From Streptomyces sclerotialus (GTDB taxonomy: Bacteria > Actinomycetota > Actinomycetes > Streptomycetales > Streptomycetaceae): 64,000 nt of DNA. Below the pieces are notes generated by a model, which saw nothing but the letters and a program-made list of their open reading frames with translations, ran no database searches and was not told the origin of the DNA. Shown here one piece after another: positions 1 through 64,000 of this stretch; the stretch's first letter is position 1, and every line of letters begins with the position of its first letter. The stretch spans positions 2,566,501-2,630,500 of the forward strand of contig NZ_JBFOHP010000002.1 of assembly GCF_040907265.1 (NCBI RefSeq), in the 5' to 3' direction. Both the position numbers and the translations under genes were made by a program.

Positions 1-1355
1 GTGGCCTCAAAGCGCTGGGTGGTCTGGGGGCGCGGGACACGTTGGGCGAGGTCTGCCAGGGCGGGCTCGGCGGCTTGGCGGTAACCCTCCTGCAAGTGGC
101 GGAACGCTTCTTCGGCGGCAGCGGCCTGCTGCTCGTGGCCGCGCTGCTCGTGCCACTGGGCGGCGGCACGGGCCAGGTGCAGGGCAGTGAATACGAGAGC
201 GATGGCGACTCCGCCCGGAACGTCGGGAGCATAGACGAGTTCCTTGGCGGCTTGGCGAAGCTCAGTAGCGGCCTGGTGGTCGGCTCGGATTGCCGAGCGG
301 CGGGCCCGGTTGAACGCCTGTGCCGCCACTTGCAGTTCGGCTCGGTGCGTGCCGGGCGGTGTGACGCGGGCCAGGTTGTGCAGGGTGTCGGCGAAGGCGT
401 CCAGGTGGCCCTGGGCGGTAGCGGCGTCACCCGTTTCGAGCACGGTGCGGGCTGCGCGGACGGCTGATTCGGTGCGACGCCACGGGTCGGCCGGGTCCGC
501 CGCCGGTTGCGGAGGGTCAGCAATCTTCTGGCTGGGGAGGCGTTCAGCCAGGCGCTTGTAGGACAGGTCGGGGGCGAGTTTGGAGCCGCCGAAGAAGACG
601 GTGTCGCCGGGGGCAGCCAGACTGTAGCCGTCTATCTCGCCGTTCTTGGCGCTGATGCGCGGCCTGACCTGGATGCCGAGCGAGGTAAGGACGGTGAAGT
701 AGTCGTCGGTGCTCTGGACAGCGGCGGCAACCGCGTACGCGCGTTCCCGCAGCCACTCCCGCGCGGTCACCTCCTGGCCTTGCCGCTCGGCCTTGGCTCG
801 CTCCGCCCCGGTGGGCGTCTTGGGGGCGGTCAGGTCGCCGGACTTGAGGCGGCGTAGGCCATACTCGGTCTCGATCTTCCGGCACTCCTTCTGGGCCCGC
901 CAACCGTCCCGATTCGTACGCGGGCGGCGGCCGTCGGCGCGGACGGTAGTGGCCAGGATGTGAATGTGGTCATCCGCGTGCCGCACGGCGATCCACCGGC
1001 ATGCCTTGGCGTCTCCCTCGGGGGCGATGCCGGTGGTGGCGACGACGCGGCGGGCAACCTCGGCCCACTCGGCGTCGGTCAGGTAGCGGTCACCGGGCGC
1101 GGTGCGTACCGGGCAGTGCCACACGTGCTTGGGTGGCTTGGCACCGAGTTCGCGTGGGCGCAGGTCGACGTGGTGGTCGAGGCGCTTGGCGAGCAGGCTG
1201 AAGGTGGCACGCGGGTCACGGCCGGGGTCGGGGGCGCCGGCCATGTCCCAGGCGGCCACGATGTGCGGGTCGGTGTGTTCCTCGCACCGCCCCTTGCCGA
1301 ACAGGTACTTGATCAGGCCGCGGGTGTCGGAGCCGGTGGAGACATCAGGCACCAT
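1..1355 (-). CDS. Relaxase/mobilisation nuclease (MobA/VirD2-like), 3' end outside window
   Basis: This is the DNA strand transferase that would nick the element at oriT and lead the single strand into a recipient. About 451 codons are readable from the ATG at 1355 to the left edge with no stop, so the C-terminus is missing. The key evidence is the metal-binding histidine cluster H-A-D-D-H-I-H-I at about residues 126-133, with a conserved tryptophan just before it (CRWIAVRH), as in relaxase (PF03432-type) domains. A helical, Ala/Arg-rich region follows from about residue 170. The start overlaps the stop of the upstream mobC-like gene by 11 bp, so the two are probably translationally coupled. 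A catalytic tyrosine cannot be pinned down by eye. The family call is firm; subfamily and activity are inferred. Confidence 0.85.
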   Translation of the reverse strand, partial: MVPDVSTGSDTRGLIKYLFGKGRCEEHTDPHIVAAWDMAGAPDPGRDPRATFSLLAKRLDHHVDLRPRELGAKPPKHVWHCPVRTAPGDRYLTDAEWAEVARRVVATTGIAPEGDAKACRWIAVRHADDHIHILATTVRADGRRPRTNRDGWRAQKECRKIETEYGLRRLKSGDLTAPKTPTGAERAKAERQGQEVTAREWLRERAYAVAAAVQSTDDYFTVLTSLGIQVRPRISAKNGEIDGYSLAAPGDTVFFGGSKLAPDLSYKRLAERLPSQKIADPPQPAADPADPWRRTESAVRAARTVLETGDAATAQGHLDAFADTLHNLARVTPPGTHRAELQVAAQAFNRARRSAIRADHQAATELRQAAKELVYAPDVPGGVAIALVFTALHLARAAAQWHEQRGHEQQAAAAEEAFRHLQEGYRQAAEPALADLAQRVPRPQTTQRFEA

Positions 1356-2064
1356 ATGCGGCACCTTCCTCCATGAGCTTGTCCATCAGCTGATAGCTGT
1401 GCTCGACGGCCTGGTCTACGTGGTCGAGTACAGCCTCGGCGTGGTCGGGGATGGTTCCGCTGTTGATGGCCATGGTGATCTGGTTGAGGTTGTTGCCGAT
1501 GCGGTTGAGCGCGGTGACGTGCGCCTCGACGGCCTCCACCAGGGGGCGGGCCGGGTCGTCTTCCGGGCTGCCGGTCAGGGTGGTCTGGCCGAGGGCGACG
1601 GCGAGTGCGGCGTCGCCAACGAACCCAGCGAACTTCTGACCGCGCCGCGTAGCCTCCGCGGCGATGATGCGGACCGCAGTGGGAGTGAAGCGGATGGTCT
1701 TGTCCTGGTCGCGCTTCTCGGTGGTGCGCTTGCGGTTCATCAGCGCGGGCAGGGTCGGGGCGTCGGGCTCGCGCCACGAAGGGTGCTCGACAGGCGGCGC
1801 GGTGTCGGCGGGCGGCTCGTCAGGCACCGTGTCGGGAGGAACAGCGTCGGAAGGGACAGCGTTGGGCTCGGCCACCCCCTCCCCTGGCTCGGGCGTCCGC
1901 TGGCGCCCGGCCTCCTCCTCCGCCACACCAGGGGCGGGGGCAAGCGCGGACGAAGCCTCGTTAGAGGCTCGTTCGCTCCAGCTTGCTGCTGTTCGTCGGC
2001 CCAGGCCGAACCATCCCCTGCGGCGGCGCGAGGGGGCGGCGTCGTTGGTGCTGTTGTCGTACAT
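1345..2064 (-). CDS. MobC-like relaxosome accessory protein
   Basis: A 239-residue protein directly upstream of, and overlapping, the relaxase gene. The first 100 or so residues are Pro/Ala/Glu-rich and look disordered. The segment after KRTTEKRDQDKTIRFTP (about residue 115 on) looks like a ribbon-helix-helix DNA-binding fold, followed by helices containing the NRIGNNLNQI motif typical of MobC-type relaxosome proteins. Known MobC proteins bind near oriT and help the relaxase open the strands. A good ribosome-binding site (GGAGC) lies 6 nt before the ATG. Position and motif together support the call; the exact family was not tested by search. Confidence 0.8.
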   Translation of the reverse strand: MYDNSTNDAAPSRRRRGWFGLGRRTAASWSERASNEASSALAPAPGVAEEEAGRQRTPEPGEGVAEPNAVPSDAVPPDTVPDEPPADTAPPVEHPSWREPDAPTLPALMNRKRTTEKRDQDKTIRFTPTAVRIIAAEATRRGQKFAGFVGDAALAVALGQTTLTGSPEDDPARPLVEAVEAHVTALNRIGNNLNQITMAINSGTIPDHAEAVLDHVDQAVEHSYQLMDKLMEEGAAYGA

Positions 2065-2100
2065 GGCGGTGCTCCGGTGGCGTGTGCGCGGGTGATGTCA

Positions 2101-2216
2101 CATCCGTTGCATCCGTCGCAGGGCTGGTCAGCACAGGTACGGACACACGGGCAGGTACGGAGAGATGCGTCCCGGAAAGGCGATCCGTCCCCGCGCTGAC
2201 CTGCGCGGGGACGGAT
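2101..2216. other. Putative oriT-like region with direct and inverted repeats
   Basis: The non-coding gap upstream of the mobC-relaxase operon carries ordered repeats: CATCCGT twice (2101-2107, 2110-2116), CAGGTACGGA twice (2134-2143, 2152-2161), then a perfect 14-bp inverted repeat (ATCCGTCCCCGCGC at 2183-2196, loop TGACCT, complementary arm 2203-2216). Direct repeats plus a perfect stem beside mobC/relaxase genes are what relaxase recognition sites look like. The stem could instead, or also, be the terminator of the DUF3631 gene, which ends 31 bp away and is transcribed towards it. No nick site can be named. Confidence 0.45.
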
Positions 2217-2246
2217 GCGACGCAGTGATACGGACTCAGGCTGGGG

Positions 2247-3971
2247 TCAGCGGGCGCGCTCGGGGCCGGGAAATTCCCCTGGAGGTCCGACGGGCGGCAG
2301 CGTGTGTACCACCGAGCGCGCGGGCGCGGCGCCGTGTGCCGGTTCGGGCGCGGTCTCAGTGAGATCGGGGCAGTGGCGGGCCCAGGCGTCGAGGAAGCGG
2401 TTGCGCATGTATGCCTTGGCCTGCTTGTTCTTGGTGAACCGGTAATTGGCCGAGCTGATGCCGAAATCCCGCAGCAGGTTGCCCAGGTGGTAGGCGTTCA
2501 GGCCCTTGGTGCCATACTCCGCCCACGGGCCATCCACATCTTGGATCAGAGCAACAACCAGATCCTGCGTGGCCAGGACCTCAGGGTCCTGGTTCTCGGC
2601 GAAGATGCGGTGGATGTCACGCAGCAGTCGCGTCTTCAGGCTGCTCTGCTCGTCCTGGACGGCCTCGTACCGGGTCATCATGAGGCAGGCCGCGCGGGCC
2701 TTGTCCGGCCAGTGACCACCGGCCAGGTCAGCGACGATGACCAACGGCTCCCAGGTGTCCGCGGCCCGGTCTTCGACCGGCATCCTCGGCACCATACGGG
2801 CGGCCGTCCCGCGCAGCGGCCCCAGCCAGGCGGCCAGCTTGTCGCGCAGCGCGTTGAGTTCAGGCTTGGCGTAGCGCGAGCGGAACGGGGTGATCTTCTC
2901 GCCGGGCTTGCGCTTCTGCATCCGGAGCACGACCGTCCGGTCCATGATCGTGTCCGGCAGGTCGCCGATCCCCGCGATCGCGGCCATGGCGAAGGTCGGA
3001 TACGGGGTGGGCTTGTGCTCTGGTCCGGAGATGCGCCAGGCGGGCCGGTTGCGCTGGTGCCCGGCGTTCAGCAGGCCACGCAGGTCCTCCTTGTCACCCG
3101 CCTTGGGGCCGAAGATGGTGTCGGCCTCGTCCACCAGCAGCGTGGGCGGGTTCTTGCCGATGACCCTGAAGACCACCGCCGGGGAGGTGTTCACGGTCAT
3201 CATCGGCTGGTGGACGGTCTCGTGGAGCACGTCCAGGACGCGGGACTTGCCGGCCCCCTTGGTCGCCGCGACCACCGCGAGGCGGGGCGCGTGCTGCAGG
3301 GCGGGCTGAATGTGGGAGGCCGCCACCCACAGGGTGACCGCGGTCAGTGCCTCCTCGCTCGGCGCCACCACGTACCGGCCGATCGCCGACCGCAACTCGT
3401 CCAGCAGTGTGGCCCCGTCACCGGTCGCCTCGACGCCGGCACCGTCGTGGCCTCCGTCCTCCTGCCCGGCGTCAGGGGCGGCCACGGTTCCGTGCTGCGC
3501 GGTCTCCGCCGCAGGGCCGCTGGTCCGCAGTGGCTGGTGGGAACCACGGTCACCATCGCAGTCTTCTGGTGCACCGCTCGCGTCGTGAGGATCGATGTCC
3601 GCATCCGGAACCAGCGGACCGAGACCAGAGCCCTGGTCCGCACTCGGGAGGCGATCTGGTCCGCCGGGGCCGGTGTGGTCCGCGGCCCGTGGTCCGGTCC
3701 GCGCGTCGCTGACCTGCTTCTTTTCTGCTCCTGCGGCGGTCTGGAACGGAGTCGGTAGCGTGGTCCGCGCCTCGTCGGCGGATCGGTCCGCGCCCTCGGG
3801 TGGCTGCGGACCAACGCCGTGGTCCGGTTGGCCCGTGGTCCGCACTACAGGGGACTGTATGTCGAACTTGTCCGGACGGCGCCCGGGAATGCCCTGACCG
3901 GGGACCGCGACCTGCGGCCACACGACCTTGGAGGATGTGTTCGAAGCAGCGGGGGACGTAGAGTCGCCCAT
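2247..3971 (-). CDS. DUF3631-domain P-loop ATPase of a mobile element
   Basis: A 574-residue protein. Residues 1 to about 190 are Pro/Gly/Asp-rich and probably disordered. The rest matches the DUF3631 ATPase domain: Walker A GAGKS at about 239-243, Walker B TLLVDEAD at about 277-284, and an arginine-rich sensor region (IMDRTVVLRMQKR). Such proteins are common in actinobacterial integrative elements and plasmids, where they sit in the replication/primase module; the biochemical role is not established. The start has a GAGAGGAAC ribosome-binding site. It lies between the excisionase gene and the mob genes on the same strand, which suggests an element maintenance or replication role. Confidence 0.8.
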   Translation of the reverse strand: MGDSTSPAASNTSSKVVWPQVAVPGQGIPGRRPDKFDIQSPVVRTTGQPDHGVGPQPPEGADRSADEARTTLPTPFQTAAGAEKKQVSDARTGPRAADHTGPGGPDRLPSADQGSGLGPLVPDADIDPHDASGAPEDCDGDRGSHQPLRTSGPAAETAQHGTVAAPDAGQEDGGHDGAGVEATGDGATLLDELRSAIGRYVVAPSEEALTAVTLWVAASHIQPALQHAPRLAVVAATKGAGKSRVLDVLHETVHQPMMTVNTSPAVVFRVIGKNPPTLLVDEADTIFGPKAGDKEDLRGLLNAGHQRNRPAWRISGPEHKPTPYPTFAMAAIAGIGDLPDTIMDRTVVLRMQKRKPGEKITPFRSRYAKPELNALRDKLAAWLGPLRGTAARMVPRMPVEDRAADTWEPLVIVADLAGGHWPDKARAACLMMTRYEAVQDEQSSLKTRLLRDIHRIFAENQDPEVLATQDLVVALIQDVDGPWAEYGTKGLNAYHLGNLLRDFGISSANYRFTKNKQAKAYMRNRFLDAWARHCPDLTETAPEPAHGAAPARSVVHTLPPVGPPGEFPGPERAR

Positions 3972-3985
3972 GGATGTTCCTCTCT

Positions 3986-4022
3986 GGTGAGAGGCAGGGC
4001 GGGCGAAGCCCCGCCTCTCACC
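3986..4022 (-). terminator. Stem-loop between excisionase and DUF3631 genes
   Basis: A 10-bp perfect outer stem (GGTGAGAGGC at 3986-3995 with its complement at 4013-4022) is followed by one mismatch and a 4-bp inner GGGC/GCCC stem. It sits 86 bp downstream of the excisionase stop and only 15 bp upstream of the DUF3631 start codon. It could terminate the xis transcript or act as a translational or origin structure. There is no T-tract, as is usual for streptomycete terminators. Confidence 0.45.
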
Positions 4023-4107
4023 GGTTCGTTTGTTCAGGAAAGGGCAGCGAGTTGGGGAGCCGGCCCTCGGCGTTGGCGCGCCGGGGGCCGCACTGTTTCG
4101 GTGCCGG

Positions 4108-4338
4108 TCAGGCCGTGAGGTCGTACGTGGCCTGGGCTGCGAGCCATTCGTCCACCTCCGGCCAGCGGTAGCGCAGGTGGCGGCCGACCTTGAGGGTGTT
4201 CGGGCCCGTACGGCGGTGCCGCCACTGATAGAGGGTCTTCACCGGCACACCGAGGTAGGCGGCGACCTCCTCCGGCGTGGCCAGCGGGGTGCGGCTCGTG
4301 CTGCCGGCGGCGATTACGGGGCGAGAGTTTCGGGGCAT
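4108..4338 (-). CDS. xis: Excisionase-type helix-turn-helix protein
   Basis: A 76-residue MerR/AlpA-like winged-helix protein. The motif TPEEVAAYLGVPVKTLYQWR followed by a basic wing (KVGRHLRYRWPEVDEWLA) is the standard pattern of excisionases encoded next to tyrosine integrases in actinobacterial elements. It would bend DNA at the att site and push the integrase towards excision. The ribosome-binding site GAAGGAGA is strong. The gene is on the opposite strand from the integrase and separated from it by the XRE gene, unlike the compact xis-int pair of pSAM2-type elements. Confidence 0.85.
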   Translation of the reverse strand: MPRNSRPVIAAGSTSRTPLATPEEVAAYLGVPVKTLYQWRHRRTGPNTLKVGRHLRYRWPEVDEWLAAQATYDLTA

Positions 4339-4762
4339 GGGTCTCCTTCAACAGGGATAGGGGGCTGGACATGATGACCACAGTTTTCCTGCCGCATCCA
4401 GCGGCATTGTGCAGAGCTTTCACGGCCCCACCAAACGGCACATCGCCGACTGGGCTGTCACCGTAAAAGCAAATCCCCTGTTGATCTTCATCGCCAAAAA
4501 TCAGAGTTCCATCTGACCGATTACCACCGGAAGGTCCGGGCGGAACCGATCAACCCTCCCAGAAAGAACCACGAGGCCAGGAGGGTGCTGTGACGAGCGG
4601 CGATGCCTGTCGCCGCAGTGGCGGCGCGGGACCATAGCACAAAATTCCGGCTTCACTGAATCGCTCATCCCGCATCTCGCTTTACCCGTCGGATGCGAGT
4701 TATGGAAAGTTTCAGAGCCATCGCTTGCCACGGCCCGGTAATTCGAGTTACAGCTTTCTGTC
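4339..4762. promoter_or_regulatory. Divergent intergenic region between xis and XRE regulator genes
   Basis: No gene is supported in these 424 bp. The stretch is clearly poorer in GC than the surroundings, with A/T-rich patches near 4380 and 4490. It must carry the promoters for the leftward excisionase/DUF3631/mob genes and the rightward regulator/integrase pair. The regulator start at 4763 has no Shine-Dalgarno sequence; TTACAG lies about 8-13 bp upstream of it, so the message may be leaderless. Operators for the XRE protein are expected here, but I see no convincing long palindrome. Confidence 0.4.
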
Positions 4763-5065
4763 ATGGCAACACGACCCATCGAAATAGGCCCTGCCGGAAT
4801 CCAGGCCGCCCGCACCATCGAGAGCCTGCGCCTGGCGCGTGGGCTCTCCCAGCACCAGCTCGCCGAACGCTGCACCGCACTGGGTCGGCCACTGACCAAC
4901 ATCGCCCTCAGTCGCACCGAGCGCACCCGCCGCCGTTGCGACATCGACGACCTCGTCACCATCGCCGCCGCCCTCGGCATACCCCCGGCTGCCCTTCTGC
5001 CCCAGTGGACGGATCTCAGCGTCACCTCCCGCTCCGCAGCTGTACAGGAGGCCCTCCTTGGCTGA
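4763..5065 (+). CDS. XRE-family helix-turn-helix regulator
   Basis: A 100-residue protein with a Cro/CI-type helix-turn-helix in the first 65 residues (RLARGLSQHQLAERC, then LSRTERTRRRCDIDDLVTIAAALG). It probably controls the integrase it overlaps, or the divergent excisionase side. Its stop overlaps the integrase start by 8 bp, so both come from one transcript and the two reading frames are coupled. No ribosome-binding site precedes the ATG. The fold call is secure; the target is inferred from position. Confidence 0.85.
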   Translation: MATRPIEIGPAGIQAARTIESLRLARGLSQHQLAERCTALGRPLTNIALSRTERTRRRCDIDDLVTIAAALGIPPAALLPQWTDLSVTSRSAAVQEALLG

Positions 5066-6335
5066 GCCGTACGACCGCTGGCATAAGAAGCGGCCGCAGC
5101 CCGGCGAGGAGAAGTGCAAGAACCACGGCAAAGTACCCTCCGGCGAACACGGGCGCGGAAAGCGCTGGCTGGCCCGGTGGCGTGACCCGGAAGGGAACCA
5201 GCAAAGCGAGAGCTTCGACCGGTTCGAGGACGCCCGGCAACACCTCACCAAGATGCGGAGCGGCGTCGACGACGGAACGTACATCGATCCGAGGAAGGGC
5301 GAGGCCCAGCTCAAGTCGGTGGCCGAGCAGTGGCTGGAGAACCAGATCTTCGACAATCCCCGGACGTACGCCCAGTACGAGTCACGCGTACGCAACCACA
5401 TCATCGAACCGCTCGGGGCGCTCAAGCTGCGCCAGGTCAAGTCGTCCACCGTGCAGACCTGGATCAAGCACCGGCTGCAGGTACTCGACGAGACGACCGT
5501 GGGCCTCGTCTTCACACACCTATCTTCGATCCTGGCCATGGCCGTGGACGACGACCTGATCGCCAAGAATCCTTGTGAAACAGGCTCGGTGAAGCGGGTG
5601 AAGCCCCGGCGGTCAAAGAAGACGGCGAAGGATGTACCGCTGTCGTGGGAGCAGACGGATGCCCTACGGCCGCACTTGCCCGAGCGTTACCAGGCCACAG
5701 TCGACTGCGGCCGAGGACTGGGCATGCGGCAGGGCGAGATCTTCGGGTTCAGCCCCGAGGACGTCAACTGGCTGCAGAAGAACAAGGTCGTCCACATACG
5801 CCGTCAGATCGCCCACGATCGCGGCACGCTCGTCTTCGCTCCCCCGAAGGGCGGCACAGAGGACGACCCGAAGGATCGGTTCGTGCCGCTCAGCGACGAG
5901 CTGGCGGCGTTGCTCACCGAGCACATGCGTAAGCATCCGCCGGTCGAAGTCTCACTTCCCTGGCTGGAGAAGGGCGCCGAGCCGATCACCGTCCGCCTCG
6001 TGTTCACCACGCGCGAGCGGAAGCCACTGAACAAGAACTACTTCAACTACCTCTGGAAGGGCGCCCTGGAGGCAATCGGCGCGATAGCAGCCCTCAACGA
6101 CAAGCCCGTCGGAAGGGGCCGCAAGTGGCAAGAGTGCCGGGACAAGATGATGCACTCACTACGGCACCTCTTCGCCTCCGAGGCGATCAACGAGGGCGTC
6201 GACGTCTACACGCTCGCCGACCTCCTCGGCCACGAGGACCCTGCGTTTACCCTCCACCGCTACGTCCACCGTGTGACGGGTGCGGTCGAGAAGGCCCGCA
6301 AGGCGATCGGCCGACGCTACCGCCTAGCCGCCTGA
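5058..6335 (+). CDS. int: Tyrosine site-specific integrase
   Basis: A 425-residue tyrosine recombinase. The N-terminal arm-binding domain (about 36-80) has the RWLARWRDPEGNQQSESF pattern, a SAM-like core-binding domain spans about 85-170, and the catalytic domain starts at about 195. Catalytic residues are visible: R224 (GLGMRQGE), K264, H366-x-x-R369 (HSLRH), H392 (LGHED) and the nucleophile Y402 (HRYVH). The start is TTG at 5058, chosen because AGGAGG lies 7 nt upstream and the frame then covers the full family length. All catalytic residues are present, so the enzyme may be active. The att site would be expected near its 3' end. Confidence 0.93.
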   Translation: MAEPYDRWHKKRPQPGEEKCKNHGKVPSGEHGRGKRWLARWRDPEGNQQSESFDRFEDARQHLTKMRSGVDDGTYIDPRKGEAQLKSVAEQWLENQIFDNPRTYAQYESRVRNHIIEPLGALKLRQVKSSTVQTWIKHRLQVLDETTVGLVFTHLSSILAMAVDDDLIAKNPCETGSVKRVKPRRSKKTAKDVPLSWEQTDALRPHLPERYQATVDCGRGLGMRQGEIFGFSPEDVNWLQKNKVVHIRRQIAHDRGTLVFAPPKGGTEDDPKDRFVPLSDELAALLTEHMRKHPPVEVSLPWLEKGAEPITVRLVFTTRERKPLNKNYFNYLWKGALEAIGAIAALNDKPVGRGRKWQECRDKMMHSLRHLFASEAINEGVDVYTLADLLGHEDPAFTLHRYVHRVTGAVEKARKAIGRRYRLAA

Positions 6336-6626
6336 AGAGGTCCCACCCGCCTCACTCGCCTTCGAGCAGATCCACCGCCACTCCTGGATATCTATGTCGA
6401 ACTTGCCTCGACGGACGTCCTGGAGAGCAGCCGCGTAACCGATCTCGATGGCTCGCGAGAACGCTTCAAGGACCTCCATCGGGGCGTTCAGGTAGCCGCT
6501 GCCTGAGTGGAGGTTGGCAGCAGCTTCGGACACCGCGCGAGCGTCCTGAGCAGGCACGGTGGCTATGTGGAGATCGTTGATGGCGCGTACGAAACCATCG
6601 AGCTGTTCCTTTGGTGTGTCAGTCAT
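6324..6626 (-). CDS. Small hypothetical protein
   Basis: A 100-residue, mostly alpha-helical, acidic protein beginning MTDTPKEQLDGFVRAI. I do not recognise a family. It converges on the integrase gene and overlaps its 3' end by 12 bp. The frame stays open upstream to 6797, but that extension would cross the direct repeat at 6690-6744 and has an unnatural composition, so I prefer the ATG at 6626, although its ribosome-binding site is weak. Codon use is typical of a coding frame. It could be element cargo. Confidence 0.5.
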   Translation of the reverse strand: MTDTPKEQLDGFVRAINDLHIATVPAQDARAVSEAAANLHSGSGYLNAPMEVLEAFSRAIEIGYAAALQDVRRGKFDIDIQEWRWICSKASEAGGTSSGG

Positions 6627-6689
6627 GAGGGACAGGATGTGCCGCCGAGGGCTGTTCGAAACGCCAGCCCGTCGTTTCTCCCCCGCGAT

Positions 6690-6744
6690 GTGCACCGCTT
6701 GTACAATGGACCGGCCGTGGAACACGCGTCCGAGCAGGTCAGAA
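6690..6744 (+). repeat. Left copy of a 55-bp imperfect direct repeat
   Basis: This segment aligns without gaps to 9112-9166. The first 13 bp (GTGCACCGCTTGT) and the last 18 bp (CGTCCGAGCAGGTCAGAA) are identical, and the 24 bp between match at about 13 positions. It lies 355 bp beyond the integrase stop, where an attachment site would be expected. It also contains TACAAT and its complement, so a promoter role is possible. Similarity stops sharply on both sides. Confidence 0.6.
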
Positions 6745-6852
6745 CGCTTTTTTCGCTCTCCTGTGTCGCCTGTGGGCCGTGGGTCAAGTTCTTCCACCCT
6801 CGGAAGGCGCGGCCCACGGCGCTGCCGTGTCAGTCGGCCCTAGCTTGACTGG

Positions 6853-7473
6853 TCATTCGTCGCTGGCTTCGGACCTGGGACCCAAACCATCGGGGTTCCT
6901 CAGTCTAGCCCTGAGCATTCGTCTCATCTCAGACTGGTTGCTTCGCTCCCACTCCTTCCAGGCCACAGTGAAGGCGCCGGTCTCTCTTGGGATGGGATCA
7001 CCACGTCGCCAGGCACCCATGCACTCAACGGCATGTTCGGTCACGGCCTGGAATGTCCACTGCCGGCGGATCGGCGTGCACCTATCTATCTCCTCCCAGT
7101 TCTCCAAAAGCTCAAGTGTGCGGAGGAGGCGTTCGCGCAGCTCGTCATTTCGGACGACATAGGCTGCGATCTTGGCAGGGCCCAGCGAGTCATTCAGAAC
7201 CGTTCCCCACTCCCGCGCCTGTAGGTAGTACTCCTCTCGCACCTCCTCCCTGATCACGTCCGGTCCTGTCTTCGGGGGCGGATCTGGCTCCCAGGGCATG
7301 CTGCGCAGGTGGCACTCAATCCGCACAAACGCTTCCGATAGCGCCGCCACAGCAGCGTCCTGCCTCCCTTCCAGACGCTCGCTCTTGGCTCGCTTAGCCT
7401 CCCAGCGATGCGCGAAATAGCTCGCAATGAAGGACACGATCGCACCAAGCATCACCAACAGGAACTGCTCCAT
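6853..7473 (-). CDS. Membrane-anchored hypothetical protein
   Basis: A 206-residue protein with one N-terminal membrane segment (residues 2-21, FLLVMLGAIVSFIASYFAHRW) followed by a charged, helical cytoplasmic domain rich in Arg and Glu, probably partly coiled coil. I recognise no enzyme motif. Its GC content is lower than the core genes. It lies inside the island bounded by the two 55-bp repeats. A single-TM anchor with a helical domain occurs in many phage-defence and signalling proteins, but nothing here proves that role. Confidence 0.6.
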   Translation of the reverse strand: MEQFLLVMLGAIVSFIASYFAHRWEAKRAKSERLEGRQDAAVAALSEAFVRIECHLRSMPWEPDPPPKTGPDVIREEVREEYYLQAREWGTVLNDSLGPAKIAAYVVRNDELRERLLRTLELLENWEEIDRCTPIRRQWTFQAVTEHAVECMGAWRRGDPIPRETGAFTVAWKEWERSNQSEMRRMLRARLRNPDGLGPRSEASDE

Positions 7474-7915
7474 GCCACCAGTGTGATCTCCCTAGGTCCC
7501 AAGCGCAGGCCGTCGGCGGCACCTCTGGCTGAGAAAGAGCGCCGCCGATGGGAGACCACTGCCAGGCGGCGACGGCTGCCTCTCCCTCGCTATCCGCTTC
7601 TGCGTCGAACGCTGCGTCGCAAACCCACAACGGCGCTGCCCGCCCCCCTCAGGCGGGCCAGTGGCGGAGGCGAACGCACGCCCCGCTTGTGCTAAGGCTT
7701 TCCTGTAACTCGACGCAGAGGTGGACAGACATCGGGTACAGTGCGGCCAGATGCCGGTCCGCGGAGGCCCGGTTGCCAGCAGAAGTATGTGAGCCCGGTA
7801 CTCACGGAAGCTGTGCAGGGTGTGGAGCACCTACTCCGCGACGCAGCAAACGACGCGTGGTTTCACAAGGTATGTGGCTCTGATTCGCTGACCGGGCAGC
7901 GGTGTGAGGTGAAGC
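7474..7915. other. Intergenic stretch of the accessory island
   Basis: About 440 bp without a gene I can support. Open frames here have shadow-like composition. The region should hold the promoters of the leftward membrane-protein gene and the rightward 288-residue gene. GGGTACAGTG near 7735, with GTGGAC about 17 bp before it, is a weak -10/-35 candidate. Confidence 0.3.
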
Positions 7916-8782
7916 ATGCCCGAAAGCCAGCGAAACATGGCGGCCCGTACTCGTTTGCTATACACCGGCGAGAAGTTCGACGCAGCCAAAGCAGGCATCG
8001 CCCGCGACCACTCCATCGGGCTAGATGTGTGTATCGCAGGGCAACGAGAGCTACGTGCACTGCTCGCACTCGGATTGCTGAACCGCGGGTATGACTACAG
8101 CACTCCCGCAGGGTGGCGCATGGCTGCCCTCTCCGCGTACACCATCACGGCGTCCCCACGGTTCCATCGCATGGTGCTCATCACTGACGTGCCCCACAAC
8201 GTGGTCGACTACCTGCTGCCGGAGCCGAACGGGGTAGGCGGGTTGCCGGGTCTGCGGGTTGAGGAGCACCGCGGGTACGGGACCTACATCATGCGGCATC
8301 TGCCCACCGACGCTCAGTTCGTAGTCACGGACAATCCGTCAGGGAAGCCTGCCGGCGCACGAAGGAAGTCCTACGTCGATTTCTTCACCGTGGACGCTCC
8401 GCTCACTCCCGGCGAACGCGAACAGCTTGCCAGCGTGCCTCCCATGACTGAGTACGCACAGTGCCTGCTGGCCGGCGTCTTCTGCCGCATCTCAGCACGA
8501 GACCCTCACCGCAGGTGGGCAATCGGCAACTGGTTCTACGACCCCCTGCAGCGCTCAGGCTGGCTCGGCAATCCCCGCAGTCTCGGTGAAGACCGGCAGC
8601 TTCAAGGGACCGGTGACAGCTGGGAGCTGCGATGGGACTCATACCCCTATCCAGACGACCTGGCCGCTTCATTGACTGATCCGGTCATCGGCATTCCCGG
8701 GGCCAGGACGGTGTCGGCACCCGACCATCTCGCCATCACGCTCGGCAACGCTACGCTCCGCCTTCGCTCGCGACGTTCCTAG
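7916..8782 (+). CDS. Hypothetical protein of the accessory island
   Basis: A 288-residue soluble protein beginning MPESQRNMAARTRLLYTGEKF. No signal peptide, membrane segment or catalytic motif I can name. The pattern TRLLYTGE...AK at the N-terminus is familiar from uncharacterised proteins of streptomycete plasmids and integrated elements, which supports element cargo. GAGGTGAA lies 6 nt before the ATG. Codon bias is weaker than in the core genes, consistent with transfer. Function unknown. Confidence 0.6.
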   Translation: MPESQRNMAARTRLLYTGEKFDAAKAGIARDHSIGLDVCIAGQRELRALLALGLLNRGYDYSTPAGWRMAALSAYTITASPRFHRMVLITDVPHNVVDYLLPEPNGVGGLPGLRVEEHRGYGTYIMRHLPTDAQFVVTDNPSGKPAGARRKSYVDFFTVDAPLTPGEREQLASVPPMTEYAQCLLAGVFCRISARDPHRRWAIGNWFYDPLQRSGWLGNPRSLGEDRQLQGTGDSWELRWDSYPYPDDLAASLTDPVIGIPGARTVSAPDHLAITLGNATLRLRSRRS

Positions 8783-8834
8783 TCGGCCGCACGCCATTCG
8801 TCTCTATGAGCTACCGAGAGAAAGCACTCGCGTC

Positions 8835-9101
8835 GTGATCGAGATCCTTGGGGCCTTTGGCACCGGCATGCCTTGGTGGGCAGCATGCCTGGTCGTCGCA
8901 TTCACTAGCGTGGTCTTCTTCTGTCTCCGGGCCCTGCGAATGCTCATCCCAGATGAGTCCCGTGACCGATTGGCATGGTGGATCGCCGTCCTGGAGCACC
9001 GCCGCCGTACCGCCGGGACGGCCGTACGGCAGCGACGAGTCGCTGGCAAGTACCGCAAGGCACACCGCCGAAGTCACAAGAGGCGTAGCGATTCCGTCTG
9101 A
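8835..9101 (+). CDS. Small single-pass membrane protein
   Basis: An 88-residue protein with a GTG start and one hydrophobic segment (about residues 13-32, WWAACLVVAFTSVVFFCLRAL), then a strongly basic tail ending in KYRKAHRRSHKRRSDSV. The topology suggests a short outer or lumenal end and a cytoplasmic basic tail that could touch nucleic acid or lipid head groups. It ends 10 bp before the right copy of the 55-bp repeat. No family recognised. The ribosome-binding site is poor, so the start is uncertain. Confidence 0.45.
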   Translation: MIEILGAFGTGMPWWAACLVVAFTSVVFFCLRALRMLIPDESRDRLAWWIAVLEHRRRTAGTAVRQRRVAGKYRKAHRRSHKRRSDSV

Positions 9102-9111
9102 CGCTCCTCCA

Positions 9112-9166
9112 GTGCACCGCTTGTGCACCGAGCTCGTCGTGGGTCACACGTCCGAGCAGGTCAGAA
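9112..9166 (+). repeat. Right copy of the 55-bp imperfect direct repeat
   Basis: The partner of 6690-6744 in the same orientation, 2422 bp away. It marks the change from the low-GC island to core chromosomal genes: the next features are the terminator and gntR gene. This makes it a candidate right attachment site of the element or of a second, degenerate insertion. Confidence 0.6.
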
Positions 9167-9215
9167 GCGTTTCCCAGCTGTACTTCGACATCTAAAGAGC
9201 ACCTGCTCTTCTCGC

Positions 9216-9253
9216 CGAGGGCCGTCACCCCGCAGCCGGGGTGGTGGCCCTCG
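9216..9253 (-). terminator. Terminator hairpin of the gntR gene
   Basis: A 17-bp stem with two G-T wobbles (9216-9232 with 9237-9253, loop CAGC), lying 43 bp beyond the gntR stop on its transcript side. It also insulates the core chromosome from the accessory island. Confidence 0.75.
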
Positions 9254-9295
9254 GGCGTTGTCGGGAGGGCGTTGTCGGAACGGCTGAGGGCGGGC

Positions 9296-9985
9296 TCAGA
9301 GGGACTGGAGGCGGGTGAGGGTCTGCTGGAGTTCTTCGCGCAGGGCGTGGCCGGCTGCGGCGGCGTTGCCTGTGGCGACGGCGTCGACGAGGGCGGCGTG
9401 GCCGGCGTCGCCGTGGTTGGGGTCGGCGGAGCGGAGGTCGAGGAGTTCCACGAGGTCGATCAGGCGCTGGCGGAGTACGGGGACGAACTCGCCGAAGAGG
9501 GCGGTGAGTACGGGGTTGTGGGCCGCGGCGACGACGGCGTGGTGCAGGGCGATGTCGGCGTCGACGAATTCGGCGTCGCTGCCGGTTGCGGCCGCGCGGC
9601 GGCGGTCCAGGGCCGCGTGGAGGGCGGTGAGGTCGGCGTCGGTGCGGCGTTCCGCGGCCAGCTGTGCGGCCTCGACCTCGATCAGCATGCGGACTTCGTA
9701 GGCGTCGGTCACGGCTGACCTGCGCAGTTGGCCGGCCCAGTCCTCCTGCGGCTCGGTGGCGACGACGAAGACGCCGGCGCCCTGGCGGGCCTGGACCAGG
9801 CCGGCCCCGGCGAGGGCGCGCAGGGCTTCCCGCACAGTGGAGCGGCCCACGCCGAGGGTCTTGGCGAGGGTGGTCTCGCCGGGGATCTTGGTGCCGACCG
9901 GCCAGTCGCCTCCGGTGATCTGATCGCGTAGGTGCTGGGTGGCCTGTTCGACCAGGGGGCTGGGGCGGAGCGCACCGAGAGTCAC
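9296..9985 (-). CDS. GntR-family (FadR subfamily) transcriptional regulator
   Basis: A 229-residue repressor. A winged helix occupies about residues 8-75 (IPGETTLAKTLGVGRSTVREALRALAGAGLV), followed by an all-helical FCD effector domain with metal/ligand-binding histidines (DIALHHAVVAAAHNPVL, GHAALV, GHALREEL). FadR-type regulators usually bind a small carboxylate. It is divergent from the leuA-MFS operon with about 56 bp between its start and the leuA leader peptide, so it probably controls leuA and itself. An inverted repeat CTCAG-GTTGT-CTGAG at 10000-10014 in that gap is a possible operator. The ligand is unknown; a branched-chain intermediate such as isopropylmalate is an inference. Confidence 0.85.
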   Translation of the reverse strand: MTLGALRPSPLVEQATQHLRDQITGGDWPVGTKIPGETTLAKTLGVGRSTVREALRALAGAGLVQARQGAGVFVVATEPQEDWAGQLRRSAVTDAYEVRMLIEVEAAQLAAERRTDADLTALHAALDRRRAAATGSDAEFVDADIALHHAVVAAAHNPVLTALFGEFVPVLRQRLIDLVELLDLRSADPNHGDAGHAALVDAVATGNAAAAGHALREELQQTLTRLQSL

Positions 9986-10004
9986 GAGGTCCTTACCTCT
10001 CAGG

Positions 10005-10034
10005 TTGTCTGAGGAGCTGAGCTGTGGTTAGTGT
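10005..10034 (+). promoter_or_regulatory. Candidate leuA leader promoter
   Basis: TTGTCT (10005-10010) and TAGTGT (10029-10034) are separated by 18 bp. Initiation would fall at about 10041, immediately before the leader-peptide ATG at 10042, so the leader message may be leaderless. The -35 element overlaps the CTCAG/CTGAG inverted repeat, which would fit repression by the divergent GntR protein. Confidence 0.45.
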
Positions 10035-10041
10035 ACGCGGT

Positions 10042-10089
10042 ATGACGCTGTGCGGACTCCTTCTTCTTGGCCGCCGCGGCGGGGCCTGA
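10042..10089 (+). CDS. leuA leader peptide (leucine-rich)
   Basis: A 15-residue reading frame, [15 protein letters not shown], with four consecutive leucine codons (CTC CTT CTT CTT). The CTT codons are rare in this GC-rich genome, which makes them sensitive to leucyl-tRNA supply. It lies 71 bp upstream of leuA and is followed by a hairpin. Leucine leader peptides before leuA are established in Actinobacteria as attenuation elements. The sequence shows the peptide and hairpin; the mechanism is inferred from that precedent. Confidence 0.75.
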
Positions 10090-10096
10090 CGCGACC

Positions 10097-10117
10097 GGCA
10101 CCCCGCCGCGGGGTGCC
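10097..10117 (+). promoter_or_regulatory. Attenuator-type hairpin upstream of leuA
   Basis: A perfect 8-bp stem GGCACCCC/GGGGTGCC with a 5-nt loop begins 8 bp after the leader stop. Flanking GACCGGC and GCCGGTC extend or compete with the stem. Its position between leader peptide and leuA fits a ribosome-controlled attenuator or a structure that masks leuA translation; the leuA ribosome-binding site itself (GAAAG) is weak. Confidence 0.55.
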
Positions 10118-10160
10118 GTGCTGCCGGTCATCCGTTGACCGACGAAAGAAGTTCCCAGTC

Positions 10161-11981
10161 ATGGCTTCCTCCGAGACCACGACGTTCCCCACGCTGCGTA
10201 CCCCGTCGGGCGAGGTTCCCGCGCACGCTCCGGCGTGGAATCCGCAGCGGCCCAGTGCGATGCCGCACCACCGCTACCGGCCCGCGCACTCCCGTGTCGC
10301 GCTGCCCCTGACGGACCGGACGTGGCCGTCCCGCCGGATCGAGCAGGCCCCGCTGTGGGTGCCGGTCGACCTGCGCGACGGCAACCAGGCGCTGGCCGAG
10401 CCGATGGACATCGCGCGCAAGCGCCGGATGTTCGACCTCCTGTGCACCATGGGGTTCAAGGAGATCGAGGTGGGCTATCCGTCCGCCAGCCAGGCCGACT
10501 TCGACTTCGTCCGGCACCTGGCGACCAGCGGCGCGGTGCCCGAGGACGTGACGATCTCCGTCTTCACCGCGGCCCGTGACGATCTGATCGACCGGACGGT
10601 CGAGTCCGTCGCGGGACTGCCGCGTGTCCTGGTCCACCTCTACACCGCCACCGCACCCACCTGGCGTGACGTGGTCCTGGGGCGGTCCCGCGCGGAGCTG
10701 CACGGACTGATCCGGGAGGCCGGCACCCATCTGATGCGGCGCGCGGAGGAGCAGTCCGGGTCCGACATCCGGTTCGAGTTCTCCCCCGAGGTCTTCAACC
10801 TCACGGAGCCGGACTACGTCCTGGAGGTCTGCGACAGCATGACCGAGCTGTGGGACGCCTGCCCGGACCGGCCGGTGGTCCTCAACCTGCCCGCGACGGT
10901 GGAGATCGCCACACCCAACGTCTACGCGGACCAGATCGAGTACATGGACCGCCACCTGGCGCGGCGTGACTCGGTGATCCTGTCCGTGCACCCGCACAAC
11001 GACCGCGGCACCGGTGTCGCCTGCGCCGAGCTGGCCGTCCTGGCGGGGGCGCAGCGGGTGGAGGGCTGTCTGTTCGGCAACGGCGAGCGGACCGGCAACG
11101 TCGACCTGGTCGCGCTGGCCCTGAACCTGTACACGCAGGGCGTGAACCCGATGGTCGACTTCTCCGACATCGACGCCGTACGGGAAGTGGTGGAGCACTG
11201 CACCCGGCTGCCGGTCCCGCCGCGCCACCCCTACGGCGGCGACCTCGTGCACACGGCGTTCTCCGGCACCCACCAGGACGCCATCTCCAAGGGCATGGCG
11301 CACCACGCCGAGCGCGCCGCCGAGCTGGGCGTCCCCGCGTCGGAGGCCCCGTGGGAGGTGCCGTACCTGCCCATCGACCCGGGCGACATCGGCCGTACGT
11401 ACGAGGAAGTCATCCGCATCAACTCGCAGTCCGGGAAGGGCGGGGTCGCGCATCTGCTGCACACCCACCACGGCCTGGACCTGCCCAAGGGGATGCGTCC
11501 CGACTTCTCCCGCGCGGTGCAGCGGGTCACCGACGCCGACGGGCAGGAGCTCACCCACAAGGACCTGTGGGAGCTGTTCCGCAGCACCTACCTCGCTCCG
11601 GCCGAGGACGGCCCGGTCACGCTGGTCTCCTGGCACACGGCGGAGACGGCGCCCGGGGAGCACCGGTTCACCTGCACCCTGCGCACGGACGGGGAGGAGC
11701 ACCAGTACGGCGGGACGGGGAACGGACCGTTGTCGGCCTTCGCCGCGGCACTCGGGACCGCCGGGATCGCGCTCGACATCCTGCACTACACCGAGCACGC
11801 GACGGCCACCGGTCCGGGCAGCCCGGCCGTCGCCTACGCGGAGTGCCGGGTGAACGGTACGACGTGCTGGGGCGCCGGCTGGGACACCTCCGTACTCGTG
11901 GCGTCGGTACAGGCCGTCCTGGCCGCCGCCAACCGCGCGCTGCGGACCCGTCCGGCCGGTGAGTCCGGGGGTGCCCGATGA
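10161..11981 (+). CDS. leuA: 2-isopropylmalate synthase
   Basis: Condenses 2-ketoisovalerate with acetyl-CoA, the first committed step of leucine synthesis, in the cytoplasm. The 606-residue protein is of the long actinobacterial type. The catalytic TIM barrel carries [12 protein letters not shown] (metal-binding Asp, residues 68-78) and the metal-binding HxH in [22 protein letters not shown] follows. The C-terminal regulatory LeuA dimer domain (about 470-590) supplies leucine feedback. The ATG at 10161 was chosen because translation from it gives the usual [21 protein letters not shown] N-terminus; the frame is open further upstream but would overlap the leader. It overlaps the MFS gene by 4 bp (ATGA). 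Regulation: leucine leader peptide plus probable GntR control. Confidence 0.95.
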
Positions 11982-13240
11982 AGAAGGGACAGCTCGGCTT
12001 CCTGTCCGGCACGCATGTGGTCAACGACCTGTACCAGGGCGCGATCCCGGCGATGCTGCCGTTCCTGATGTCCCAGCGCCACTACAGCTACGCCGCGGTC
12101 TCCGGCCTGGCGTTCGCGGCGAGCGGCATCTCCAGCCTGTTCCAGCCGGTGTTCGGCGTCCTCTCGGACCGCAAGCCGCGGCCCTGGCTGGTGCCGGCCG
12201 GGTTCTGTGCCGCCGCGCTGGGCGTCGTGGCGGCCGGGCTGGCGGGCAGCTATGCGGCCACCTGGCTGTTCATCGCGCTGGCCGGGATCGGCATCGCGGC
12301 CTACCACCCGCCCGCGACCAGCCAGGCGCGCGCCGCCGGCGGGTCGTCGCAGAAGGCGATGAGCGTCTTCTCGGTCGGCGGCACGGTCGGTGGTTCCCTC
12401 GCACCGACGCTGGTCACCCTGGTCATCGGCTCGGCGGGCTTCTCCGGGAGCTATCTGCTGGCGATTCCCGCCCTGGTCATGGCGGTGCTGTGGGTGCTCA
12501 AGGGCCCCTGGATGCGGTGGCGGGGCCACACGACGGCGGTCCCGCCGTCCGCCGCGGCCCGTGCCGCGGCGGGGGCGAGCGGCGCGGCGCAGGCGGACGA
12601 CTGGCGTTCCTTCGCCCGCCTGGTGGCCGTCATCATCGGGTGGTCCATCCCGTACGTCATGGTCACCTCGATGGTGTCGCTGCACGCGCAGCGCGACCTG
12701 GACAGCTCGGCGGGGGCCGGTGCCGCCGTGCTGACCTGCTTCACCGCGGCCGGGGCGGTCGGCACGCTGCTGGGCGGCTGGGTCGGGGACCGGTACGGCC
12801 GGATGACCTCGATCCGGGTCGGCTACCTGGTGGCGCTGCCCGCGCTGCTGGTCATCGCCTGGGCCCCGGCGCTGCCGGTGCTGGTGGTGAGTGCCGTCGT
12901 CTTCGGTGTCGCGATGTTCCTGCCGTTCGCCGCGCAGGTCACGCTCGCCCAGGACTACCTGCCCAGCCGCCCCGGTACGGCCAGTGGCCTGACGCTGGGG
13001 CTGGCGATGGCGGCCGGCGGCCTGTGCTCCCCCGCGTTCGGCCGGCTCGCCGACGCGAGCGGCCTGAGCGTCACGTTCTACGTGCTGGTCGCCGTCTTCC
13101 TGGTGCCCGTCGTCATGGCGCTCCGGCTGTCCGACCGCACCCCGGACGCGCCCGGGTCCACGCCGGACGCGCCCGAGTCGCCGTCGCCTCAGCCGCCGTC
13201 GGAGATCCGGGCCGAGACGCAGGGGTCCTCGTTGCGGTAG
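11978..13240 (+). CDS. MFS transporter, fosmidomycin-resistance (Fsr)-like
   Basis: A 420-residue integral membrane protein with 12 predicted segments and the MFS loop motif [11 protein letters not shown] between TM2 and TM3 and GDRYGRMTS in the second half. The N-terminus [20 protein letters not shown] is characteristic of Fsr-like exporters. The central loop (about residues 180-210) is Ala-rich and the C-terminal tail is Pro/Ser-rich and probably disordered. Its ATG overlaps the leuA stop, so LeuA and the transporter are made together. This suggests export or import of a leucine-pathway compound or its antimetabolite rather than fosmidomycin. The substrate is not known. Confidence 0.85.
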
Positions 13241-13953
13241 CCGAGGCGGTCGTAGAGGCGTTCGGCGGGGGCGTTGTCGGTGAGCTGCCAGAGGGTGCAG
13301 AAGCCGTGGCGGCGTACGGCGTGGCGGGTGAGCCAGGAGGTCAGCGCCGCGCCGAGCCCCTGGCCGCGGAGGGCCGCGTCGGTCGCGACGGAGGCCATCA
13401 GCGGGGCGCCGCTGTCCCGGAGGCTGCTCAGGGCGCCGCAGGCGACCAGCCGGCCGTCCGCGTCGCGGATGCCGGCCCACAGGCTGACGTCCGCGGAGCC
13501 GGGGCCGGTCGAGTGCGCTGGGCTGTGCGCGTTGAGGAAGGCGAGCAGTTCGTCGTGGTGGCTCTCGTCGAGGGCCACCACCCGGTCCTCACCGCGCTGC
13601 ACGGGCGGCTCCTCCACCGTCCAGCGGAAGATCCACTCGACGACGCCGGTCACCGGGAGGTGGCGGCCGACCAGGGTCTCCGTGCCGCGGGGGCCGGTGA
13701 ACTCCCGTATCCGGTCGGGCATCGTCAGTGCCGCGCGCAGGACGAGGCCGGCGGCGGCTTCCGGTTCGCCGACGCTCCACACATGGCCGCGGGCGTCGTC
13801 GAGCCAGGCGGCGGCGCCTTCGCCGGTCCAGCCGATCCGGTCGGCCGGGCGCTGCCGCGCGGCACCGAAGCGCAGCAGCGCGGAACCGGCCCGGCGCTCC
13901 AGGCCCTGGTCGAACAGGTCGGCGGTCCGGGGGACAAGAGTCGTTGCCAGCAT
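13189..13953 (-). CDS. GNAT-family N-acetyltransferase
   Basis: A 254-residue protein. The C-terminal GNAT domain (about 150-250) has the acetyl-CoA pyrophosphate loop RGQGLGAALTSWL and the later [14 protein letters not shown] motif. The N-terminal half is unlike the core GNAT fold and may set substrate choice. The ATG at 13953 was chosen because the upstream extension is Arg/Pro-rich and unlikely. The gene converges on the MFS gene and their coding ends overlap by 52 bp. The substrate cannot be read from sequence. Confidence 0.75.
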   Translation of the reverse strand: MLATTLVPRTADLFDQGLERRAGSALLRFGAARQRPADRIGWTGEGAAAWLDDARGHVWSVGEPEAAAGLVLRAALTMPDRIREFTGPRGTETLVGRHLPVTGVVEWIFRWTVEEPPVQRGEDRVVALDESHHDELLAFLNAHSPAHSTGPGSADVSLWAGIRDADGRLVACGALSSLRDSGAPLMASVATDAALRGQGLGAALTSWLTRHAVRRHGFCTLWQLTDNAPAERLYDRLGYRNEDPCVSARISDGG

Positions 13954-14168
13954 CGCTCTCTGAGGGAGGGAAGGTACAGGGATGTGAGCAGACTCCGACA
14001 TTCCGGGCATGCGGGAGGCACGGCAGGAAGGTCCGTCTGAGTAAGGGGGTCCCCGGCAGCGGCAGCGCACGCGCGCGCCCGGCCCACCGGGACGGTCCAC
14101 TCTGACACACCGCCCCGGGGCCGGGGCAAATCCGGCGCCACCAGCACATTCGTGAGTGATACATCCAT

Positions 14169-14203
14169 GAGGGCCGCCACCCCGGAGCGGGGTGGCGGCC
14201 CTC
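14169..14203 (-). terminator. Terminator of the oxygenase/methyltransferase/acyltransferase group
   Basis: A perfect 15-bp GC stem (14169-14183 with 14189-14203) and a GGAGC loop, 27 bp after the acyltransferase stop. The rest of the 13954-14229 gap shows no gene and must include the promoter of the GNAT gene. Confidence 0.8.
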
Positions 14204-14229
14204 GGTGTGCCGGGGCGGAACGGGACGCG

Positions 14230-16086
14230 CTACTCCCCCGCCAGCAGCTCCCGGAGTTCGGTGACCGCGGCGCTGAGGTGGCCGGCGAAGGCGTGCATCT
14301 GGTCGGCGACCGGGCGGGGGGTGCTGAGGTAGAGGTTGAAGCGGTCGGGGAGGAGGACGTACGCGATGCCGATGCAGCGGCTGCTGGTGGAGCCGAAGCC
14401 GAAGTACTGGATGTACTCGGAGGGGGCCGAGCTGGTGCTCAGGTAGTCGTCGCGCATGACGGTCCAGCCCGGGGAGCGGTAGAGGGCCGGCTGCTCGGTG
14501 ATGCCCAGTTCGGCGCCGCGGCGGCGCTGGATGAGTTCCAGCTCCCAGAGGTGCTGTTCGGGCGCGTCGCCCGCCTGGCACTCCTTCGCGCGGGTGACGT
14601 GTGCGGTGGCGGCCGCGCGGAAGGCCGCGCGGCGGGTGCCGGCGTCGGCCGCCGGGTCCTCCATCGCGGCCACGAACGCCTGGATCTCGGGGGTGACGAC
14701 GCGCATGGCCTCGGTGCGGCCGCGCCGCCACTGCCGGGTGGCGATCGATTCGTACGTGGCTCCCAGCCTGCCCTTGGCGCGCTGATGGGCGAGCTGGTAC
14801 GCGAGCTGGACGAACGCGTCGGGCGAGACACGCAGGGCCTTGGCCGCGGTGGAGCCGAAGTCGTCGAAGGAGACGGTCCGGGTGGCGGTGTCGGCGCCGT
14901 ACTGCGCGAAGGCCTCGGCGGCGGTGCGGATCTGTGCCTGGAGGGCGTCGTCCAGGTGGAAGTGGAGCGGGGCGAGCTCGGGACGGCCCTGGGAGCGGGC
15001 GCCGGACTCGCGGGACTGCTCCTCGGCCGGGGTGCCGAGGAGGGTGTCGACGAAGCTGAGGATCGTCGTGCCGTCCAGGCCGCAGTGCTCGACGTTGATG
15101 CCGGCCCGGCCGTCGGCGAAGACGACGAAGGAGACGGCCTTGTCGAACCAGCGGTTGCCGCGGTCCCCGTAGAGCAGTTCGTCGCAGGTTTCCTGGGTGT
15201 CGGCGGGCGCGAAGTCCTCCAGGCAGACGCAGAAGAGGGCGGTCTCGATGTCGTCGAGCGCCGCCGCGTTGCCGGGGTGGTACGCGCGCAGCGCGTCGCG
15301 CGCCGCCGCCCATTCGGCGCGGGCCATGGTGGTGAGGTGGCCGACGGAGGTGCCCGGCGCGGCCGGTTCGGTACCGGCCTTCATGACGGCGGCCAGGCCC
15401 GCTTCGAGGTCGGCGAGGCCGTGCGGCGTGCCGTCGGCGCCGAGGACGTCCATGCGGTACATCGCGCCCCGGAAGAACACCACGACGTGGCGCGCGTCGG
15501 AGGGGCCCGGCCACTCCTCGGAGTAGGGGTGGCGGACCGTGTCCTGCTGCGCGCCCGGGATGCGGGTGGTGGAGAAGAGGTACTTGTTCTGCTCCATGGT
15601 CTGCGGCGCGCCGCGCAGCACCACGGGCGGGATCTCCTCCCGGTCCAGCCGCCGCTTGTAGGCGACGGCCGCGGCGATGAGTCCGGCCGCCCGCGCCACC
15701 TGGGGCTGCCCGGTGTCCTGGAAGAGGAAGAAGAAGTTGGCGTTGAGGGCGATCCGGTCCCGGCGGCCGAGGTAGCGGTACGGCCAGAAGGTGTCGAGCC
15801 AGCTGTGCACGCCCGGCGTGCTGTCGTACCCCTCCAGTGCCGCCTGGAGGACCGGCCCCGGCCCGTCCGGGCTGCGGAAGGCGGCCACCTCCGCCTCGGT
15901 CGCCGCCCGCTCCTCGGGCGTCAGCAGCGGTCCGCACCAGGCGAGGAACCGCTCGCAGCTGTCCGCCAGGGAGGGCAGCGGCACCCGCGGCAGGGTGTCC
16001 TCGTGGACGAAGGTGGAGGGGGCGGCGGAGCTGGACGGGGCGGCGGTCGCCGGGGTGGCGGTGGCCGTGGACCGACTGGGGTTCAA
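14230..16086 (-). CDS. Choline/carnitine O-acyltransferase family protein
   Basis: A 618-residue enzyme of the carnitine/choline acyltransferase family, unusual in bacteria. Family hallmarks are visible: the catalytic histidine in EHCGLDG (H334, compare EHSPxDG of animal enzymes), TYESIATRQWRRGRTE at about 444-459 (substrate-carboxylate arginine region), and an STSS motif near residue 560. The family moves acyl groups between CoA and a hydroxyl on a trimethylammonium compound. Its start overlaps the methyltransferase stop by 4 bp (ATGA), and an Fe/2-oxoglutarate oxygenase lies just upstream, so the acceptor is probably made by those two enzymes. The acceptor may be carnitine-like; this is inference. 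Confidence 0.85.
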   Translation of the reverse strand: MNPSRSTATATPATAAPSSSAAPSTFVHEDTLPRVPLPSLADSCERFLAWCGPLLTPEERAATEAEVAAFRSPDGPGPVLQAALEGYDSTPGVHSWLDTFWPYRYLGRRDRIALNANFFFLFQDTGQPQVARAAGLIAAAVAYKRRLDREEIPPVVLRGAPQTMEQNKYLFSTTRIPGAQQDTVRHPYSEEWPGPSDARHVVVFFRGAMYRMDVLGADGTPHGLADLEAGLAAVMKAGTEPAAPGTSVGHLTTMARAEWAAARDALRAYHPGNAAALDDIETALFCVCLEDFAPADTQETCDELLYGDRGNRWFDKAVSFVVFADGRAGINVEHCGLDGTTILSFVDTLLGTPAEEQSRESGARSQGRPELAPLHFHLDDALQAQIRTAAEAFAQYGADTATRTVSFDDFGSTAAKALRVSPDAFVQLAYQLAHQRAKGRLGATYESIATRQWRRGRTEAMRVVTPEIQAFVAAMEDPAADAGTRRAAFRAAATAHVTRAKECQAGDAPEQHLWELELIQRRRGAELGITEQPALYRSPGWTVMRDDYLSTSSAPSEYIQYFGFGSTSSRCIGIAYVLLPDRFNLYLSTPRPVADQMHAFAGHLSAAVTELRELLAGE

Positions 16087-16964
16087 AGCTGCTCTCGATT
16101 CGGGTCGTGACGGTCAAGGGACCTGGTGCGTCCGAGGGACCTGGTGCGTCCTGCCGGGCCGTACGGCCGGGAGACGTAGAGCTGTGCGTAGAGCCAGCCT
16201 TCCGCTTCCAGGCCGGTGGCATCCACTCCGGCTTCCGACATCGTGTCCAGGACGAGCGCCTGTTCCTCCGGGGAGGCGAACCGCCGCTGTTTGAACATGC
16301 CGTCGACGCGGGTGGTCTCGTAGCCCAGGGCGGCCAGTTCGCGCTCGACCGGGTCGAACGGGAACATCCGCAGCACGAAGTGGGCCATCCAGGGCAGGTG
16401 GCCGCCCTGCGCGCGGACGACGCGGGTGAGCGTGCGTTCGGTGACGTAGCCGATGCAGCCGGTGGAGAACACCAGGTCGGCGCCGGTCAGCCGGTCGCGC
16501 TGGTCCGGCGTGGGGTCGTGGCTCTCCAGGTCGGCGTGGACGGTGTCGTCGAGGAAGCCGGCCTGCCGCGCGTACGACAGCGCGTTCTCGGAGGCGTCCA
16601 GGCCGACGACGCGCGTGGGGTGCGCGGGCCGGCGGGCGCGGGAGAGTTCGCGGTCCCGCGTCAGCAGCTCCTCGCGCGTGAGGCCGGCGGCCGGGTCGCC
16701 GCCGTAGCGTGCGTACAGCTCGTCCATGGTCACGTCGTACTTCAGCAGGGCGGCGTTGATGCCGTAAGAGCAGCCGATGTCGACGACCTTGGGCACCGCC
16801 ACCCGGTGGATTTCGCGGTACTCCTTGACGAACTTGGCGAAGTACGGCTTGGCGAGCTGCGGTACGCAGTAGTCCAGCGTGCGCAGCACCGTGAAGTACG
16901 CGCGCGGGTCGGGCTGCGTGTAGATGTGGTCGAGCGAGACTTTTCCGGTCGTGTCGAAGCGCAC
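16083..16964 (-). CDS. Class I SAM-dependent methyltransferase
   Basis: A 293-residue protein with the Rossmann motif I VVDIGCSYGIN (about 60-70), an acidic motif II region (VVGLDASENALSYA) and a downstream FSTGCIGYV. A GTG start at 16964 follows a strong GGAGGAG site. The N-terminal 50 residues (LDHIYTQPDPRAYFTVLRTLDY) are not those of EgtD or PEMT enzymes. The C-terminus has a tandem RTRSL(G/D)R repeat encoded by an 18-bp DNA duplication. It is coupled to the acyltransferase and follows the oxygenase by 88 bp. N-, O- or C-methylation cannot be told apart from the sequence. Confidence 0.85.
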   Translation of the reverse strand: MRFDTTGKVSLDHIYTQPDPRAYFTVLRTLDYCVPQLAKPYFAKFVKEYREIHRVAVPKVVDIGCSYGINAALLKYDVTMDELYARYGGDPAAGLTREELLTRDRELSRARRPAHPTRVVGLDASENALSYARQAGFLDDTVHADLESHDPTPDQRDRLTGADLVFSTGCIGYVTERTLTRVVRAQGGHLPWMAHFVLRMFPFDPVERELAALGYETTRVDGMFKQRRFASPEEQALVLDTMSEAGVDATGLEAEGWLYAQLYVSRPYGPAGRTRSLGRTRSLDRHDPNREQL

Positions 16965-17052
16965 GGGGTTGCTCCTCCGTGGATCGCGAGTGGGAAAACG
17001 TCCTGCGGTGTGCTGCGGGGCGCCCTTCCGTCGGAGCATGCCCCGTGGCCGC

Positions 17053-17925
17053 TCAGTCCAGCAGCTGGTCGCCCCGCACGGCGCGGCGCTCGGCCGCCGC
17101 CAGGTGTTCGGGGAGCACCCGGCCGAAGAGCTGGCGGGTGCGGGCCACGCTGCCGATGACGCCGGGGCGCTCGCTGTACGCGAAGATCGCCGAGTGGCGT
17201 GCGGTGTCGCCCTGCACGGGACTGACGCGGTGCAGGGAGTAGCGGCCCTTGAAGAGCTGGAGGTCGCCGGTGTGCAGCGGAAGGCGGCGGATCAGCCGCT
17301 CGCCCCGCCCTTCGAGGACGTCGCGCACGTCGTCGAAGTGCTCGTCCTCGGCGGAGCGGATGCCGGGGCAGTACTCGAAGGCGCCGCCGGCCTCGGCCTC
17401 CTGGGTCAGCATGCTGACGGTGAACTCGTTGGTGTCGAAGTGCCAGGGGTGCTCCCGGCCCGGTTCGACGACGTTCAGGACGAGCCCGGCCAGCGGGTCG
17501 GCGAGTTCGTGCAGCTCCGGGAGGCCGAAGCAGCGGGCGATGAAGGAGCGGAACGCCTCGTGGGTGTAGAGCTGGCTGATGAGCGCGGCCTGCGGGATGC
17601 GGTCCCGGGCGACGAAGGCGTTGCCCCGTTCGAAGGGGATGCGGCCGGGGTGGTCGGCCGGGAGCGAGTCGTCCACCGCGATGTTGTAGACGTTGACCGT
17701 CTCGACGTCGTAGTGCGCACGGGGCGCGAGCGCCGAGCACTCCTGGCGCAGCAGGTCGCGCAGCTCCGCGCGGACGAAGTCCGGCAGTACGGTGCAGCCG
17801 AGTTCGGCCAGGTCACGACGGGCCCGGGCGATCACTGCCCGGCCTTCGGCCCCGGCCGGTTCCGTCAGGGGGTAGCGGGTCGTGTCGACCACCTGGTCGA
17901 GCGTCATGGCTTCCAGCGTGCTCAT
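17053..17925 (-). CDS. Fe(II)/2-oxoglutarate-dependent oxygenase (HalD/BesD-like, hydroxylase type)
   Basis: A 290-residue enzyme. The iron ligands are H162-x-D164 (WHFDTNEF) and H232 (SLHRVSP), with R243 as the likely 2-oxoglutarate anchor. The sequence around them (TQEAEAGGAFEYCPGIR, GDLQLFKGRYSLHRV) resembles the BesD/HalD family that acts on free amino acids. In BesD-type halogenases the Asp is replaced by Gly; here Asp is kept, so hydroxylation is expected, not chlorination. The ATG at 17925 follows GGAGAGG. It is the first gene of the three-gene group and its promoter should lie in 17926-18111, where TGCCACAGTGGCA (17986-17998) forms a short palindrome. Confidence 0.85.
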   Translation of the reverse strand: MSTLEAMTLDQVVDTTRYPLTEPAGAEGRAVIARARRDLAELGCTVLPDFVRAELRDLLRQECSALAPRAHYDVETVNVYNIAVDDSLPADHPGRIPFERGNAFVARDRIPQAALISQLYTHEAFRSFIARCFGLPELHELADPLAGLVLNVVEPGREHPWHFDTNEFTVSMLTQEAEAGGAFEYCPGIRSAEDEHFDDVRDVLEGRGERLIRRLPLHTGDLQLFKGRYSLHRVSPVQGDTARHSAIFAYSERPGVIGSVARTRQLFGRVLPEHLAAAERRAVRGDQLLD

Positions 17926-18111
17926 GCGATCCTCTCCACGCGCGGGCGGACTCCCCAACTCTACGGATGAGTAACGCAGTTGAGGTGCCACAGTGGCACT
18001 TTGCCGGCTGTGACACGTCACACGGGCCCGGCAGGCATACCTGCCGGGTGAGTGGAGAAAGCCGGGCGGCCGTACGCCACCTGCCGAATCAGGTGCGGCC
18101 CCGGTGCGGGA

Positions 18112-18651
18112 TCAGGTGCACTCCGGGCCGTCGAGGGAGGCGGCGTCCAGGGTCTCCGTCAGGGCGTTCAGCCGGCCGCGGAGGTCGGCCAGCTCGGCGA
18201 GGGGAAGGCCGGTGGCGGCGGCGATCCGGCGGGGCACCTCTTCGGCGCGCGTACGCAGGGCGTCCCCGTCGGCGGTGAGGCGGACGGTGACCGAGCGCTC
18301 GTCGGCGGCGCTGCGCTCCCGGCGGACGAGGCCCGCCGCCTCCAGGCGCTTGAGCAGCGGGGAGAGGGTGCCGGAGTCGAGCCGCAGATGGGCGCCGATC
18401 CGCTTCACGGGCAGCTCGCCGTGCTCCCAGAGGACCAGCATGACCAGGTACTGGGGGTAGGTGAGGCCGAGGTCGCGCAGGGCGGTGCGGTACAGGCCGC
18501 CGAACGCCCGGGTCGCCGCGTGCAGCGCGAAGCAGATCTGCTGGTCGAGGCGGAGGTGGTCCTGCGGCGCGGTCTCCGTCCCCGGGTCCGTGTCCGCCCG
18601 GCCGGCCCCCTTCTCGGTCATCCGCTTCCCCGCCGTCTCCTTCTCCGCCAT
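18112..18651 (-). CDS. ohrR: MarR-family organic-peroxide sensor (OhrR-like)
   Basis: A 179-residue winged-helix repressor. The reactive cysteine of OhrR is visible at C40 in LDQQICFALHAATR, and the wHTH runs through RIGAHLRLDSGTLSPLLKRLEAAGLVRR. Oxidation of that cysteine by organic hydroperoxides releases the protein from DNA in characterised members. It is divergent from ohr with operator-like palindromes between, the classic arrangement. An alternative start at 18621 would trim ten residues. Confidence 0.9.
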   Translation of the reverse strand: MAEKETAGKRMTEKGAGRADTDPGTETAPQDHLRLDQQICFALHAATRAFGGLYRTALRDLGLTYPQYLVMLVLWEHGELPVKRIGAHLRLDSGTLSPLLKRLEAAGLVRRERSAADERSVTVRLTADGDALRTRAEEVPRRIAAATGLPLAELADLRGRLNALTETLDAASLDGPECT

Positions 18652-18728
18652 ACGGCCAGCCTATCCGGCTGCTTTGCGCGCTCTCCGATCGCGCGCACCA
18701 CCATTGCACACACTACGGTGGCGCACAT

Positions 18729-18748
18729 TTAAGTTGTGCACCACTTAA
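18729..18748. promoter_or_regulatory. OhrR operator candidate
   Basis: A 20-bp near-perfect palindrome, TTAAGTTGTGCACCACTTAA, sits in the ohrR-ohr intergenic region. Related TTGCACACA (18704-18712) and AATTGTGTG (18747-18755) sequences lie close by, suggesting two or three OhrR binding sites. The A/T-rich character is exceptional in this genome. Confidence 0.65.
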
Positions 18749-18831
18749 TTGTGTGCTGTAGTAGCGGCGTCAGGGAGACCGGGGCCGGATCGCCGGCCGG
18801 CCGGCCCGTATCTCGGAGAGGGATGGTTCTG

Positions 18832-19245
18832 ATGAGCGCTCTGTACACCGCGGTGGCCACGGCCGACGGACGCGACGGCCGCGCCGTGAGCTCCGACGGG
18901 CAGCTGGACCTGGCGCTGGCGATGCCGCCCGCGCTCGGCGGCAACGGTGCGGGCACCAACCCCGAGCAGCTGTTCGCGGCCGGTTACGCCGCGTGCTTCG
19001 CCGGCGCGCTGGGCCTGGTCGGCCGGCAGGCGAAGGCGGACACCAAGGACGCGTCGGTGACCGCGGAGGTCGGCATCAGCTCCGACCCGGCCGGCGGCTT
19101 CGGCCTCTCCGTCACCCTGCGCGTCGAGCTCCCCGACTCGCTCGCCGGCGAGACCGGCGCGCAGCTGGTGAAGCAGGCGCACGAGGTCTGCCCGTACTCG
19201 AAGGCGACCCGCGGCAACATTCCCGTGGAGATCGTCGTCGAGTAA
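18832..19245 (+). CDS. ohr: Organic hydroperoxide resistance peroxidase
   Basis: A 137-residue Ohr/OsmC-fold thiol peroxidase that reduces organic hydroperoxides in the cytoplasm. Both redox cysteines are present: C55 (GYAACFAGAL) and C120 (HEVCPYSKATRGN). GGAGAGGG precedes the ATG at 18832; an ATG three codons earlier is possible. It is regulated by the divergent ohrR through the palindromes between them. A weak hairpin (19283-19301) could end its transcript. Confidence 0.93.
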   Translation: MSALYTAVATADGRDGRAVSSDGQLDLALAMPPALGGNGAGTNPEQLFAAGYAACFAGALGLVGRQAKADTKDASVTAEVGISSDPAGGFGLSVTLRVELPDSLAGETGAQLVKQAHEVCPYSKATRGNIPVEIVVE

Positions 19246-19262
19246 CGCGGACGCTATGCCCG

Positions 19263-19336
19263 GTTACCTCCGCGAACGCCCCGCCCCACTCGGGGTGGGG
19301 TGCGTCACTCGAGGTCCTGAGTAACACGGGGTTCAC
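19263..19336 (+). promoter_or_regulatory. Possible GlnR-type half boxes before glnII
   Basis: GTTAC-N6-GAACG (19263-19278) and GTAAC-N6-TTCAC (19321-19336) resemble the GTnAC-N6-GnAAC pattern of GlnR sites that control nitrogen genes in Streptomyces. glnII is a known GlnR target in that genus. The two matches are partial and 58 bp apart, with a hairpin between them, so this is a suggestion only. Confidence 0.4.
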
Positions 19337-19429
19337 ATACGAGCAATGGCAGGGAAACGGCCCGTTGCCACTGTGCACGAGTACGCCCGCACGCGTATTC
19401 GTACTACCCCGCAGGAAGGGCAAGCCCCC

Positions 19430-20458
19430 GTGACCATCAAGGCCGAGTACATCTGGATCGACGGCACGCAGCCGACCGCCAAGCTCCGCTCGAAGACGAA
19501 GATCCTCTCGGAGCGCGTCGACACGGCCGAGCTGCCGCTGTGGGGCTTCGACGGTTCCAGCACCAACCAGGCGGAGGGCCACGCCTCCGACCTCGTGCTG
19601 AAGCCGGTCTTCTCCTGCCCGGACCCGATCCGCGGCGGCGACCACATCCTCGTCCTGTGCGAGGTGTTCAACACCGACATGACCCCGCACTCCTCCAACA
19701 CCCGCGCGGCCCTGCGCGAGGTCGCGGAGAAGTTCGCGGACCAGGAGCCGATCTTCGGCATCGAGCAGGAGTACACCTTCTTCGAGGGCACCCGCCCGCT
19801 CGGCTTCCCCGAGGGCGGCTTCCCCGCCCCGCAGGGCGGCTACTACTGCGGTGTCGGCGCGGACGAGATCTTCGGCCGTGACGTCGTCGAGAAGCACCTG
19901 GACAACTGCCTCGCCGCCGGCCTGGGCATCTCCGGCATCAACGCCGAGGTCATGCCGGGTCAGTGGGAGTTCCAGGTCGGCGCGCTGCCGCCGCTGGAGG
20001 TCTCCGACCACATGTGGGTCGCGCGCTGGCTGCTCTACCGCACCGCCGAGGACTTCGGCATCTCCGCCACCCTGGACGCCAAGCCGGCCAAGGGCGACTG
20101 GAACGGCGCGGGCGCGCACACCAACTTCTCCACCAAGGCGATGCGCGAGGGCTACGACGCGATCATCACCGCCTGCGAGGCGCTGGGCGAGGGCGACAAG
20201 CCGCTGGAGCACGTCCGCCAGTACGGCACCGGCATCGAGGACCGCCTGACCGGCGCCCACGAGACCGCCCCGTGGGACCAGTACAGCTACGGCGCGTCCG
20301 ACCGCGGCGCCTCGGTCCGCATCCCGTGGCAGGTCGAGCGGGACAAGAAGGGCTACATCGAGGACCGCCGCCCGAACGCGAACGTCGACCCGTACGTGGT
20401 CACCCGCCTGATGGTGGACACCTGCTGCACTGCGCTGGCGAAGGCCCTCCAGGTCTGA
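19430..20458 (+). CDS. glnII: Glutamine synthetase, type II
   Basis: Makes glutamine from glutamate, ammonium and ATP. The 342-residue size, the N-terminus IKAEYIWIDGTQPTAKLRSKTKI and the motifs GFDGSSTNQAEG, PGQWEFQVG and NGAGAHTNFST identify the eukaryote-like GSII. It lacks the C-terminal adenylylation segment of GSI, so GlnE would not act on it. The GTG at 19430 follows GGAAGGG; the longer upstream frame would run through the regulatory region. A perfect terminator follows it. Confidence 0.96.
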   Translation: MTIKAEYIWIDGTQPTAKLRSKTKILSERVDTAELPLWGFDGSSTNQAEGHASDLVLKPVFSCPDPIRGGDHILVLCEVFNTDMTPHSSNTRAALREVAEKFADQEPIFGIEQEYTFFEGTRPLGFPEGGFPAPQGGYYCGVGADEIFGRDVVEKHLDNCLAAGLGISGINAEVMPGQWEFQVGALPPLEVSDHMWVARWLLYRTAEDFGISATLDAKPAKGDWNGAGAHTNFSTKAMREGYDAIITACEALGEGDKPLEHVRQYGTGIEDRLTGAHETAPWDQYSYGASDRGASVRIPWQVERDKKGYIEDRRPNANVDPYVVTRLMVDTCCTALAKALQV

Positions 20459-20503
20459 TCCGGCGCCGCCCCGGGCGAGAGCCTGCGGCCACGCAACTCC
20501 CTT

Positions 20504-20536
20504 GAGGGGCGCCCCGCTCGACGCGGGGCGCCCCTC
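20504..20536 (+). terminator. glnII terminator
   Basis: A perfect 14-bp stem (20504-20517 with 20523-20536) and a 5-nt loop, 45 bp beyond the glnII stop. Confidence 0.88.
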
Positions 20537-20602
20537 GCGCATGCGGGTCCGCATGACGGGCGGACGAAGGACAGATCAAGTCCGGTCTGGTTCAATGGGG
20601 GC

Positions 20603-20707
20603 ATGGCCAGCCTCAACGACAGCGCGACGGGTCGCACCGACCTGGAGCCCTTCTGGCCGTCCCGGCAGGATCACCTCTTCGACCGTCTGTGTTGCCGCGC
20701 GCACTGA
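20603..20707 (+). CDS. Putative small ORF/leader peptide upstream of the winged-helix gene
   Basis: A 34-codon frame starting MASLNDSATGRTD and ending FDRLCCRAH, with GGGGG just before the ATG. It lies after the glnII terminator and 87 bp before the winged-helix gene. The end resembles the Arg/Cys/His-rich tails of actinobacterial leader peptides, in which ribosome stalling senses an amino acid; the CC pair would point to cysteine. There is no Shine-Dalgarno-independent proof that it is translated. An A/T-containing stretch just upstream (20565-20595) could be its promoter. Confidence 0.4.
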   Translation: MASLNDSATGRTDLEPFWPSRQDHLFDRLCCRAH

Positions 20708-20794
20708 GCGCGGGCCCGCAACGCACCCACAGACACAGCCCTGCCCGCGCGCACGACGTCCCTGACGCCCCTCTGCGCGAAAGAGCTGACCTCG

Positions 20795-21337
20795 ATGACG
20801 AACGTCCGACCCCTTCCTGCCACTCCCCCGACGGCCACCGTTCCCGCCCCGCCCCGGCTGCGTGCCGTGGCCCCCGGCGAAGTACCGCCGGTCGCCGACC
20901 TCCTGGGTGCCGACGCCACCTGGTTGCCGGCTCCCCCGCACACCCTGCCCGAGCTGCCGGGCCGGCCCCCGATGGTCGGCTACCTCGTCCTCGTACCGGC
21001 CGCCGAGAAGCCGCTGCCGGAGCCGGCGGCCCCGGCCACCGTCTACGGCGACGGCGGCCTCCAGGTCGACCCGGAGCGCCGCACCGTCCACGTCCAGGGC
21101 CGCCAACTGGAGCTGACGTTCCTGGAGTTCGAGCTGCTGGCCCATCTGGTGGCGCACCCTCAGCGGGTGCACACCCGCGATCAGCTCGTGACGACGGTGT
21201 GGGGTTACGGCCACGTCGGCGACGGCCGCACGGTCGATGTCCACATCGCCCGGCTGCGCCGCAAGCTGGGCCCGGCGCACCGCGCCTCGATCGTCACGGT
21301 GCGGCGGGTCGGCTACAAGTACGTGCCGGTCTCCTGA
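20795..21337 (+). CDS. OmpR/PhoB-type winged-helix protein without receiver domain
   Basis: A 180-residue protein. Residues 1-80 are Pro/Ala-rich with no receiver-domain aspartate. The C-terminal half is a full Trans_reg_C winged helix (LEFELLAHLVAHPQRVHTRDQLVTTVWG, TVDVHIARLRRKLG, VRRVGYKYVPV). So it is an orphan DNA-binding protein rather than a two-component response regulator. Proteins like this are commonly found next to glnII in Streptomyces as far as I recall. Its targets are unknown. Confidence 0.8.
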   Translation: MTNVRPLPATPPTATVPAPPRLRAVAPGEVPPVADLLGADATWLPAPPHTLPELPGRPPMVGYLVLVPAAEKPLPEPAAPATVYGDGGLQVDPERRTVHVQGRQLELTFLEFELLAHLVAHPQRVHTRDQLVTTVWGYGHVGDGRTVDVHIARLRRKLGPAHRASIVTVRRVGYKYVPVS

Positions 21338-21345
21338 CGGAAGGC

Positions 21346-21380
21346 CCGCGGGGCCCGGCCGGTGCGGCCGGGCCCCGCGG
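21346..21380. terminator. Bidirectional terminator
   Basis: A 15-bp perfect stem (21346-21360 with 21366-21380) with loop GGTGC, between the convergent winged-helix gene (stop 21337) and PepSY gene (stop 21401). It can serve both. Confidence 0.85.
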
Positions 21381-21400
21381 CCCGTCGACGGACCGCCGCC

Positions 21401-22837
21401 TCAGACGATCCGGGCACGCCGCCGGGCCAGGGCACCGGCGCACACGTCGAGCACCAGGAAGCCGAGCAGCGGTATGCCGAACAGCGGCAGGAACCAGCCG
21501 ACCAGGGCCGCCACCGCCGCCATCGGCAGCAGCACCGATACCGGAACCTGCCGCCACGCCCCGCGCGGGTAGGCGCGGCCGCCCCTGCATCCGGGGTCGC
21601 GGCGCGGGCGGCGCTGCCACCACATCCGGTACCCCCAGAGGATCAGCAGGATCAGCGCGACCATCAGGGCGGCCAGCGCCACCTGGTTGGCGAGGCCGAA
21701 CAGCAGGCCCATGTGGAGGTCGATCCCCCACCGGGTGGCCTTGGCGAGCAGCGGGTGATCGGCGAAGTCCAGCCGGTCGGTGACCCGTCCGCTCGCCGGG
21801 TCGACCGCGATCGAGTCCAGGCGCTCGGGCCACTCCTTGTCGGTCTGCTGGACGACGTAGGCGGGCGCGGCGGCGGTCGGTACGCGCACCTCGACGGGTC
21901 CGTCCAGGCCTTCCTGCCGCGCCGTGCGCAGGGTGGCGTCGAGTCCGGCGAGCGGACGGGCGCCGGTGCCGCCGTGCCCGGCGTGGCCCTCGTGCCCGGC
22001 GTGGCTTTCATGCCCGGCGTGCGCGCCGTGGTCCGTGCCCGGCGTCTCCGCCGCGCCGGGGATCTCCGTCGACACGGCGGGGGTGGCGCCGCCGAGCGCG
22101 TCCTGCACCCGGCCGATGTGCTCGCCCGCGTACGCAGACCAGGTCAGGCCCGTCGCCGACAGCGCGACGAGGCCCACGGCCGACCACAGGCCGACCGTCC
22201 CGTGCCAGGACAGCGTGCGCCGCCGTCCCGTCGTACCGCGCAGCCGCCGCGCGGCACGCCGCCGCCCGAGCCACAGCAGCACCCCGCCGAGCGCGACCAC
22301 CCACAGCCAGCTGGCGGCCAGCTCGCTGTAGAGCCGGCCGGGCTCGCCGAGCAGCAGGTCGCGGTGGAGGTGGTCGAGGGTGGCACGCAGCGGCAGCGCG
22401 CCGGAGCTGCCGTAGCTCTCCAGCGCCCCGCGCACCTCGCCGGTGTACGGGTCGACGAAGACGGCCAGGGAGTTGTCGTCCGCCAGCCCCGGCGCGTCGA
22501 GGATCACCCGGGTCGTGGCGCCGGGCCCGTCGGACGGTCGGACCGCCGTCAGCGTGCCTTCGGGGTGTTCCCGCAGGGCGGCGTCCACCTGGCGGGAGAG
22601 CGGCAGGACGGAGTCGCCGGGCTCGGTGCGGAGTTCGTGGGCGTACACGATCTTCTCCGCCTGGAGGGAACCGGCGTACAGCAGGCCCGTCACGGCGGCG
22701 ACGAGCAGGAACGGGGCGATGAGCAGTCCCGCGTAGAAGTGCAGCCGCAGGACGAGCGGGCGCAGTGCGGGCCATCCGGTGCGGCGGGGCGGCGGCTCGG
22801 CGGCCGCGTGCGCGCGGGCAGGGTCGAGTACGGACAT
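21401..22837 (-). CDS. PepSY-associated membrane protein, His-rich
   Basis: A 478-residue membrane protein of the PepSY-TM family (iron/copper-linked reductase-like). Membrane segments lie at about 27-50, 180-205, 235-255, 385-405 and 425-460. Two PepSY-like outer domains flank them (VDAALREHPEGTLTAVRP; IAVDPASGRVTDRLDF). Conserved membrane histidines (LRLHFYAGLL, DHLHRDLL, WHGTVGLW, IDLHMGLLF) could bind haem or metal. A His-rich loop (HGAHAGHESHAGHEGHAGHGG region, about 280-300) suggests copper handling. It follows the His/Met-rich membrane gene by 70 bp on the same strand. The ATG at 22837 has a weak GAAGG site. Confidence 0.8.
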   Translation of the reverse strand: MSVLDPARAHAAAEPPPRRTGWPALRPLVLRLHFYAGLLIAPFLLVAAVTGLLYAGSLQAEKIVYAHELRTEPGDSVLPLSRQVDAALREHPEGTLTAVRPSDGPGATTRVILDAPGLADDNSLAVFVDPYTGEVRGALESYGSSGALPLRATLDHLHRDLLLGEPGRLYSELAASWLWVVALGGVLLWLGRRRAARRLRGTTGRRRTLSWHGTVGLWSAVGLVALSATGLTWSAYAGEHIGRVQDALGGATPAVSTEIPGAAETPGTDHGAHAGHESHAGHEGHAGHGGTGARPLAGLDATLRTARQEGLDGPVEVRVPTAAAPAYVVQQTDKEWPERLDSIAVDPASGRVTDRLDFADHPLLAKATRWGIDLHMGLLFGLANQVALAALMVALILLILWGYRMWWQRRPRRDPGCRGGRAYPRGAWRQVPVSVLLPMAAVAALVGWFLPLFGIPLLGFLVLDVCAGALARRRARIV

Positions 22838-22907
22838 GGTGATGCCTTCACCTTTCAGCGGCGGACATGAGGAATGTCCGCGCCACGGCCGTGTCCCGGC
22901 CCGGTCC

Positions 22908-23699
22908 TCAGTGGGGTGGGCGCGGTCCGGCGGGCGCGGTGACATGGAGCACCGCGCCCGGTGGCGGGCCGCGCCGGCTGACGGCGTCGGCGATCAGTTC
23001 CCAGCGGGGCACGCGCGGCCGGGTACGGACCGGGATCCGCTGCCGGCGTTCCGGCGCGGGGCCCGAGCAGACCGCGACGAGGAGCCGCAGCGCCCGGAAG
23101 GCGAGGGCCGCCACGCACCGCAGCAGCTGGAAGAAGGCGGCCTCGCCGTGCCGCAGCCAGAGCGCGCAGAGCAGGGCGGCGAGGAGATGGGCGGCCGTCA
23201 TGCCGGCGGACATACCGCCCGCCATGTCGTGCCCGGCGTGCAGGGCGGCGCCGTCACCGGACATACCGGCCATGGCGTGCCCGGCGTGCATGCCCGCCGT
23301 CCCGTGCGAGCCGGTCATCCCGTGCGCGCCTGTCGCGCCGTGCGTACCCGAAGCGCCGTGCATCCCGGCCGTACCGGACATGCCGGACGTCATCGGGTCA
23401 CCGGCCGGGTGCGCGTGCCCGGAGCCCTGTGCCGCGGCGAAGGCCAGGTGCAGGGCGGCCTGTACGGTCAGCACGCCGCCCGCGATGGCGGGCAGGCCGC
23501 GCTGCCGGCCGGCGGCGAGCCAGGCCGCCGCGCCGACCACGGCGAAGGCCGCGCCGAGCACACCGGGCGGGATGCCGTGCCCGGACATGACCGCGTGCCC
23601 GGCCGCCGCCAGCACCACGCACACGGCCGCGAAGAGCGCGGCACGCACGGCGCGGAACGGCGGGCGGGCGTCGGAGGTCACGGGCCGCAATCCTGTCAC
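22908..23699 (-). CDS. His/Met-rich membrane protein, probably copper-related
   Basis: A 263-residue protein with four or five hydrophobic segments. Between about residues 90 and 165 is a run of short Gly/Met/His repeats (GMHG, GTHG, GMTGSHG, MHAGHAMAGM), typical of extracytoplasmic copper-binding loops. GTG start at 23699. It forms a pair with the PepSY gene downstream. Copper uptake or storage is the likely role; no named family was recognised. A multicopper oxidase at 61.9 kb belongs to the same theme but is far away. Confidence 0.7.
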   Translation of the reverse strand: MTGLRPVTSDARPPFRAVRAALFAAVCVVLAAAGHAVMSGHGIPPGVLGAAFAVVGAAAWLAAGRQRGLPAIAGGVLTVQAALHLAFAAAQGSGHAHPAGDPMTSGMSGTAGMHGASGTHGATGAHGMTGSHGTAGMHAGHAMAGMSGDGAALHAGHDMAGGMSAGMTAAHLLAALLCALWLRHGEAAFFQLLRCVAALAFRALRLLVAVCSGPAPERRQRIPVRTRPRVPRWELIADAVSRRGPPPGAVLHVTAPAGPRPPH

Positions 23700-23744
23700 C
23701 CCCGCACACCCCCGCCGCCCCCGGGTGGGCCGCCCCGGACGGCG

Positions 23745-24602
23745 TCAGGCGTGCACGGCCGGCTCCCGGTACCGCGGCCCGAGCACCACCGCCTGGGCGG
23801 CCGCCGCCAGTTCCCGCCGGTCCCGCCCGGCCGAGGGCAGCGGCGCGTGCACCGTGACCCGGGCGGTGAGCCCGCCCGCCGCGAGCACCCGGCGCAGCGA
23901 GGAGGCCAGGTCCTCCTCGCCGACGAAGGAGGCCACCGTGGAGGGCGCGCCGTGCTGGAGGTACCGGACGGTGACCGGCCGCACCGGCGCGCCCGCGTCG
24001 ATCGCCGCCTGGAACGTGGCGCGCCGGAACACCCCGGCGGTCGCCGAACACCACGTCGTGGCCTGCGGGAAGACCACCACCGAGCGGCCGTCGCGCAGCG
24101 CCGCCGCGAGGTCGGCCACCGCGAGCGGCAGGGCGCGCGGGCTGCCCCGGTCGAGGAAGCGGGTACCGGCGCGCCGGGCGAGCGGGCCCATGACGGGCCA
24201 GCCGGCGACCTCGCGCTTGGCGAGCATGGGGACCGGCTCGACGGCGAGCAGCGCGAGGATGTCCAGCCAGGAGATGTGGTTGACGACGACGAGCGTGCCG
24301 GTCCGGCGCGCCCCGCCGGCTTCCTCCGCCGCGACGGTCAGCAGCGGGCCGTCGTGTGCCAGCGCCACGCCGAGCGCCCCGAGTGCGGCGCGCGCGTGCC
24401 GCCGCAGCCGGCCGGGCTCGGCGAGCCGGTCGCGGTCGGCGGCGGCCCGCAGCAGCACGTGGGCGAAGGAGGCGGCACGGCGTGCGGTCCCGGCGAGCGG
24501 CACCCGGGGCGCGCCGTGGGCGATGCATCCGGACGTACAGGTGGAGAAGGTGTCCCAGACACCGGGCCGTACGGTGCCGGGCGCCGCGGCCTGGGCGCTC
24601 AC
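23745..24602 (-). CDS. PlsC-type 1-acylglycerol acyltransferase, probably OlsA
   Basis: A 285-residue lysophosphatidate-type acyltransferase. The catalytic HX4D is NHISWLD, and the later VVVFPQAT and GAPVRPV match the family's FPEGT and hydrophobic motifs. In this version the usual Glu of FPEGT is Gln. GTG at 24602 overlaps the upstream gene's stop by 4 bp. Its coupling to an OlsB-like GNAT points to the second acylation of ornithine lipids rather than phosphatidic acid synthesis. Confidence 0.8.
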   Translation of the reverse strand: MSAQAAAPGTVRPGVWDTFSTCTSGCIAHGAPRVPLAGTARRAASFAHVLLRAAADRDRLAEPGRLRRHARAALGALGVALAHDGPLLTVAAEEAGGARRTGTLVVVNHISWLDILALLAVEPVPMLAKREVAGWPVMGPLARRAGTRFLDRGSPRALPLAVADLAAALRDGRSVVVFPQATTWCSATAGVFRRATFQAAIDAGAPVRPVTVRYLQHGAPSTVASFVGEEDLASSLRRVLAAGGLTARVTVHAPLPSAGRDRRELAAAAQAVVLGPRYREPAVHA

Positions 24603-25390
24603 CGCTGGTCGCCCAGGAAGAACCGCCGGTACCGGTCGCTGAGCCGGTCCATGTCGAGCACGACGAAGAAATCGGCCACGTCGAACTCCGGGTCGTGCGC
24701 GGGGGCCCCGCACACCCAGGCGCCCACCCGCAGGTAGCCCCTGAGCAGGGGCGGCAGTTGCGCGTAGGCGACGGCACCGGCCGCGGCGGAGGCGGTGCCC
24801 GCGTCCGGCAGCCAGGGGCGGTGCGGCCGTACGCGCAGTTCTTCGGGGGCGGCGTGCTTGGTCCGGCCCAGTTCCCATGCGGCCCGGGCGCACCGCCCGC
24901 CGTCGGCGAGCGGTACGGACGCGCAGCCGGCGAGGTAGCGGTGGCCGGACAGCAGGGTGTAGCGGGCGAGCGCCGCCCACATCTGGTTGATGACGGCACC
25001 GGTGCGGTGGTCGGGATGGACGCAGGAGCGGCCGGCCTCGATCAGCGAGGGGCGCAGCGCGTCCAGGGCCGAGAGGTCGAACTCGCCGTCCGAGTAAAGG
25101 CGTTCGCTGCGTCCGGGCGGCAGCAGCCGGTAGGTGCCGACCACGTCGCCCGTGGCGGTTTCGGTCACGATCAGGTGGTCCGCGAGGTCGTCGTGGTCGT
25201 CGATGTCGTGGCCGGGCAGCGGGGAGTGCAGCGTGGCGCCCAGCTCCTCGCCGAAGACCTGGTGGCGCAGCCGCTGCGCGGCGCGGATCTGCGCGGTGGA
25301 GTCGGCGATGGCGGTGGTGTACGCGGCGGGGACGTGCGGGGTGGGGTGGGGTTGCGGGTACGGGGTCGTCGTCGGAAGAGATGTGGACAT
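24599..25390 (-). CDS. GNAT-fold N-acyltransferase, probably ornithine N-acyltransferase (OlsB)
   Basis: A 263-residue protein of the hemolysin/OlsB GNAT family. The region LYSDGEFDLSALDALRPSLIEAGRSCVHPDHRTGAVINQMWAALARY has the conserved ExGRSCVHPDxR signature. OlsB moves a hydroxyacyl chain from ACP to ornithine, giving lyso-ornithine lipid, which the coupled PlsC-like enzyme finishes. The ATG at 25390 was chosen because the upstream extension is Arg/Pro-rich. Ornithine lipids are phosphate-free membrane lipids, so phosphate control is plausible but not seen. Confidence 0.8.
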   Translation of the reverse strand: MSTSLPTTTPYPQPHPTPHVPAAYTTAIADSTAQIRAAQRLRHQVFGEELGATLHSPLPGHDIDDHDDLADHLIVTETATGDVVGTYRLLPPGRSERLYSDGEFDLSALDALRPSLIEAGRSCVHPDHRTGAVINQMWAALARYTLLSGHRYLAGCASVPLADGGRCARAAWELGRTKHAAPEELRVRPHRPWLPDAGTASAAAGAVAYAQLPPLLRGYLRVGAWVCGAPAHDPEFDVADFFVVLDMDRLSDRYRRFFLGDQR

Positions 25391-25700
25391 GACAGCTCCG
25401 ATCCGGGTGAGCGGGGTCCGCCCGGCCGACTGTCCTCCCGCCCGCCGTCCCGTCGCGTGAAGCCCAGGAGGAGCGCGGGTAAGAAACCGCCGAACACTGG
25501 CCCCGAAGGGCCGGGGCAACGCCCGGCGCCGAAGCCACGTGGGCGTCCGGACGTACGCCCGCCCCCTTTCACTCCACTGGCTCACACCAGCGACATTCGG
25601 CGCGTTCTGGTCGTATCAACATCCTTGGTTACGAGCTGATCGGCCGTTAGCGTTTCCCCTCGCACGTAACCGTTGATACTGCCGAGCAGTGGGGGCATGC
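25391..25700. promoter_or_regulatory. Divergent promoter region with nested inverted repeats
   Basis: The 310-bp gap between olsB and the GH89 gene has no supported ORF. It carries a two-tier inverted repeat: TATCAAC (25614-25620) pairs with GTTGATA (25672-25678), and GGTTACG (25627-25633) pairs with CGTAACC (25665-25671). The second repeat element ends 23 bp before the GH89 start. The arms are A/T-richer than the background, typical of operators. The part from 25391 to about 25600 shows nothing else clear. Confidence 0.5.
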
Positions 25701-28700
25701 GTGAGCCACGTCACTAGACGCAACGTGTTGGGTACCGCCGGCGCCCTGGGTGTCACCGCCGCGATCGGCGGGCATACCCCCGCCATGGCCGCCTCCGCCG
25801 TACCGGAGCCGGCGCGCCCCGCGGGCCCGACGGGCCGCGCACCCCTCGCAGCTCCCTTCGACACCGCACCCGCGCGCGCCGCGCTCCAGCGCCTCCTCCC
25901 CCAGCACGCCGATCAGTTCCGCCTCACCCCCCAGAAGCGGGCCGCCGGTACCTCCGAGCGGTTCCGCGTCACCGGCGCCCCCGGCCGCATCGAGGTCACC
26001 GGCACCAGCCCGGCCGCGATGCTGACCGGCGTCAACTGGTACCTGAAGTACGTCTGCCAGGCCCACATCTCCTGGGCCGGCGAACAGCTGGACCTGCCGG
26101 CGAAGCTGCCCGCACCCAAGAGCCCGCTGGAGCGTTCCACCGCGCTGGCCCACCGCTTCGCGCTCAACGACACGCACGACGGGTACACCGCGCCGTACGC
26201 CGACTGGCGCAGCTGGGAACGGATGATCGACGTCCTGGCGCTGCACGGCGTGAACGAGGTGCTGGTCACAACCGGTTCCGAGGCCGTGTACCACCGGGTG
26301 CTCAAGGACTTCGGATACTCCGACGCCGAGGCACGGGCCTGGCTGCCCGCGCCGACCCACCAGCCGTGGTGGCTGCTGCAGAACATGAGCGGCTACGGCG
26401 GCCCGGTCAGCAAGGAGCTGCTCGCCAAGCGCACCGACCTCGGCCGCCGGATCGCCGAGCGGCTGCGGTCGCTGGGGATGCACCCGGTGCTGCCGGGCTA
26501 CTTCGGGACCGTCCCGGACGGTTTCGTGAAGCGCAATCCCGGCGCCAAGGTCGTCCCGCAGGGCAACTGGGCGGGCCTGAAGCGGCCGGACTGGCTGGAC
26601 CCGCGTACGCCGGTCTTCGCGAAGGTGGCACGGTCCTTCTACCGCCACCAGAAGGAGATCTTCGGCACCGTCCGGCACTTCAAGATGGACCTGCTGCACG
26701 AGGGCGGCAACCCCGGCGACGTACCGGTGCCGGCCGCGGCGAAGGCCGTGGAGCGGGCGATGCTGGCCGCGCACAAGGACGCCGTCTGGGTGATCCTCGG
26801 CTGGCAGGAGAATCCGCGGCGCGACCTGCTGGACGCCGTCGACCACCGGCACATGCTGATCGTGGACGGCCTCTCGGACCTGGAGACGGTTCAGGACCGG
26901 GAGAAGGACTGGGGCGACGTGCCGTACGCCTTCGGCACCATCCCGAACTTCGGCGGCCGGACGACCATAGGGGCCAAGACCCACATGTGGGCCGAACGGT
27001 TCACGAAGTGGCGGGACAAGAAGGGCAGCAAGCTCGTCGGCACGGCGTACATGGCCGAGGCCGCCGAGCGGGACCCGGCCGCGTTCGAGCTCTTCAGCGA
27101 GCTGGCGTGGCGGGACGAGGCGGTGGACCGCGCCGCGTGGTTCGACGGATACGCGGACGCGCGGTACGGCGGCCGGGACGCCAGGGCGCGGGCGGCGTTC
27201 GCGGCGCTGCGGGAGAGCACGTACGAGATCAGCAGCAAGGACGGCCGGCCGCACGACTCGGTCTTCGCGGCGCGCCCGTCGCTGTCGGCCCGGTCCGGCA
27301 CGCACTACGCCACCCACACCCCCGCGTTCGACCTGGCGCGGTTCGACGTCGCGTTCGCCGCGCTGCTGGGCGTCCGGCCCGCACTGCGGAACAGCGACGC
27401 CTACCGGCTGGACCTGACCGACTGGGCCCGGCAGGCGCTGGCGAACCGTTCCTGGCAGCTGATCCCCCAGCTCCAGGAGGCCTACACACGCAAGGACCTC
27501 GCCGCCTTCCGCGCCCTCGCCAGGCTCTGGCTCCAGCTGATGCGGCTGAGCGAGGAGATGACCGGCGCCCACCGGCACTTCCTCCTCGGCCCCTGGCTGG
27601 ACGCCGCCAAGCGGATGGCGGCCGACGACAAGGAGGCCGCGCAGCTGGAGCGCACCGCACGGGTGCTGATCACGACCTGGGCGGACCGGCCCACCGCGGA
27701 CGGCGGGAAACTCGCCAACTACGCCAACCGCGACTGGCAGGGCCTCATCGGCGACTTCCACCTCCCGCAGTGGCAGCGGTACCTGGACGAGCTGGAGGAC
27801 GCGCTCGCCGCCGGCCGGAAGCCGAAGACCTTCGACTGGTACGCCATCGAGGAGCCGTGGACCCGCGAGCGCAAGGACTACCCGCTGCGGCCCACCACGG
27901 ACGCCTACCGCACCGCCCGGAAGGTGCACGACGTGCTGGCCAAGGCGCCGTACCAGGGCCGGGTCCTCGTCAGCGCGGCACCGGCCGCCATGGAGCCCGG
28001 CGGCTCGACCACGCTCACCGCGACCCTGCACAACCTCAGCGGGCTGCGGGACACCGGCCGGGTGGACTTCGCGCTGAGCGGGCTGGACGCCGAGGACCGC
28101 GGTCCCGTCTCCCTCCCGTCGATACCGGCCGGCGGCAAGGGAGACGTCGACTGGCGGGTCGCGGCACCCGCCGAGCCCCTGACGTCGCCGCTCAAGCCGA
28201 TGCCGTACGAACTGACGGTGAGTTACGGGCCGAAGGGCGAGACGGCGGTCTCGACGGTGCGCACGGGGTCGCTCTTCGTGGCCGGACCGCTGGACGACGA
28301 CCTGCGCACGGTCACCACCAACGAGGCGGTTTTCGGTCAGCTCGACGGGCGGTTCGCCATCGACGGGGCCGGCGCCGACCTGTGGAAGGCCACCGCCGAG
28401 TTCGGTGCCGTCTACCGCGCGGGCGCGCTGCGCGCGGGCGGCTCGGTGACGGTGAAGGTCACCGAACAGACGGCCACCGGGCCCTGGGCACGCGCCGGCA
28501 TCGTCGTGCGCAACGACCTGGGGAAAGCGGGCTCGACGGGGTTCGTGAACCTCTCCGTCACCCCGGCCAACGGTGTCGCGCTGTCCTACGACACCGACGG
28601 CGACGGCACCCTGGACCGGTACGAGCGGGTCACGGGCGTCAAGGCGCCGGTGACGCTGCGGCTCTCGCGGGAAGCGGGCGGCACGTTCAAGGGCGAGTAC

Positions 28701-28853
28701 TCCACGGACGACGGCACCACCTGGCGCGCCGTCGCCACCGCCACCGTGCCCGGCGCGGCCGACGCGCAGGACGCCGGCCTGCACATGTCGGCGGCCAACG
28801 GAGGCTCGGAGGCCCGCGGCCGGGTGGAGTTCAGCGACTGGCGTACCGACTGA
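25701..28853 (+). CDS. Secreted alpha-N-acetylglucosaminidase (GH89)
   Basis: A protein of about 1050 residues that removes terminal alpha-GlcNAc from glycans. A Tat signal lies at the N-terminus (TRRNVLGTAGALGVTAAIGG, cleavage near AMA-A). The GH89 core is clear: AAMLTGVNWYLKYVCQAHISW, LPGYFGTVP, DLLHEGGNPGDV and AKTHMWAERF, with acidic residues of these motifs as catalytic candidates. After about residue 760 come a beta-rich CARDB/NPCBM-like domain and a C-terminal LamG/DUF1349-like sandwich. GTG at 25701 is preferred because GGGGG stands 5 nt ahead; a GTG at 25689 is also in frame. Human NAGLU is the same family. Confidence 0.9.
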   Translation: MSHVTRRNVLGTAGALGVTAAIGGHTPAMAASAVPEPARPAGPTGRAPLAAPFDTAPARAALQRLLPQHADQFRLTPQKRAAGTSERFRVTGAPGRIEVTGTSPAAMLTGVNWYLKYVCQAHISWAGEQLDLPAKLPAPKSPLERSTALAHRFALNDTHDGYTAPYADWRSWERMIDVLALHGVNEVLVTTGSEAVYHRVLKDFGYSDAEARAWLPAPTHQPWWLLQNMSGYGGPVSKELLAKRTDLGRRIAERLRSLGMHPVLPGYFGTVPDGFVKRNPGAKVVPQGNWAGLKRPDWLDPRTPVFAKVARSFYRHQKEIFGTVRHFKMDLLHEGGNPGDVPVPAAAKAVERAMLAAHKDAVWVILGWQENPRRDLLDAVDHRHMLIVDGLSDLETVQDREKDWGDVPYAFGTIPNFGGRTTIGAKTHMWAERFTKWRDKKGSKLVGTAYMAEAAERDPAAFELFSELAWRDEAVDRAAWFDGYADARYGGRDARARAAFAALRESTYEISSKDGRPHDSVFAARPSLSARSGTHYATHTPAFDLARFDVAFAALLGVRPALRNSDAYRLDLTDWARQALANRSWQLIPQLQEAYTRKDLAAFRALARLWLQLMRLSEEMTGAHRHFLLGPWLDAAKRMAADDKEAAQLERTARVLITTWADRPTADGGKLANYANRDWQGLIGDFHLPQWQRYLDELEDALAAGRKPKTFDWYAIEEPWTRERKDYPLRPTTDAYRTARKVHDVLAKAPYQGRVLVSAAPAAMEPGGSTTLTATLHNLSGLRDTGRVDFALSGLDAEDRGPVSLPSIPAGGKGDVDWRVAAPAEPLTSPLKPMPYELTVSYGPKGETAVSTVRTGSLFVAGPLDDDLRTVTTNEAVFGQLDGRFAIDGAGADLWKATAEFGAVYRAGALRAGGSVTVKVTEQTATGPWARAGIVVRNDLGKAGSTGFVNLSVTPANGVALSYDTDGDGTLDRYERVTGVKAPVTLRLSREAGGTFKGEYSTDDGTTWRAVATATVPGAADAQDAGLHMSAANGGSEARGRVEFSDWRTD

Positions 28854-28874
28854 CCGGCCGGCCACGGCACGGTG

Positions 28875-28909
28875 ACGACCCCGGACGGCGGAACACTGTC
28901 CGGGGTCGT
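28875..28909 (+). terminator. Terminator of the GH89 gene
   Basis: A perfect 12-bp stem, ACGACCCCGGAC with its complement (28875-28886 and 28898-28909), with an 11-nt loop and partial TT after it; 22 bp past the stop. Confidence 0.85.
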
Positions 28910-28987
28910 TCGCACGCTCCCCGTGACCGGCCCGCGCGGCGTACGCTGACCTCCGTACCGACCGGGCTATCGCGAGGAGAGCACCGC

Positions 28988-29224
28988 ATGAGCGCCGCAG
29001 CTGAGAAGGAGTGGCTCTACGCCCTCGACATCTCCGACGCCGTCTGGCAGCGCGCCCCCGGCGACGCCGAGGAGGCCGTGGAGATCGCGTTCCTGGAGCG
29101 CGGTGCCGTGGCGATGCGCAATTCCACCGACCCCGACGTGGTGCTGCGGTACACCGAGGGCGAGTGGCGCGCCTTCGTCCTGGGCGCCCGGGACGGCGAG
29201 TTCGACCTCGACCGGCAGCACTGA
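28988..29224 (+). CDS. DUF397 family small protein
   Basis: A 78-residue protein with the DUF397 pattern: EVAIAFLERGAVAMRNSTDPDVVLRYTEGEWRAFVLGARDGEFDL. DUF397 proteins are abundant in streptomycetes and usually sit beside an XRE regulator as a Bld-type antitoxin-like pair. Here no XRE gene is adjacent, so it is a solo copy. GGAGAG precedes the ATG. Confidence 0.85.
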   Translation: MSAAAEKEWLYALDISDAVWQRAPGDAEEAVEIAFLERGAVAMRNSTDPDVVLRYTEGEWRAFVLGARDGEFDLDRQH

Positions 29225-29278
29225 GCAAGCGTCCGGTGGCCGAAGTGACCATCCCATGAATCACTCGTTCTACGGAAC

Positions 29279-31264
29279 GTGGAACAGCAGCAGGCGATAA
29301 CTCCGCCACCGGACCGCACCTCCCCGCTCGGCGTCATCGACGTCGAGCAGGCGGAAGCCGCACTCGTGGAGCACTACCCCCGGCTGGTGCGGCTGGCCTA
29401 TCTGGTGCTGCCGCCCCGGCTCGGCCGCAACCGCCGGGTGCTCACCGCGCACGCCGTCACCCAGCGGGCGCTGCCCCGGCACCGCACCGCCGCCGAGGAG
29501 ACCGTACTGCCCGCGCAGCGCCCCGGTGACGGGCGGCCCGGCCCGGACCCGGGATACGCCTTCGTGCGGCAGCGGGTGCTGCGCGCGGCGCTCGCCGCCG
29601 ACCGTCCGGCGCTGCGCTTCGGGCGCCGGCGGCTGCCGCTCCCCCCGCTCCCGCCGCTGCTCCCCCAGGTGTGGGGGCTGCGGCTCTTCCCGCGCTCGGG
29701 CGGTGCCGACGAACTCGCCCTGGACCAGGCCCTGTCGGCCCTGTCCGCGCCGGCCCGCGCGGCGTACGCGCTGCGCGGCCTGGAGGGCATGGACGACCGC
29801 GAGGTGCGGCGCGTCCTGGCGGCGGCGGGCGTGCCGGAGCCGCGCGACGCGTCGGCCGAGGCGGCGGGCGCCGCGGCCCCTGCGGGCAGCCGGGACGGAT
29901 CGCTGCTGGACTCCGCCGAGTTCGACCCCTGTTCGCTCCAGGCGCGGCCGACGGACCTGATCCGGCGGCGGCAGCACGTGCGGGCCGTGCTGGCGGCGGT
30001 CGTCGCGGCGGTGGTGTGCGGGGCGCTGCTGGCCCTGCCGGGCGACGGCTGGGGCCGGGACGGCGCCGCGGCTCCCCCGTACGCCCGTAACGCGGCGGCC
30101 GAAGCGGCCCTGGACCCACGCAAGTTGACCCGCGTTCCCGAGGACGCCTGGCGGACCGCGGTCCGTACGGACTTCTCGGCCTGGCCGGCGCGCGGCGCCC
30201 GGGTCCACGACACGGCCCTGCTGCGCCGCGCGCTGGCGGCCTGGGCGCGTCCCGGCGGCCGGGTGCAGGTCTCCGCGACGCCCGGCACACCGGCCGGACC
30301 CGCGGCGGGGCCGGCGCAGCTGCTGTACGCGGGCGAGGTGGACCGGACGGCCGTGGTGCTGCTGTACGACGGGCTGCGCGTGGTGCGGTACGCGGAGTCG
30401 GCGGACGGGCCGGGCGGCGGCGCGGCACTGGACCTCGCGCGCACGGACGGCGCCGGCCCGGCCGGTGCCGCGGCGCTGGTGGTCAGCCGCACGGACGGCA
30501 ACGTCCGCTATCTGACGGCCCCTTGGGTGCGCACGGTGGAATTCGCCGACCTGGCCGGCGGCCCGGAGGAGCGGCCGGCCACGCTGCGGCGTACGGCGGA
30601 CGGGGTGACGGTCCCCGCGCCCGCACCCGCGCACGGTCCGTCCTGCACCCGCTGGCCCGCGCTGACGATGGGCGGGCAGCTCTACACCGACCTGGGCGAA
30701 CTGACCCCGGCGCGGCTGACGTACGGCGCTCCGGGGCGGGCGGCCGAGCCCGCCGGGAAGGCCGCGCTGACGGCCTGGGCGCGGACGGCCTGCCTGCTGC
30801 CGGCCGTCCGGGCGCTGGGCGTGCGGGAGGTGAACGCCTGGGAGTACGCGCGCCAGCGGCTGCCGGAGCGTGGCGGGACGGCGGCCTGGCTGTGCACCCG
30901 CGCCGAGACCTGGCGCGGGGCCGGGAGCCGGACGATGGCGCAGTTCCAGGCGCCGGTGGCGGGGGCCGGTGGCGGGCCGGGCGCGCGCCGGTATCCGCCG
31001 GGTGCGGTGGCGGCCCGCGCGGAGGGCGGCCGGGCCTGCGGGCCGCGGTCGCCGCACGCGCTGGCCGGGGTGCTGTGGAAGTCGGCGGACGGGCACTGGT
31101 GGCTGGTGGCGGCGGGCAGCCCCGAGGTGCGCGGGGTGACGGCGGGCGGCGGCGTGACCGGCCGGACGAAGGGCCGGCTGCTGGCGGTGCGTGCCGAGGC
31201 GGGTGCGCACGCGCGGCTGTCAGCCCGGCTGCCGGGCGGCGGAGGGCTGGCGGCACTGCACTGA
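29279..31264 (+). CDS. Membrane protein with degenerate sigma-factor-like N-terminus
   Basis: A 661-residue protein with a GTG start. The N-terminal 200 residues keep the outline of an ECF sigma factor: a region-2-like EHYPRLVRLAYLVLPP and a region-4-like LSALSAPARAAYALRGLEGMDDREVRRVLAAAG, but the -10 recognition helix is not evident. One membrane segment follows (about 240-260, VLAAVVAAVVCGALLALP), then a 400-residue extracytoplasmic domain with cysteines (SCTRWP, TACLLP, AWLCTR, GRACGP) that may form disulphides. I do not recognise the outer domain. The fusion suggests a membrane-tethered regulator, or a decayed sigma factor reused as an anchor. Confidence 0.65.
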   Translation: MEQQQAITPPPDRTSPLGVIDVEQAEAALVEHYPRLVRLAYLVLPPRLGRNRRVLTAHAVTQRALPRHRTAAEETVLPAQRPGDGRPGPDPGYAFVRQRVLRAALAADRPALRFGRRRLPLPPLPPLLPQVWGLRLFPRSGGADELALDQALSALSAPARAAYALRGLEGMDDREVRRVLAAAGVPEPRDASAEAAGAAAPAGSRDGSLLDSAEFDPCSLQARPTDLIRRRQHVRAVLAAVVAAVVCGALLALPGDGWGRDGAAAPPYARNAAAEAALDPRKLTRVPEDAWRTAVRTDFSAWPARGARVHDTALLRRALAAWARPGGRVQVSATPGTPAGPAAGPAQLLYAGEVDRTAVVLLYDGLRVVRYAESADGPGGGAALDLARTDGAGPAGAAALVVSRTDGNVRYLTAPWVRTVEFADLAGGPEERPATLRRTADGVTVPAPAPAHGPSCTRWPALTMGGQLYTDLGELTPARLTYGAPGRAAEPAGKAALTAWARTACLLPAVRALGVREVNAWEYARQRLPERGGTAAWLCTRAETWRGAGSRTMAQFQAPVAGAGGGPGARRYPPGAVAARAEGGRACGPRSPHALAGVLWKSADGHWWLVAAGSPEVRGVTAGGGVTGRTKGRLLAVRAEAGAHARLSARLPGGGGLAALH

Positions 31265-31376
31265 GGACGGGCGGGTGCGGGGGTCACGGGCGCGGTCCGT
31301 GGCCCCTTTCGCGTACCGGCGGGAAATCTCCTGCAAGGGGCTGTCGCTCGCACTTACTCCCCAGTACATTGACGCC

Positions 31377-32294
31377 ATGTCTAACAAGGCCTCGTTGCGG
31401 CCCGCGCCGGTCGCGTCGGAACACATCCCGCTCAAGGCCCGCAACGTCGCTTTCGACTGGGCCGCAACGCCCCTGCACTGGGTCCCGGGCGACCCGTCCA
31501 CCACGCACACCATCAACGTGCTGCACCTCCTGCTGCCGGCCGGCGAGCGCTGGTTCGTGCACGTCTACAAGCAGGTGCTGCCGTACATCCGGGACGAACG
31601 GCTGCGCGCCGACGTCATCGGGTTCATCGGCCAGGAGGCGATGCACTCGCAGGCGCACGACGACGTGCTGCCGCACCTGAAGAAGCAGGGCCTGGACCCC
31701 GCGCCGTACACCGCGCAGGTCGACTGGCTCTTCGAGAAACTGCTCGGCGACCGCACCCTGCCGCCGGGCCGGGCCCGGCAGTGGTGGCTGCTGGAGCGGG
31801 TCGCGCTGATCGCGGCGATCGAGCACTACACCGCGTTCCTCGGCGACTGGGTGCTCAACGCCGAGGCGCTGGACGCCAAGGGCGCCGACGCGACCATGCT
31901 GGACCTGCTGCGCTGGCACGGCGCCGAGGAGGTCGAGCACCGCTCGGTCGCCTTCGACCTCTTCATGCACCTCGACGGCGGCTACCGGCGCCGCACCCGC
32001 ACCTGGGCCACCGCCTTCGCCGCGCTGGTCTTCCTGTGGCAGCGCGGCGTGCGCTTCTTCATGGCCAACGACCCGACGCTGCTGGAGGGCAAGGCCTCCT
32101 TCAAGGAGTTCTTCCGCGCCGGGCGGCAGGGCGTCCTGCCGACCACCGGCGCCGTGGTCCGCACGATCCCCCAGTACCTGCACCGCGCGTACCACCCCTC
32201 GCAGTACGGCAGCACCGCACAGGCCGCCGCCTACCTCGCCGCCTCCCCCGCCGCGACGGCGGCGGAAGCCCGTACCTCCCCCGGAGCCGCCTGA
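31377..32294 (+). CDS. PF10118 'metal-dependent hydrolase' family, ferritin-like diiron protein
   Basis: A 305-residue helical protein. Metal-ligand motifs are visible: E-A-M-H-x3-H (GQEAMHSQAHDD), IEHY, and E-E-V-E-H (HGAEEVEHRSVAFD). These Glu/His spacings look like a ferritin-like diiron site rather than a hydrolase site. The gene lies 1 bp before a phthalate-dioxygenase-type reductase gene, which would supply electrons. There is no Shine-Dalgarno sequence; AGTACATT lies about 7 bp upstream of the ATG, so the message may be leaderless. An oxidase/hydroxylase role is inferred. Confidence 0.75.
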   Translation: MSNKASLRPAPVASEHIPLKARNVAFDWAATPLHWVPGDPSTTHTINVLHLLLPAGERWFVHVYKQVLPYIRDERLRADVIGFIGQEAMHSQAHDDVLPHLKKQGLDPAPYTAQVDWLFEKLLGDRTLPPGRARQWWLLERVALIAAIEHYTAFLGDWVLNAEALDAKGADATMLDLLRWHGAEEVEHRSVAFDLFMHLDGGYRRRTRTWATAFAALVFLWQRGVRFFMANDPTLLEGKASFKEFFRAGRQGVLPTTGAVVRTIPQYLHRAYHPSQYGSTAQAAAYLAASPAATAAEARTSPGAA

Positions 32295-32295
32295 C

Positions 32296-33390
32296 ATGAC
32301 CGCCATCCTCCGCTCCCGCCGCGTCCGCACCCTGGTGGTGGCCACCGGCGCCGCCCTGCTCGTCGGCCGGGCCCTGCGCCGCCGGGTCAAGGACTCCCCG
32401 CTCTGGCCGATGCCGGCCCTGGAGGAGCCGATATCCGGTACCGGGCGTCCCGGCGGCGGGCGCCGCGAACTCCTCGTCGTCGAGCGCGCCGAGGAGGCCG
32501 AAGGCGTCGTACGGCTGCGCCTGGAGGGCGAGCGGCTGCCGGGCTGGGAGCCGGGCGCGCACATCGACCTCGTGCTGCCTTCGGGCGCGGTGCGGCAGTA
32601 CTCGCTCTGCGGTGACGTCGCCGACGGCGGTACGTACACCGTCGCCGTCCGGCTCGTCGAGGACGGCCGGGGCGGCTCGCGCGAGGTGCACGAGCAGCTC
32701 CAGGAGGGCACGGTCGTGGAGGTGCGCGGGCCGCGCAACCGCTTCCGGCTGGACGAGTGCCACGCCTACCTCTTCATCGCGGGCGGCATCGGTATCACGC
32801 CGATCCTGCCGATGCTGCGCCAGGCGGAGCGCGAGGGCGTGCCGTGGCGGCTGCTCTACGGCGGGCGGACGCGCGCCTCGATGCCGTTCCTGGCCGAGAT
32901 CGAGAAGCTGGCGGGGGCGAACGCGGACCGGGTGACGGTCGTCGCCGAGGACGAGGACGGGCGGCCGGACCTGGCCGCCGCGCTGGCCGACGCGCCGCCG
33001 CACTCCGCCGTCTACTGCTGCGGCCCGCAGCCCCTGATGGACGCGGTCGCCGCCCTGCTGCCGGACGGACTGGAGCTGCACACCGAGGCGTTCGCACCGG
33101 CGGCCGGGCCGGGCGGCACCGCGGGCGGCGCCTTCGAGGTCGAGCTGCGGCGCACCGGCCGTACGGTGTCGGTGGCCGGTGACCAGAGCATCCTGCGGGC
33201 CCTCCGCGAACAGGCGCTGCCGGACCTGCCGTACAGCTGTGAGCAGGGATTCTGCGGAACCTGTCTGCAGAACGTGGTCGAAGGCGACATCGACCACCGC
33301 GACGAGCTGCTGACCGACGCCGAACGCGACGACCAGATGCTCATCTGCGTCTCGCGGTGCCGCGGAGAACGGCTGGTGCTGGACCTCTAG
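32296..33390 (+). CDS. Phthalate-dioxygenase-type reductase (FMN, NAD(P)H, 2Fe-2S)
   Basis: A 364-residue electron-transfer protein. An N-terminal hydrophobic helix (about 10-25) could anchor it. Next come an FMN-binding barrel (PGAHIDLVLPSGAVRQYSLCG), an NAD-binding domain (IAGGIGITPILPM, VYCCGPQPLMDAV) and a C-terminal plant-type ferredoxin with four cysteines (SCEQGFCGTCLQ ... ICVSRC). The domain order FMN-NAD-2Fe2S is that of PDR-family oxygenase reductases. Its partner is probably the diiron-like protein encoded just upstream. Confidence 0.9.
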   Translation: MTAILRSRRVRTLVVATGAALLVGRALRRRVKDSPLWPMPALEEPISGTGRPGGGRRELLVVERAEEAEGVVRLRLEGERLPGWEPGAHIDLVLPSGAVRQYSLCGDVADGGTYTVAVRLVEDGRGGSREVHEQLQEGTVVEVRGPRNRFRLDECHAYLFIAGGIGITPILPMLRQAEREGVPWRLLYGGRTRASMPFLAEIEKLAGANADRVTVVAEDEDGRPDLAAALADAPPHSAVYCCGPQPLMDAVAALLPDGLELHTEAFAPAAGPGGTAGGAFEVELRRTGRTVSVAGDQSILRALREQALPDLPYSCEQGFCGTCLQNVVEGDIDHRDELLTDAERDDQMLICVSRCRGERLVLDL

Positions 33391-33465
33391 CCGGAACCGG
33401 TGCGCGTCCGGCCGGTCACCGTCGGTGGCATACCGCTGCCGCACCCCGGTCGTTAGGGTGTTCGT

Positions 33466-34164
33466 ATGACGACCGGGGTGCGCCGCAGGATGGGTGTCGA
33501 GGAACGCCGTGAACAGCTGATCTCCGTGGCTCTTGGCCTCTTCAGCCACCGCGCCCCGGAGGATGTGTCCATCGACGAGATAGCCGAGGCCGCGGGCATC
33601 TCGCGGCCGCTGGTCTACCACTACTTCCCCGGCAAGCAGAGCCTGTACGAAGCGGCGCTGGGCCGGGCCGCCGACGAGCTGGCGACGCGCTTCGTCGAGC
33701 CGCGCGAAGGGCCGCTGGGCGAGCGGCTGCTGCGGGTGATGGGCCGCTTCTTCGACTTCGTCGACGAGCACGGCCCCGGCTTCTCCGCGCTGATGCGCGG
33801 CGGCCCGGCGGTCGGCTCCAGCCGCACCAGCGCGATGATCAACGGCGTCCGGCAGTCCGCGTACGAGCAGATCGTCGACCACCTGGGCCTGGCGGCCCCG
33901 GCGCCGCGCATGGAACTGGTCATCCGCTCCTGGATCTCGCTGGCGGAGTCCACCGCGCTGCAGTGGCTGGACGGCAAGCGCATCCCGCGCGAGGAGCTGG
34001 AACGGCAGCTGGTGCACGACTTCGCCGCGCTGGCCGCGGTGAGCGCCGCGTACGACGAGGAGATGGCGGACACGCTGCGGGCGATCCTCGCCGCCGAGCC
34101 GATCGACGGGCCGTTCGCCGACCTGGCGGCCCGGCTGTTCGCACTGGTGCCGAGCGACGCCTGA
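33466..34164 (+). CDS. TetR-family regulator
   Basis: A 232-residue repressor with the TetR HTH (DVSIDEIAEAAGISRPLVYHYFPGKQSLYEAAL) near the N-terminus and a divergent ligand domain. It is 75 bp after the reductase gene on the same strand and likely regulates the diiron/reductase pair. A basic stretch (MTTGVRRRMGVEERR) precedes the HTH. Confidence 0.88.
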   Translation: MTTGVRRRMGVEERREQLISVALGLFSHRAPEDVSIDEIAEAAGISRPLVYHYFPGKQSLYEAALGRAADELATRFVEPREGPLGERLLRVMGRFFDFVDEHGPGFSALMRGGPAVGSSRTSAMINGVRQSAYEQIVDHLGLAAPAPRMELVIRSWISLAESTALQWLDGKRIPREELERQLVHDFAALAAVSAAYDEEMADTLRAILAAEPIDGPFADLAARLFALVPSDA

Positions 34165-34199
34165 GCACGGCCCGGCCCCGGGTGTGCCGGGATCCGCGG

Positions 34200-36263
34200 T
34201 CAGCCCTCCGCCGCCAGCAGCGCCGGCTCGCCCAGCGCGTACGCGATGCCGTCCTCCGCGTCGGCCGCGAGACCCCGCCGGAACTCCTTCTCGTACCCGG
34301 CGTCGCCGAGCTGCGCACGCAGCCGCCGTTCGCAGTCGGCGCGCGCGGCGCTCAGCTCAGGGGCGCCGAACTGGCGGCGGCCGACGGTGAGCCAGACCGC
34401 GTCCGCGACGCCGAGCAGCCGGGCCCCCGCCACCCCGCGGTCCGCCGCGCCGAGCACGGCGGCCAGCACGTCCAGGATCATCGCCGTGCACAGACTGTCC
34501 TGCAGGAACCGCATCCCCGCCAGCGCCTCGCGGCCGTGCGCCAGCGCCGACCCGAGGTCGACCAGCCCCAGTTCGGCGGTGGCCTGCATGTACCCGGCGA
34601 AGCAGCGCACCCACAGCTCGCCGCGGCGCTCGCACTCCGCGCGGGTCACCGCCGCGTCCGCCGCCGCCTCGGCGAACTGTCCGCACTGCAGCTGGACGAA
34701 GTGCCGCAGCAGCCGGGTGAGCAGCCAGGCCGCGGGGTAACCGCGGCCGTCGCCCGGGTCGTCCGGGGCCGCGTCCAGCACCTCGTACGCGCTCCGCTGG
34801 TCGCCCTTGAGGCAGTGGGTGCCGCCGACGAGGTAGGTCACGGCATGCCGGACGTCGGGGTCGTCCTGCCCGGCCACGGCCTCGGCGAACTGCCGCCCGG
34901 CCGCAGCGGCGACGTCCAGGTCGCCCTGGATCAGTGCGAGGGTGCCGTGGCTCCACAGCCCCTTCGTACGCTCCGGGCAGTCCTCCGGTACCAGCTCCAG
35001 GGCGCGGCTGAGGTGGCCGCGGCCCTCGCGCTGGCGGCCGCACCCGAACCAGAAGAACCACAGTGCGCCCGCCGTCTCCAGCGCGGCCCGGCCGTCGCGG
35101 CGCGCCACGAGGAAGTCCAGTGCCGCGCGGAGGTTGGCGTGCTCGGTGTGCAGGCGCCGGTGCCACGCGACCTGGTCAGCGCCCATGCAGGCGGCGTCAC
35201 CGGCCTTGGCGAGGGCACGGAAGTACGCGGCGTGCCGGTCCCCCAGGACGGTGGTCTCGCCCAGTTCGGCGAGCCACTGGGCGCCGTACTCACGGAGGGT
35301 GTCGAGCATGCGGTACCGCGGCGGCTCCCCGGACCGCTCGCACTGCACGACGGACTTCTCGGCGAGGCCCCGCAGGACGGACTCGACCCGGCTTCCGGGC
35401 AGCGGGCCGCCGGCGCAGACCTCCCGCGCGGCCTCCAGGGACCAGCCGCCGCGGAAGACGGACAGCCGGGCCCACAGCAGGCGTTCCAGCGGCTCGCACA
35501 GCTCGTGGCTCCAGCCGATGGTGGTGCGCAGGGTGCGGTGGCGCCGCGGCGTACGGCTGCCGGTTTCGGTGCTCAGTACCTCGAAGCGGGCGTGCAGCCG
35601 GGCCAGCAGGCCGGGCACGGTGAGGCTGCCGAGCCGGGCGGCGGCCAGTTCGATGGCGAGCGGGATGCCGTCCAGGCGGTGGCAGAGCTCGGCGGACTCC
35701 GCCGCGTACCGCTCGGTGAGCCGCTGTCCGGGGGCGGCCGCTTCGGCGCGGTCCCGCAGCAGGGCGAGGGCGTCGCTCGTGCCGGGATCGGCGCTGCCGG
35801 GCGCGGGCAGTGAGAGCGGCCGCATCGGCAGGACGTGTTCCGCGTCCCGGCCCAGCGGCTGGCGGCTGGTGGCGAGCACGGTCAGGCCCGGCGCGGCGGC
35901 GAGCATCAGCTCGGCCAGTTCGCCGCAGGCCGCGAGGAGGTGCTCGCAGGTGTCCAGGACGAGCAGCAGGTCCTTGTCGGCGAGCCATTCGCAGAGCACG
36001 TCGGTCTGGTGCCGGGTCGTCCGGTCGGCCAGCCGCAGCGTCTCGGCGATGGTGACGGCGAGCAGCGCCGGGTCCTGGAGCGGTGACAGCTCGACGAAGT
36101 GGACGCCGTCGGGGTGGCCGGTGCGCCGGGCGTGTGCCGCGCGGGCCGCGAGGCGGGTCTTGCCCACGCCGCCGACGCCGGTGAGGGTGACCAGGCGGTG
36201 CTCGCCCAGCGCCTGGTCCAGTACCGCCAGTTCGACGGCGCGCCCGATGAAAGTGCCGTTCAC
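34200..36263 (-). CDS. STAND-type NTPase with TPR-like repeats
   Basis: A protein of about 687 residues. The NB-ARC-like ATPase carries Walker A TGVGGVGKTRLA and Walker B LLLVLDTCEHLL, then ATSRQPLG (sensor 1) and the GIPLAIELAAARL motif. A winged-helix segment and a long helical TPR-like repeat region (about 330-680) follow. These belong to the AfsR/LuxR-like STAND regulators of Streptomyces, but neither a BTAD/SARP nor a LuxR HTH domain is present at either end. It could be a signalling ATPase or a trimmed regulator. A GTG start at 36263 follows GAGGAG. Confidence 0.8.
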   Translation of the reverse strand: MNGTFIGRAVELAVLDQALGEHRLVTLTGVGGVGKTRLAARAAHARRTGHPDGVHFVELSPLQDPALLAVTIAETLRLADRTTRHQTDVLCEWLADKDLLLVLDTCEHLLAACGELAELMLAAAPGLTVLATSRQPLGRDAEHVLPMRPLSLPAPGSADPGTSDALALLRDRAEAAAPGQRLTERYAAESAELCHRLDGIPLAIELAAARLGSLTVPGLLARLHARFEVLSTETGSRTPRRHRTLRTTIGWSHELCEPLERLLWARLSVFRGGWSLEAAREVCAGGPLPGSRVESVLRGLAEKSVVQCERSGEPPRYRMLDTLREYGAQWLAELGETTVLGDRHAAYFRALAKAGDAACMGADQVAWHRRLHTEHANLRAALDFLVARRDGRAALETAGALWFFWFGCGRQREGRGHLSRALELVPEDCPERTKGLWSHGTLALIQGDLDVAAAAGRQFAEAVAGQDDPDVRHAVTYLVGGTHCLKGDQRSAYEVLDAAPDDPGDGRGYPAAWLLTRLLRHFVQLQCGQFAEAAADAAVTRAECERRGELWVRCFAGYMQATAELGLVDLGSALAHGREALAGMRFLQDSLCTAMILDVLAAVLGAADRGVAGARLLGVADAVWLTVGRRQFGAPELSAARADCERRLRAQLGDAGYEKEFRRGLAADAEDGIAYALGEPALLAAEG

Positions 36264-36507
36264 GTCCGCTCCTCGCCGATCTTCCGGACGCGGGCGCCGG
36301 CGCCCGCTCACCAGTGATCCGCCCAGTTTGTCCGCAGGTCACACGAGGTGCGCCCCGGCCTCCGGAACCGACCGTCTGCGCGTCATCCCACGACACATCC
36401 GACCGCTGGGCGATCGACTCCCACCAGCTTCTTGCATTCCCTTTCGCCGCTCTCCGCCGCGCTGCCAGAGTGGCCATCCCACCGCCGTGGCGTGGGAGAG
36501 ACGTGGG

Positions 36508-37440
36508 TTGACCGGCATGGGGATCATGGGCGCGCTGCTCGGGTACGGCTGCGGCTTCGCCTCCGGCGTCTGCTGCGGCGTGCTCGCCGTGCGGCGCTCA
36601 TGGTTCTCCCGCCGGGCCGCCGCCGGCCCGGACCGGCCCTCGCCCCCGCCCGCCTCCGGCACCCACGACACCGCTCTGCTCGGCGTCGCGCAGAGCGCCC
36701 AGCAGGCGTTGCTGCGGCCCCTCTCCGGCGACCTGGGCGGCGTCAGCATCGCCGCGCGCTACTTCCCCGCGGCGGAGTACGTCCAGATCGGCGGCGACCT
36801 CCTGAACGTCGCCCGCTCCCCGTACGGCCTGCGGGTGCTGATCGGTGACGTGCGCGGCCACGACCTGGAGGCGGCGCGGCTCGCGGCGATCACCATCGGC
36901 TGCTTCCGCGACCACGCCTTCACCACACCCGACCTGGTCACGCTGACCGGCATCCTGGACGACCGGCTCACCGCCGAGCTGGACGCGGAGGGATTCGTGA
37001 CGGCGGTGCTCGCCGAATTCGCGCCGGGCGAGGTGCGGCTGGTGAACTGCGGGCATCCGCCGCCGCTGCGGGTCGGGGAGAGGCTGGAGCCGCTGTCCCC
37101 CGTCGAGGCCGGGCTGCCGCTCGGCTTAGGGCCGGACCAGCACCGGCAGCGCGTCCGGCTCGCCGCCAACGAGCGGCTGCTGCTCTACACCGACGGGCTC
37201 ACCGAGGCGCTCGACGCGCACGCTGAGCCCTTCCCGCTGGACGAGCGGGTCCACGAGGCGCTGACCCTCCCCACGCTCGACGACGCGCTCGACGCGCTGC
37301 ACGCCCTGGTGACGGCGCACACCGCGGCGCCGCTCCGGGACGACCTGGCGCTGATGCTGTGCCAGCCGGACGTCCACGGCATGTTCCCGTCCGTTCCCGC
37401 GATGCGTGCACCGGGGGAACGGACGGGCAAGCGGGGCTGA
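36508..37440 (+). CDS. SpoIIE-type PP2C serine phosphatase
   Basis: A 310-residue protein with a short N-terminal membrane segment (MGALLGYGCGFASGVCCGVLAV) and a SpoIIE/PP2C domain (GGDLLNVARSPYGLRVLIGDVRGHDLEAARLA, FVTAVLAEFAPGEVRLVNCGHPPPLRV, LLYTDGLTEA, DDLALMLC). Such phosphatases dephosphorylate anti-anti-sigma factors. No PAS, GAF or HATPase domain is fused. TTG at 36508 is suggested by GGGAGAG 9 nt before it; an ATG at 36517 is also possible. The 244-bp gap to the STAND gene contains both promoters. Confidence 0.85.
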   Translation: MTGMGIMGALLGYGCGFASGVCCGVLAVRRSWFSRRAAAGPDRPSPPPASGTHDTALLGVAQSAQQALLRPLSGDLGGVSIAARYFPAAEYVQIGGDLLNVARSPYGLRVLIGDVRGHDLEAARLAAITIGCFRDHAFTTPDLVTLTGILDDRLTAELDAEGFVTAVLAEFAPGEVRLVNCGHPPPLRVGERLEPLSPVEAGLPLGLGPDQHRQRVRLAANERLLLYTDGLTEALDAHAEPFPLDERVHEALTLPTLDDALDALHALVTAHTAAPLRDDLALMLCQPDVHGMFPSVPAMRAPGERTGKRG

Positions 37441-37459
37441 GCCGGAGCCGCGGACCGGG

Positions 37460-40105
37460 TCAGCCGCGGGTGAAGACCGCGACCGTACGGCCCGGCACGG
37501 TGAAGGTACCGGTCCGCCCGTCGTACGCGGAGGCGCGCACGACCGGGTCGGCGCCGCGTGCCTGCACCGGATGCAGGGTGTACGGCGCCCCGGCCACGGC
37601 CCGTACGGTCTGCTCCTGCCGCTCGGGGGTGGCGTTGAGGACCACGACCAGCCGGCCGAGCCGCATGGTGATCACTCCGGGCGTCTCGCCGGGGCCGGAC
37701 AGCGGGAAGGACAGTGCCCGCTGCACCTCGTCGGTGGTGGCCAGGCCGAAGTCCGGCTCGGTGGCGCGGATGCGGGTGAGGTCCCGGTACGCGGCGGAGG
37801 CCGCCGTGATCTCGGCACAGCCGGGGCGCAGTGCGGGGTCGCCGAGCAGCGGCCGGGCGTAGGGCCACTTGTCCTTGTTGTCGGCGGCGGGCGGCAGGCC
37901 GCGCCCGAAGCCGTTGCCGACGGCGCAGTTCCAGTGCAGCGCGTTGAACCAGTCGCCGCTGTCGAAGGAGTTGCGGTCCAGGGACTTCGAGCGGAGCAGG
38001 TCGGTGCCGGCCTGGGAGAGCGCCGGGCCCTGGGAGAGGGTGGCGGTGGCCAGGGCGAGCACCTGCATACGGGCCCGGTCGGCGGCCTTCGTGCCCTGCG
38101 GGAGCTTGAAGGCGAGGGCGTCGTAGAGGGTCTCGTTGTCGTGTGCGTCGGCGTAGGCGAGGGCGTCACCGGGCGCCGCGGCGTATCCGGCGGGTGCGCC
38201 GTTGTAGTCGACCTGGGAGCCCTTGACGGTACGGCCGGCGCTGTCGGTGAAGGTGTAGTCGGCGAGGCCGCCGGTCAGCCCGACCTTGATGAGGTCCTGG
38301 TAGTGCAGCAGCCGGTCCTTCTGCTCGTCCCGGGTGCCGTTGGCGGGCGAGGAGTTGGGGTCGGTCCAGAGGCCGGAGGCGAAGCCCTGGACGCGCGGGT
38401 CGGCGTCGAAGGGGCCGCCGCCGCGTACGGCGTCGCGGGCGCGGTCGTCGAAGGTGGCGATGCCGGTCCCGGCCATGTTCTTCTGGGTGGCCTGCACGAA
38501 GCGGGCGTCGTTCGCGACCTCGCCGAAGTTCCAGCCCTCGCCGTAGAGGACGACCGACTTGCCGTCCACCCCGTCCTTGCGCACGGTCAGTGCGTCCAGG
38601 GCCTTGCGGACGGCGAGGATGCCGGCCTTCGGATGGTGGCCCATCAGGTCGAAGCGGAAGCCGTCGACCTTGTACTCCTTCGCCCAGGTGACGATCGAGT
38701 CGACGACGAGCTTGCCCATCATGGTGTGTTCGGGCGCGGTGTTGGCGCAGCAGGTGGAGGTGGCGACGGTGCCGTCGTCCAGCAGCCGGTGGTAGTAGCC
38801 GGGGACGATGCGGTCCAGGACGGACTTCGGGTCCTGGCCGCTCGCCACGGTGTGGTTGTAGACGACGTCCATGACGGTGCGCAGTCCGGCGCCGTTCAGA
38901 CCCTGCACCATGCGGCGGAACTCGACGGTGCGCGCCGTGCCGTCCGGGTCGGAGGCGTACGAGCCTTCGGGCACGGTGTAGTGCAGCGGGTCGTAGCCCC
39001 AGTTGTACGCGTCCTTGGCGGCGGTCTTCGCGACGCACTCCTGCTGCTTCTCGGAGTCCGGCGGGAAGGAAGCCAGGTCGCAGTCGGGTACGGCCTGGTC
39101 GGCGCGCCGCTCGGGGACGGTGCCGAGGTCGAAGGCGGGCAGCAGGTGGACGTGGCTGGTGCCGGTGCGGGCGAGGGTACGCAGGTGCTTCATGCCGTCG
39201 GAGGACCGGTCGGTGAAGGCGAGGTACCGGCCCGGGTGCTTCGAGGTGCGGTCCGCGACCGAGAAGTCGCGGATGTGCAGCTCCTGGATGCGGGCGTCGC
39301 GCAGCGGCACGGCGGCGGGCTTCTTCAGCCGGTCCCAGCCCCTGGGGGCCAGCTTCGGGTCCGTGAGGTCGGTGACGAGGCTGTGCTCGGAGTCGGCGGT
39401 GAGCCCGGTGGAGTACGGGTCGGTGACCTTGTTGGTGACGGTCTTCCCCGCGGCGGGCGCGAAGACGGTGACGGCGTAGCGGTACGGCTTGCCGGTCCAG
39501 CCCCGGGCGCCGGTCACCTGCCACACGCCGGTCCGGTCGTCGCGGGTCATCGGCACGGTACGGCCGTCGAGTTCGAGGGCGACGGTGCGCGCGGTGGGTG
39601 CCCAGACGGAGAGGGTGGGGCGGCCGCGGTCGAAGACCGGGCCGAGCCGGGTGCGGGAGGCGGCGGCGCCGTACAGGTCGTCCAGCACGCCCGGTATCTG
39701 CACGCCGGTGGTCTCGCGCAGGCTGCCGTCGGCGGCCCGGCGGGTGGCGACGAGGCGGTCGCGCAGCGCGGTGGCGGCCTGCGCCTGGTCGCGGGGGTCG
39801 ACGGTGAAGGCGGGGAAGTCCTTCAGGTGCGGGTACTTGGCCCGCTCGGCGGGAGTGAGGGTGCCGGGGGCCAGGCGCAGCCGCCGGTCGCCGTCGGGGC
39901 CGGATTCGAGCTGGAGGGTGCCGCCGGCCGGGTCGGGCGCGCCCTTCCAGACGACGGTGTCCCGGTCGATCCACTGGGCCTCGGCCTTGGCGGGATAGGG
40001 CGGCGGGGCCGCCTGTGCGGGCGGGGCGCCGGGCAGCGCGGCGGCCGCCGCGGCGCAGAGCGCCGCGGCGAGCGCGGTGACGGTTCGGCGGAGGGTGCCG
40101 GTCAC
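37460..40105 (-). CDS. Secreted pullulanase-type alpha-1,6-glucosidase (GH13)
   Basis: An 881-residue extracellular debranching enzyme for starch and pullulan. The N-terminal signal peptide is [23 protein letters not shown]...AQAA. After starch-binding-like and CBM48 domains come the GH13 motifs: [33 protein letters not shown] (nucleophile Asp), LYGEGWNF (acid Glu) and [13 protein letters not shown]-terminal beta domain follows. It lies downstream of the alpha-amylase gene on the same strand, separated by a hairpin. MalR-type control is expected. Confidence 0.93.
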
Positions 40106-40131
40106 GGCGGATTCTCCTCGGTGGGGTGAAG

Positions 40132-40166
40132 GGCCGCCCGGCAGGCGGGGAGGTCGCCGGGCGGCC
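40132..40166 (-). terminator. Terminator between alpha-amylase and pullulanase genes
   Basis: An 11-bp perfect stem, GGCCGCCCGGC with its complement (40132-40142 and 40156-40166), just past the amylase stop. It makes the two starch genes largely separate transcripts. Confidence 0.7.
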
Positions 40167-40193
40167 GGATCGGAGGGCCTGACGCGCGGCGGG

Positions 40194-41597
40194 TCAGCCG
40201 CAGCTGCGGGCGCCGGTGTGCAGGGCGAGGGCGGTGTTCGGGGCGAGGGTCGCGGTGAACCGGCCCGAGCCGTCGACCGTGACGGTCCGGCCGCTCTGGA
40301 CGTCGCAGTAGTTCCCGCCGGGCAGTGAGCTCTGGAACGTACGGTTCAGGCTCGACCCCTCGTGGTTGATCGCGACGTACGCCTTGTCGCCCCGCCCGAA
40401 GGCGATCGCGTCGTTGCCGTTGTCCCACCAGTTGCTGACGGGGGCGCCGGCCGCGGTGTTGCGGAAGGCCACCATGGACTTGATCTCGGGCCACTTGTGC
40501 TGGCACTTCCAGCCGTCCTGCCAGCAGGCGTGCACGGTGCCGCCGTTGGGCGGGCCGGCGTCGTGGTCGGAGAACTCGTAGCCGGAGTGGACGTCCGGGG
40601 AGCCGTACGGCCAGGCCAGCATGAAGACGTTGGCGAGGGTGTAGTCCGCGCCGTTCTTGTAGCTGAGCGTGGAGCCGTTGCGCTCGGTGTCCCAGTTGTC
40701 GACGAAGACGCCGGACTTCCCGCTCGCCATGTAGCCCCAGCCCTCGCCGAAGTTCTTCAGGTACGCGAGCTTCTCGTTCTGGAAGACGCGCTTGAGGTCG
40801 CGGCCGTAGCGGAACTCCTGGACGTCACCGGTGTTCAGGTACTCGGTCGGCGAGACCGCCTCGCCCGCCCCGTAGATGGCTTCCTGCTTCCAGTACACGT
40901 CCGGCTTGCTCAGCCGTCCCTTGATCGCGGCGAGGTCCGCCGCGGGCATGTGCTTGGCGGCGTCGATGCGGAAGCCGTCCACGCCGAGCGAGAGCAGGTC
41001 GTTCAGGTACTGCGCGATGCGGGAGCGGACGTAGGGCTCGCCGGTGTCCAGGTCCGCCAGGCCCACCAGCTCGCAGTGCTGGACGTTGTAGCGGTCCTGG
41101 TAGTTGCTGATCTGCGCGGTGCAGTCGTCCATGTCCTGCGGCTGGTAGATGCCCGGGTAGGTGTACTTGGAGTACGACGAGCCGCCGGTGCCGGTGCCGG
41201 ACCCGGCGGACATGTGGTTGATGACCGCGTCCGCGACGACCTTCACGCCGGCCGCGTGGCAGGTGTCGATCATGTTCTTGAAGGCCGTGCGGTCGCCGAG
41301 CCGGCCGGCGATCCGGTAGCTGACCGGCTGGTACGAGGTCCACCACTGGCCGCCCTGGATGTGCTCGGTGGCCGGGGAGACCTCGACGTAGCCGTATCCG
41401 GCCGGGCCGAGGGTGTCCGTGCACTCGCGTGCCACGGAGTCGTAGCGCCATTCGAAGAGTTCGGCGGTGACGTCCTTCGCGCCGGGCGGGGCCGCCTGGG
41501 CGGGGACGGCGAGGGCCGCCGCGGTGAGGGCGAGGGCCGCGGCCGCACAGCCGCGGGCCAGGGATCTGCGGCGGACCGGAGAACTGCGGTGGGGCAT
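40194..41597 (-). CDS. Secreted alpha-amylase (GH13)
   Basis: A 467-residue extracellular enzyme that cleaves internal alpha-1,4 bonds of starch. The signal peptide has twin Arg ([29 protein letters not shown] region). GH13 regions are all present: [21 protein letters not shown] (nucleophile), YWKQEAI (acid) and [10 protein letters not shown], which has Trp in place of the usual His of region IV. It lacks a C-terminal starch-binding domain (CBM20), unlike some streptomycete amylases. AGGAGG stands 5 nt before the ATG. The upstream operator cluster argues for MalR/LacI control. Confidence 0.95.
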
Positions 41598-41686
41598 GGT
41601 TCCTCCTGAGGGGGAGAACGGAAGCCTTGCCCGGCAACGCGCCATGCCCGTAAGGCTGATGCAGTTGTAGCCGCCGCAATCCGTTG

Positions 41687-41714
41687 TTGCAAGACCTTTC
41701 GCAAGCTATTGCAA
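41687..41714. promoter_or_regulatory. LacI/MalR-type operator cluster upstream of alpha-amylase
   Basis: TTGCAAG at 41687, GCAAG at 41701 and TTGCAA at 41709 are repeated within 28 bp upstream of the amylase start. TTGCAA/CTTGC motifs are characteristic of MalR (Reg1) sites in Streptomyces amylase promoters. TGTTGCAA occurs on both strands here. Confidence 0.6.
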
Positions 41715-41740
41715 CGGTGTTAACTTCACCGGGCAACACT

Positions 41741-41803
41741 CCGGTCCGGCCGGCCGGGGACCCGCCGTCACGCGGGTCCCACGCGCCCGGCCGGCCGGAC
41801 CGG
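41741..41803 (-). terminator. Large hairpin overlapping the lacI gene end
   Basis: An 18-bp perfect outer stem, arms at 41741-41758 and 41786-41803, plus a 7-bp inner stem GACCCGC/GCGGGTC (41759-41765 with 41772-41778). The stop codon of the lacI-type gene (41768-41770) lies in the hairpin. It probably terminates the malEFG-glucosidase-lacI transcript just before the amylase promoter. Confidence 0.8.
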
Positions 41804-42826
41804 TCCCCCCGGGACCGGCCCCGTCGAACCCCGTACCACCAGCTCAGGCTGGAAGACGAACTCCGTGCGCTGCACGGGATTCCCCTGGATCTCCTCGATC
41901 AGCGCGCCGACCGCGGCCGTCGCCATCGCCTGTACCGGCTGGCGCACGGTGGTCAGCGGCGGGTCGGCGAAGGCGATGAGCTGCGAGTCGTCGAAGCCGA
42001 CCACCGACAGCTGCCCCGGCACGGCGAGCCCGCGCTGCCGGGCGGCCCGTACGACGCCCAGCGCCATCAGATCGCTGCCGCACACCACCCCCGTGCAGCC
42101 GGCCTCCAGCAGCGCGGCCGCCGCCGCGTGCCCGCCCTCGACGCTGAACAGCGTGTGCTGGACGAGCCGTTCGGCCTCTCCCCGGCGCAGGCCGAACAGC
42201 TCACCCATGACCGCGGTGAACCCCTCCGCCTTGCGCCGGGACGGCACGTACCGGGACGGGCCGACGGCCAGCCCGATCCGCGTGTGCCCCAGCGCGGCGA
42301 GATGGGTGACGGCCATCCGCGCGGCGGCCCGGTCGTCGGGCGAGACGAACGGCGCGTGTACGTGCTCGTTGTAGCCGTTGATCAGGACGTACGGCACGCC
42401 GCGCGCGGTGAGCCGGGTGTAGCGGGACGGATCGGCGCCGGTGTCCGCGTGCAGCCCGGACAGGAACACGATGCCGGTGACGCCCCGCGCCTCCAGCTGC
42501 TCGACCAGCTCGTCCTCCGTGGCGCCACCCGGCATCTGCGTGCAGAGCACGGGCGTGTAGCCGTGCCCGGCCAGCGCCTGCTCGATGATCTGCGCGAACG
42601 CCGGGAAGATCGGGTTGGTCAGCTCCGGGATGACCAGCCCGACCAGCCCCGCACTGCGGCGCCGCAGCCGCACCGGACGCTCGTACCCGAGCACGTCCAG
42701 CGCGGCCAGCACCCGCTGCCGGGTGGCCCCGGCCACCCCGGTCCGCCCGTTGAGCACCCGGCTCACGGTGGCCTCACTGACGTCGGCCTGTGCCGCGATG
42801 TCCGAGAGCCTCGGAGGCAGTGTCAC
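41768..42826 (-). CDS. LacI-family repressor, second MalR-like paralogue
   Basis: A regulator of about 352 residues. The LacI HTH ([44 protein letters not shown]) and hinge are followed by a periplasmic-binding-like effector domain. It is clearly paralogous to the MalR protein at 49.4-50.5 kb: long stretches such as [17 protein letters not shown] and LQPELVVRGST differ by few residues. GTG at 42826 gives a 4-bp overlap with the alpha-glucosidase stop; an ATG at 42838 is in frame. It is the last gene of the leftward malEFG-glucosidase group and may respond to a different sugar from MalR. Confidence 0.88.
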   Translation of the reverse strand: MTLPPRLSDIAAQADVSEATVSRVLNGRTGVAGATRQRVLAALDVLGYERPVRLRRRSAGLVGLVIPELTNPIFPAFAQIIEQALAGHGYTPVLCTQMPGGATEDELVEQLEARGVTGIVFLSGLHADTGADPSRYTRLTARGVPYVLINGYNEHVHAPFVSPDDRAAARMAVTHLAALGHTRIGLAVGPSRYVPSRRKAEGFTAVMGELFGLRRGEAERLVQHTLFSVEGGHAAAAALLEAGCTGVVCGSDLMALGVVRAARQRGLAVPGQLSVVGFDDSQLIAFADPPLTTVRQPVQAMATAAVGALIEEIQGNPVQRTEFVFQPELVVRGSTGPVPGGPVRPAGRVGPA

Positions 42827-44418
42827 TCCGCCCACCATACGGCCGTGTCAGCGGCCAGCTCGTACGTGCCGGGGCTGCCCGGGAGCTGCTGCGGCAGCGT
42901 GCCGCTGGACAGCAGGGGGCGGCCGGGGACGGTGATCCGTACGGGCTCCGCCGTGGTGTTCACCGCGCAGGTGAAGCCGCCCGCACGGCGGAAGTGGAGC
43001 ACGCCGTCGGGCGCGGGCCGCCACTCCACCGACTCGCCGGCGCCGAGCGCCGGGTGCTCCCGGCGGACCGCGAGCGCGGTGCGGTACAGCTCCAGCGTGG
43101 AGTCCGGGTCGCCGGTCTGCGCCGCGACGCTCAGCTCCGCCCACGCGGCCGGCTGCGGCAGCCAGCTGCCGCCGGTCCCGAAGCCGTACGGCGCCTCCGT
43201 ACCGGACCAGGGCAGCGGTACCCGGCAGCCGTCCCGCAGGCCGTCCTGCCCGTTCTCCTTGAAGAAGGAGGGGTCCTGGCGTACCTCGTCGGGCAGGTCC
43301 GTGACCTCCGGCAGGCCCAGTTCCTCGCCCTGGTAGACGTAGGCGGAGCCGGGCAGCGCGAGCATCAGCAGGGCGGCGGCGCGGGCGCGCGGCAGGCCGC
43401 CGCCGAGCCGGGTGCGGTGCCGGACCACGTCGTGGTTGGAGAGCACCCAGGTGGTGGGCGCGCCGACCGGCCGCATGGCGTCCAGGGAGGCGTCGATGGC
43501 CTCGCGGAGCGCCGCCGCGTCCCAGCCGGTGTTCAGGTAGTGGAAGTTGAACGCCTGGTGCAGCTCGTCGGGGCGCAGGTAGAGCGCGGTGCGGTCGGCG
43601 CTGGGCGTCCAGGCCTCGGCGACCGCGATCCGCTCCCCCGCGTACTCCTCCAGGACCTGCCGCCAGGAGCGGTAGATCTCGTGCACGCCGTCCTGGTCGA
43701 AGAAGGGCAGTACCTGGCTGCCGAGCAGCTTGAGCTGTTCGCCGTGGCCCATGTCGGGCAGCCCGGCGGCCTTGACCAGGCCGTGCGCCACGTCGACGCG
43801 GAAGCCGTCGACGCCGAGGTCCAGCCAGAAGCGCAGGATGGAGCGGAACTCGTCGCGTACGGCGGGGTGGTCCCAGTTGAAGTCGGGCTGCTCGGGGGCG
43901 AAGAGGTGGAGGTACCACTCGCCGTCCGGGAGCCGGGTCCAGGCCGGGCCGCCGAAGATGGACTCCCAGTCGTTGGGCGGCTCCTCGCCGTTCTCGCCGC
44001 GGCCCTTGCGGAAGTGGAAGCGGTCCCGGAGCGTCGAGCCGGGGCCTTCGGCCACCGCGCGGCGGAACCATTCGTGCTGGTCGGAGCAGTGGTTGGGGAC
44101 GATGTCGACGATGATCCGCAGGCCGAGGCGGTGGGCCTCGCGGATCACGGCCTCGGCGTCGTCGAGGGTGCCGAACATCGGGTCGATGGCGCGGTAGTCG
44201 GCGACGTCGTAGCCCGCGTCGGCCTGCGGCGAGGCGTAGAAGGGGCTGAGCCAGACGGCGTCGACGCCCAGCTCCTTGAGGTAGGGCAGGCGGCCGCGGA
44301 TGCCGGCCAGGTCGCCCATGCCGTCGCCGTTGCCGTCGGCGAAGCTGCGCGGGTACACCTGGTAGATCACCGCGTCGCGCCACCAGCCGGTGGCAGGGGT
44401 GGTGGAGTTCTGGTTCAT
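42823..44418 (-). CDS. Intracellular GH13 alpha-glucosidase (paralogue 1)
   Basis: A 531-residue cytoplasmic enzyme that trims imported maltodextrins. GH13 regions: DIVPNHCSDQH, GFRVDVAHGL (nucleophile), VAEAWTPS (acid) and LSNHDVVRH. There is no signal peptide. The closely similar paralogue is at 47.7-49.4 kb. It follows malG with a 1-bp gap, so import and hydrolysis are co-expressed. Confidence 0.92.
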   Translation of the reverse strand: MNQNSTTPATGWWRDAVIYQVYPRSFADGNGDGMGDLAGIRGRLPYLKELGVDAVWLSPFYASPQADAGYDVADYRAIDPMFGTLDDAEAVIREAHRLGLRIIVDIVPNHCSDQHEWFRRAVAEGPGSTLRDRFHFRKGRGENGEEPPNDWESIFGGPAWTRLPDGEWYLHLFAPEQPDFNWDHPAVRDEFRSILRFWLDLGVDGFRVDVAHGLVKAAGLPDMGHGEQLKLLGSQVLPFFDQDGVHEIYRSWRQVLEEYAGERIAVAEAWTPSADRTALYLRPDELHQAFNFHYLNTGWDAAALREAIDASLDAMRPVGAPTTWVLSNHDVVRHRTRLGGGLPRARAAALLMLALPGSAYVYQGEELGLPEVTDLPDEVRQDPSFFKENGQDGLRDGCRVPLPWSGTEAPYGFGTGGSWLPQPAAWAELSVAAQTGDPDSTLELYRTALAVRREHPALGAGESVEWRPAPDGVLHFRRAGGFTCAVNTTAEPVRITVPGRPLLSSGTLPQQLPGSPGTYELAADTAVWWAE

Positions 44419-44419
44419 G

Positions 44420-45250
44420 TCATCCCTTGGTCGTGCCGGCGGTCAGGCCGGATACGAGATGGCGCTGGGCGAAGGCGAAGACGGCGGCCGCGGGCACGGC
44501 GACGATCACGGCCGCGGCGGTCATCGAGCCCCAGTCGTTGTTGTACTGGCTGACGAAGGTCTGCAGGCCGCCGGCGAGGGTGAGGTTCTCCTCACCGGTC
44601 ATGAAGGCCGACGCGTAGGCGACCTCGGCCCAGGCCGTGACGAAGGTGTAGAAGCCGGTGACGGCGAGCCCGGGGCGGGCCAGCGGCAGGACGAGCCGCC
44701 AGAAGGTGCCGAAGGGGTTGAGCCCGTCGACCCGGCCCGACTCGTCGATCTCCACCGGGATGGTGTCGAAGAAGCCCTTCATCATCCAGGCGCAGAACGG
44801 CACGGCGATGGTCAGGTAGGTGATGACCAGGCCGGTGGGCTGGTTGAGCAGGCCGAGCCCCGCCATCAGGTTGTAGAGGGGGACGATCAGCACCGCGACC
44901 GGGAACATCTGGGTGATCAGCAGCAGCCACATCAGCGGGCGCATGCCCGGGAAGCGGAAGCGGCTGACGGCGTAGCCGGTGGTGGCGGCGAGGAAGACGC
45001 CGAGCACGGTGGTCACGCCGACGATCACCACGGAGTTCCCGAACCAGGTCAGGAACGAGGTCTCGGCCAGGACGTGGGTGTAGTTGGCGAAGGTGAAGTC
45101 GGTGACCGGCGCGGTGGTGAAGGCGTCGTTCTTCGGCTTGAAGGAGGTCACCAGCAGCCACAGCGGCGGGAAGACCGCGACCACGGCGGCGATGATGAGG
45201 GTGGCGTGCAGGCCGGTGGAGGCCAGCGGGCTCCGCTTCTTGTCGCGCAT
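44420..45250 (-). CDS. malG: Maltose/maltodextrin ABC permease MalG
   Basis: A 276-residue binding-protein-dependent permease with six membrane segments. The ABC-contact EAA loop reads DESGRVDGLNPFGTFWRLVLPLARPG. It starts 3 bp after the malF stop. MalG with MalF forms the channel; as is usual in Streptomyces sugar systems, no ATPase gene (MsiK-type) is encoded in the operon. Confidence 0.93.
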   Translation of the reverse strand: MRDKKRSPLASTGLHATLIIAAVVAVFPPLWLLVTSFKPKNDAFTTAPVTDFTFANYTHVLAETSFLTWFGNSVVIVGVTTVLGVFLAATTGYAVSRFRFPGMRPLMWLLLITQMFPVAVLIVPLYNLMAGLGLLNQPTGLVITYLTIAVPFCAWMMKGFFDTIPVEIDESGRVDGLNPFGTFWRLVLPLARPGLAVTGFYTFVTAWAEVAYASAFMTGEENLTLAGGLQTFVSQYNNDWGSMTAAAVIVAVPAAAVFAFAQRHLVSGLTAGTTKG

Positions 45251-45252
45251 CG

Positions 45253-46233
45253 TCACCACACCTCTCCCTGCTTGCGCAGCGCCCGCCGGTAGACCACCGC
45301 GACGGCCGAGAGCATCAGCAGGATGAGTACGCCCCAGGCGGCGGAGGAGGAGAAGTTGCGCGGGCTGTCGACGAAGGAGAGCCGGTAGGCGTACGTCACG
45401 AGGATCTCGGTGGCGTCGCCGGGCCCGCCGCGCGTCAGCAGGAAGATCACCGGGAACATGTTGAAGGTCCAGATCGTGCTGAGCAGGATCACCGTGCTGG
45501 AGACGGACCGCAGGGACGGCACGGTGATGTTGCGGAACCGCTGCCAGGCGTTGGCACCGTCCATCTCGGCGGCCTCGTACAGCTCGCCGGGGATGGACTG
45601 GAGTCCGCCGAGCAGCGCGACGAGCATGAAGGGCACGCCCAGCCAGACGTTGACGACGATGACGGAGAGCTTGGCCCAGGTCGGGTCGTTGAGCCACGGG
45701 ATCGCGTCGATGCCGCCGCCCTGGAGGAGCTTGTTGAGGAGACCGTGCTTCTCGTTGTAGAGCAGCCGCCAGGTGAAGACGGAGATGAAGGCCGGGATCG
45801 CCCAGGGCAGGATCAGCGCGAGGCGGTAGAAGGTCCGGCCCTTCATCTTGCGGTTGAGGAGGTTGGCGAGGGTGAGCCCGAGCGCGAAGGTGATCCCGAC
45901 GCAGGCGACGGTCCACACCACGGTCCAGCCCAGCCGGCTCCAGAAGACGCCGTCGCTCAGCACCGCCGTGTAGTTGTCGAGGCCGACGAACGTGTACGTG
46001 GCGGGGATGTGGTTCATGCCGATGTCGCGGGCGACGTTGGCCTCGGTGGCGTCGGTGAGCGACAGGTACAGGCCGCGGACCAGCGGGTAGCCGATGATGA
46101 CCGCGATGACGAGCACCACCGGGGCGACCATGGTCCAGGCGTACCAGTGGGTGCTCAGGGCCCGGCGCACCCGGCCGGGCGGCGCGGTGCGCGCCGCCCG
46201 TTCCTGGCTCTTCGGAGGGGCGAGCGTGGTCAC
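45253..46233 (-). CDS. malF: Maltose/maltodextrin ABC permease MalF
   Basis: A 326-residue membrane component. The N-terminal tail has many Pro/Arg/Ala residues before the first membrane segment (TMVAPVVLVIAVIIGYPLV). The EAA motif is ELYEAAEMDGANAWQRFRNITVPSL. The GTG start overlaps the malE stop by 4 bp (GTGA). Confidence 0.93.
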   Translation of the reverse strand: MTTLAPPKSQERAARTAPPGRVRRALSTHWYAWTMVAPVVLVIAVIIGYPLVRGLYLSLTDATEANVARDIGMNHIPATYTFVGLDNYTAVLSDGVFWSRLGWTVVWTVACVGITFALGLTLANLLNRKMKGRTFYRLALILPWAIPAFISVFTWRLLYNEKHGLLNKLLQGGGIDAIPWLNDPTWAKLSVIVVNVWLGVPFMLVALLGGLQSIPGELYEAAEMDGANAWQRFRNITVPSLRSVSSTVILLSTIWTFNMFPVIFLLTRGGPGDATEILVTYAYRLSFVDSPRNFSSSAAWGVLILLMLSAVAVVYRRALRKQGEVW

Positions 46234-47498
46234 TTGTAGTCCTTGAGCAGCTTCCGGTAGGCGTCACCGGTGGCCTTGGCAGCCTGGTCGGGGGTGGCGC
46301 TGCCGGTCAGGACCTTGTTCATCTGGACCTTGATCGGCTCGAAGAGGGAGTTGCCCTCGGCGATCCAGGGGCGCTCGACGGCCTTCTCGACGGCGGGCCG
46401 GAAGAACTTCACCATCTCGTTGTCCTTGACGGACGGCACCTCGTAGACCGACTTGCGGGTCGGCAGCAGGCTCAGCTTCTCGGTGGTCTTCTGCTGGACC
46501 TTCGCGGAGCTCATGTACTTCACGAACTCGTAGGAGGCGTCGAGGTTGCCGGACCCGGCGTAGACGGAGAGGTTCCAGCCGCCCTGCGGGGAGCCCTGGG
46601 CCTTGCTGCCGCCGGGCACGGGCGCGACGCCGAGGTTGCCCTTGTCCTTGAACTCCTTGCCGGCCAGCGCGCCCTCGATGTCCCACGGCCCGTCGATCGC
46701 CATCGCGACGTCGCCGTCCTTGAGGGCCTTGAGCTGGTTCTCCTGGCCGTCGGTGGCGTCGGTGACGGCGGCCTTGGAGTCCACCAGGTCCTTGATCGTC
46801 GCAAAGGCCCGGACGCCCTCGGGGTCGTCGATGAGGACCTTCTTGCCCTTCGCCTCGACCATGTCGCCGCCCTCGCCGTAGAGGTAGGGCAGGAACCAGT
46901 ACGGGTCGTCGCCGCGCAGGTAGAGCGCGGTCGCCCCGGTCTTCGACTTGATCTTCTTGGCGGCGTCCTTCAGCTCGTCGAAGGTCTTCGGGACCTCGAC
47001 GCCCGCCTCCTCGAGCAGCTTCTTGTTGTAGAAGAGGCCGAGGGTGTCCATGACCTGGGGCGCGGCGTAGGTCTTGCCCTTGAAGCGGGTGCTGCCCGCC
47101 GCCTGCTCCACGTAGTCCTCGTTCTTGTCCAGCGCCGGGGTGTTGTCCAGCGGCGCGAGGTAGCCGAGGTTGGCGAAGTCGGCGACCCAGGCGACCTCGG
47201 TGCGCATCACGTCGGGGGCCCCGGAGTTGCCGCCGGCCGCGTTCTTGAACTTGGCGTTGGCCTCGCCGAAGGGCACGTTCACGTACTTGACGTCGACCTT
47301 GGGGTGCTCGCGCTCGAAGCCCTCGGCGAGCTCCTTGTACGTCGCCTTCTCCGCGTCGTTGGAGGTGTCCCAGAAGGTGACGGTGCCCGACAGCTCACCC
47401 CCGCTCTTCTGGTCGCCACCGCCGTCGCCGCCGCACGCGGTCGCCGTCAGTGCCAGACCCGCGACCAGCGCGGTGGCCGCTATGCCACGTCGTCGCAT
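46230..47498 (-). CDS. malE: Maltose/maltodextrin-binding lipoprotein MalE
   Basis: A 422-residue solute-binding lipoprotein. The signal sequence (RRRGIAATALVAGLALTATACGG) ends in a lipobox with the lipidated Cys. A type I periplasmic-binding fold follows (TVTFWDTSNDAEKATYKELAEGFEREHPKVDVKYV). AAGGAG lies 7 nt before the ATG at 47498. It is the first gene of malEFG and lies opposite a second alpha-glucosidase gene. Induction by maltose and repression by MalR are established for this locus type. Confidence 0.94.
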   Translation of the reverse strand: MRRRGIAATALVAGLALTATACGGDGGGDQKSGGELSGTVTFWDTSNDAEKATYKELAEGFEREHPKVDVKYVNVPFGEANAKFKNAAGGNSGAPDVMRTEVAWVADFANLGYLAPLDNTPALDKNEDYVEQAAGSTRFKGKTYAAPQVMDTLGLFYNKKLLEEAGVEVPKTFDELKDAAKKIKSKTGATALYLRGDDPYWFLPYLYGEGGDMVEAKGKKVLIDDPEGVRAFATIKDLVDSKAAVTDATDGQENQLKALKDGDVAMAIDGPWDIEGALAGKEFKDKGNLGVAPVPGGSKAQGSPQGGWNLSVYAGSGNLDASYEFVKYMSSAKVQQKTTEKLSLLPTRKSVYEVPSVKDNEMVKFFRPAVEKAVERPWIAEGNSLFEPIKVQMNKVLTGSATPDQAAKATGDAYRKLLKDYK

Positions 47499-47599
47499 GT
47501 GAACTCCTTCTGAAAAGGGCCGAGATACGCACGAGATACGCAGGGAAACGCCCGAGAGGGCGTCAGGAACGTAACAGCGGCGAAAAGAAACCGAAAGAG

Positions 47600-47620
47600 C
47601 TTGCGGCAAATTTCTGCAAG
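47600..47620. promoter_or_regulatory. Candidate MalR operator between malE and alpha-glucosidase genes
   Basis: An inverted repeat CTTGC-N11-GCAAG (47600-47604 and 47616-47620), with another TTGCAG at 47635. The site lies in the 221-bp divergent region and could repress both directions. A/T content is higher than in flanking coding DNA. CTTGC/GCAAG half-sites are shared with the amylase promoter cluster. Confidence 0.6.
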
Positions 47621-47719
47621 TACACCGGAAGATGTTGCAGCCCGGTTACCTCGGGCCGTCACCCCCGGGCCCGCCGGGGCGTTGATCTTTCCGTAGCCCG
47701 ATCGACCGAAGGACGGCCG

Positions 47720-49381
47720 ATGACCGATGAGCTGACCTTTCCCTCGCCCGCCGCGCCGCCGGCCCCCGACCGCCCCGGCACGGGCTGGTGGCGCGACGCC
47801 GTCATCTACCAGATCTACGTACGCTCCTTCGGGGACGGTGACGGTGACGGCATCGGGGACCTGCCCGGCGCCCGCGCCCGCCTGCCGTACCTGAAGGAGC
47901 TGGGTGCCGACGCGGTCTGGCTGACGCCGTTCTACGCGTCACCGCAGGCCGACGGCGGATACGACGTCACCGAGCACCGCGCCGTCGACCCGCTGTTCGG
48001 CACCCTCGACGACGCCCAGGACTTCCTGGACACCGCCCACGGACTGGGCCTGCGCGTCATCGTCGACATCGTCCCGAACCACACCTCCGACCAGCACCCG
48101 TGGTTCCGCGACCCGGACCTGGCCCGCGAGCGGTACATCTTCCGGCCGGGCCGCGGCAGCCACGGCGAGCTGCCGCCCAACGACTGGGAGTCGGTCTTCG
48201 GCGGCCCGGCCTGGACCCGCACCGAGCGCGGCGACTGGTACCTCCACCTCTTCGCGCCCGAACAGCCCGACCTGGACTGGGAGCGCACCGAGGTACGCGC
48301 GGAGTTCGACGCGATCCTGCGGTTCTGGCTGGACCGCGGCGTCGACGGCTTCCGCATCGACGTCGCGCACGGCATGGTCAAGGCGGCGGGGCTGCCCGAC
48401 GTCGGCCGCCGGCAGCAGGCCCGCCTCATCGGCACCGACGTGCTGCCCTTCTTCGACCAGGACGGCGTGCACGAGATCCACCGCCACTGGCGCCGACTGC
48501 TGGACGCCTACTCGCGCGGCCTCCGGCCCGGGGTACTCCCGGCCGAGCGGATCGGCGTCGCCGAGGCCTGGGCCCCCGACGCCCGCCGGCTGGCCCGCTA
48601 CGTACGCCCCGACGAGCTGCACCAGGCGTTCAACTTCCACTTCCTGCAAGCGGCGTGGGACGCCACGGCGCTCCGCACCGTCATCGACGACTCGCTGGCC
48701 GCCACCGCGCTGGTCGGCGCGCCCACGACCTGGGTGCTCTCCAACCACGACGTGGTCCGCCACGCCACCCGGCTCGGCAGCCGGGACCGGGCCCGCGCCG
48801 CCACCCTCCTCATGCTGGCGCTCCCCGGCTCCGCCTACCTCTACCAGGGCGAGGAGCTGGGGCTGCCGGAGGTCACCGAACTGCCCGACGCGGTCCGCCA
48901 GGACCCGGCGTTCTTCCGCGGTGACGGCCAGGACGGCTTCCGCGACGGCTGCCGGGTACCGCTCCCCTGGTCCGGCACCGCACCGCCGTACGGCTTCGGG
49001 CCCGGCGGGAGCTGGCTGCCGCAGCCGGCGAGCTGGGCGGAGCTGAGCGTCGAGGCGCAGACCGGCACCCCCGGCTCCACCCTGGAGCTGTACCGCTCGG
49101 CGCTCGCCTGGCGCCGCGCCCTGCCCGGCCTCGGGGACTCCACGATGACCTGGCTGGACGCACCGGAGGGGGTACTGGCGCTGCGCAGGCACGGGTTCCT
49201 GTGCGTGCTGAACACCCGCACCCGGCCGCTGGAGGTGTCGGCCGAGGGCGAACTGCTGCTCGCCAGCGCGCCGGTCCGCGCCGGAGAGGGCCGGGTGCGC
49301 CTGCCCGGCGAATCCTGCGCGTGGTGGGCAAGCCGCATCCCGACCGGTAAGGTCGCCTTCCATGACCGCGCGCCTGGCTGA
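47720..49381 (+). CDS. Intracellular GH13 alpha-glucosidase (paralogue 2)
   Basis: A 553-residue cytoplasmic enzyme, divergent from malE. It matches paralogue 1 over its full length (LPYLKELGADAVWL, PPNDWESVFGGPAWTR, VAEAWAPD, SNHDVVRHATRL) but carries an N-terminal Pro-rich extension and an 11-residue insertion before VAEAW. The nucleophile motif is GFRIDVAHGM. GAAGGAC precedes the ATG. Its 3' end overlaps the malR start by 20 bp. Confidence 0.92.
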   Translation: MTDELTFPSPAAPPAPDRPGTGWWRDAVIYQIYVRSFGDGDGDGIGDLPGARARLPYLKELGADAVWLTPFYASPQADGGYDVTEHRAVDPLFGTLDDAQDFLDTAHGLGLRVIVDIVPNHTSDQHPWFRDPDLARERYIFRPGRGSHGELPPNDWESVFGGPAWTRTERGDWYLHLFAPEQPDLDWERTEVRAEFDAILRFWLDRGVDGFRIDVAHGMVKAAGLPDVGRRQQARLIGTDVLPFFDQDGVHEIHRHWRRLLDAYSRGLRPGVLPAERIGVAEAWAPDARRLARYVRPDELHQAFNFHFLQAAWDATALRTVIDDSLAATALVGAPTTWVLSNHDVVRHATRLGSRDRARAATLLMLALPGSAYLYQGEELGLPEVTELPDAVRQDPAFFRGDGQDGFRDGCRVPLPWSGTAPPYGFGPGGSWLPQPASWAELSVEAQTGTPGSTLELYRSALAWRRALPGLGDSTMTWLDAPEGVLALRRHGFLCVLNTRTRPLEVSAEGELLLASAPVRAGEGRVRLPGESCAWWASRIPTGKVAFHDRAPG

Positions 49382-50483
49382 CATCGCAGCACAGGCGGGT
49401 GTCAGCGAGGCCACCGTCAGCCGGGTGCTCAACGGCAAACCCGGCGTCTCCGCCACCACCCGCCAGTCCGTACTCGCCGCACTGGACGTCCTGGGCTACG
49501 AGCGCCCGGTGCGCCTGCGGCAGCGCAGCGCCGGACTGGTCGGGCTGATCACGCCCGAGCTGGAGAACCCGATCTTCCCGGCGTTCGCGCAGGTCATCGG
49601 CCAGGCCCTGACCCGCCAGGGATACACCCCGGTGCTCGCCACGCAGACGCCGGGCGGCTCGACCGAGGACGAGCTGACCGAGATGCTGGTGGACCGCGGC
49701 GTGGCCGGGATCATCTTCGTCTCCGGACTGCACGCCGACACCACGGCGGACATGAGCCGGTACGAGGCGCTGCGCGGCCAGGGCGTGCCGTTCGTCCTGA
49801 TCAACGGCTACTCGGACAAAGTCCAGGCGCCGTTCATCTCGCCGGACGACGGGGTGGCGATCTCCCTCGCGGTCACCCATCTCGCGGCCCTCGGCCACGA
49901 GCGCATCGGCCTCGCGGTCGGCCCGCGCCGCTTCGTGCCCGTACAGCGGAAGATCGAGGGCTTCCTGCGCGCCATGCGCGAGCAGCTCGGCATGGGCCCG
50001 GACGCGGCCGAGGAGCTGGTGCAGCACTCCCTCTACACCCTGGAAGGCGGGCAGGCGGCGGCCGGTTCGCTGCTGGAGCGCGGCTGCACCGCGGTGGTCT
50101 GCGCCAGCGACATGATGGCGCTCGGCGCGATCCGGGCCGCCCGCCAGCGCGGCCTGGAGGTGCCCGACGACGTCTCGGTGGTGGGGTACGACGACTCCCC
50201 GCTGATCGCGTTCACCGACCCGCCGCTGACCACGATCCGGCAGCCGGTGCAGGCCATGGGGCAGGCGGCGGTGCGGGCCTTGCTGGAGGAGGTCGGCGCC
50301 GGCCCGCAGGAGAGCCCGCAGGAGTCCTCGCGGGCGCCGCTGCGGAGCGAGTTCGTCTTCCATCCCGAGTTGGTGGTACGGGGTTCGACGGCGTCGGCGC
50401 GCCGTGCCGACCCGGACGGCGGTGGGGGGATACCCTCCCCCTCCAGGGTGAGAAAGGCTGTCCAGGACCCGACTGCGGGATGA
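49362..50483 (+). CDS. malR: LacI-family repressor MalR (Reg1-like)
   Basis: A 373-residue repressor. HTH: ARLADIAAQAGVSEATVSRVLNG; hinge [20 protein letters not shown]-terminal sugar-binding domain ending in FHPELVVRGSTAS. From memory it is very close to S. coelicolor MalR/Reg1, which represses malEFG and alpha-amylase and is released by maltodextrin. The start lies inside the upstream glucosidase gene, so the two are probably translated together. The other copy at 41.8 kb is the diverged one. Confidence 0.93.
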   Translation: MTARLADIAAQAGVSEATVSRVLNGKPGVSATTRQSVLAALDVLGYERPVRLRQRSAGLVGLITPELENPIFPAFAQVIGQALTRQGYTPVLATQTPGGSTEDELTEMLVDRGVAGIIFVSGLHADTTADMSRYEALRGQGVPFVLINGYSDKVQAPFISPDDGVAISLAVTHLAALGHERIGLAVGPRRFVPVQRKIEGFLRAMREQLGMGPDAAEELVQHSLYTLEGGQAAAGSLLERGCTAVVCASDMMALGAIRAARQRGLEVPDDVSVVGYDDSPLIAFTDPPLTTIRQPVQAMGQAAVRALLEEVGAGPQESPQESSRAPLRSEFVFHPELVVRGSTASARRADPDGGGGIPSPSRVRKAVQDPTAG

Positions 50484-50519
50484 TCGGGTCTACCCCGATT
50501 TCTGGCAGACTGTCGCCTT

Positions 50520-51389
50520 ATGGGTGATGCCAAGGCGAGGATCCTGGAGGACCGGAGAGACGCACCGCCGCCCCCTCCGCAGCGCACGGAACCACCGCGT
50601 GGACGGGTGACCGCGGCCCGGGTGCGCGGCGCGGCCAGACCTCGGCTGTGGTTCGAGATCCTGCTGATCGCGGTCAGCTACTGGACGTACTCCCTGATCC
50701 GCAACGCCGTGCCCGAGCAGAAGGCCGCCGCGCTGCGGAACGCCGACTGGGTCTGGCGCACCGAGCACAGCATCGGCATCGCCGTCGAACACACCGTCAA
50801 TCACGCGATGAACGCCGTGACGTGGCTGATCGTGGCGATGAACTACTACTACGCCACCCTGCACTTCCTCGTGACCGTCGGGGTCCTGGTCTGGCTCTAC
50901 CGCCGCCACCCCGGCCGTTACGCCGCCTCGCGCCTGGTCCTCTTCCTCACCACCGCGGTCGCCCTGCTCGGTTACTACTTCTTCCCCCTCGCGCCGCCCC
51001 GCCTGATGCCCGGCGGGCACTTCATCGACACGGTGCTGGTGCACGACACGTGGGGTTCGATGGCCTCGGGCAACCTGGCCAGCATGTCCAACCAGTACGC
51101 CGCGATGCCCTCGATGCACATCGGCTGGTCCTTGTGGTGCGGCGTCACCATCGCCCTGCTGGCGCGCGCGGCCTGGGTGCGTGCGCTGGGCGTCCTGTAC
51201 CCGGTACTGACCCTGGTGGTGATCATCTCCACCGCCAACCACTTCTGGCTGGACGCGGTGGGCGGCGTGCTCTGCCTGGCGTTCGCCTTCACGGTGGCCC
51301 GCCTGTGGTACGGCACCGCCCTCTCCCGGCTGCCCCGGCCGGGCCCGGCCCCGACCCGTCCGTCGGAACCGAGCCCGTCCGGCGCGTGA
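50520..51389 (+). CDS. PAP2-family membrane phosphatase
   Basis: A 289-residue integral membrane protein with about six segments and the phosphatase motifs PSMHIGWS and STANHFWLDAVGG of the PAP2/inositol-phosphorylceramide-synthase type. It likely dephosphorylates or transfers head groups of lipid phosphates. No ribosome-binding site is visible; CAGACT lies about 8 bp before the ATG, so a leaderless message is possible. It starts 36 bp after malR. Confidence 0.85.
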   Translation: MGDAKARILEDRRDAPPPPPQRTEPPRGRVTAARVRGAARPRLWFEILLIAVSYWTYSLIRNAVPEQKAAALRNADWVWRTEHSIGIAVEHTVNHAMNAVTWLIVAMNYYYATLHFLVTVGVLVWLYRRHPGRYAASRLVLFLTTAVALLGYYFFPLAPPRLMPGGHFIDTVLVHDTWGSMASGNLASMSNQYAAMPSMHIGWSLWCGVTIALLARAAWVRALGVLYPVLTLVVIISTANHFWLDAVGGVLCLAFAFTVARLWYGTALSRLPRPGPAPTRPSEPSPSGA

Positions 51390-51419
51390 GAGCGCCCCGG
51401 CACCCGGCCGGGGCCCGCG

Positions 51420-53042
51420 TCAGGCGCGGTGGACGACGTGTCCGCCGGTCATCGTCAGGGCGACCGGCGCCTGGCCCACCTCGTCGGCCGGGGCCGTCAC
51501 CGGGTCCACCCCGAGCGCGGTGAGATCGGCCCGGTAGCCCGGTGCGATCCGCCCCGCGTATCCCTCCTCGCCCACCGCCAGCGCCGCGTGCGAGGTGCAG
51601 CCCTCCAGTGCCATCTCTCCCGTGAGCGCCTGCTCGACGGTGACCGGCGCGGTCTCCGGCGAGCCGGCGGGGCGCCGCAGCCGGGCCGTCGCGAGCACGC
51701 CCCGCAGGTCGTAGTGGGCGATCGGCCAGTCCGAACCGAGGACCAGCACGGCGCCCGCATCCCGCAGGTCCCGGCACCGCCACGCCCGGCCCGCGCGCTC
51801 CTCGCCCACCCGCTTGGACCACTCGTCGGTGTGGTCGGCGCGGGTGTAGGCGGTGTGGGTGGGCTGCATGGAGGCGGCCACCCCGAGCGCGGCGAACCGG
51901 GGCAGCTGCGCGTCCGGCACGGTCTCGATGTGCTCGATGCGGTGCCGTCCGCGCTGTCCCGGGTCGTCCATCGCCTCGACGGTGTCCAGCACGTGCCGGA
52001 CCGCGGCGTCCCCGATGGCGTGGGTGGCGGTCCGTACGCCGGCCCGGGCCAGGTGGTGGACGGCGCGGGTGTACGCGGCGGGGTCCGGCCAGAAGGCCTC
52101 GGTGCCCTGGCCGTGGCAGTCGGCGTGCTCCAGCCAGGCCGTGCCGCCTTCGACGGTGCCGTCCATGAAGAACTTCACGCCGCCGACCCGCCAGTGCCGG
52201 CCGGCCCGCTCCTGGAGGGCGATCAGGTGGTCCAGGGCCTCGGTGTCCGCACCCGGCATGCACCAGGGCGCGATCCGCAGCCGTACGGGGAGCTCGTCAC
52301 CGTCCTCGATGCCGGTCAGCAGGTCCAGGACGTCCGGGCCCTCCAGGTCCATGACGTGCGCGCCGGTCAGGCCGGTCGCGGCCATCCCGCGCAGCAGGGT
52401 GAGCAGCCGGGCGCGCCGCTCGGCGGCCGTCGGGCGGGGCAGCACCGGCATCATCAGGTCCATCGCGGCGTGCTCGACGAGGTGCCCGGTGGGCCGCCCG
52501 TCGGCGTCGCAGACGACCTCGGCGCGCTGGTCGAACGCGCGCGGCCCGTCGATCTTCGCAGCGGCCAGCGCGGGCCCGGTGGCCAGCGCGGAGTGCCCGT
52601 CGTAGAGGCGGATGAAGGCGGGCACCCCGCCGAGCGCGGGCTCGATGAGGTCGCGGTGCACGGGCCGGCCGCCGAAGACGTTGTGGTCCAGGCCGTACGC
52701 CAGGACCCAGCCGCCGCGGTCCGCCGTGCGCGCGGCACCGGCCAGCGCGTCCCGCAGCCCGGCCAGGTCGCGGCAGCCGGAGAGGTCGAGCCCGGTGGAC
52801 ATCTCCACGCCCCAGACGGGGTGGCTGTGCCCGTCGACCAGGCCGGGGGTGAGGGTGGCCCCGCCCAGGTCGATGACCTCGGTGCGCGCACCGCGCCAGT
52901 CCCGTACGTCCCGCTCCTCGCCGACGGCCGCGATCCGGCCGTCCTTGACCGCGACGGCACCCGCCCAGGGGCGTCCGGGGTCGAGCGTGCGGACGCGGGC
53001 GCCGGTCAGGACGGTGTCGGCGGCGGGAAGGGGCTGGGACAC
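51420..53042 (-). CDS. Amidohydrolase family 3 (YtcJ-like)
   Basis: A 540-residue metal-dependent hydrolase. Metal-binding motif VDGHSHP at about 75, then VGGVKFFMDGT, THAIGD and an HIE near the C-terminal half, and SDWPIAHYD. Such enzymes hydrolyse N-formyl, N-acyl or ring amides; the substrate is not given by sequence. GTG at 53042 follows AAGGAG. It lies downstream of the APC permease gene on the same strand, so the permease may import its substrate. Confidence 0.88.
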   Translation of the reverse strand: MSQPLPAADTVLTGARVRTLDPGRPWAGAVAVKDGRIAAVGEERDVRDWRGARTEVIDLGGATLTPGLVDGHSHPVWGVEMSTGLDLSGCRDLAGLRDALAGAARTADRGGWVLAYGLDHNVFGGRPVHRDLIEPALGGVPAFIRLYDGHSALATGPALAAAKIDGPRAFDQRAEVVCDADGRPTGHLVEHAAMDLMMPVLPRPTAAERRARLLTLLRGMAATGLTGAHVMDLEGPDVLDLLTGIEDGDELPVRLRIAPWCMPGADTEALDHLIALQERAGRHWRVGGVKFFMDGTVEGGTAWLEHADCHGQGTEAFWPDPAAYTRAVHHLARAGVRTATHAIGDAAVRHVLDTVEAMDDPGQRGRHRIEHIETVPDAQLPRFAALGVAASMQPTHTAYTRADHTDEWSKRVGEERAGRAWRCRDLRDAGAVLVLGSDWPIAHYDLRGVLATARLRRPAGSPETAPVTVEQALTGEMALEGCTSHAALAVGEEGYAGRIAPGYRADLTALGVDPVTAPADEVGQAPVALTMTGGHVVHRA

Positions 53043-53107
53043 TGCGGTCTCCTTACGGGAGGGGCGGTACGGGGTCGGTGCGGGTGGTGGTCGGTACGGG
53101 CGGCCGG

Positions 53108-54625
53108 TCAGCCGGCCGGGTGCCGCGCGGGAGCCTCCGGCTCGGCGGGCTCGGCGGGCTCGGCGGCGAACTCCGCGTACACCTCGGGCCGGCTGCGCCG
53201 GATCCGCAGGGCGAGCAGCAGACCGACCGCGAAGGCGGCGGGGACGGTGAGGACCAGCGCGGCGTTGGTCGCGAACGGCGCCGCGGTCATCAGGTCGATC
53301 CTGTCGACGACCAGCCAGAGGGCACCCGCCATCAGCACGGTCGCGGCGGCCGGCGCGATCCAGGTGCGCCAGCGGCCCTCGGTGTGCCGGATGCGGCGGA
53401 AGAAGCAGGGCACGGCCACGGCGGTGACCGCCTGGAGCGTCAGCAGGCCGATCATGCCGGGGGTGTTCATCCACAGCAGCAGCTGCTGGTAGGGGTCCGC
53501 GCCGGCCAGCGCGAAGCCCGCGACGACCAGCAGCGCGAGGATGCTCTGGAGGACCCCGGCGACGTACGGGGAGCGGTGCTTGGGGTGCACCTTGCCGAGC
53601 AGGGGCGGCAGCACGCCCTCCTCGGACAGCGCGAGCCCGTAGCGGTTGATCGCGTTGTGGAAGGCCAGCTGGGAGGCGAGGATGCTGGTGACGATGAAGA
53701 CGTGCATCAGGTCGGCGGCCCAGGGCCCGACGTAGTGCGTGGTGGCGGCGAAGAAGAGGCCCGCCGGGTCGGTGGCGACCGCCTTCAGGACCTTCGTACC
53801 GCCGTACGCCTGGATGACGATCCAGACGCTGAACGCGTAGAAGAGACCGAGGAACGCCACGGCGATGTAGGTGGCGCGCGGGAGGGTGCGGCCCGGGTCG
53901 CGGGCCTCGCGGCGGTAGATGGCGGTGGACTCGAAGCCGGTGAACGCGGCGAAGGCGAAGGCGAGGACCGCGCCGGTGCCGGGCACGAGGACGTTGCCGG
54001 GCGTGAAGGAGTCCAGTGCCAGGCCCTCGGCGCCGCCGTCCAGCAGCACCCCGCCGGCCAGCAGCACGAGGATGCCGGTCTCGGCGACCAGCAGGACGCC
54101 GAGCACCTTCGCGCCGAAGTCGATGGAGCGGTAGCCCAGGTACCAGATGACGAACACGCCGCCGAGCGCGATCACCGGCCAGGGCACGTGGACGCCCCAC
54201 AGCGCCTCCAGCGCGTCCTGGGTGCCGGTGGCGAGCAGGCCGTAGACGCCGATCTGCATGCCGTTGTAGGCGAGCAGGGCCAGCGTCGCGGCGCCGAAGC
54301 CGGCCGGGCGGCCCAGGCCCCGGGTGATGAAGGCGTAGAAGCCGCCGCCGTGCCGGACGTGCCGGGTCATGGCGGTGAAGCCGACCGCGAAGAGGGCGAG
54401 GGTGGCGCCGGCGAGGAGGTAGCCGACCGGCGCGCCGATGCCCCCGACGCCGATGGCGAGCGGCGCGACGCCGGCCATGACGGTGAGCGGGGCCGCTGCG
54501 GAGATCACGAAGAAGGCGATGTCGGCGACGCCGAGGGTGCCTTTGCGCAGGTCGGCGGCGCCCTCGCGGGGTGGGGGTGCGGTGTGCTGCGGCGACCCGT
54601 CGCGGGCCCCGGACTCTACGGCCAT
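53108..54625 (-). CDS. APC-family amino acid permease
   Basis: A 505-residue transporter with 12 membrane segments. APC signatures: FFVISAAAPLTVMAGVAP, GGGFYAFITRGLGR and FAFAAFTGFESTAIYRREARDPGRTLPRA. The tail is rich in EPAEPAE. It is the first gene of the permease-amidohydrolase pair, divergent from the TetR regulator. Confidence 0.9.
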   Translation of the reverse strand: MAVESGARDGSPQHTAPPPREGAADLRKGTLGVADIAFFVISAAAPLTVMAGVAPLAIGVGGIGAPVGYLLAGATLALFAVGFTAMTRHVRHGGGFYAFITRGLGRPAGFGAATLALLAYNGMQIGVYGLLATGTQDALEALWGVHVPWPVIALGGVFVIWYLGYRSIDFGAKVLGVLLVAETGILVLLAGGVLLDGGAEGLALDSFTPGNVLVPGTGAVLAFAFAAFTGFESTAIYRREARDPGRTLPRATYIAVAFLGLFYAFSVWIVIQAYGGTKVLKAVATDPAGLFFAATTHYVGPWAADLMHVFIVTSILASQLAFHNAINRYGLALSEEGVLPPLLGKVHPKHRSPYVAGVLQSILALLVVAGFALAGADPYQQLLLWMNTPGMIGLLTLQAVTAVAVPCFFRRIRHTEGRWRTWIAPAAATVLMAGALWLVVDRIDLMTAAPFATNAALVLTVPAAFAVGLLLALRIRRSRPEVYAEFAAEPAEPAEPEAPARHPAG

Positions 54626-54704
54626 GCGCTCCTGCCCTTCTGCTGCGGGAGAGGGGGTGGGCGGTCCGGCACGAACGCGGGTGGAACGGCAGCTTGACCG
54701 CGGG

Positions 54705-54731
54705 CGAAAACCTAAAGCCTTTCGGTTTTCG
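54705..54731. promoter_or_regulatory. TetR operator: 27-bp near-perfect palindrome
   Basis: Arms CGAAAACC (54705-54712) and GGTTTTCG (54724-54731) enclose AAAG-C-CTTT, so 12 of 13 paired positions match. It lies midway between the permease start (54625) and the TetR start (54787). Unusually A/T-rich for this genome, it is almost surely the binding site of the adjacent repressor. Confidence 0.8.
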
Positions 54732-54786
54732 GTAATGTAGCCGCCGCCGTACGATTCCGGAAGACCTCACGGGCGGGAGATCAGAG

Positions 54787-55410
54787 ATGGGGCGGCCGCG
54801 GAAGGCCCTGCTGGACCGGGAGCGCATCGGCGCGACGGCGCTCGAACTCGTCGACGACAAAGGCGACTTCAGCGTGCCGGAGGTGGCCCGCAGGCTCGGC
54901 GTGCAGACCGCCTCGGTGTATCACCATGTGGACGGCCGGGCCGGCGTGATCGAACTGCTGCGGGAGCGGATCACCGACGAGATCGACCCGGGCACGCTGG
55001 ACGGCGTGGCCTGGGACGTGGCCCTGGAGAGCTGGGCGCGCTCCTACCGGGCGGCGTTCGCCGCCCATCCGCGTGCCATCCCGATGCTCATGACCTCACC
55101 GGTGCGCGCGCCGCGCGTGCTCGCGCAGTACGAGACCGTGGCCGGGCTGCTGCTGGCGGCGGGCTTCGCCCCGTCCCTCGTCCTGCCGGTCATCACCGGC
55201 CTGGACAACATCGTGCTGGGCTCGGCCCTGGACATGTCGGCGCCGGACACCATGTGGGACGTCAGCGCGGGCGTCGAGGTCCCCCGGCTGGCCACGGCCC
55301 AGGCCGCCACCGGCCCCTCCCGCGCCGACCAGGCCTTCGACCTGACCCTGGCGGGCTTCCTCGGTCACTGCCGGGAGCTGCTGAGAACCGGCCCGCGTCA
55401 GGCCCCGTAG
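54787..55410 (+). CDS. TetR-family regulator (TetR C-like)
   Basis: A 207-residue repressor with the HTH DFSVPEVARRLGVQTASVYHHVDGRAGVIELL and a C-terminal effector domain of the TetR_C type (MLMTSPVRAPRVLAQYETV). It is divergent from permease and amidohydrolase genes, with the 27-bp palindrome between them. Its end overlaps the glnE end by 13 bp in convergent orientation. Confidence 0.9.
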   Translation: MGRPRKALLDRERIGATALELVDDKGDFSVPEVARRLGVQTASVYHHVDGRAGVIELLRERITDEIDPGTLDGVAWDVALESWARSYRAAFAAHPRAIPMLMTSPVRAPRVLAQYETVAGLLLAAGFAPSLVLPVITGLDNIVLGSALDMSAPDTMWDVSAGVEVPRLATAQAATGPSRADQAFDLTLAGFLGHCRELLRTGPRQAP

Positions 55411-58400
55411 AACAACTCCTCGACGACGCCGCGCGCCCGCCGGGTGGTCCGCCGGTAGTCGTCCAGCATCTCCCCGACGTGCCCCTCCTCGTACCCGAGG
55501 TAGCGCCCGACCGCGGCCAGCTCCCGGGCATCGCCCGGGAACGTGTCGCCGGGCCGGCCGCGTACCAGCATCACCGCGTTCCGCACGCGCGTGGCCAGTA
55601 CCCAGGCCTCGTCCAGCGTCCGGGCCTCGTCCTCGCCGATCAGCCCGGCGGCGCGCGCCGCGGCCAGCGCCACCCGGGTCCGGGTGGTGCGCAGCTCCGG
55701 CAGCTCGTGGCCGTGCCGCATCTGGAGCAGCTGGACCGTCCACTCCACGTCGCTCAGGCCGCCGCGCCCCAGCTTGGTGTGCATCGTCGGGTCGGCGCCG
55801 CGCGGCAGCCGCTCGGACTCCATCCGGGCCTTGAGCCGGCGGATCTCGCGCACCGCATCCTCGCTCAGCCCCTCGCGCGGGTAGCGGAGCGGGTCGGCCA
55901 GCTCGATGAACCGCCGCCCGACCGCCTCGTCGCCCGCGACCGGCTCGGCCCGCAGCAGCGCCTGGGCCTCCCAGGTCAGCGACCAGCGGCGGTAGTACGC
56001 GGCGTAGGAGGCGAGCGAGCGCACCAGCGGGCCCGTCTTGCCCTCCGGGCGCAGATCGGCATCGATCAGCAGCGGCGGGTCGGCGGAGGGCAGCTGGAGC
56101 AGCCGGCGCATCTCGTTGGCCACCGCGAACGCGGCCTTGGCGGCCTCCTGCTCGTCGGCGCCCTCCCGCGGCTCGTGCACGAACAGCACGTCCGCGTCCG
56201 AGCCGTAGTTCAGCTCGTGGCCGCCGAAGCGGCCCATGCCGATCACGGCGAAGCGGGTCGGCAGGGTGTCGCCCCACTGCTCGCGCACCGCGGCCCGCAG
56301 CGCGCCCGCGACCGTCGCGGCGTTCAGGTCGGAGAGCGCCGAGCCCACGGCGTCCACGGCCTGCCCGTGGTCCTCCTCGGCGGGGCTGGCCTCCGTACCG
56401 TACGCGCCGATCAGGTCGGCGGCCGCGGTGCGGAACAGCTCACGGCGGCGCACTCCGCGGGCCGCCGCCACCGCCTGCTCCGCGCCGTCCGCGCGGCCGA
56501 CGGCGGCCAGCACCTCCTGCTCCAGCGCGGCCCGGCCACGCGGCTTGAGCCCGTCCGGCGCGCCGAGCAGCGCCACCGCTTCGGGGGCGCGCAGCAGCAG
56601 GTCGGGGGCGAGCCGGCCGGCCGACAGCACCCGCGCCAGGTTCTCCGCCGCCGCGCCCTCGTCACGCAGCAGGCGCAGGTACCAGGGCGTGTTGCCGAGC
56701 GCGTCGGAGACCTTGCGGAAGCCGAGCAGCCCCGCGTCCGGATCGGCGGAGTCGGCGAACCAGCCCAGCAGCACCGGCAGCAGGGTCCGCTGGATGGCGG
56801 CCTTGCGGGTGACGCCGGAGGCCAGCGCCTCCAGGTGGCGCAGTGCGGCGACCGGGTCCTCGTACCCCAGTGCCTCCAGGCGCTGCCCGGCGGCCTTCGC
56901 GGAGAGCCGGATCTCGCCCGGGTCCAGTACGGCGACGGCGTCGAGCAGCGGGCGGTAGAACAGCTTCTCGTGCAGCCGGCGCACCTCGCGCGCGTGCCAC
57001 TTCCACTCCTTGCGGAGGGTGTCGACGGGCTCGGTGCGCATGCCGAGCGAACGGGCGAGCCTGCGCAGTTCGTGCTCGTCCTCCGGCATCAGGTGCGTAC
57101 GGCGCAGCTTGTGCAGCTGGATGCGGTGCTCCAGGGAGCGCAGGAAGCGGTACGCCTTGTCCAGCGCCGCGGCGTCCTGGCGGCCCACGTAGCCGCCGGC
57201 CGCGAGGGCTTTCAGCGCGTCGAGCGTGGTGGCGCTGCGCAGCGTGGCGTCACTGCGGCCGTGCACCAACTGGAGCAGCTGCACGGCGAATTCCACGTCC
57301 CGCAGGCCGCCGGGGCCGAGCTTGAGCTCGCGGTCGACCTGGCCGGCGGGGATGTTGGCGACGACCCGGCGGCGCATCTGCCGTACGTCGGTGATGAAGT
57401 TCTCGCGCTCGGCGGCCTGCCAGACCAGCGGGGTGACCGCGTCGACGTACTCCTGCCCCAGCTCCGGGTCGCCGGCCACCGTCCGGGCCTTCAGCAGTGC
57501 CTGGAACTCCCAGGTCTTGGCCCAGCGCTGGTAGTACGCGAGGTGGCTGCTGAGGGTGCGCACGAGGGGGCCGTTGCGGCCTTCGGGGCGGAGGTTGGCG
57601 TCGACGGGCCAGATCGTGCCCTCGGGCGTGACGTCGGAGCAGACCCGCATCATGCGCGCCGCGAGCCGGGTGGCGGCCTGCAGCGCGTCGGACTCCTCGA
57701 CGCCGTCCTTGGGCTCGGCGACGAAGATGACGTCCACGTCGGAGACGTAGTTCAGCTCGTGGCCGCCGCACTTGCCCATGCCGATGACGGCGAGCCGGCT
57801 GACGGCCGCGTCCCCGGGCTGCTCCTCGGAGGCGATCTCCAGTGCGGCCCGCACCGTGGCCGTGGCCAGGTCCGCCAGCTCGGCAGCGGTCTGCGCCACG
57901 TCCGTCGTGCCGCAGACGTCACGGGCCGCGATGCCCAGCAGCGCGCGGCGGTACGCGACCCGCAGCGCGTCCTCGCGGGACAGTTTCGCGCCCCGCTCGC
58001 CCCAGATGCCCTCGGCGAGCGCCTGCTCGAACTCCGGGGTGGTGGGGTGCAGGTCGACCGACTCGTACGTGGCCAGCGTCTCCCAGTCCCTGGGGTGCCG
58101 TACGAGGTGGTCGGCGAGCGCCTCGGAGGCGCCCAGCACGCCCAGCAGCCGGTCCCGCAGCGGCTTGGCGGCCACCAGCGTGGAGAGCAGCCGCTGCTGG
58201 TCCTCCTGCGGCTGCGCCTCGGCCAGCCGGACGAGCTCTCTGAGCGCCTGGTCCGGGTCGGCGGTGGCCCCGAGCGCTTCGAGGAGCACCGAGTCGGACC
58301 GTACGGAGGACAGTTCGGGGGCGTCCAGCAGCTTCCCGGCTGCCTGCGGGTCGGTGAATCCGTACCGCAGCAGCCGGGTGAACGTGCTGCTCCGCCGTCC

Positions 58401-58421
58401 CTGCGGAGCGGGAAGTGCCAT
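55398..58421 (-). CDS. glnE: Glutamine synthetase adenylyltransferase/deadenylyltransferase
   Basis: A 1007-residue bifunctional enzyme that attaches AMP to, and removes it from, type I glutamine synthetase. Two nucleotidyltransferase domains are clear: VIGMGKCGGHELNYVSDVDVIF (about 213-233) for deadenylation and VIGMGRFGGHELNYGSDADVLF (about 735-755) for adenylation, each followed by helical domains. The usual glnB partner is not in the window. Its target GlnA is a different gene from the GlnA2-like gene beside it. Confidence 0.95.
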   Translation of the reverse strand: MALPAPQGRRSSTFTRLLRYGFTDPQAAGKLLDAPELSSVRSDSVLLEALGATADPDQALRELVRLAEAQPQEDQQRLLSTLVAAKPLRDRLLGVLGASEALADHLVRHPRDWETLATYESVDLHPTTPEFEQALAEGIWGERGAKLSREDALRVAYRRALLGIAARDVCGTTDVAQTAAELADLATATVRAALEIASEEQPGDAAVSRLAVIGMGKCGGHELNYVSDVDVIFVAEPKDGVEESDALQAATRLAARMMRVCSDVTPEGTIWPVDANLRPEGRNGPLVRTLSSHLAYYQRWAKTWEFQALLKARTVAGDPELGQEYVDAVTPLVWQAAERENFITDVRQMRRRVVANIPAGQVDRELKLGPGGLRDVEFAVQLLQLVHGRSDATLRSATTLDALKALAAGGYVGRQDAAALDKAYRFLRSLEHRIQLHKLRRTHLMPEDEHELRRLARSLGMRTEPVDTLRKEWKWHAREVRRLHEKLFYRPLLDAVAVLDPGEIRLSAKAAGQRLEALGYEDPVAALRHLEALASGVTRKAAIQRTLLPVLLGWFADSADPDAGLLGFRKVSDALGNTPWYLRLLRDEGAAAENLARVLSAGRLAPDLLLRAPEAVALLGAPDGLKPRGRAALEQEVLAAVGRADGAEQAVAAARGVRRRELFRTAAADLIGAYGTEASPAEEDHGQAVDAVGSALSDLNAATVAGALRAAVREQWGDTLPTRFAVIGMGRFGGHELNYGSDADVLFVHEPREGADEQEAAKAAFAVANEMRRLLQLPSADPPLLIDADLRPEGKTGPLVRSLASYAAYYRRWSLTWEAQALLRAEPVAGDEAVGRRFIELADPLRYPREGLSEDAVREIRRLKARMESERLPRGADPTMHTKLGRGGLSDVEWTVQLLQMRHGHELPELRTTRTRVALAAARAAGLIGEDEARTLDEAWVLATRVRNAVMLVRGRPGDTFPGDARELAAVGRYLGYEEGHVGEMLDDYRRTTRRARGVVEELFYGA

Positions 58422-58487
58422 CGGGCGGTTGCCTCTCGGAGAACCTGCCGGATCGGTTTTTCAGATGAATGCGCGGCGTCGGCGCCG

Positions 58488-59849
58488 CTAGAGCACGGGC
58501 AGCATCTTGCGCAGCTCGAAGGCGGTGACCTCGGAGCGGTACTCCTCCCATTCCTGCTTCTTGTTGCGCAGGAAGAAGTCGAAGACGTGCTCGCCGAGGG
58601 TCTCCGCGAGGAGTTCGCTGCGCTCCATGAGGGAGATGGCCTCGCCGAGGTTCTGCGGCAGCGGCTCGATGCCCAGCGCGCGCCGCTCGGCATCCGACAG
58701 GGCCCACACGTCGTCGTCGGCGCCGGCGGGGAGTTCGTACCCCTCCTCGATGCCCTTGAGTCCGGCGGCCAGCAGCACCGCGTACGTCAGGTAGGGGTTG
58801 GCACCGGAGTCGATGGAGCGCACCTCGACCCGGGTCGAGCCCATCTTGCCGGGCTTGTACATGGGGACCCGGATCAGTGCCGAGCGGTTGTTGTGACCCC
58901 AGCAGATGTACGAGGGGGCCTCGCCGCCGGCGCCCGCCGGGCGGTTGGCGCCGCCCCAGATCCGCTTGTAGGAATTCACCCACTGGTTGGTGATCGCGGA
59001 GGTCTCCGCCGCGTGCCGCAGCAGGCCCGCGATGAAGGACCGGCCGACCTTGGAGAGCTGGTACTCGGCGCCCGACTCGTGGAAGGCGTTGCGGTCGCCC
59101 TCGAAGAGCGAGAGGTGGGTGTGCATGCCGGAGCCGGGGAACTCCGAGAACGGCTTCGGCATGAAGGTCGCCTGCACGCCCTGCTCCAGCGCGACCTGCT
59201 TCATGACGAGCCGGAAGGTCATGATGTTGTCGGCGGTGGACAGCGCGTCGGCGTACCGGAGGTCGATCTCCTGCTGGCCCGGGGCGCCCTCGTGGTGGCT
59301 GAACTCCACCGAGATGCCCATCGACTCCAGCATCGTGATCGCCTGGCGCCGGAAGTCCATGCCCACGTTCTGCGGGGTGTGGTCGAAGTAGCCGGAGGAG
59401 TCGGCGGGGGTCGGCCGGCCGCCGTCCACCGGCTTGTCCTTGAGCAGGAAGAACTCGATCTCGGGGTGGGTGTAGAAGGTGAACCCGAGGTCGGAGGTCT
59501 TGGCCAGGATGCGCTTGAGGACGTAGCGCGGGTCGGCGTACGACGGGGAGCCGTCCGGCATCAGGATGTCGCAGAACATCCGGGCGGTGCCCGGGGCCTC
59601 GGCGCGCCACGGCAGGATCTGGAAGGTGCCGGGGTCCGGCTTGGCGATCATGTCGGACTCGTAGACCCGCGCGAAGCCCTCGATGGCCGAACCGTCGAAG
59701 CCGATGCCCTCGTCGAAGGCCTGCTCCAGCTCGGCGGGGGCCACCGCGACCGACTTCAGGAAACCGAGCACATCGGTGAACCACAGCCGTACGAAGCGGA
59801 TGTCGCGCTCCTCCAGCGTGCGGAGCACGAACTCCTGCTGCTTGTCCAT
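58488..59849 (-). CDS. glnA2: GlnA2-like type I glutamine synthetase family (probable gamma-glutamylpolyamine synthetase)
   Basis: A 453-residue GSI-fold ligase. The GS beta-grasp and catalytic motifs are kept (GFDGSAIEGF, FYTHPEIEFF, SHHEGAPGQQEID, GSGMHTHLSLFEG, NRSALIRVP). The adenylylation site of true GSI (NLYxLPP) is replaced by VWALSD with no tyrosine. It matches the glnE-adjacent GlnA2 of S. coelicolor, which I recall makes gamma-glutamylpolyamines rather than glutamine. Start ATG at 59849 follows AAGGA; a GTG 12 codons upstream is in frame. Confidence 0.88.
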   Translation of the reverse strand: MDKQQEFVLRTLEERDIRFVRLWFTDVLGFLKSVAVAPAELEQAFDEGIGFDGSAIEGFARVYESDMIAKPDPGTFQILPWRAEAPGTARMFCDILMPDGSPSYADPRYVLKRILAKTSDLGFTFYTHPEIEFFLLKDKPVDGGRPTPADSSGYFDHTPQNVGMDFRRQAITMLESMGISVEFSHHEGAPGQQEIDLRYADALSTADNIMTFRLVMKQVALEQGVQATFMPKPFSEFPGSGMHTHLSLFEGDRNAFHESGAEYQLSKVGRSFIAGLLRHAAETSAITNQWVNSYKRIWGGANRPAGAGGEAPSYICWGHNNRSALIRVPMYKPGKMGSTRVEVRSIDSGANPYLTYAVLLAAGLKGIEEGYELPAGADDDVWALSDAERRALGIEPLPQNLGEAISLMERSELLAETLGEHVFDFFLRNKKQEWEEYRSEVTAFELRKMLPVL

Positions 59850-60197
59850 GTTCACCAATCCTTGCAGGTCGAACGGCCTGTCCACGCCCTTGCCCCGGGG
59901 CGGGGCGCGGCACGCCAGTATCGCGTGCGGGGGTTACCGTCACATTACGTTGTCGCGGCCCCTTCGGGCAGGCCCGGGGGACGCACGGGGTTTCGCGGTC
60001 CCCTGCCGTTCCGGCCAAACCCTTGACGCGCCCCTGACAGCGACGCCAGGGCGGTGGGACCCTGCCTCTGCACGGCGCTGTCCTCCGCACCGCGCGCAGC
60101 GCTGATCCGCACCGCCCGCTCCGCTCCGGGCCGCCGGCCGGCGGCCCGTACGTCGTGGCCCGCGGCACCCGCGTGGCCATCGCACCAGGGGGTACGC
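59850..60197. promoter_or_regulatory. Divergent region between glnA2 and protease genes
   Basis: 348 bp without a supported gene. On the minus strand GATACT (59923-59918) is a fair -10 box for glnA2. On the plus strand CCCTTGACG (about 60019-60027) contains a -35-like TTGACG for the protease gene. A GTTACC/GGTAAC element near 59932 may be a nitrogen-regulator half-site. None is conclusive. Confidence 0.35.
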
Positions 60198-61286
60198 GTG
60201 AGACACACCGCCCAGGACGCCGGCACCGACCGGCGCCACCGCTCCCGCACGGCCGCCCGCACGGCCTGCAGAACCGTTGCGGCACTGTTCGCCGCCGGCG
60301 CGCTCGGCGCCACGGCACTCGCGGCACCGGCCACCGCGGCCGACCGGCCCGGCTCCGCACCGGCCGCTTCCGTCCAGGACACGAAGAAGCAGGACACGAA
60401 GAAGCACGACGCGAAGAAGGCGGCCGCCTACTGGACCGCCGACCGCATGCGCGCCGCGAAACCGCTGGACCTGCTGTCCGGCGTGCGCAAGAAGCTCACC
60501 GGAACGGCGGCCCGCGCCACGGCGGACGCGATACCGCGCGGCAAGAAGACGACCGTCGCGCCCACCCTGCCGCTGCCGTCCGTGCGCCTGCCCTCCCTGA
60601 AGGCGTTCCCGCAGGCCGGTGCCCCGTGGACCGGCGGCGGCAAGGTCGTCCGGACCACCGGCCGGGTGTTCTTCACCTACCAGGGCCGCCAGGCCTCCTG
60701 CTCCGGCGACGCGGTGACCAGCCAGAACGGCAGTACGGTCCTCACCGCCGGGCACTGCGTGAAGCTGGACGGTGCCTGGCACACCAACTGGGTCTTCGTG
60801 CCCGCCTACCACGACGGCCAGGCCCCGCACGGCAAGTGGGCCGCGACCAAGACCCTCGCCACCCCGCAGTGGACCGCGAGCGAGGACATCAACTACGACA
60901 TCGGCGCCGCGGTCGTCGCCCCGCTCGACGGCAAACGGCTCACTGACGTGGTCGGCGGCCAGGGCGTCGCCTTCAACACCGGCTACAACAAGAAGATGTA
61001 CGCGTTCGGCTACCCGGCGGCCGACCCGTACGACGGCAGCAAGCTCATCTACTGCAGCGGCAACAGCACCAAGGACCCGCTGCTCACCAAGGACCACGCG
61101 CTGACCTGCAACATGACCGGCGGCTCCAGCGGCGGCCCGTGGTTCGAGTCGTTCGACGAGACGACCGGCACCGGCCTGCAGTCATCGGTGAACAGCTTCG
61201 GCTACACCTTCCTGCCCAACGTGATGTTCGGGCCGTACTTCGGCGACGACGCGAAGAACCTCTACCACCAAGCACAGGGGAGCTGA
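60198..61286 (+). CDS. Secreted trypsin-like serine protease
   Basis: A 362-residue extracellular S1-type peptidase. Signal peptide (about 20-48, ending APATAA). A Lys/Asp-rich stretch DTKKQDTKKHDAKK (about 61-74) and a pro-region follow. The catalytic triad is H186 (LTAGHCV), D234 (INYDIGAAV) and S311 (GGSSGGPW). Six cysteines suggest disulphides. GTG start at 60198 with AGGGGGT before it. Substrate preference is unknown; related streptomycete enzymes cleave after Glu. Confidence 0.88.
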   Translation: MRHTAQDAGTDRRHRSRTAARTACRTVAALFAAGALGATALAAPATAADRPGSAPAASVQDTKKQDTKKHDAKKAAAYWTADRMRAAKPLDLLSGVRKKLTGTAARATADAIPRGKKTTVAPTLPLPSVRLPSLKAFPQAGAPWTGGGKVVRTTGRVFFTYQGRQASCSGDAVTSQNGSTVLTAGHCVKLDGAWHTNWVFVPAYHDGQAPHGKWAATKTLATPQWTASEDINYDIGAAVVAPLDGKRLTDVVGGQGVAFNTGYNKKMYAFGYPAADPYDGSKLIYCSGNSTKDPLLTKDHALTCNMTGGSSGGPWFESFDETTGTGLQSSVNSFGYTFLPNVMFGPYFGDDAKNLYHQAQGS

Positions 61287-61372
61287 GCCCCGGACGCGCT
61301 TCCATACCCCGTGGGGGTAAGGTGCTGCGGTAGGTCCGTCCGTCCGTACCCCTGCCCCCGCGGGAGCCCCCG

Positions 61373-61811
61373 ATGCGCGCACAGCGGAAGGCCGCCGCCT
61401 GGTGCGGCCGGCTGCTGCTGTTCGCGGCGCTGGTGGCGGGCATCGTCACCATGCACACGTTCGGGCACCCGATGCAGCACGGGGAGGGCGCCGCGCCGAG
61501 GGCGGCACACGCCGCCCCCATGGACGCCGCGCAGCCTCCCCCCGCCCACGCCGAGCACGCCCGCGCCGAGCACGCCCACGGCCACGCCTCCGCACCCGGC
61601 CCGCACGGCATGGACCCCGGATCGGTCTGCCTGGCCGTGCTCTCCGTCGGGACGCTCGCGCTGCTGACCGCCGCCGGACTGCTCGTCCGGCGGCGCCCCG
61701 CCGGGCTGTCCGCCGCGGCGCCGGCCCGCCTGCTGCGTGCCCTGTGGCCGATACCGCCGCCCCCTCCCCCGGCACAAACACCTCGCCCGCCTCTCCGTGC
61801 TGCGCGTGTAG
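61373..61811 (+). pseudogene. DUF6153-like His-rich membrane protein gene with a frameshift
   Basis: Encodes a short secreted or membrane protein: N-terminal segment (WCGRLLLFAALVAGIVTM), a His-rich linker (HAEHARAEHAHGH) and a second hydrophobic segment (SVCLAVLSVGTLALLTAAGLL). Members usually end in a short LAxLxxLRI-like tail. Here the matching tail, LARLSVLRV and a TAG stop at 61809, lies in the +1 frame, past a C-rich tract near 61750-61775. In the original frame there is no stop and translation would continue into the multicopper oxidase. So either a real single-base mutation or a sequencing/assembly indel is present. Possible copper role from neighbours. Confidence 0.6.
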
Positions 61812-61912
61812 CAGCGCCCGGCCGCCGACACCCGTACCGGCTCCCCGCCGTACCCGTCAGCGGCCCGCGCGCCCTGCTCATCCACCCGCACCACATCACG
61901 AGGTGTTCCACC

Positions 61913-63547
61913 ATGCGTACGCACACCCGCCGCGCCGTGCTCGGCGCCGGCCTCGCCGCCACGGGCGGCAGCCTGCTCGCCGCCTGTTCGTCCGGCTCCA
62001 CGTCCGGGAAGGGCCACTCCGGCCACTCCGGCCACTCCGGCACCGACGGGCGGACCGTCGCCCGCCCCGTGGGCCCCGACGGCTTCGTGTCCCCCGACGG
62101 CAAGGAGGTCGCCGCGGCCGAGAAGGCCCGCGCCAGGAAGGGCGGCACCGTCCGGAAGGTCGCCCTGACCGCCGCCGCCACCCGCCTCGACCTCGGCGGC
62201 CGTACGGTCCGCAGCTGGGCATACGGCGACGCGCTCCCCGGCAAGGAGATCCGGGCCACCGCGGGCGACACCCTCGCCCTCACCCTCGCCAACCACCTCC
62301 CGCAGGCCACGTCGATGCACTGGCACGGCCTCGCCCTCCGCAACGACATGGACGGCGTCCCGGACCTCACCCAGCGCGCCGTCAGGCCCGGCGGGTCGTT
62401 CGAGTACCGCTTCACCACCGCCCACCCCGGCACGTACTGGTTCCATCCGCACTCGGGCACCCAGCAGGACCGGGGCCTGTACGCGCCGCTGATCGTCGAG
62501 GACCCCAAGGAGCCGCTGAAGTACGACAAGGAGTGGGTCGTCGTCCTGGACGACTGGGTCGACGGGGTGGACGGCTCCACCCCGGACGCCGTGCTCGCCG
62601 AACTCCGCAAGGGCATGGGCGGCATGGACCACGGTGACATGGACCACGGTGACATGGGCCACGACATGTCGGCCATGTCGATGACGTCGAAGACGGCGGC
62701 CGCGGCGGGTGACGGCCCCTCCCGGATGACGATGGGCGCCACCAGCAAGCTGCTCGGCGGTGACGCGGGCGATGTGGCGTACCCGTACTACCTGGTCAAC
62801 GGGCGTACGGCGACGGACCCGCAGACGTTCAGGGCCCGGCCGGGCGACCGCATCCGCATCCGCCTGATCAACGCGGGCGGCGACACCGCCTTCCGGGTTG
62901 CGCTCGGCGGCCACGCGATGACGGTCACCCACACCGACGGCTTCCCCGTGGCGCACCAGGACACCGACGCGCTGCTGCTGGGCATGGGTGAGCGCTACGA
63001 CGTGCTGGTCACGGCCGGGGACGGCGCCTTCCCGCTCACCGCGCTCGCCGAGGGCAAGAAGCGCACCGGGCTGGCCGTGCTGCGCACCGGCGGCGGCGCC
63101 GCGCCCGACGCCTCCGTACGCCCCGCCGAGCTGTCCGGCAAGCTGCTGACCGCGGACCGCCTGAAGGCCGGTCCGTCCGTACGGCTGCGGTCGCGCACGC
63201 CGGACCGCACCGTGACGTTCGACCTCACGGGTTCGATGGCGAAGTACGACTGGGCGCTCAACCGGCTGCCGTACGACCCCGACCAGCGCTACCCGGTCCG
63301 TGCGGGGGAACGCGTACGGCTCTCCTTCCGCAACCGGACCACGATGTGGCACCCGATGCACCTGCACGGCCACACCTTCGCGCTGGGCGGCGGCAGCGGC
63401 CCGCGCAAGGACACCGCGATCGTGCTGCCCGGTGAGACCGTGCACGCCGACTTCGACGCCGACAACCCGGGCCTGTGGATGCTCCACTGCCACAACGTCT
63501 ACCACTCGGAGTCCGGGATGATGACGGTCCTCGGCTACCGCAAGTAG
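61913..63547 (+). CDS. Multicopper oxidase (CueO-like), exported lipoprotein or Tat substrate
   Basis: A 544-residue copper enzyme. N-terminus has Tat-like RRAVLGAGLAATGGSLLAACSS, with lipobox LLAAC at 21-25. Copper motifs: HWHG (136-139), HPHS (178-181), HPMHLHGH and HCHNVYHSESGM at the C-terminus. A Met/His-rich loop (GMGGMDHGDMDHGDMGHDMSAM) as in CueO suggests cuprous-ion oxidation for copper tolerance. GAGGTG lies before the ATG at 61913. It follows the DUF6153-like gene. Confidence 0.92.
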   Translation: MRTHTRRAVLGAGLAATGGSLLAACSSGSTSGKGHSGHSGHSGTDGRTVARPVGPDGFVSPDGKEVAAAEKARARKGGTVRKVALTAAATRLDLGGRTVRSWAYGDALPGKEIRATAGDTLALTLANHLPQATSMHWHGLALRNDMDGVPDLTQRAVRPGGSFEYRFTTAHPGTYWFHPHSGTQQDRGLYAPLIVEDPKEPLKYDKEWVVVLDDWVDGVDGSTPDAVLAELRKGMGGMDHGDMDHGDMGHDMSAMSMTSKTAAAAGDGPSRMTMGATSKLLGGDAGDVAYPYYLVNGRTATDPQTFRARPGDRIRIRLINAGGDTAFRVALGGHAMTVTHTDGFPVAHQDTDALLLGMGERYDVLVTAGDGAFPLTALAEGKKRTGLAVLRTGGGAAPDASVRPAELSGKLLTADRLKAGPSVRLRSRTPDRTVTFDLTGSMAKYDWALNRLPYDPDQRYPVRAGERVRLSFRNRTTMWHPMHLHGHTFALGGGSGPRKDTAIVLPGETVHADFDADNPGLWMLHCHNVYHSESGMMTVLGYRK

Positions 63548-63565
63548 GCCGCCGGCGCCCGCGGA

Positions 63566-63588
63566 TCCCCGCACCGGAGGTGCGGGGA
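63566..63588 (+). terminator. Terminator of the multicopper oxidase gene
   Basis: A perfect 9-bp stem (63566-63574 with 63580-63588) and loop CGGAG, 18 bp past the stop. It separates the oxidase from nadE. Confidence 0.75.
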
Positions 63589-63658
63589 ACCGCTCCGGCA
63601 ACACCCCCGAAACGCCGGCGCCCCCTATAACGTCAGTGCGACGATTACACTCGGCCGC

Positions 63659-64000
63659 GTGCCCCGACTTCGACTCGCTCTGCATCAGGCGGACTTCTGC
63701 GTGGGTGACATCGCGCGGAACGCCGAAACGATCGTGCGCCGGACCCGGGAAGCCGCCGGACGGGGAGCGCACCTGGCCGCGTTCCCCGAGATGGCGCTGA
63801 CCGGCTATCCCGTGGAGGACCTCGCGCTGCGGCCCTCCTTCGTCGAGGCGAGCCGCGACGCGCTGCGCGCCCTCGCCGCCCGGCTGGCCGACGAGGGCCT
63901 CGGCGGGACCGCCGTCGTCACCGGCTACCTGGACCGCTGCGAGCAGGCCCGGCCCCGGTACGGACGGCCCGCCGGCGCCCCGCAGAACGCCGCCGCCGTG
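63659..64000 (+). CDS. nadE: Glutamine-dependent NAD+ synthetase, N-terminal part
   Basis: 114 codons of the nitrilase-like glutaminase domain are visible before the right edge. The start is GTG at 63659 (VPRLRLALHQADFCVGDIARN). The catalytic Glu lies in FPEMALTGYP. It makes NAD from deamido-NAD with glutamine as donor. There is no ribosome-binding site; TACACT (63646-63651) lies 7 bp before the GTG, so the message may be leaderless. In Streptomyces nadE sits near glnA2 in this order. Confidence 0.88.
   Translation, partial: MPRLRLALHQADFCVGDIARNAETIVRRTREAAGRGAHLAAFPEMALTGYPVEDLALRPSFVEASRDALRALAARLADEGLGGTAVVTGYLDRCEQARPRYGRPAGAPQNAAAV

Follow-up and report, generated by a model that had tools for sequence, protein, structure and literature searches.

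Many soil actinomycetes carry a set of two to three genes encoding an iron hydroxylase (here OX), usually a methyltransferase (MT) and an acyltransferase (AT), and this trio is a real conserved unit. In the Streptomyces sclerotialus sequence analysed here, a stretch of 64,000 nucleotides referred to as the window, the open reading frame list and the sequence place all three genes on the minus strand; the first-pass annotation had reported them on one strand. OX (17,053–17,925; 290 aa) is an Fe(II)/2-oxoglutarate (2OG) oxygenase of the HalD/BesD fold and a predicted hydroxylase. MT (16,083–16,964; 293 aa) is a class I SAM-dependent methyltransferase with a GTG start, upstream of which a GGAGGAG was noticed by eye. 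AT (14,230–16,086; 618 aa from a TTG start) belongs to the choline/carnitine O-acyltransferase family. The 4-bp overlap previously described for MT and AT holds if the TTG start is used but not otherwise, the database form of AT (P0001) being 584 aa long. Of the single terminator also claimed, a perfect 16-bp inverted repeat 3′ of AT (14,169–14,203, no strand assigned) stands as a candidate transcript end, but it has no T-run and is absent from the terminator scan. OX, MT and AT are all under purifying selection, with dN < dS in each of the 26 gene-by-relative comparisons made.

Close relatives of AT were found in 33 of 295 Streptomyces genomes, and close relatives of OX in exactly those 33 and none beyond; in each of them OX adjoins AT, with at most MT in between. 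The pairing of AT and OX extends to every genome of the AT branch that was checked for both (33/33 and 2/2). Among 80 GTDB loci spanning nine genera, unrelated genomes included, 78 have the same genes on the same strand in the order OX-(MT)-AT, and the remaining two lie at contig ends. MT is optional, being present in 65 of the 78 cassettes and missing from 13. The presence counts rest on tblastn and a genome search, and neighborhood reading frames were called by a simple GC rule, under which AT or OX went unrecognized at a few loci. The first-pass annotation had staked its proposal on these neighbors being conserved as a unit, and it withstood this test because the OX, MT and AT genes do form such a unit (33/33 Streptomyces genomes; 78/80 GTDB loci). 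Chance neighbors are ruled out by the same 33 genomes and by all 78 testable loci.

Family clustering of 34 loci from the nine genera recovered OX and AT in all nine and MT in seven. Four further families recurred in two genera each and none in three; one of them was found in 12 Actinomadura loci and 1 Frankia locus, and the other three in two loci each. Because no other family was found in more than two genera among these 34 loci, the cassette looks like a complete mini-pathway. Membership in a larger biosynthetic cluster is ruled out, as the recurring Streptomyces neighbors are core genes, including lipoyl synthase and two glutamine synthetases, one of the GlnA kind (24/32 relatives' loci) and a second, shorter one (17/32). 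The window genes that flank the trio are likewise ruled out as cassette members by their poor recurrence in 40 other loci: the LeuA and MFS genes recur in none, the MarR and OsmC genes in one (L040) and the GNAT gene in two (L040 and L041). No match to AT was found in 72,556 plasmid records. A full-text literature search, whose coverage excludes most subscription journals, returned no title or abstract opening that treats this cassette.

OX matches the Pfam family HalD (PF23169) with 60.4 bits (cut-off 26). Its relatives were aligned for 26 proteins out of the 78 loci at hand, and all 26 match PF23169 at E ≤ 0.01. A fold search placed the HalB/HalA/BesD group on top of the nearest solved folds, so that OX falls within the HalD/BesD fold group, and its sequence alignments to HalD and HalB are weak (E 0.023 and 0.031). 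The predicted active-site residues are H162-x-D164, the distal H232 and the 2OG-binding R243. By sequence and alignment the HxD motif (H162, F163, D164; HFD in the window) is encoded at 17,434–17,442 on the minus strand, with the H162 codon at 17,440–17,442 and the D164 codon at 17,434–17,436, and it is invariant in all 26 aligned proteins. The earlier description of the oxygenase as an HxD member of the BesD/HalD fold is borne out by PF23169, the fold search and H162/D164.

The earlier suggestion of an amino-acid-acting pattern is not supported. Known members of the BesD fold group take free amino acids, among them lysine and ornithine, as substrates (PMC8407142), and BesD contacts lysine through Glu123, Asp143 and Asp239 at the ammonium and through His137, Arg77 and Trp241 at the carboxylate (PMC13244439). 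Three of these six contacts could be aligned and one of the three is kept: His137 corresponds to H159, a retained carboxylate contact, while Glu123 and Asp143 are replaced by L145 and T165. Since Leu and Thr occupy two of the three ammonium-ligand positions, OX does not have the make-up of a BesD-type lysine enzyme. The HalA/HalB/HalD/BesD halogenases and a BesD-like lysine hydroxylase (PDB 7jsd, "Hydroxylase homolog of BesD") share 15–21% identity with OX, which differs from them at these two ligands and in being partnered with a PF00755 acyltransferase. The genome also encodes, at another locus, a HalD homologue (L164) that keeps the Glu, His and Asp, as judged by eye. The neighbors of a 34% OX homologue in another genome (G513) were uninformative on substrate.

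Enzymes of the PF00755 family are classically known from animals and fungi, for their part in energy metabolism and neurotransmission. AT matches this family over its full length (542.7 bits; positions 1–572 of 574) and is, as previously proposed, a genuine member. The claim that carnitine-type acyltransferases are rare in bacteria also agrees with our counts: PF00755 was matched in 5 of 396 Actinomycetota genomes, a count that includes the window's own and one weak fragment, and in none of 14 control genomes. The PDB sequence matches include CPT2 (E 4.4e-63) and human CrAT (E 4.5e-59), and AT is homologous to these two enzymes over its whole length (E 4e-57 to 4e-63), sharing the catalytic His, the STS motif and an acceptor-site Tyr and Thr (Tyr445 and Thr458, both invariant). 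H334 (codon at 15,085–15,087, minus strand) aligns with the catalytic His of human CrAT in a HMMER alignment to 1nm8 and is invariant in an alignment of 115 rows. In contrast to CrAT and CPT2, AT is bacterial and operon-borne, and its invariant Phe562 (115/115) takes the place of a Met in CrAT and of a Gly in CPT2; in CrAT this residue, Met 564, gates the acyl chain. Across the 115 rows, 172 of 618 columns are invariant, the acceptor site included.

Work on these enzymes describes the catalytic role of His343 (PMC11852590) and four positions, including Asn514Arg, whose exchange converts choline to carnitine acetyltransferase (PMC5054688). At the four positions the carnitine enzymes have Thr, Glu, Thr and Arg and choline acetyltransferase has V459, D460, N461 and N514, whereas AT has Thr458, Glu459, Ala460 and Gln511 in all 115 rows, which matches neither set. 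The Gln511 codon lies at 14,554–14,556 on the minus strand, and two unrelated bacterial PF00755 proteins (L072 and L082) have Arg at this position. Given the invariant Gln for Arg and Ala for Thr at the swap positions, the acyl-carnitine-like product put forward earlier is not supported, and carnitine itself is, judging from these residues, an unlikely acceptor. AT resembles choline acetyltransferase in family, in the catalytic His and in lacking an Arg at the carboxylate position; it differs at the four positions, and choline would need no hydroxylase. The enzyme belongs to a bacterial PF00755 branch that has an invariant acceptor site of its own and is coupled to a hydroxylase.

MT is a weak match to Methyltransf_11 (23.8 bits), with the Rossmann fold and glycine-rich motif I of class I SAM methyltransferases. 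Its sequence had no match in the PDB, and its fold matches were generic, being a mixture of N-, C-, S- and O-methyltransferases that points to no substrate class. A distant MT homologue (39–46%) occurs elsewhere in 17 of 19 sampled genomes with an MT-less cassette, against 4 of 41 with MT in the cassette and a background of 54 of 262 genomes without the cassette. This association falls away when kinship is taken into account: only three independent pairs lay on supported branches, and testing them gave a median p of 0.5, so that supply of MT in trans is a lead only. In two MT-less Amycolatopsis genomes no MT homologue was found at E ≤ 0.001. One genome (G129) carries a 59% identical MT and neither OX nor AT.

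We somewhat favor the reading that the cassette is a self-contained mini-pathway that hydroxylates, usually methylates and O-acylates with a short chain a small molecule that is choline- or carnitine-like but distinct from both. OX would hydroxylate an unactivated C–H bond of a small polar metabolite; in most lineages MT would then move the methyl group of SAM onto the same molecule, most likely onto nitrogen, and therefore an ammonium would be methylated; AT would finally move a short acyl group, most likely acetyl or propionyl, from CoA to the new hydroxyl. In this last step the His would serve as general base, the role it has in the acetyltransferases of carnitine and choline, and the acceptor would occupy the place of carnitine or choline, yet be neither of them. 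What the sequences show directly is that these three families are constantly associated, that OX carries HxD, and that AT combines the catalytic His with an altered acceptor site. From this we infer the order of the steps, a methyl group placed on nitrogen rather than on oxygen or carbon, a short acyl chain, and the OX-made hydroxyl as the site of acylation. In eukaryotes, gamma-butyrobetaine hydroxylase, a 2OG enzyme of the TauD-like oxygenase family, makes the hydroxyl that a PF00755 carnitine acyltransferase acylates. The cassette follows the same logic of hydroxylation and then O-acylation, but with another oxygenase family and another acceptor site. Tentatively, it may be a bacterial pathway, widespread but so far undescribed, that yields an ester resembling acetylcholine or acetylcarnitine by means of a BesD-fold hydroxylase, a usual methylation and a private PF00755 branch that fits neither carnitine nor choline. 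If so, roughly one in ten Streptomyces species, along with several other genera, would share a new small signal, osmolyte or acyl carrier. The BesD fold would gain a new reaction and the carnitine acyltransferase family a new acceptor, and the product might prove to be a new metabolite common in Streptomyces. As the cassette consists of two to three genes without cross-genus helpers, it could be expressed whole and its product read by mass spectrometry.

The first-pass annotation had read the cassette as a route from an amino acid to an acylcarnitine, a reading that is only partly supported: the conserved unit, the HxD BesD/HalD fold and PF00755 have support, the amino-acid-acting pattern and the acyl-carnitine-like product do not. 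In its strict form, OX would hydroxylate an amino acid or betaine (lysine, trimethyllysine or gamma-butyrobetaine), MT would complete the trimethylammonium group and AT would make a true acylcarnitine or close homologue. The PF00755 membership of AT, its His334, Tyr445, Thr458 and Glu459 as in carnitine enzymes, the amino acid substrates reported for the fold group of OX (PMC8407142) and the carboxylate contact kept at His159 (PMC13244439) are consistent with this, but the Arg of the swap (Asn514Arg; PMC5054688) is Gln in 115/115 AT rows while the two unrelated bacterial enzymes keep it, Glu123 and Asp143 of BesD have become Leu145 and Thr165, and MT is absent from 13/78 loci. We regard this reading as unlikely. 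It is more doubtful still that the cassette modifies the products of other clusters or foreign compounds by hydroxylation, methylation and acylation, as a tailoring or self-protection module; its stand-alone chromosomal position, the nearby glutamine synthetases and its presence in only 33/295 Streptomyces genomes would fit such a role, but no biosynthetic cluster is constantly near it and the conservation of AT in nine genera suggests one fixed small substrate.

Equally doubtful is a degradative or salvage unit working in reverse, in which AT would strip an imported ester of its acyl group and hand this to CoA, leaving the freed amino alcohol for OX to oxidize or demethylate. Fe/2OG enzymes can demethylate via a hydroxylated carbon, which counts in favor of salvage, as does the ability of carnitine acyltransferases to run in both directions (PMC11852590). 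Against it, no further family, and hence neither a transporter nor a catabolic enzyme, recurs next to the cassette in three or more of the nine genera, and a methyltransferase as the usual companion is ill-suited to degradation. Least probable by far is cryptic halogenation, with OX as the halogenase that its fold and the automatic names of its relatives would suggest. It is loss of the carboxylate ligand that frees the halide site (PMC10187165, PMC13244439), but OX has HxD and not the HxG that replaces HxD/E in BesD-type halogenases, and halogenase identity is rejected on this motif. This suggests that the NCBI automatic name "HalD/BesD family halogenase," given to many of the 120 listed relatives, is misleading for them.

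A palindrome, TGTGACGTGTCACA (18,009–18,022, minus strand), lies upstream of OX and is a candidate operator of the cassette. With up to three mismatches allowed, it occurs in 63 of the 65 unique Streptomycetaceae regions upstream of OX, compared with 2 of 98 random 300-bp stretches of the same loci and about 1 of 98 shuffles. A second copy with one mismatch is found in the same genome, with an alkyl-sulfatase-like MBL hydrolase on one side and a PucR-type regulator on the other; because about one genome match of that kind is expected by chance (a rough hand estimate), no regulon is claimed. The palindrome also fits GTG-N6-GNCAC, the pattern of Streptomyces Crp.

In the two-contig genome of 8.28 Mb that holds the window, all three cassette genes lie on the minus strand. 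The HalD/BesD-fold Fe(II)/2-oxoglutarate oxygenase (OX, 17053-17925) matched the Pfam HalD model (60.4 bits), the methyltransferase (MT, 16083-16964) matched generic methyltransferase models weakly (23.8 bits), and the acyltransferase (AT, 14230-16086) matched the Pfam choline/carnitine acyltransferase model over its full length (542.7 bits). None of the three matched an NCBIfam model at E ≤ 0.01. The 4-bp overlap of MT and AT described in the first-pass annotation holds if AT starts at TTG and is conditional on that start. As for its single terminator, a perfect 16-bp hairpin lies 3' of AT (14169-14203), without a T-run and absent from the output of the terminator scan. OX, MT and AT all look like working genes, because dN was lower than dS in all 26 comparisons with relatives (nine each for OX and AT and eight for MT), with ratios of about 0.2 to 0.5.

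Among 295 same-genus genomes, AT matches were found in 34, including 33 close ones (73-100%, best segment) and one 33% paralogue (G085), while OX matches were found in 37, including 33 close (70-100%) and 4 weak ones (27-30%). The genomes with close AT and those with close OX were the same 33. In these carriers OX and AT were on one contig with nothing but MT ever between them, and MT was present in 26 of the 33, counting the split copy of G261. This copy (locus L119, G261:C15:99347-100167) is broken across two frames, possibly by a frameshift or a sequencing error. A scan of GTDB genome contigs with AT yielded 294 relatives, 80 of which were retained; some genomes figure in both these loci and the genus survey, so that the two sets of counts overlap. 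Of the 80 loci, 78 had OX on the strand of AT and upstream of it, and in the remaining two the contig begins 44 and 97 bases ahead of the AT match. Both surveys thus uphold the earlier proposal that the trio is a unit. MT sat between OX and AT in 65 of the 78. The loci came from Streptomyces, Wenjunlia, Actinomadura, Saccharopolyspora, Amycolatopsis, Actinokineospora, Gandjariella, Frankia and Nocardia, and one was labelled [Kitasatospora], in brackets. In two genomes of another family reached via Pfam (G359 and G538), a 68% OX adjoined AT. OX was searched for and absent in G085 and G446, which carry distant PF00755 proteins, and AT matched none of 72,556 plasmid records.

Relatives of single components were also noticed. 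Another genome of the phylum, 1.7 Mb in size, contained a 34% OX homologue with HxD (L196, G513:C7, 6587-7417), near which no acyltransferase was recognised by eye. In L074 and L078, a stand-alone MT relative adjoined molybdopterin dehydrogenase genes of the xanthine dehydrogenase type, as assigned by Pfam for L074. A second HalD-family protein of the own genome, outside the window (L164, G000:C2:59284-59883; 157.5 bits), has HxD and, by eye, the usual lysine-pocket Glu/His/Asp; it is likely a BesD-type amino-acid hydroxylase, unlike the OX of the window.

The cassette stands alone. Of the 32 other same-genus loci, 24 have a GlnA-type glutamine synthetase nearby and 17 have a shorter one like that of the window; beyond these no biosynthetic gene was constant. 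Clustering of 34 loci, mostly of other genera, placed OX and AT in nine genera and MT in seven (tblastn detected MT in 32 of the 34), while four other gene families reached two genera and none reached three. In the window, the gene for a yeast-type LeuA (717.8 bits) overlaps that for an MFS transporter by 4 bp (10161-13240); the genome has five LeuA_dimer matches in all, this one included, and the pair was beside the cassette in none of 40 other loci compared. At 18112-19245, a MarR-type regulator resembling OhrR (146.6 bits, below the cut-off of 200) and an OsmC-like protein (61.2 bits) are divergently encoded, perhaps as an organic-peroxide pair, and these genes adjoin the trio in one relative (L040). 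Farther left (1102-6335) are a phage-type integrase gene (5058-6335) and, by eye, plasmid-like ORFs to its left; the region may be bordered on its left by the end of an integrated element.

AT aligned full-length with carnitine palmitoyltransferase 2 (CPT2), carnitine acetyltransferase (CrAT) and choline acetyltransferase (ChAT). Phe562 is invariant in the cassette AT, at a position held by Met in CrAT and by Gly in CPT2. Given that Phe562 occupies the position of CrAT Met564, which gates the acyl chain, the acyl donor is predicted to be short-chain. His334 aligned to the catalytic His of CrAT, whose role (as His343) is set out in PMC11852590. Conversion of ChAT to CrAT takes four changes, V459T, D460E, N461T and N514R (PMC5054688). 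Thr458, Glu459, Ala460 and Gln511 occupy the swap positions of the cassette AT without exception in the 115 alignment rows (some genomes counted twice), and Trp514 and Glu515, close to the Gln, are likewise invariant. In contrast, two further rows counted separately, the unrelated bacterial PF00755 proteins L072 and L082, have Arg where the cassette AT has Gln511. The acyl-carnitine-like product of the first-pass annotation is not supported, given this loss of the acceptor Arg of carnitine enzymes, which argues against carnitine as acceptor, while the family and the retained Tyr, Thr and His suggest a choline- or carnitine-like one. At 1-9797 of the L072 locus (G085:C1:556000-575900), this PF00755 acyltransferase, which retains the acceptor Arg and matches AT at 29-33%, is clustered with two methyltransferases, a class III aminotransferase, an NRPS that has a terminal reductase, and a piece of a CmlS-type halogenase; the locus looks like a cluster of the chloramphenicol type that employs a carnitine-type acyltransferase.

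Most likely, the pathway runs from OX through MT, where present, to AT, although we infer both the step order and the substrate identity. OX would hydroxylate the substrate first and MT, where present, would methylate it, so that the two make the acceptor ready for AT, whose O-acylation would yield a small hydroxylated amine esterified with a short acyl chain. Each enzyme is of a known family or fold, OX and AT are, judged from their residues, without the features that define characterised specificities, and no account of the cassette was found in the open literature (most subscription journals being outside its scope). The product thus has a fair chance of being new.

Upstream of OX, the palindrome TGTGACGTGTCACA (18009-18022) is a candidate shared control element of the cassette. 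It sits about 80-250 bases 5' of OX across loci, both with and without MT, and was found with ≤3 mismatches in 67 of 98 unique 300-base upstream regions, compared to 2 of 98 random stretches taken from these loci and about 1 of 98 shuffled ones. A second count with 400-base regions found it in 63 of 65 Streptomycetaceae vs. 4 of 33 other regions. The own genome has one extra copy with 1 mismatch, about the chance expectation by a rough hand estimate. Non-Streptomyces cassettes are mostly without the palindrome; by eye, a TGTGCTA box lies shortly 5' of OX in 10 of 12 such regions inspected (L128, L134, L139, L140, L141, L153, L156, L157, L158 and L161), perhaps as a different promoter.
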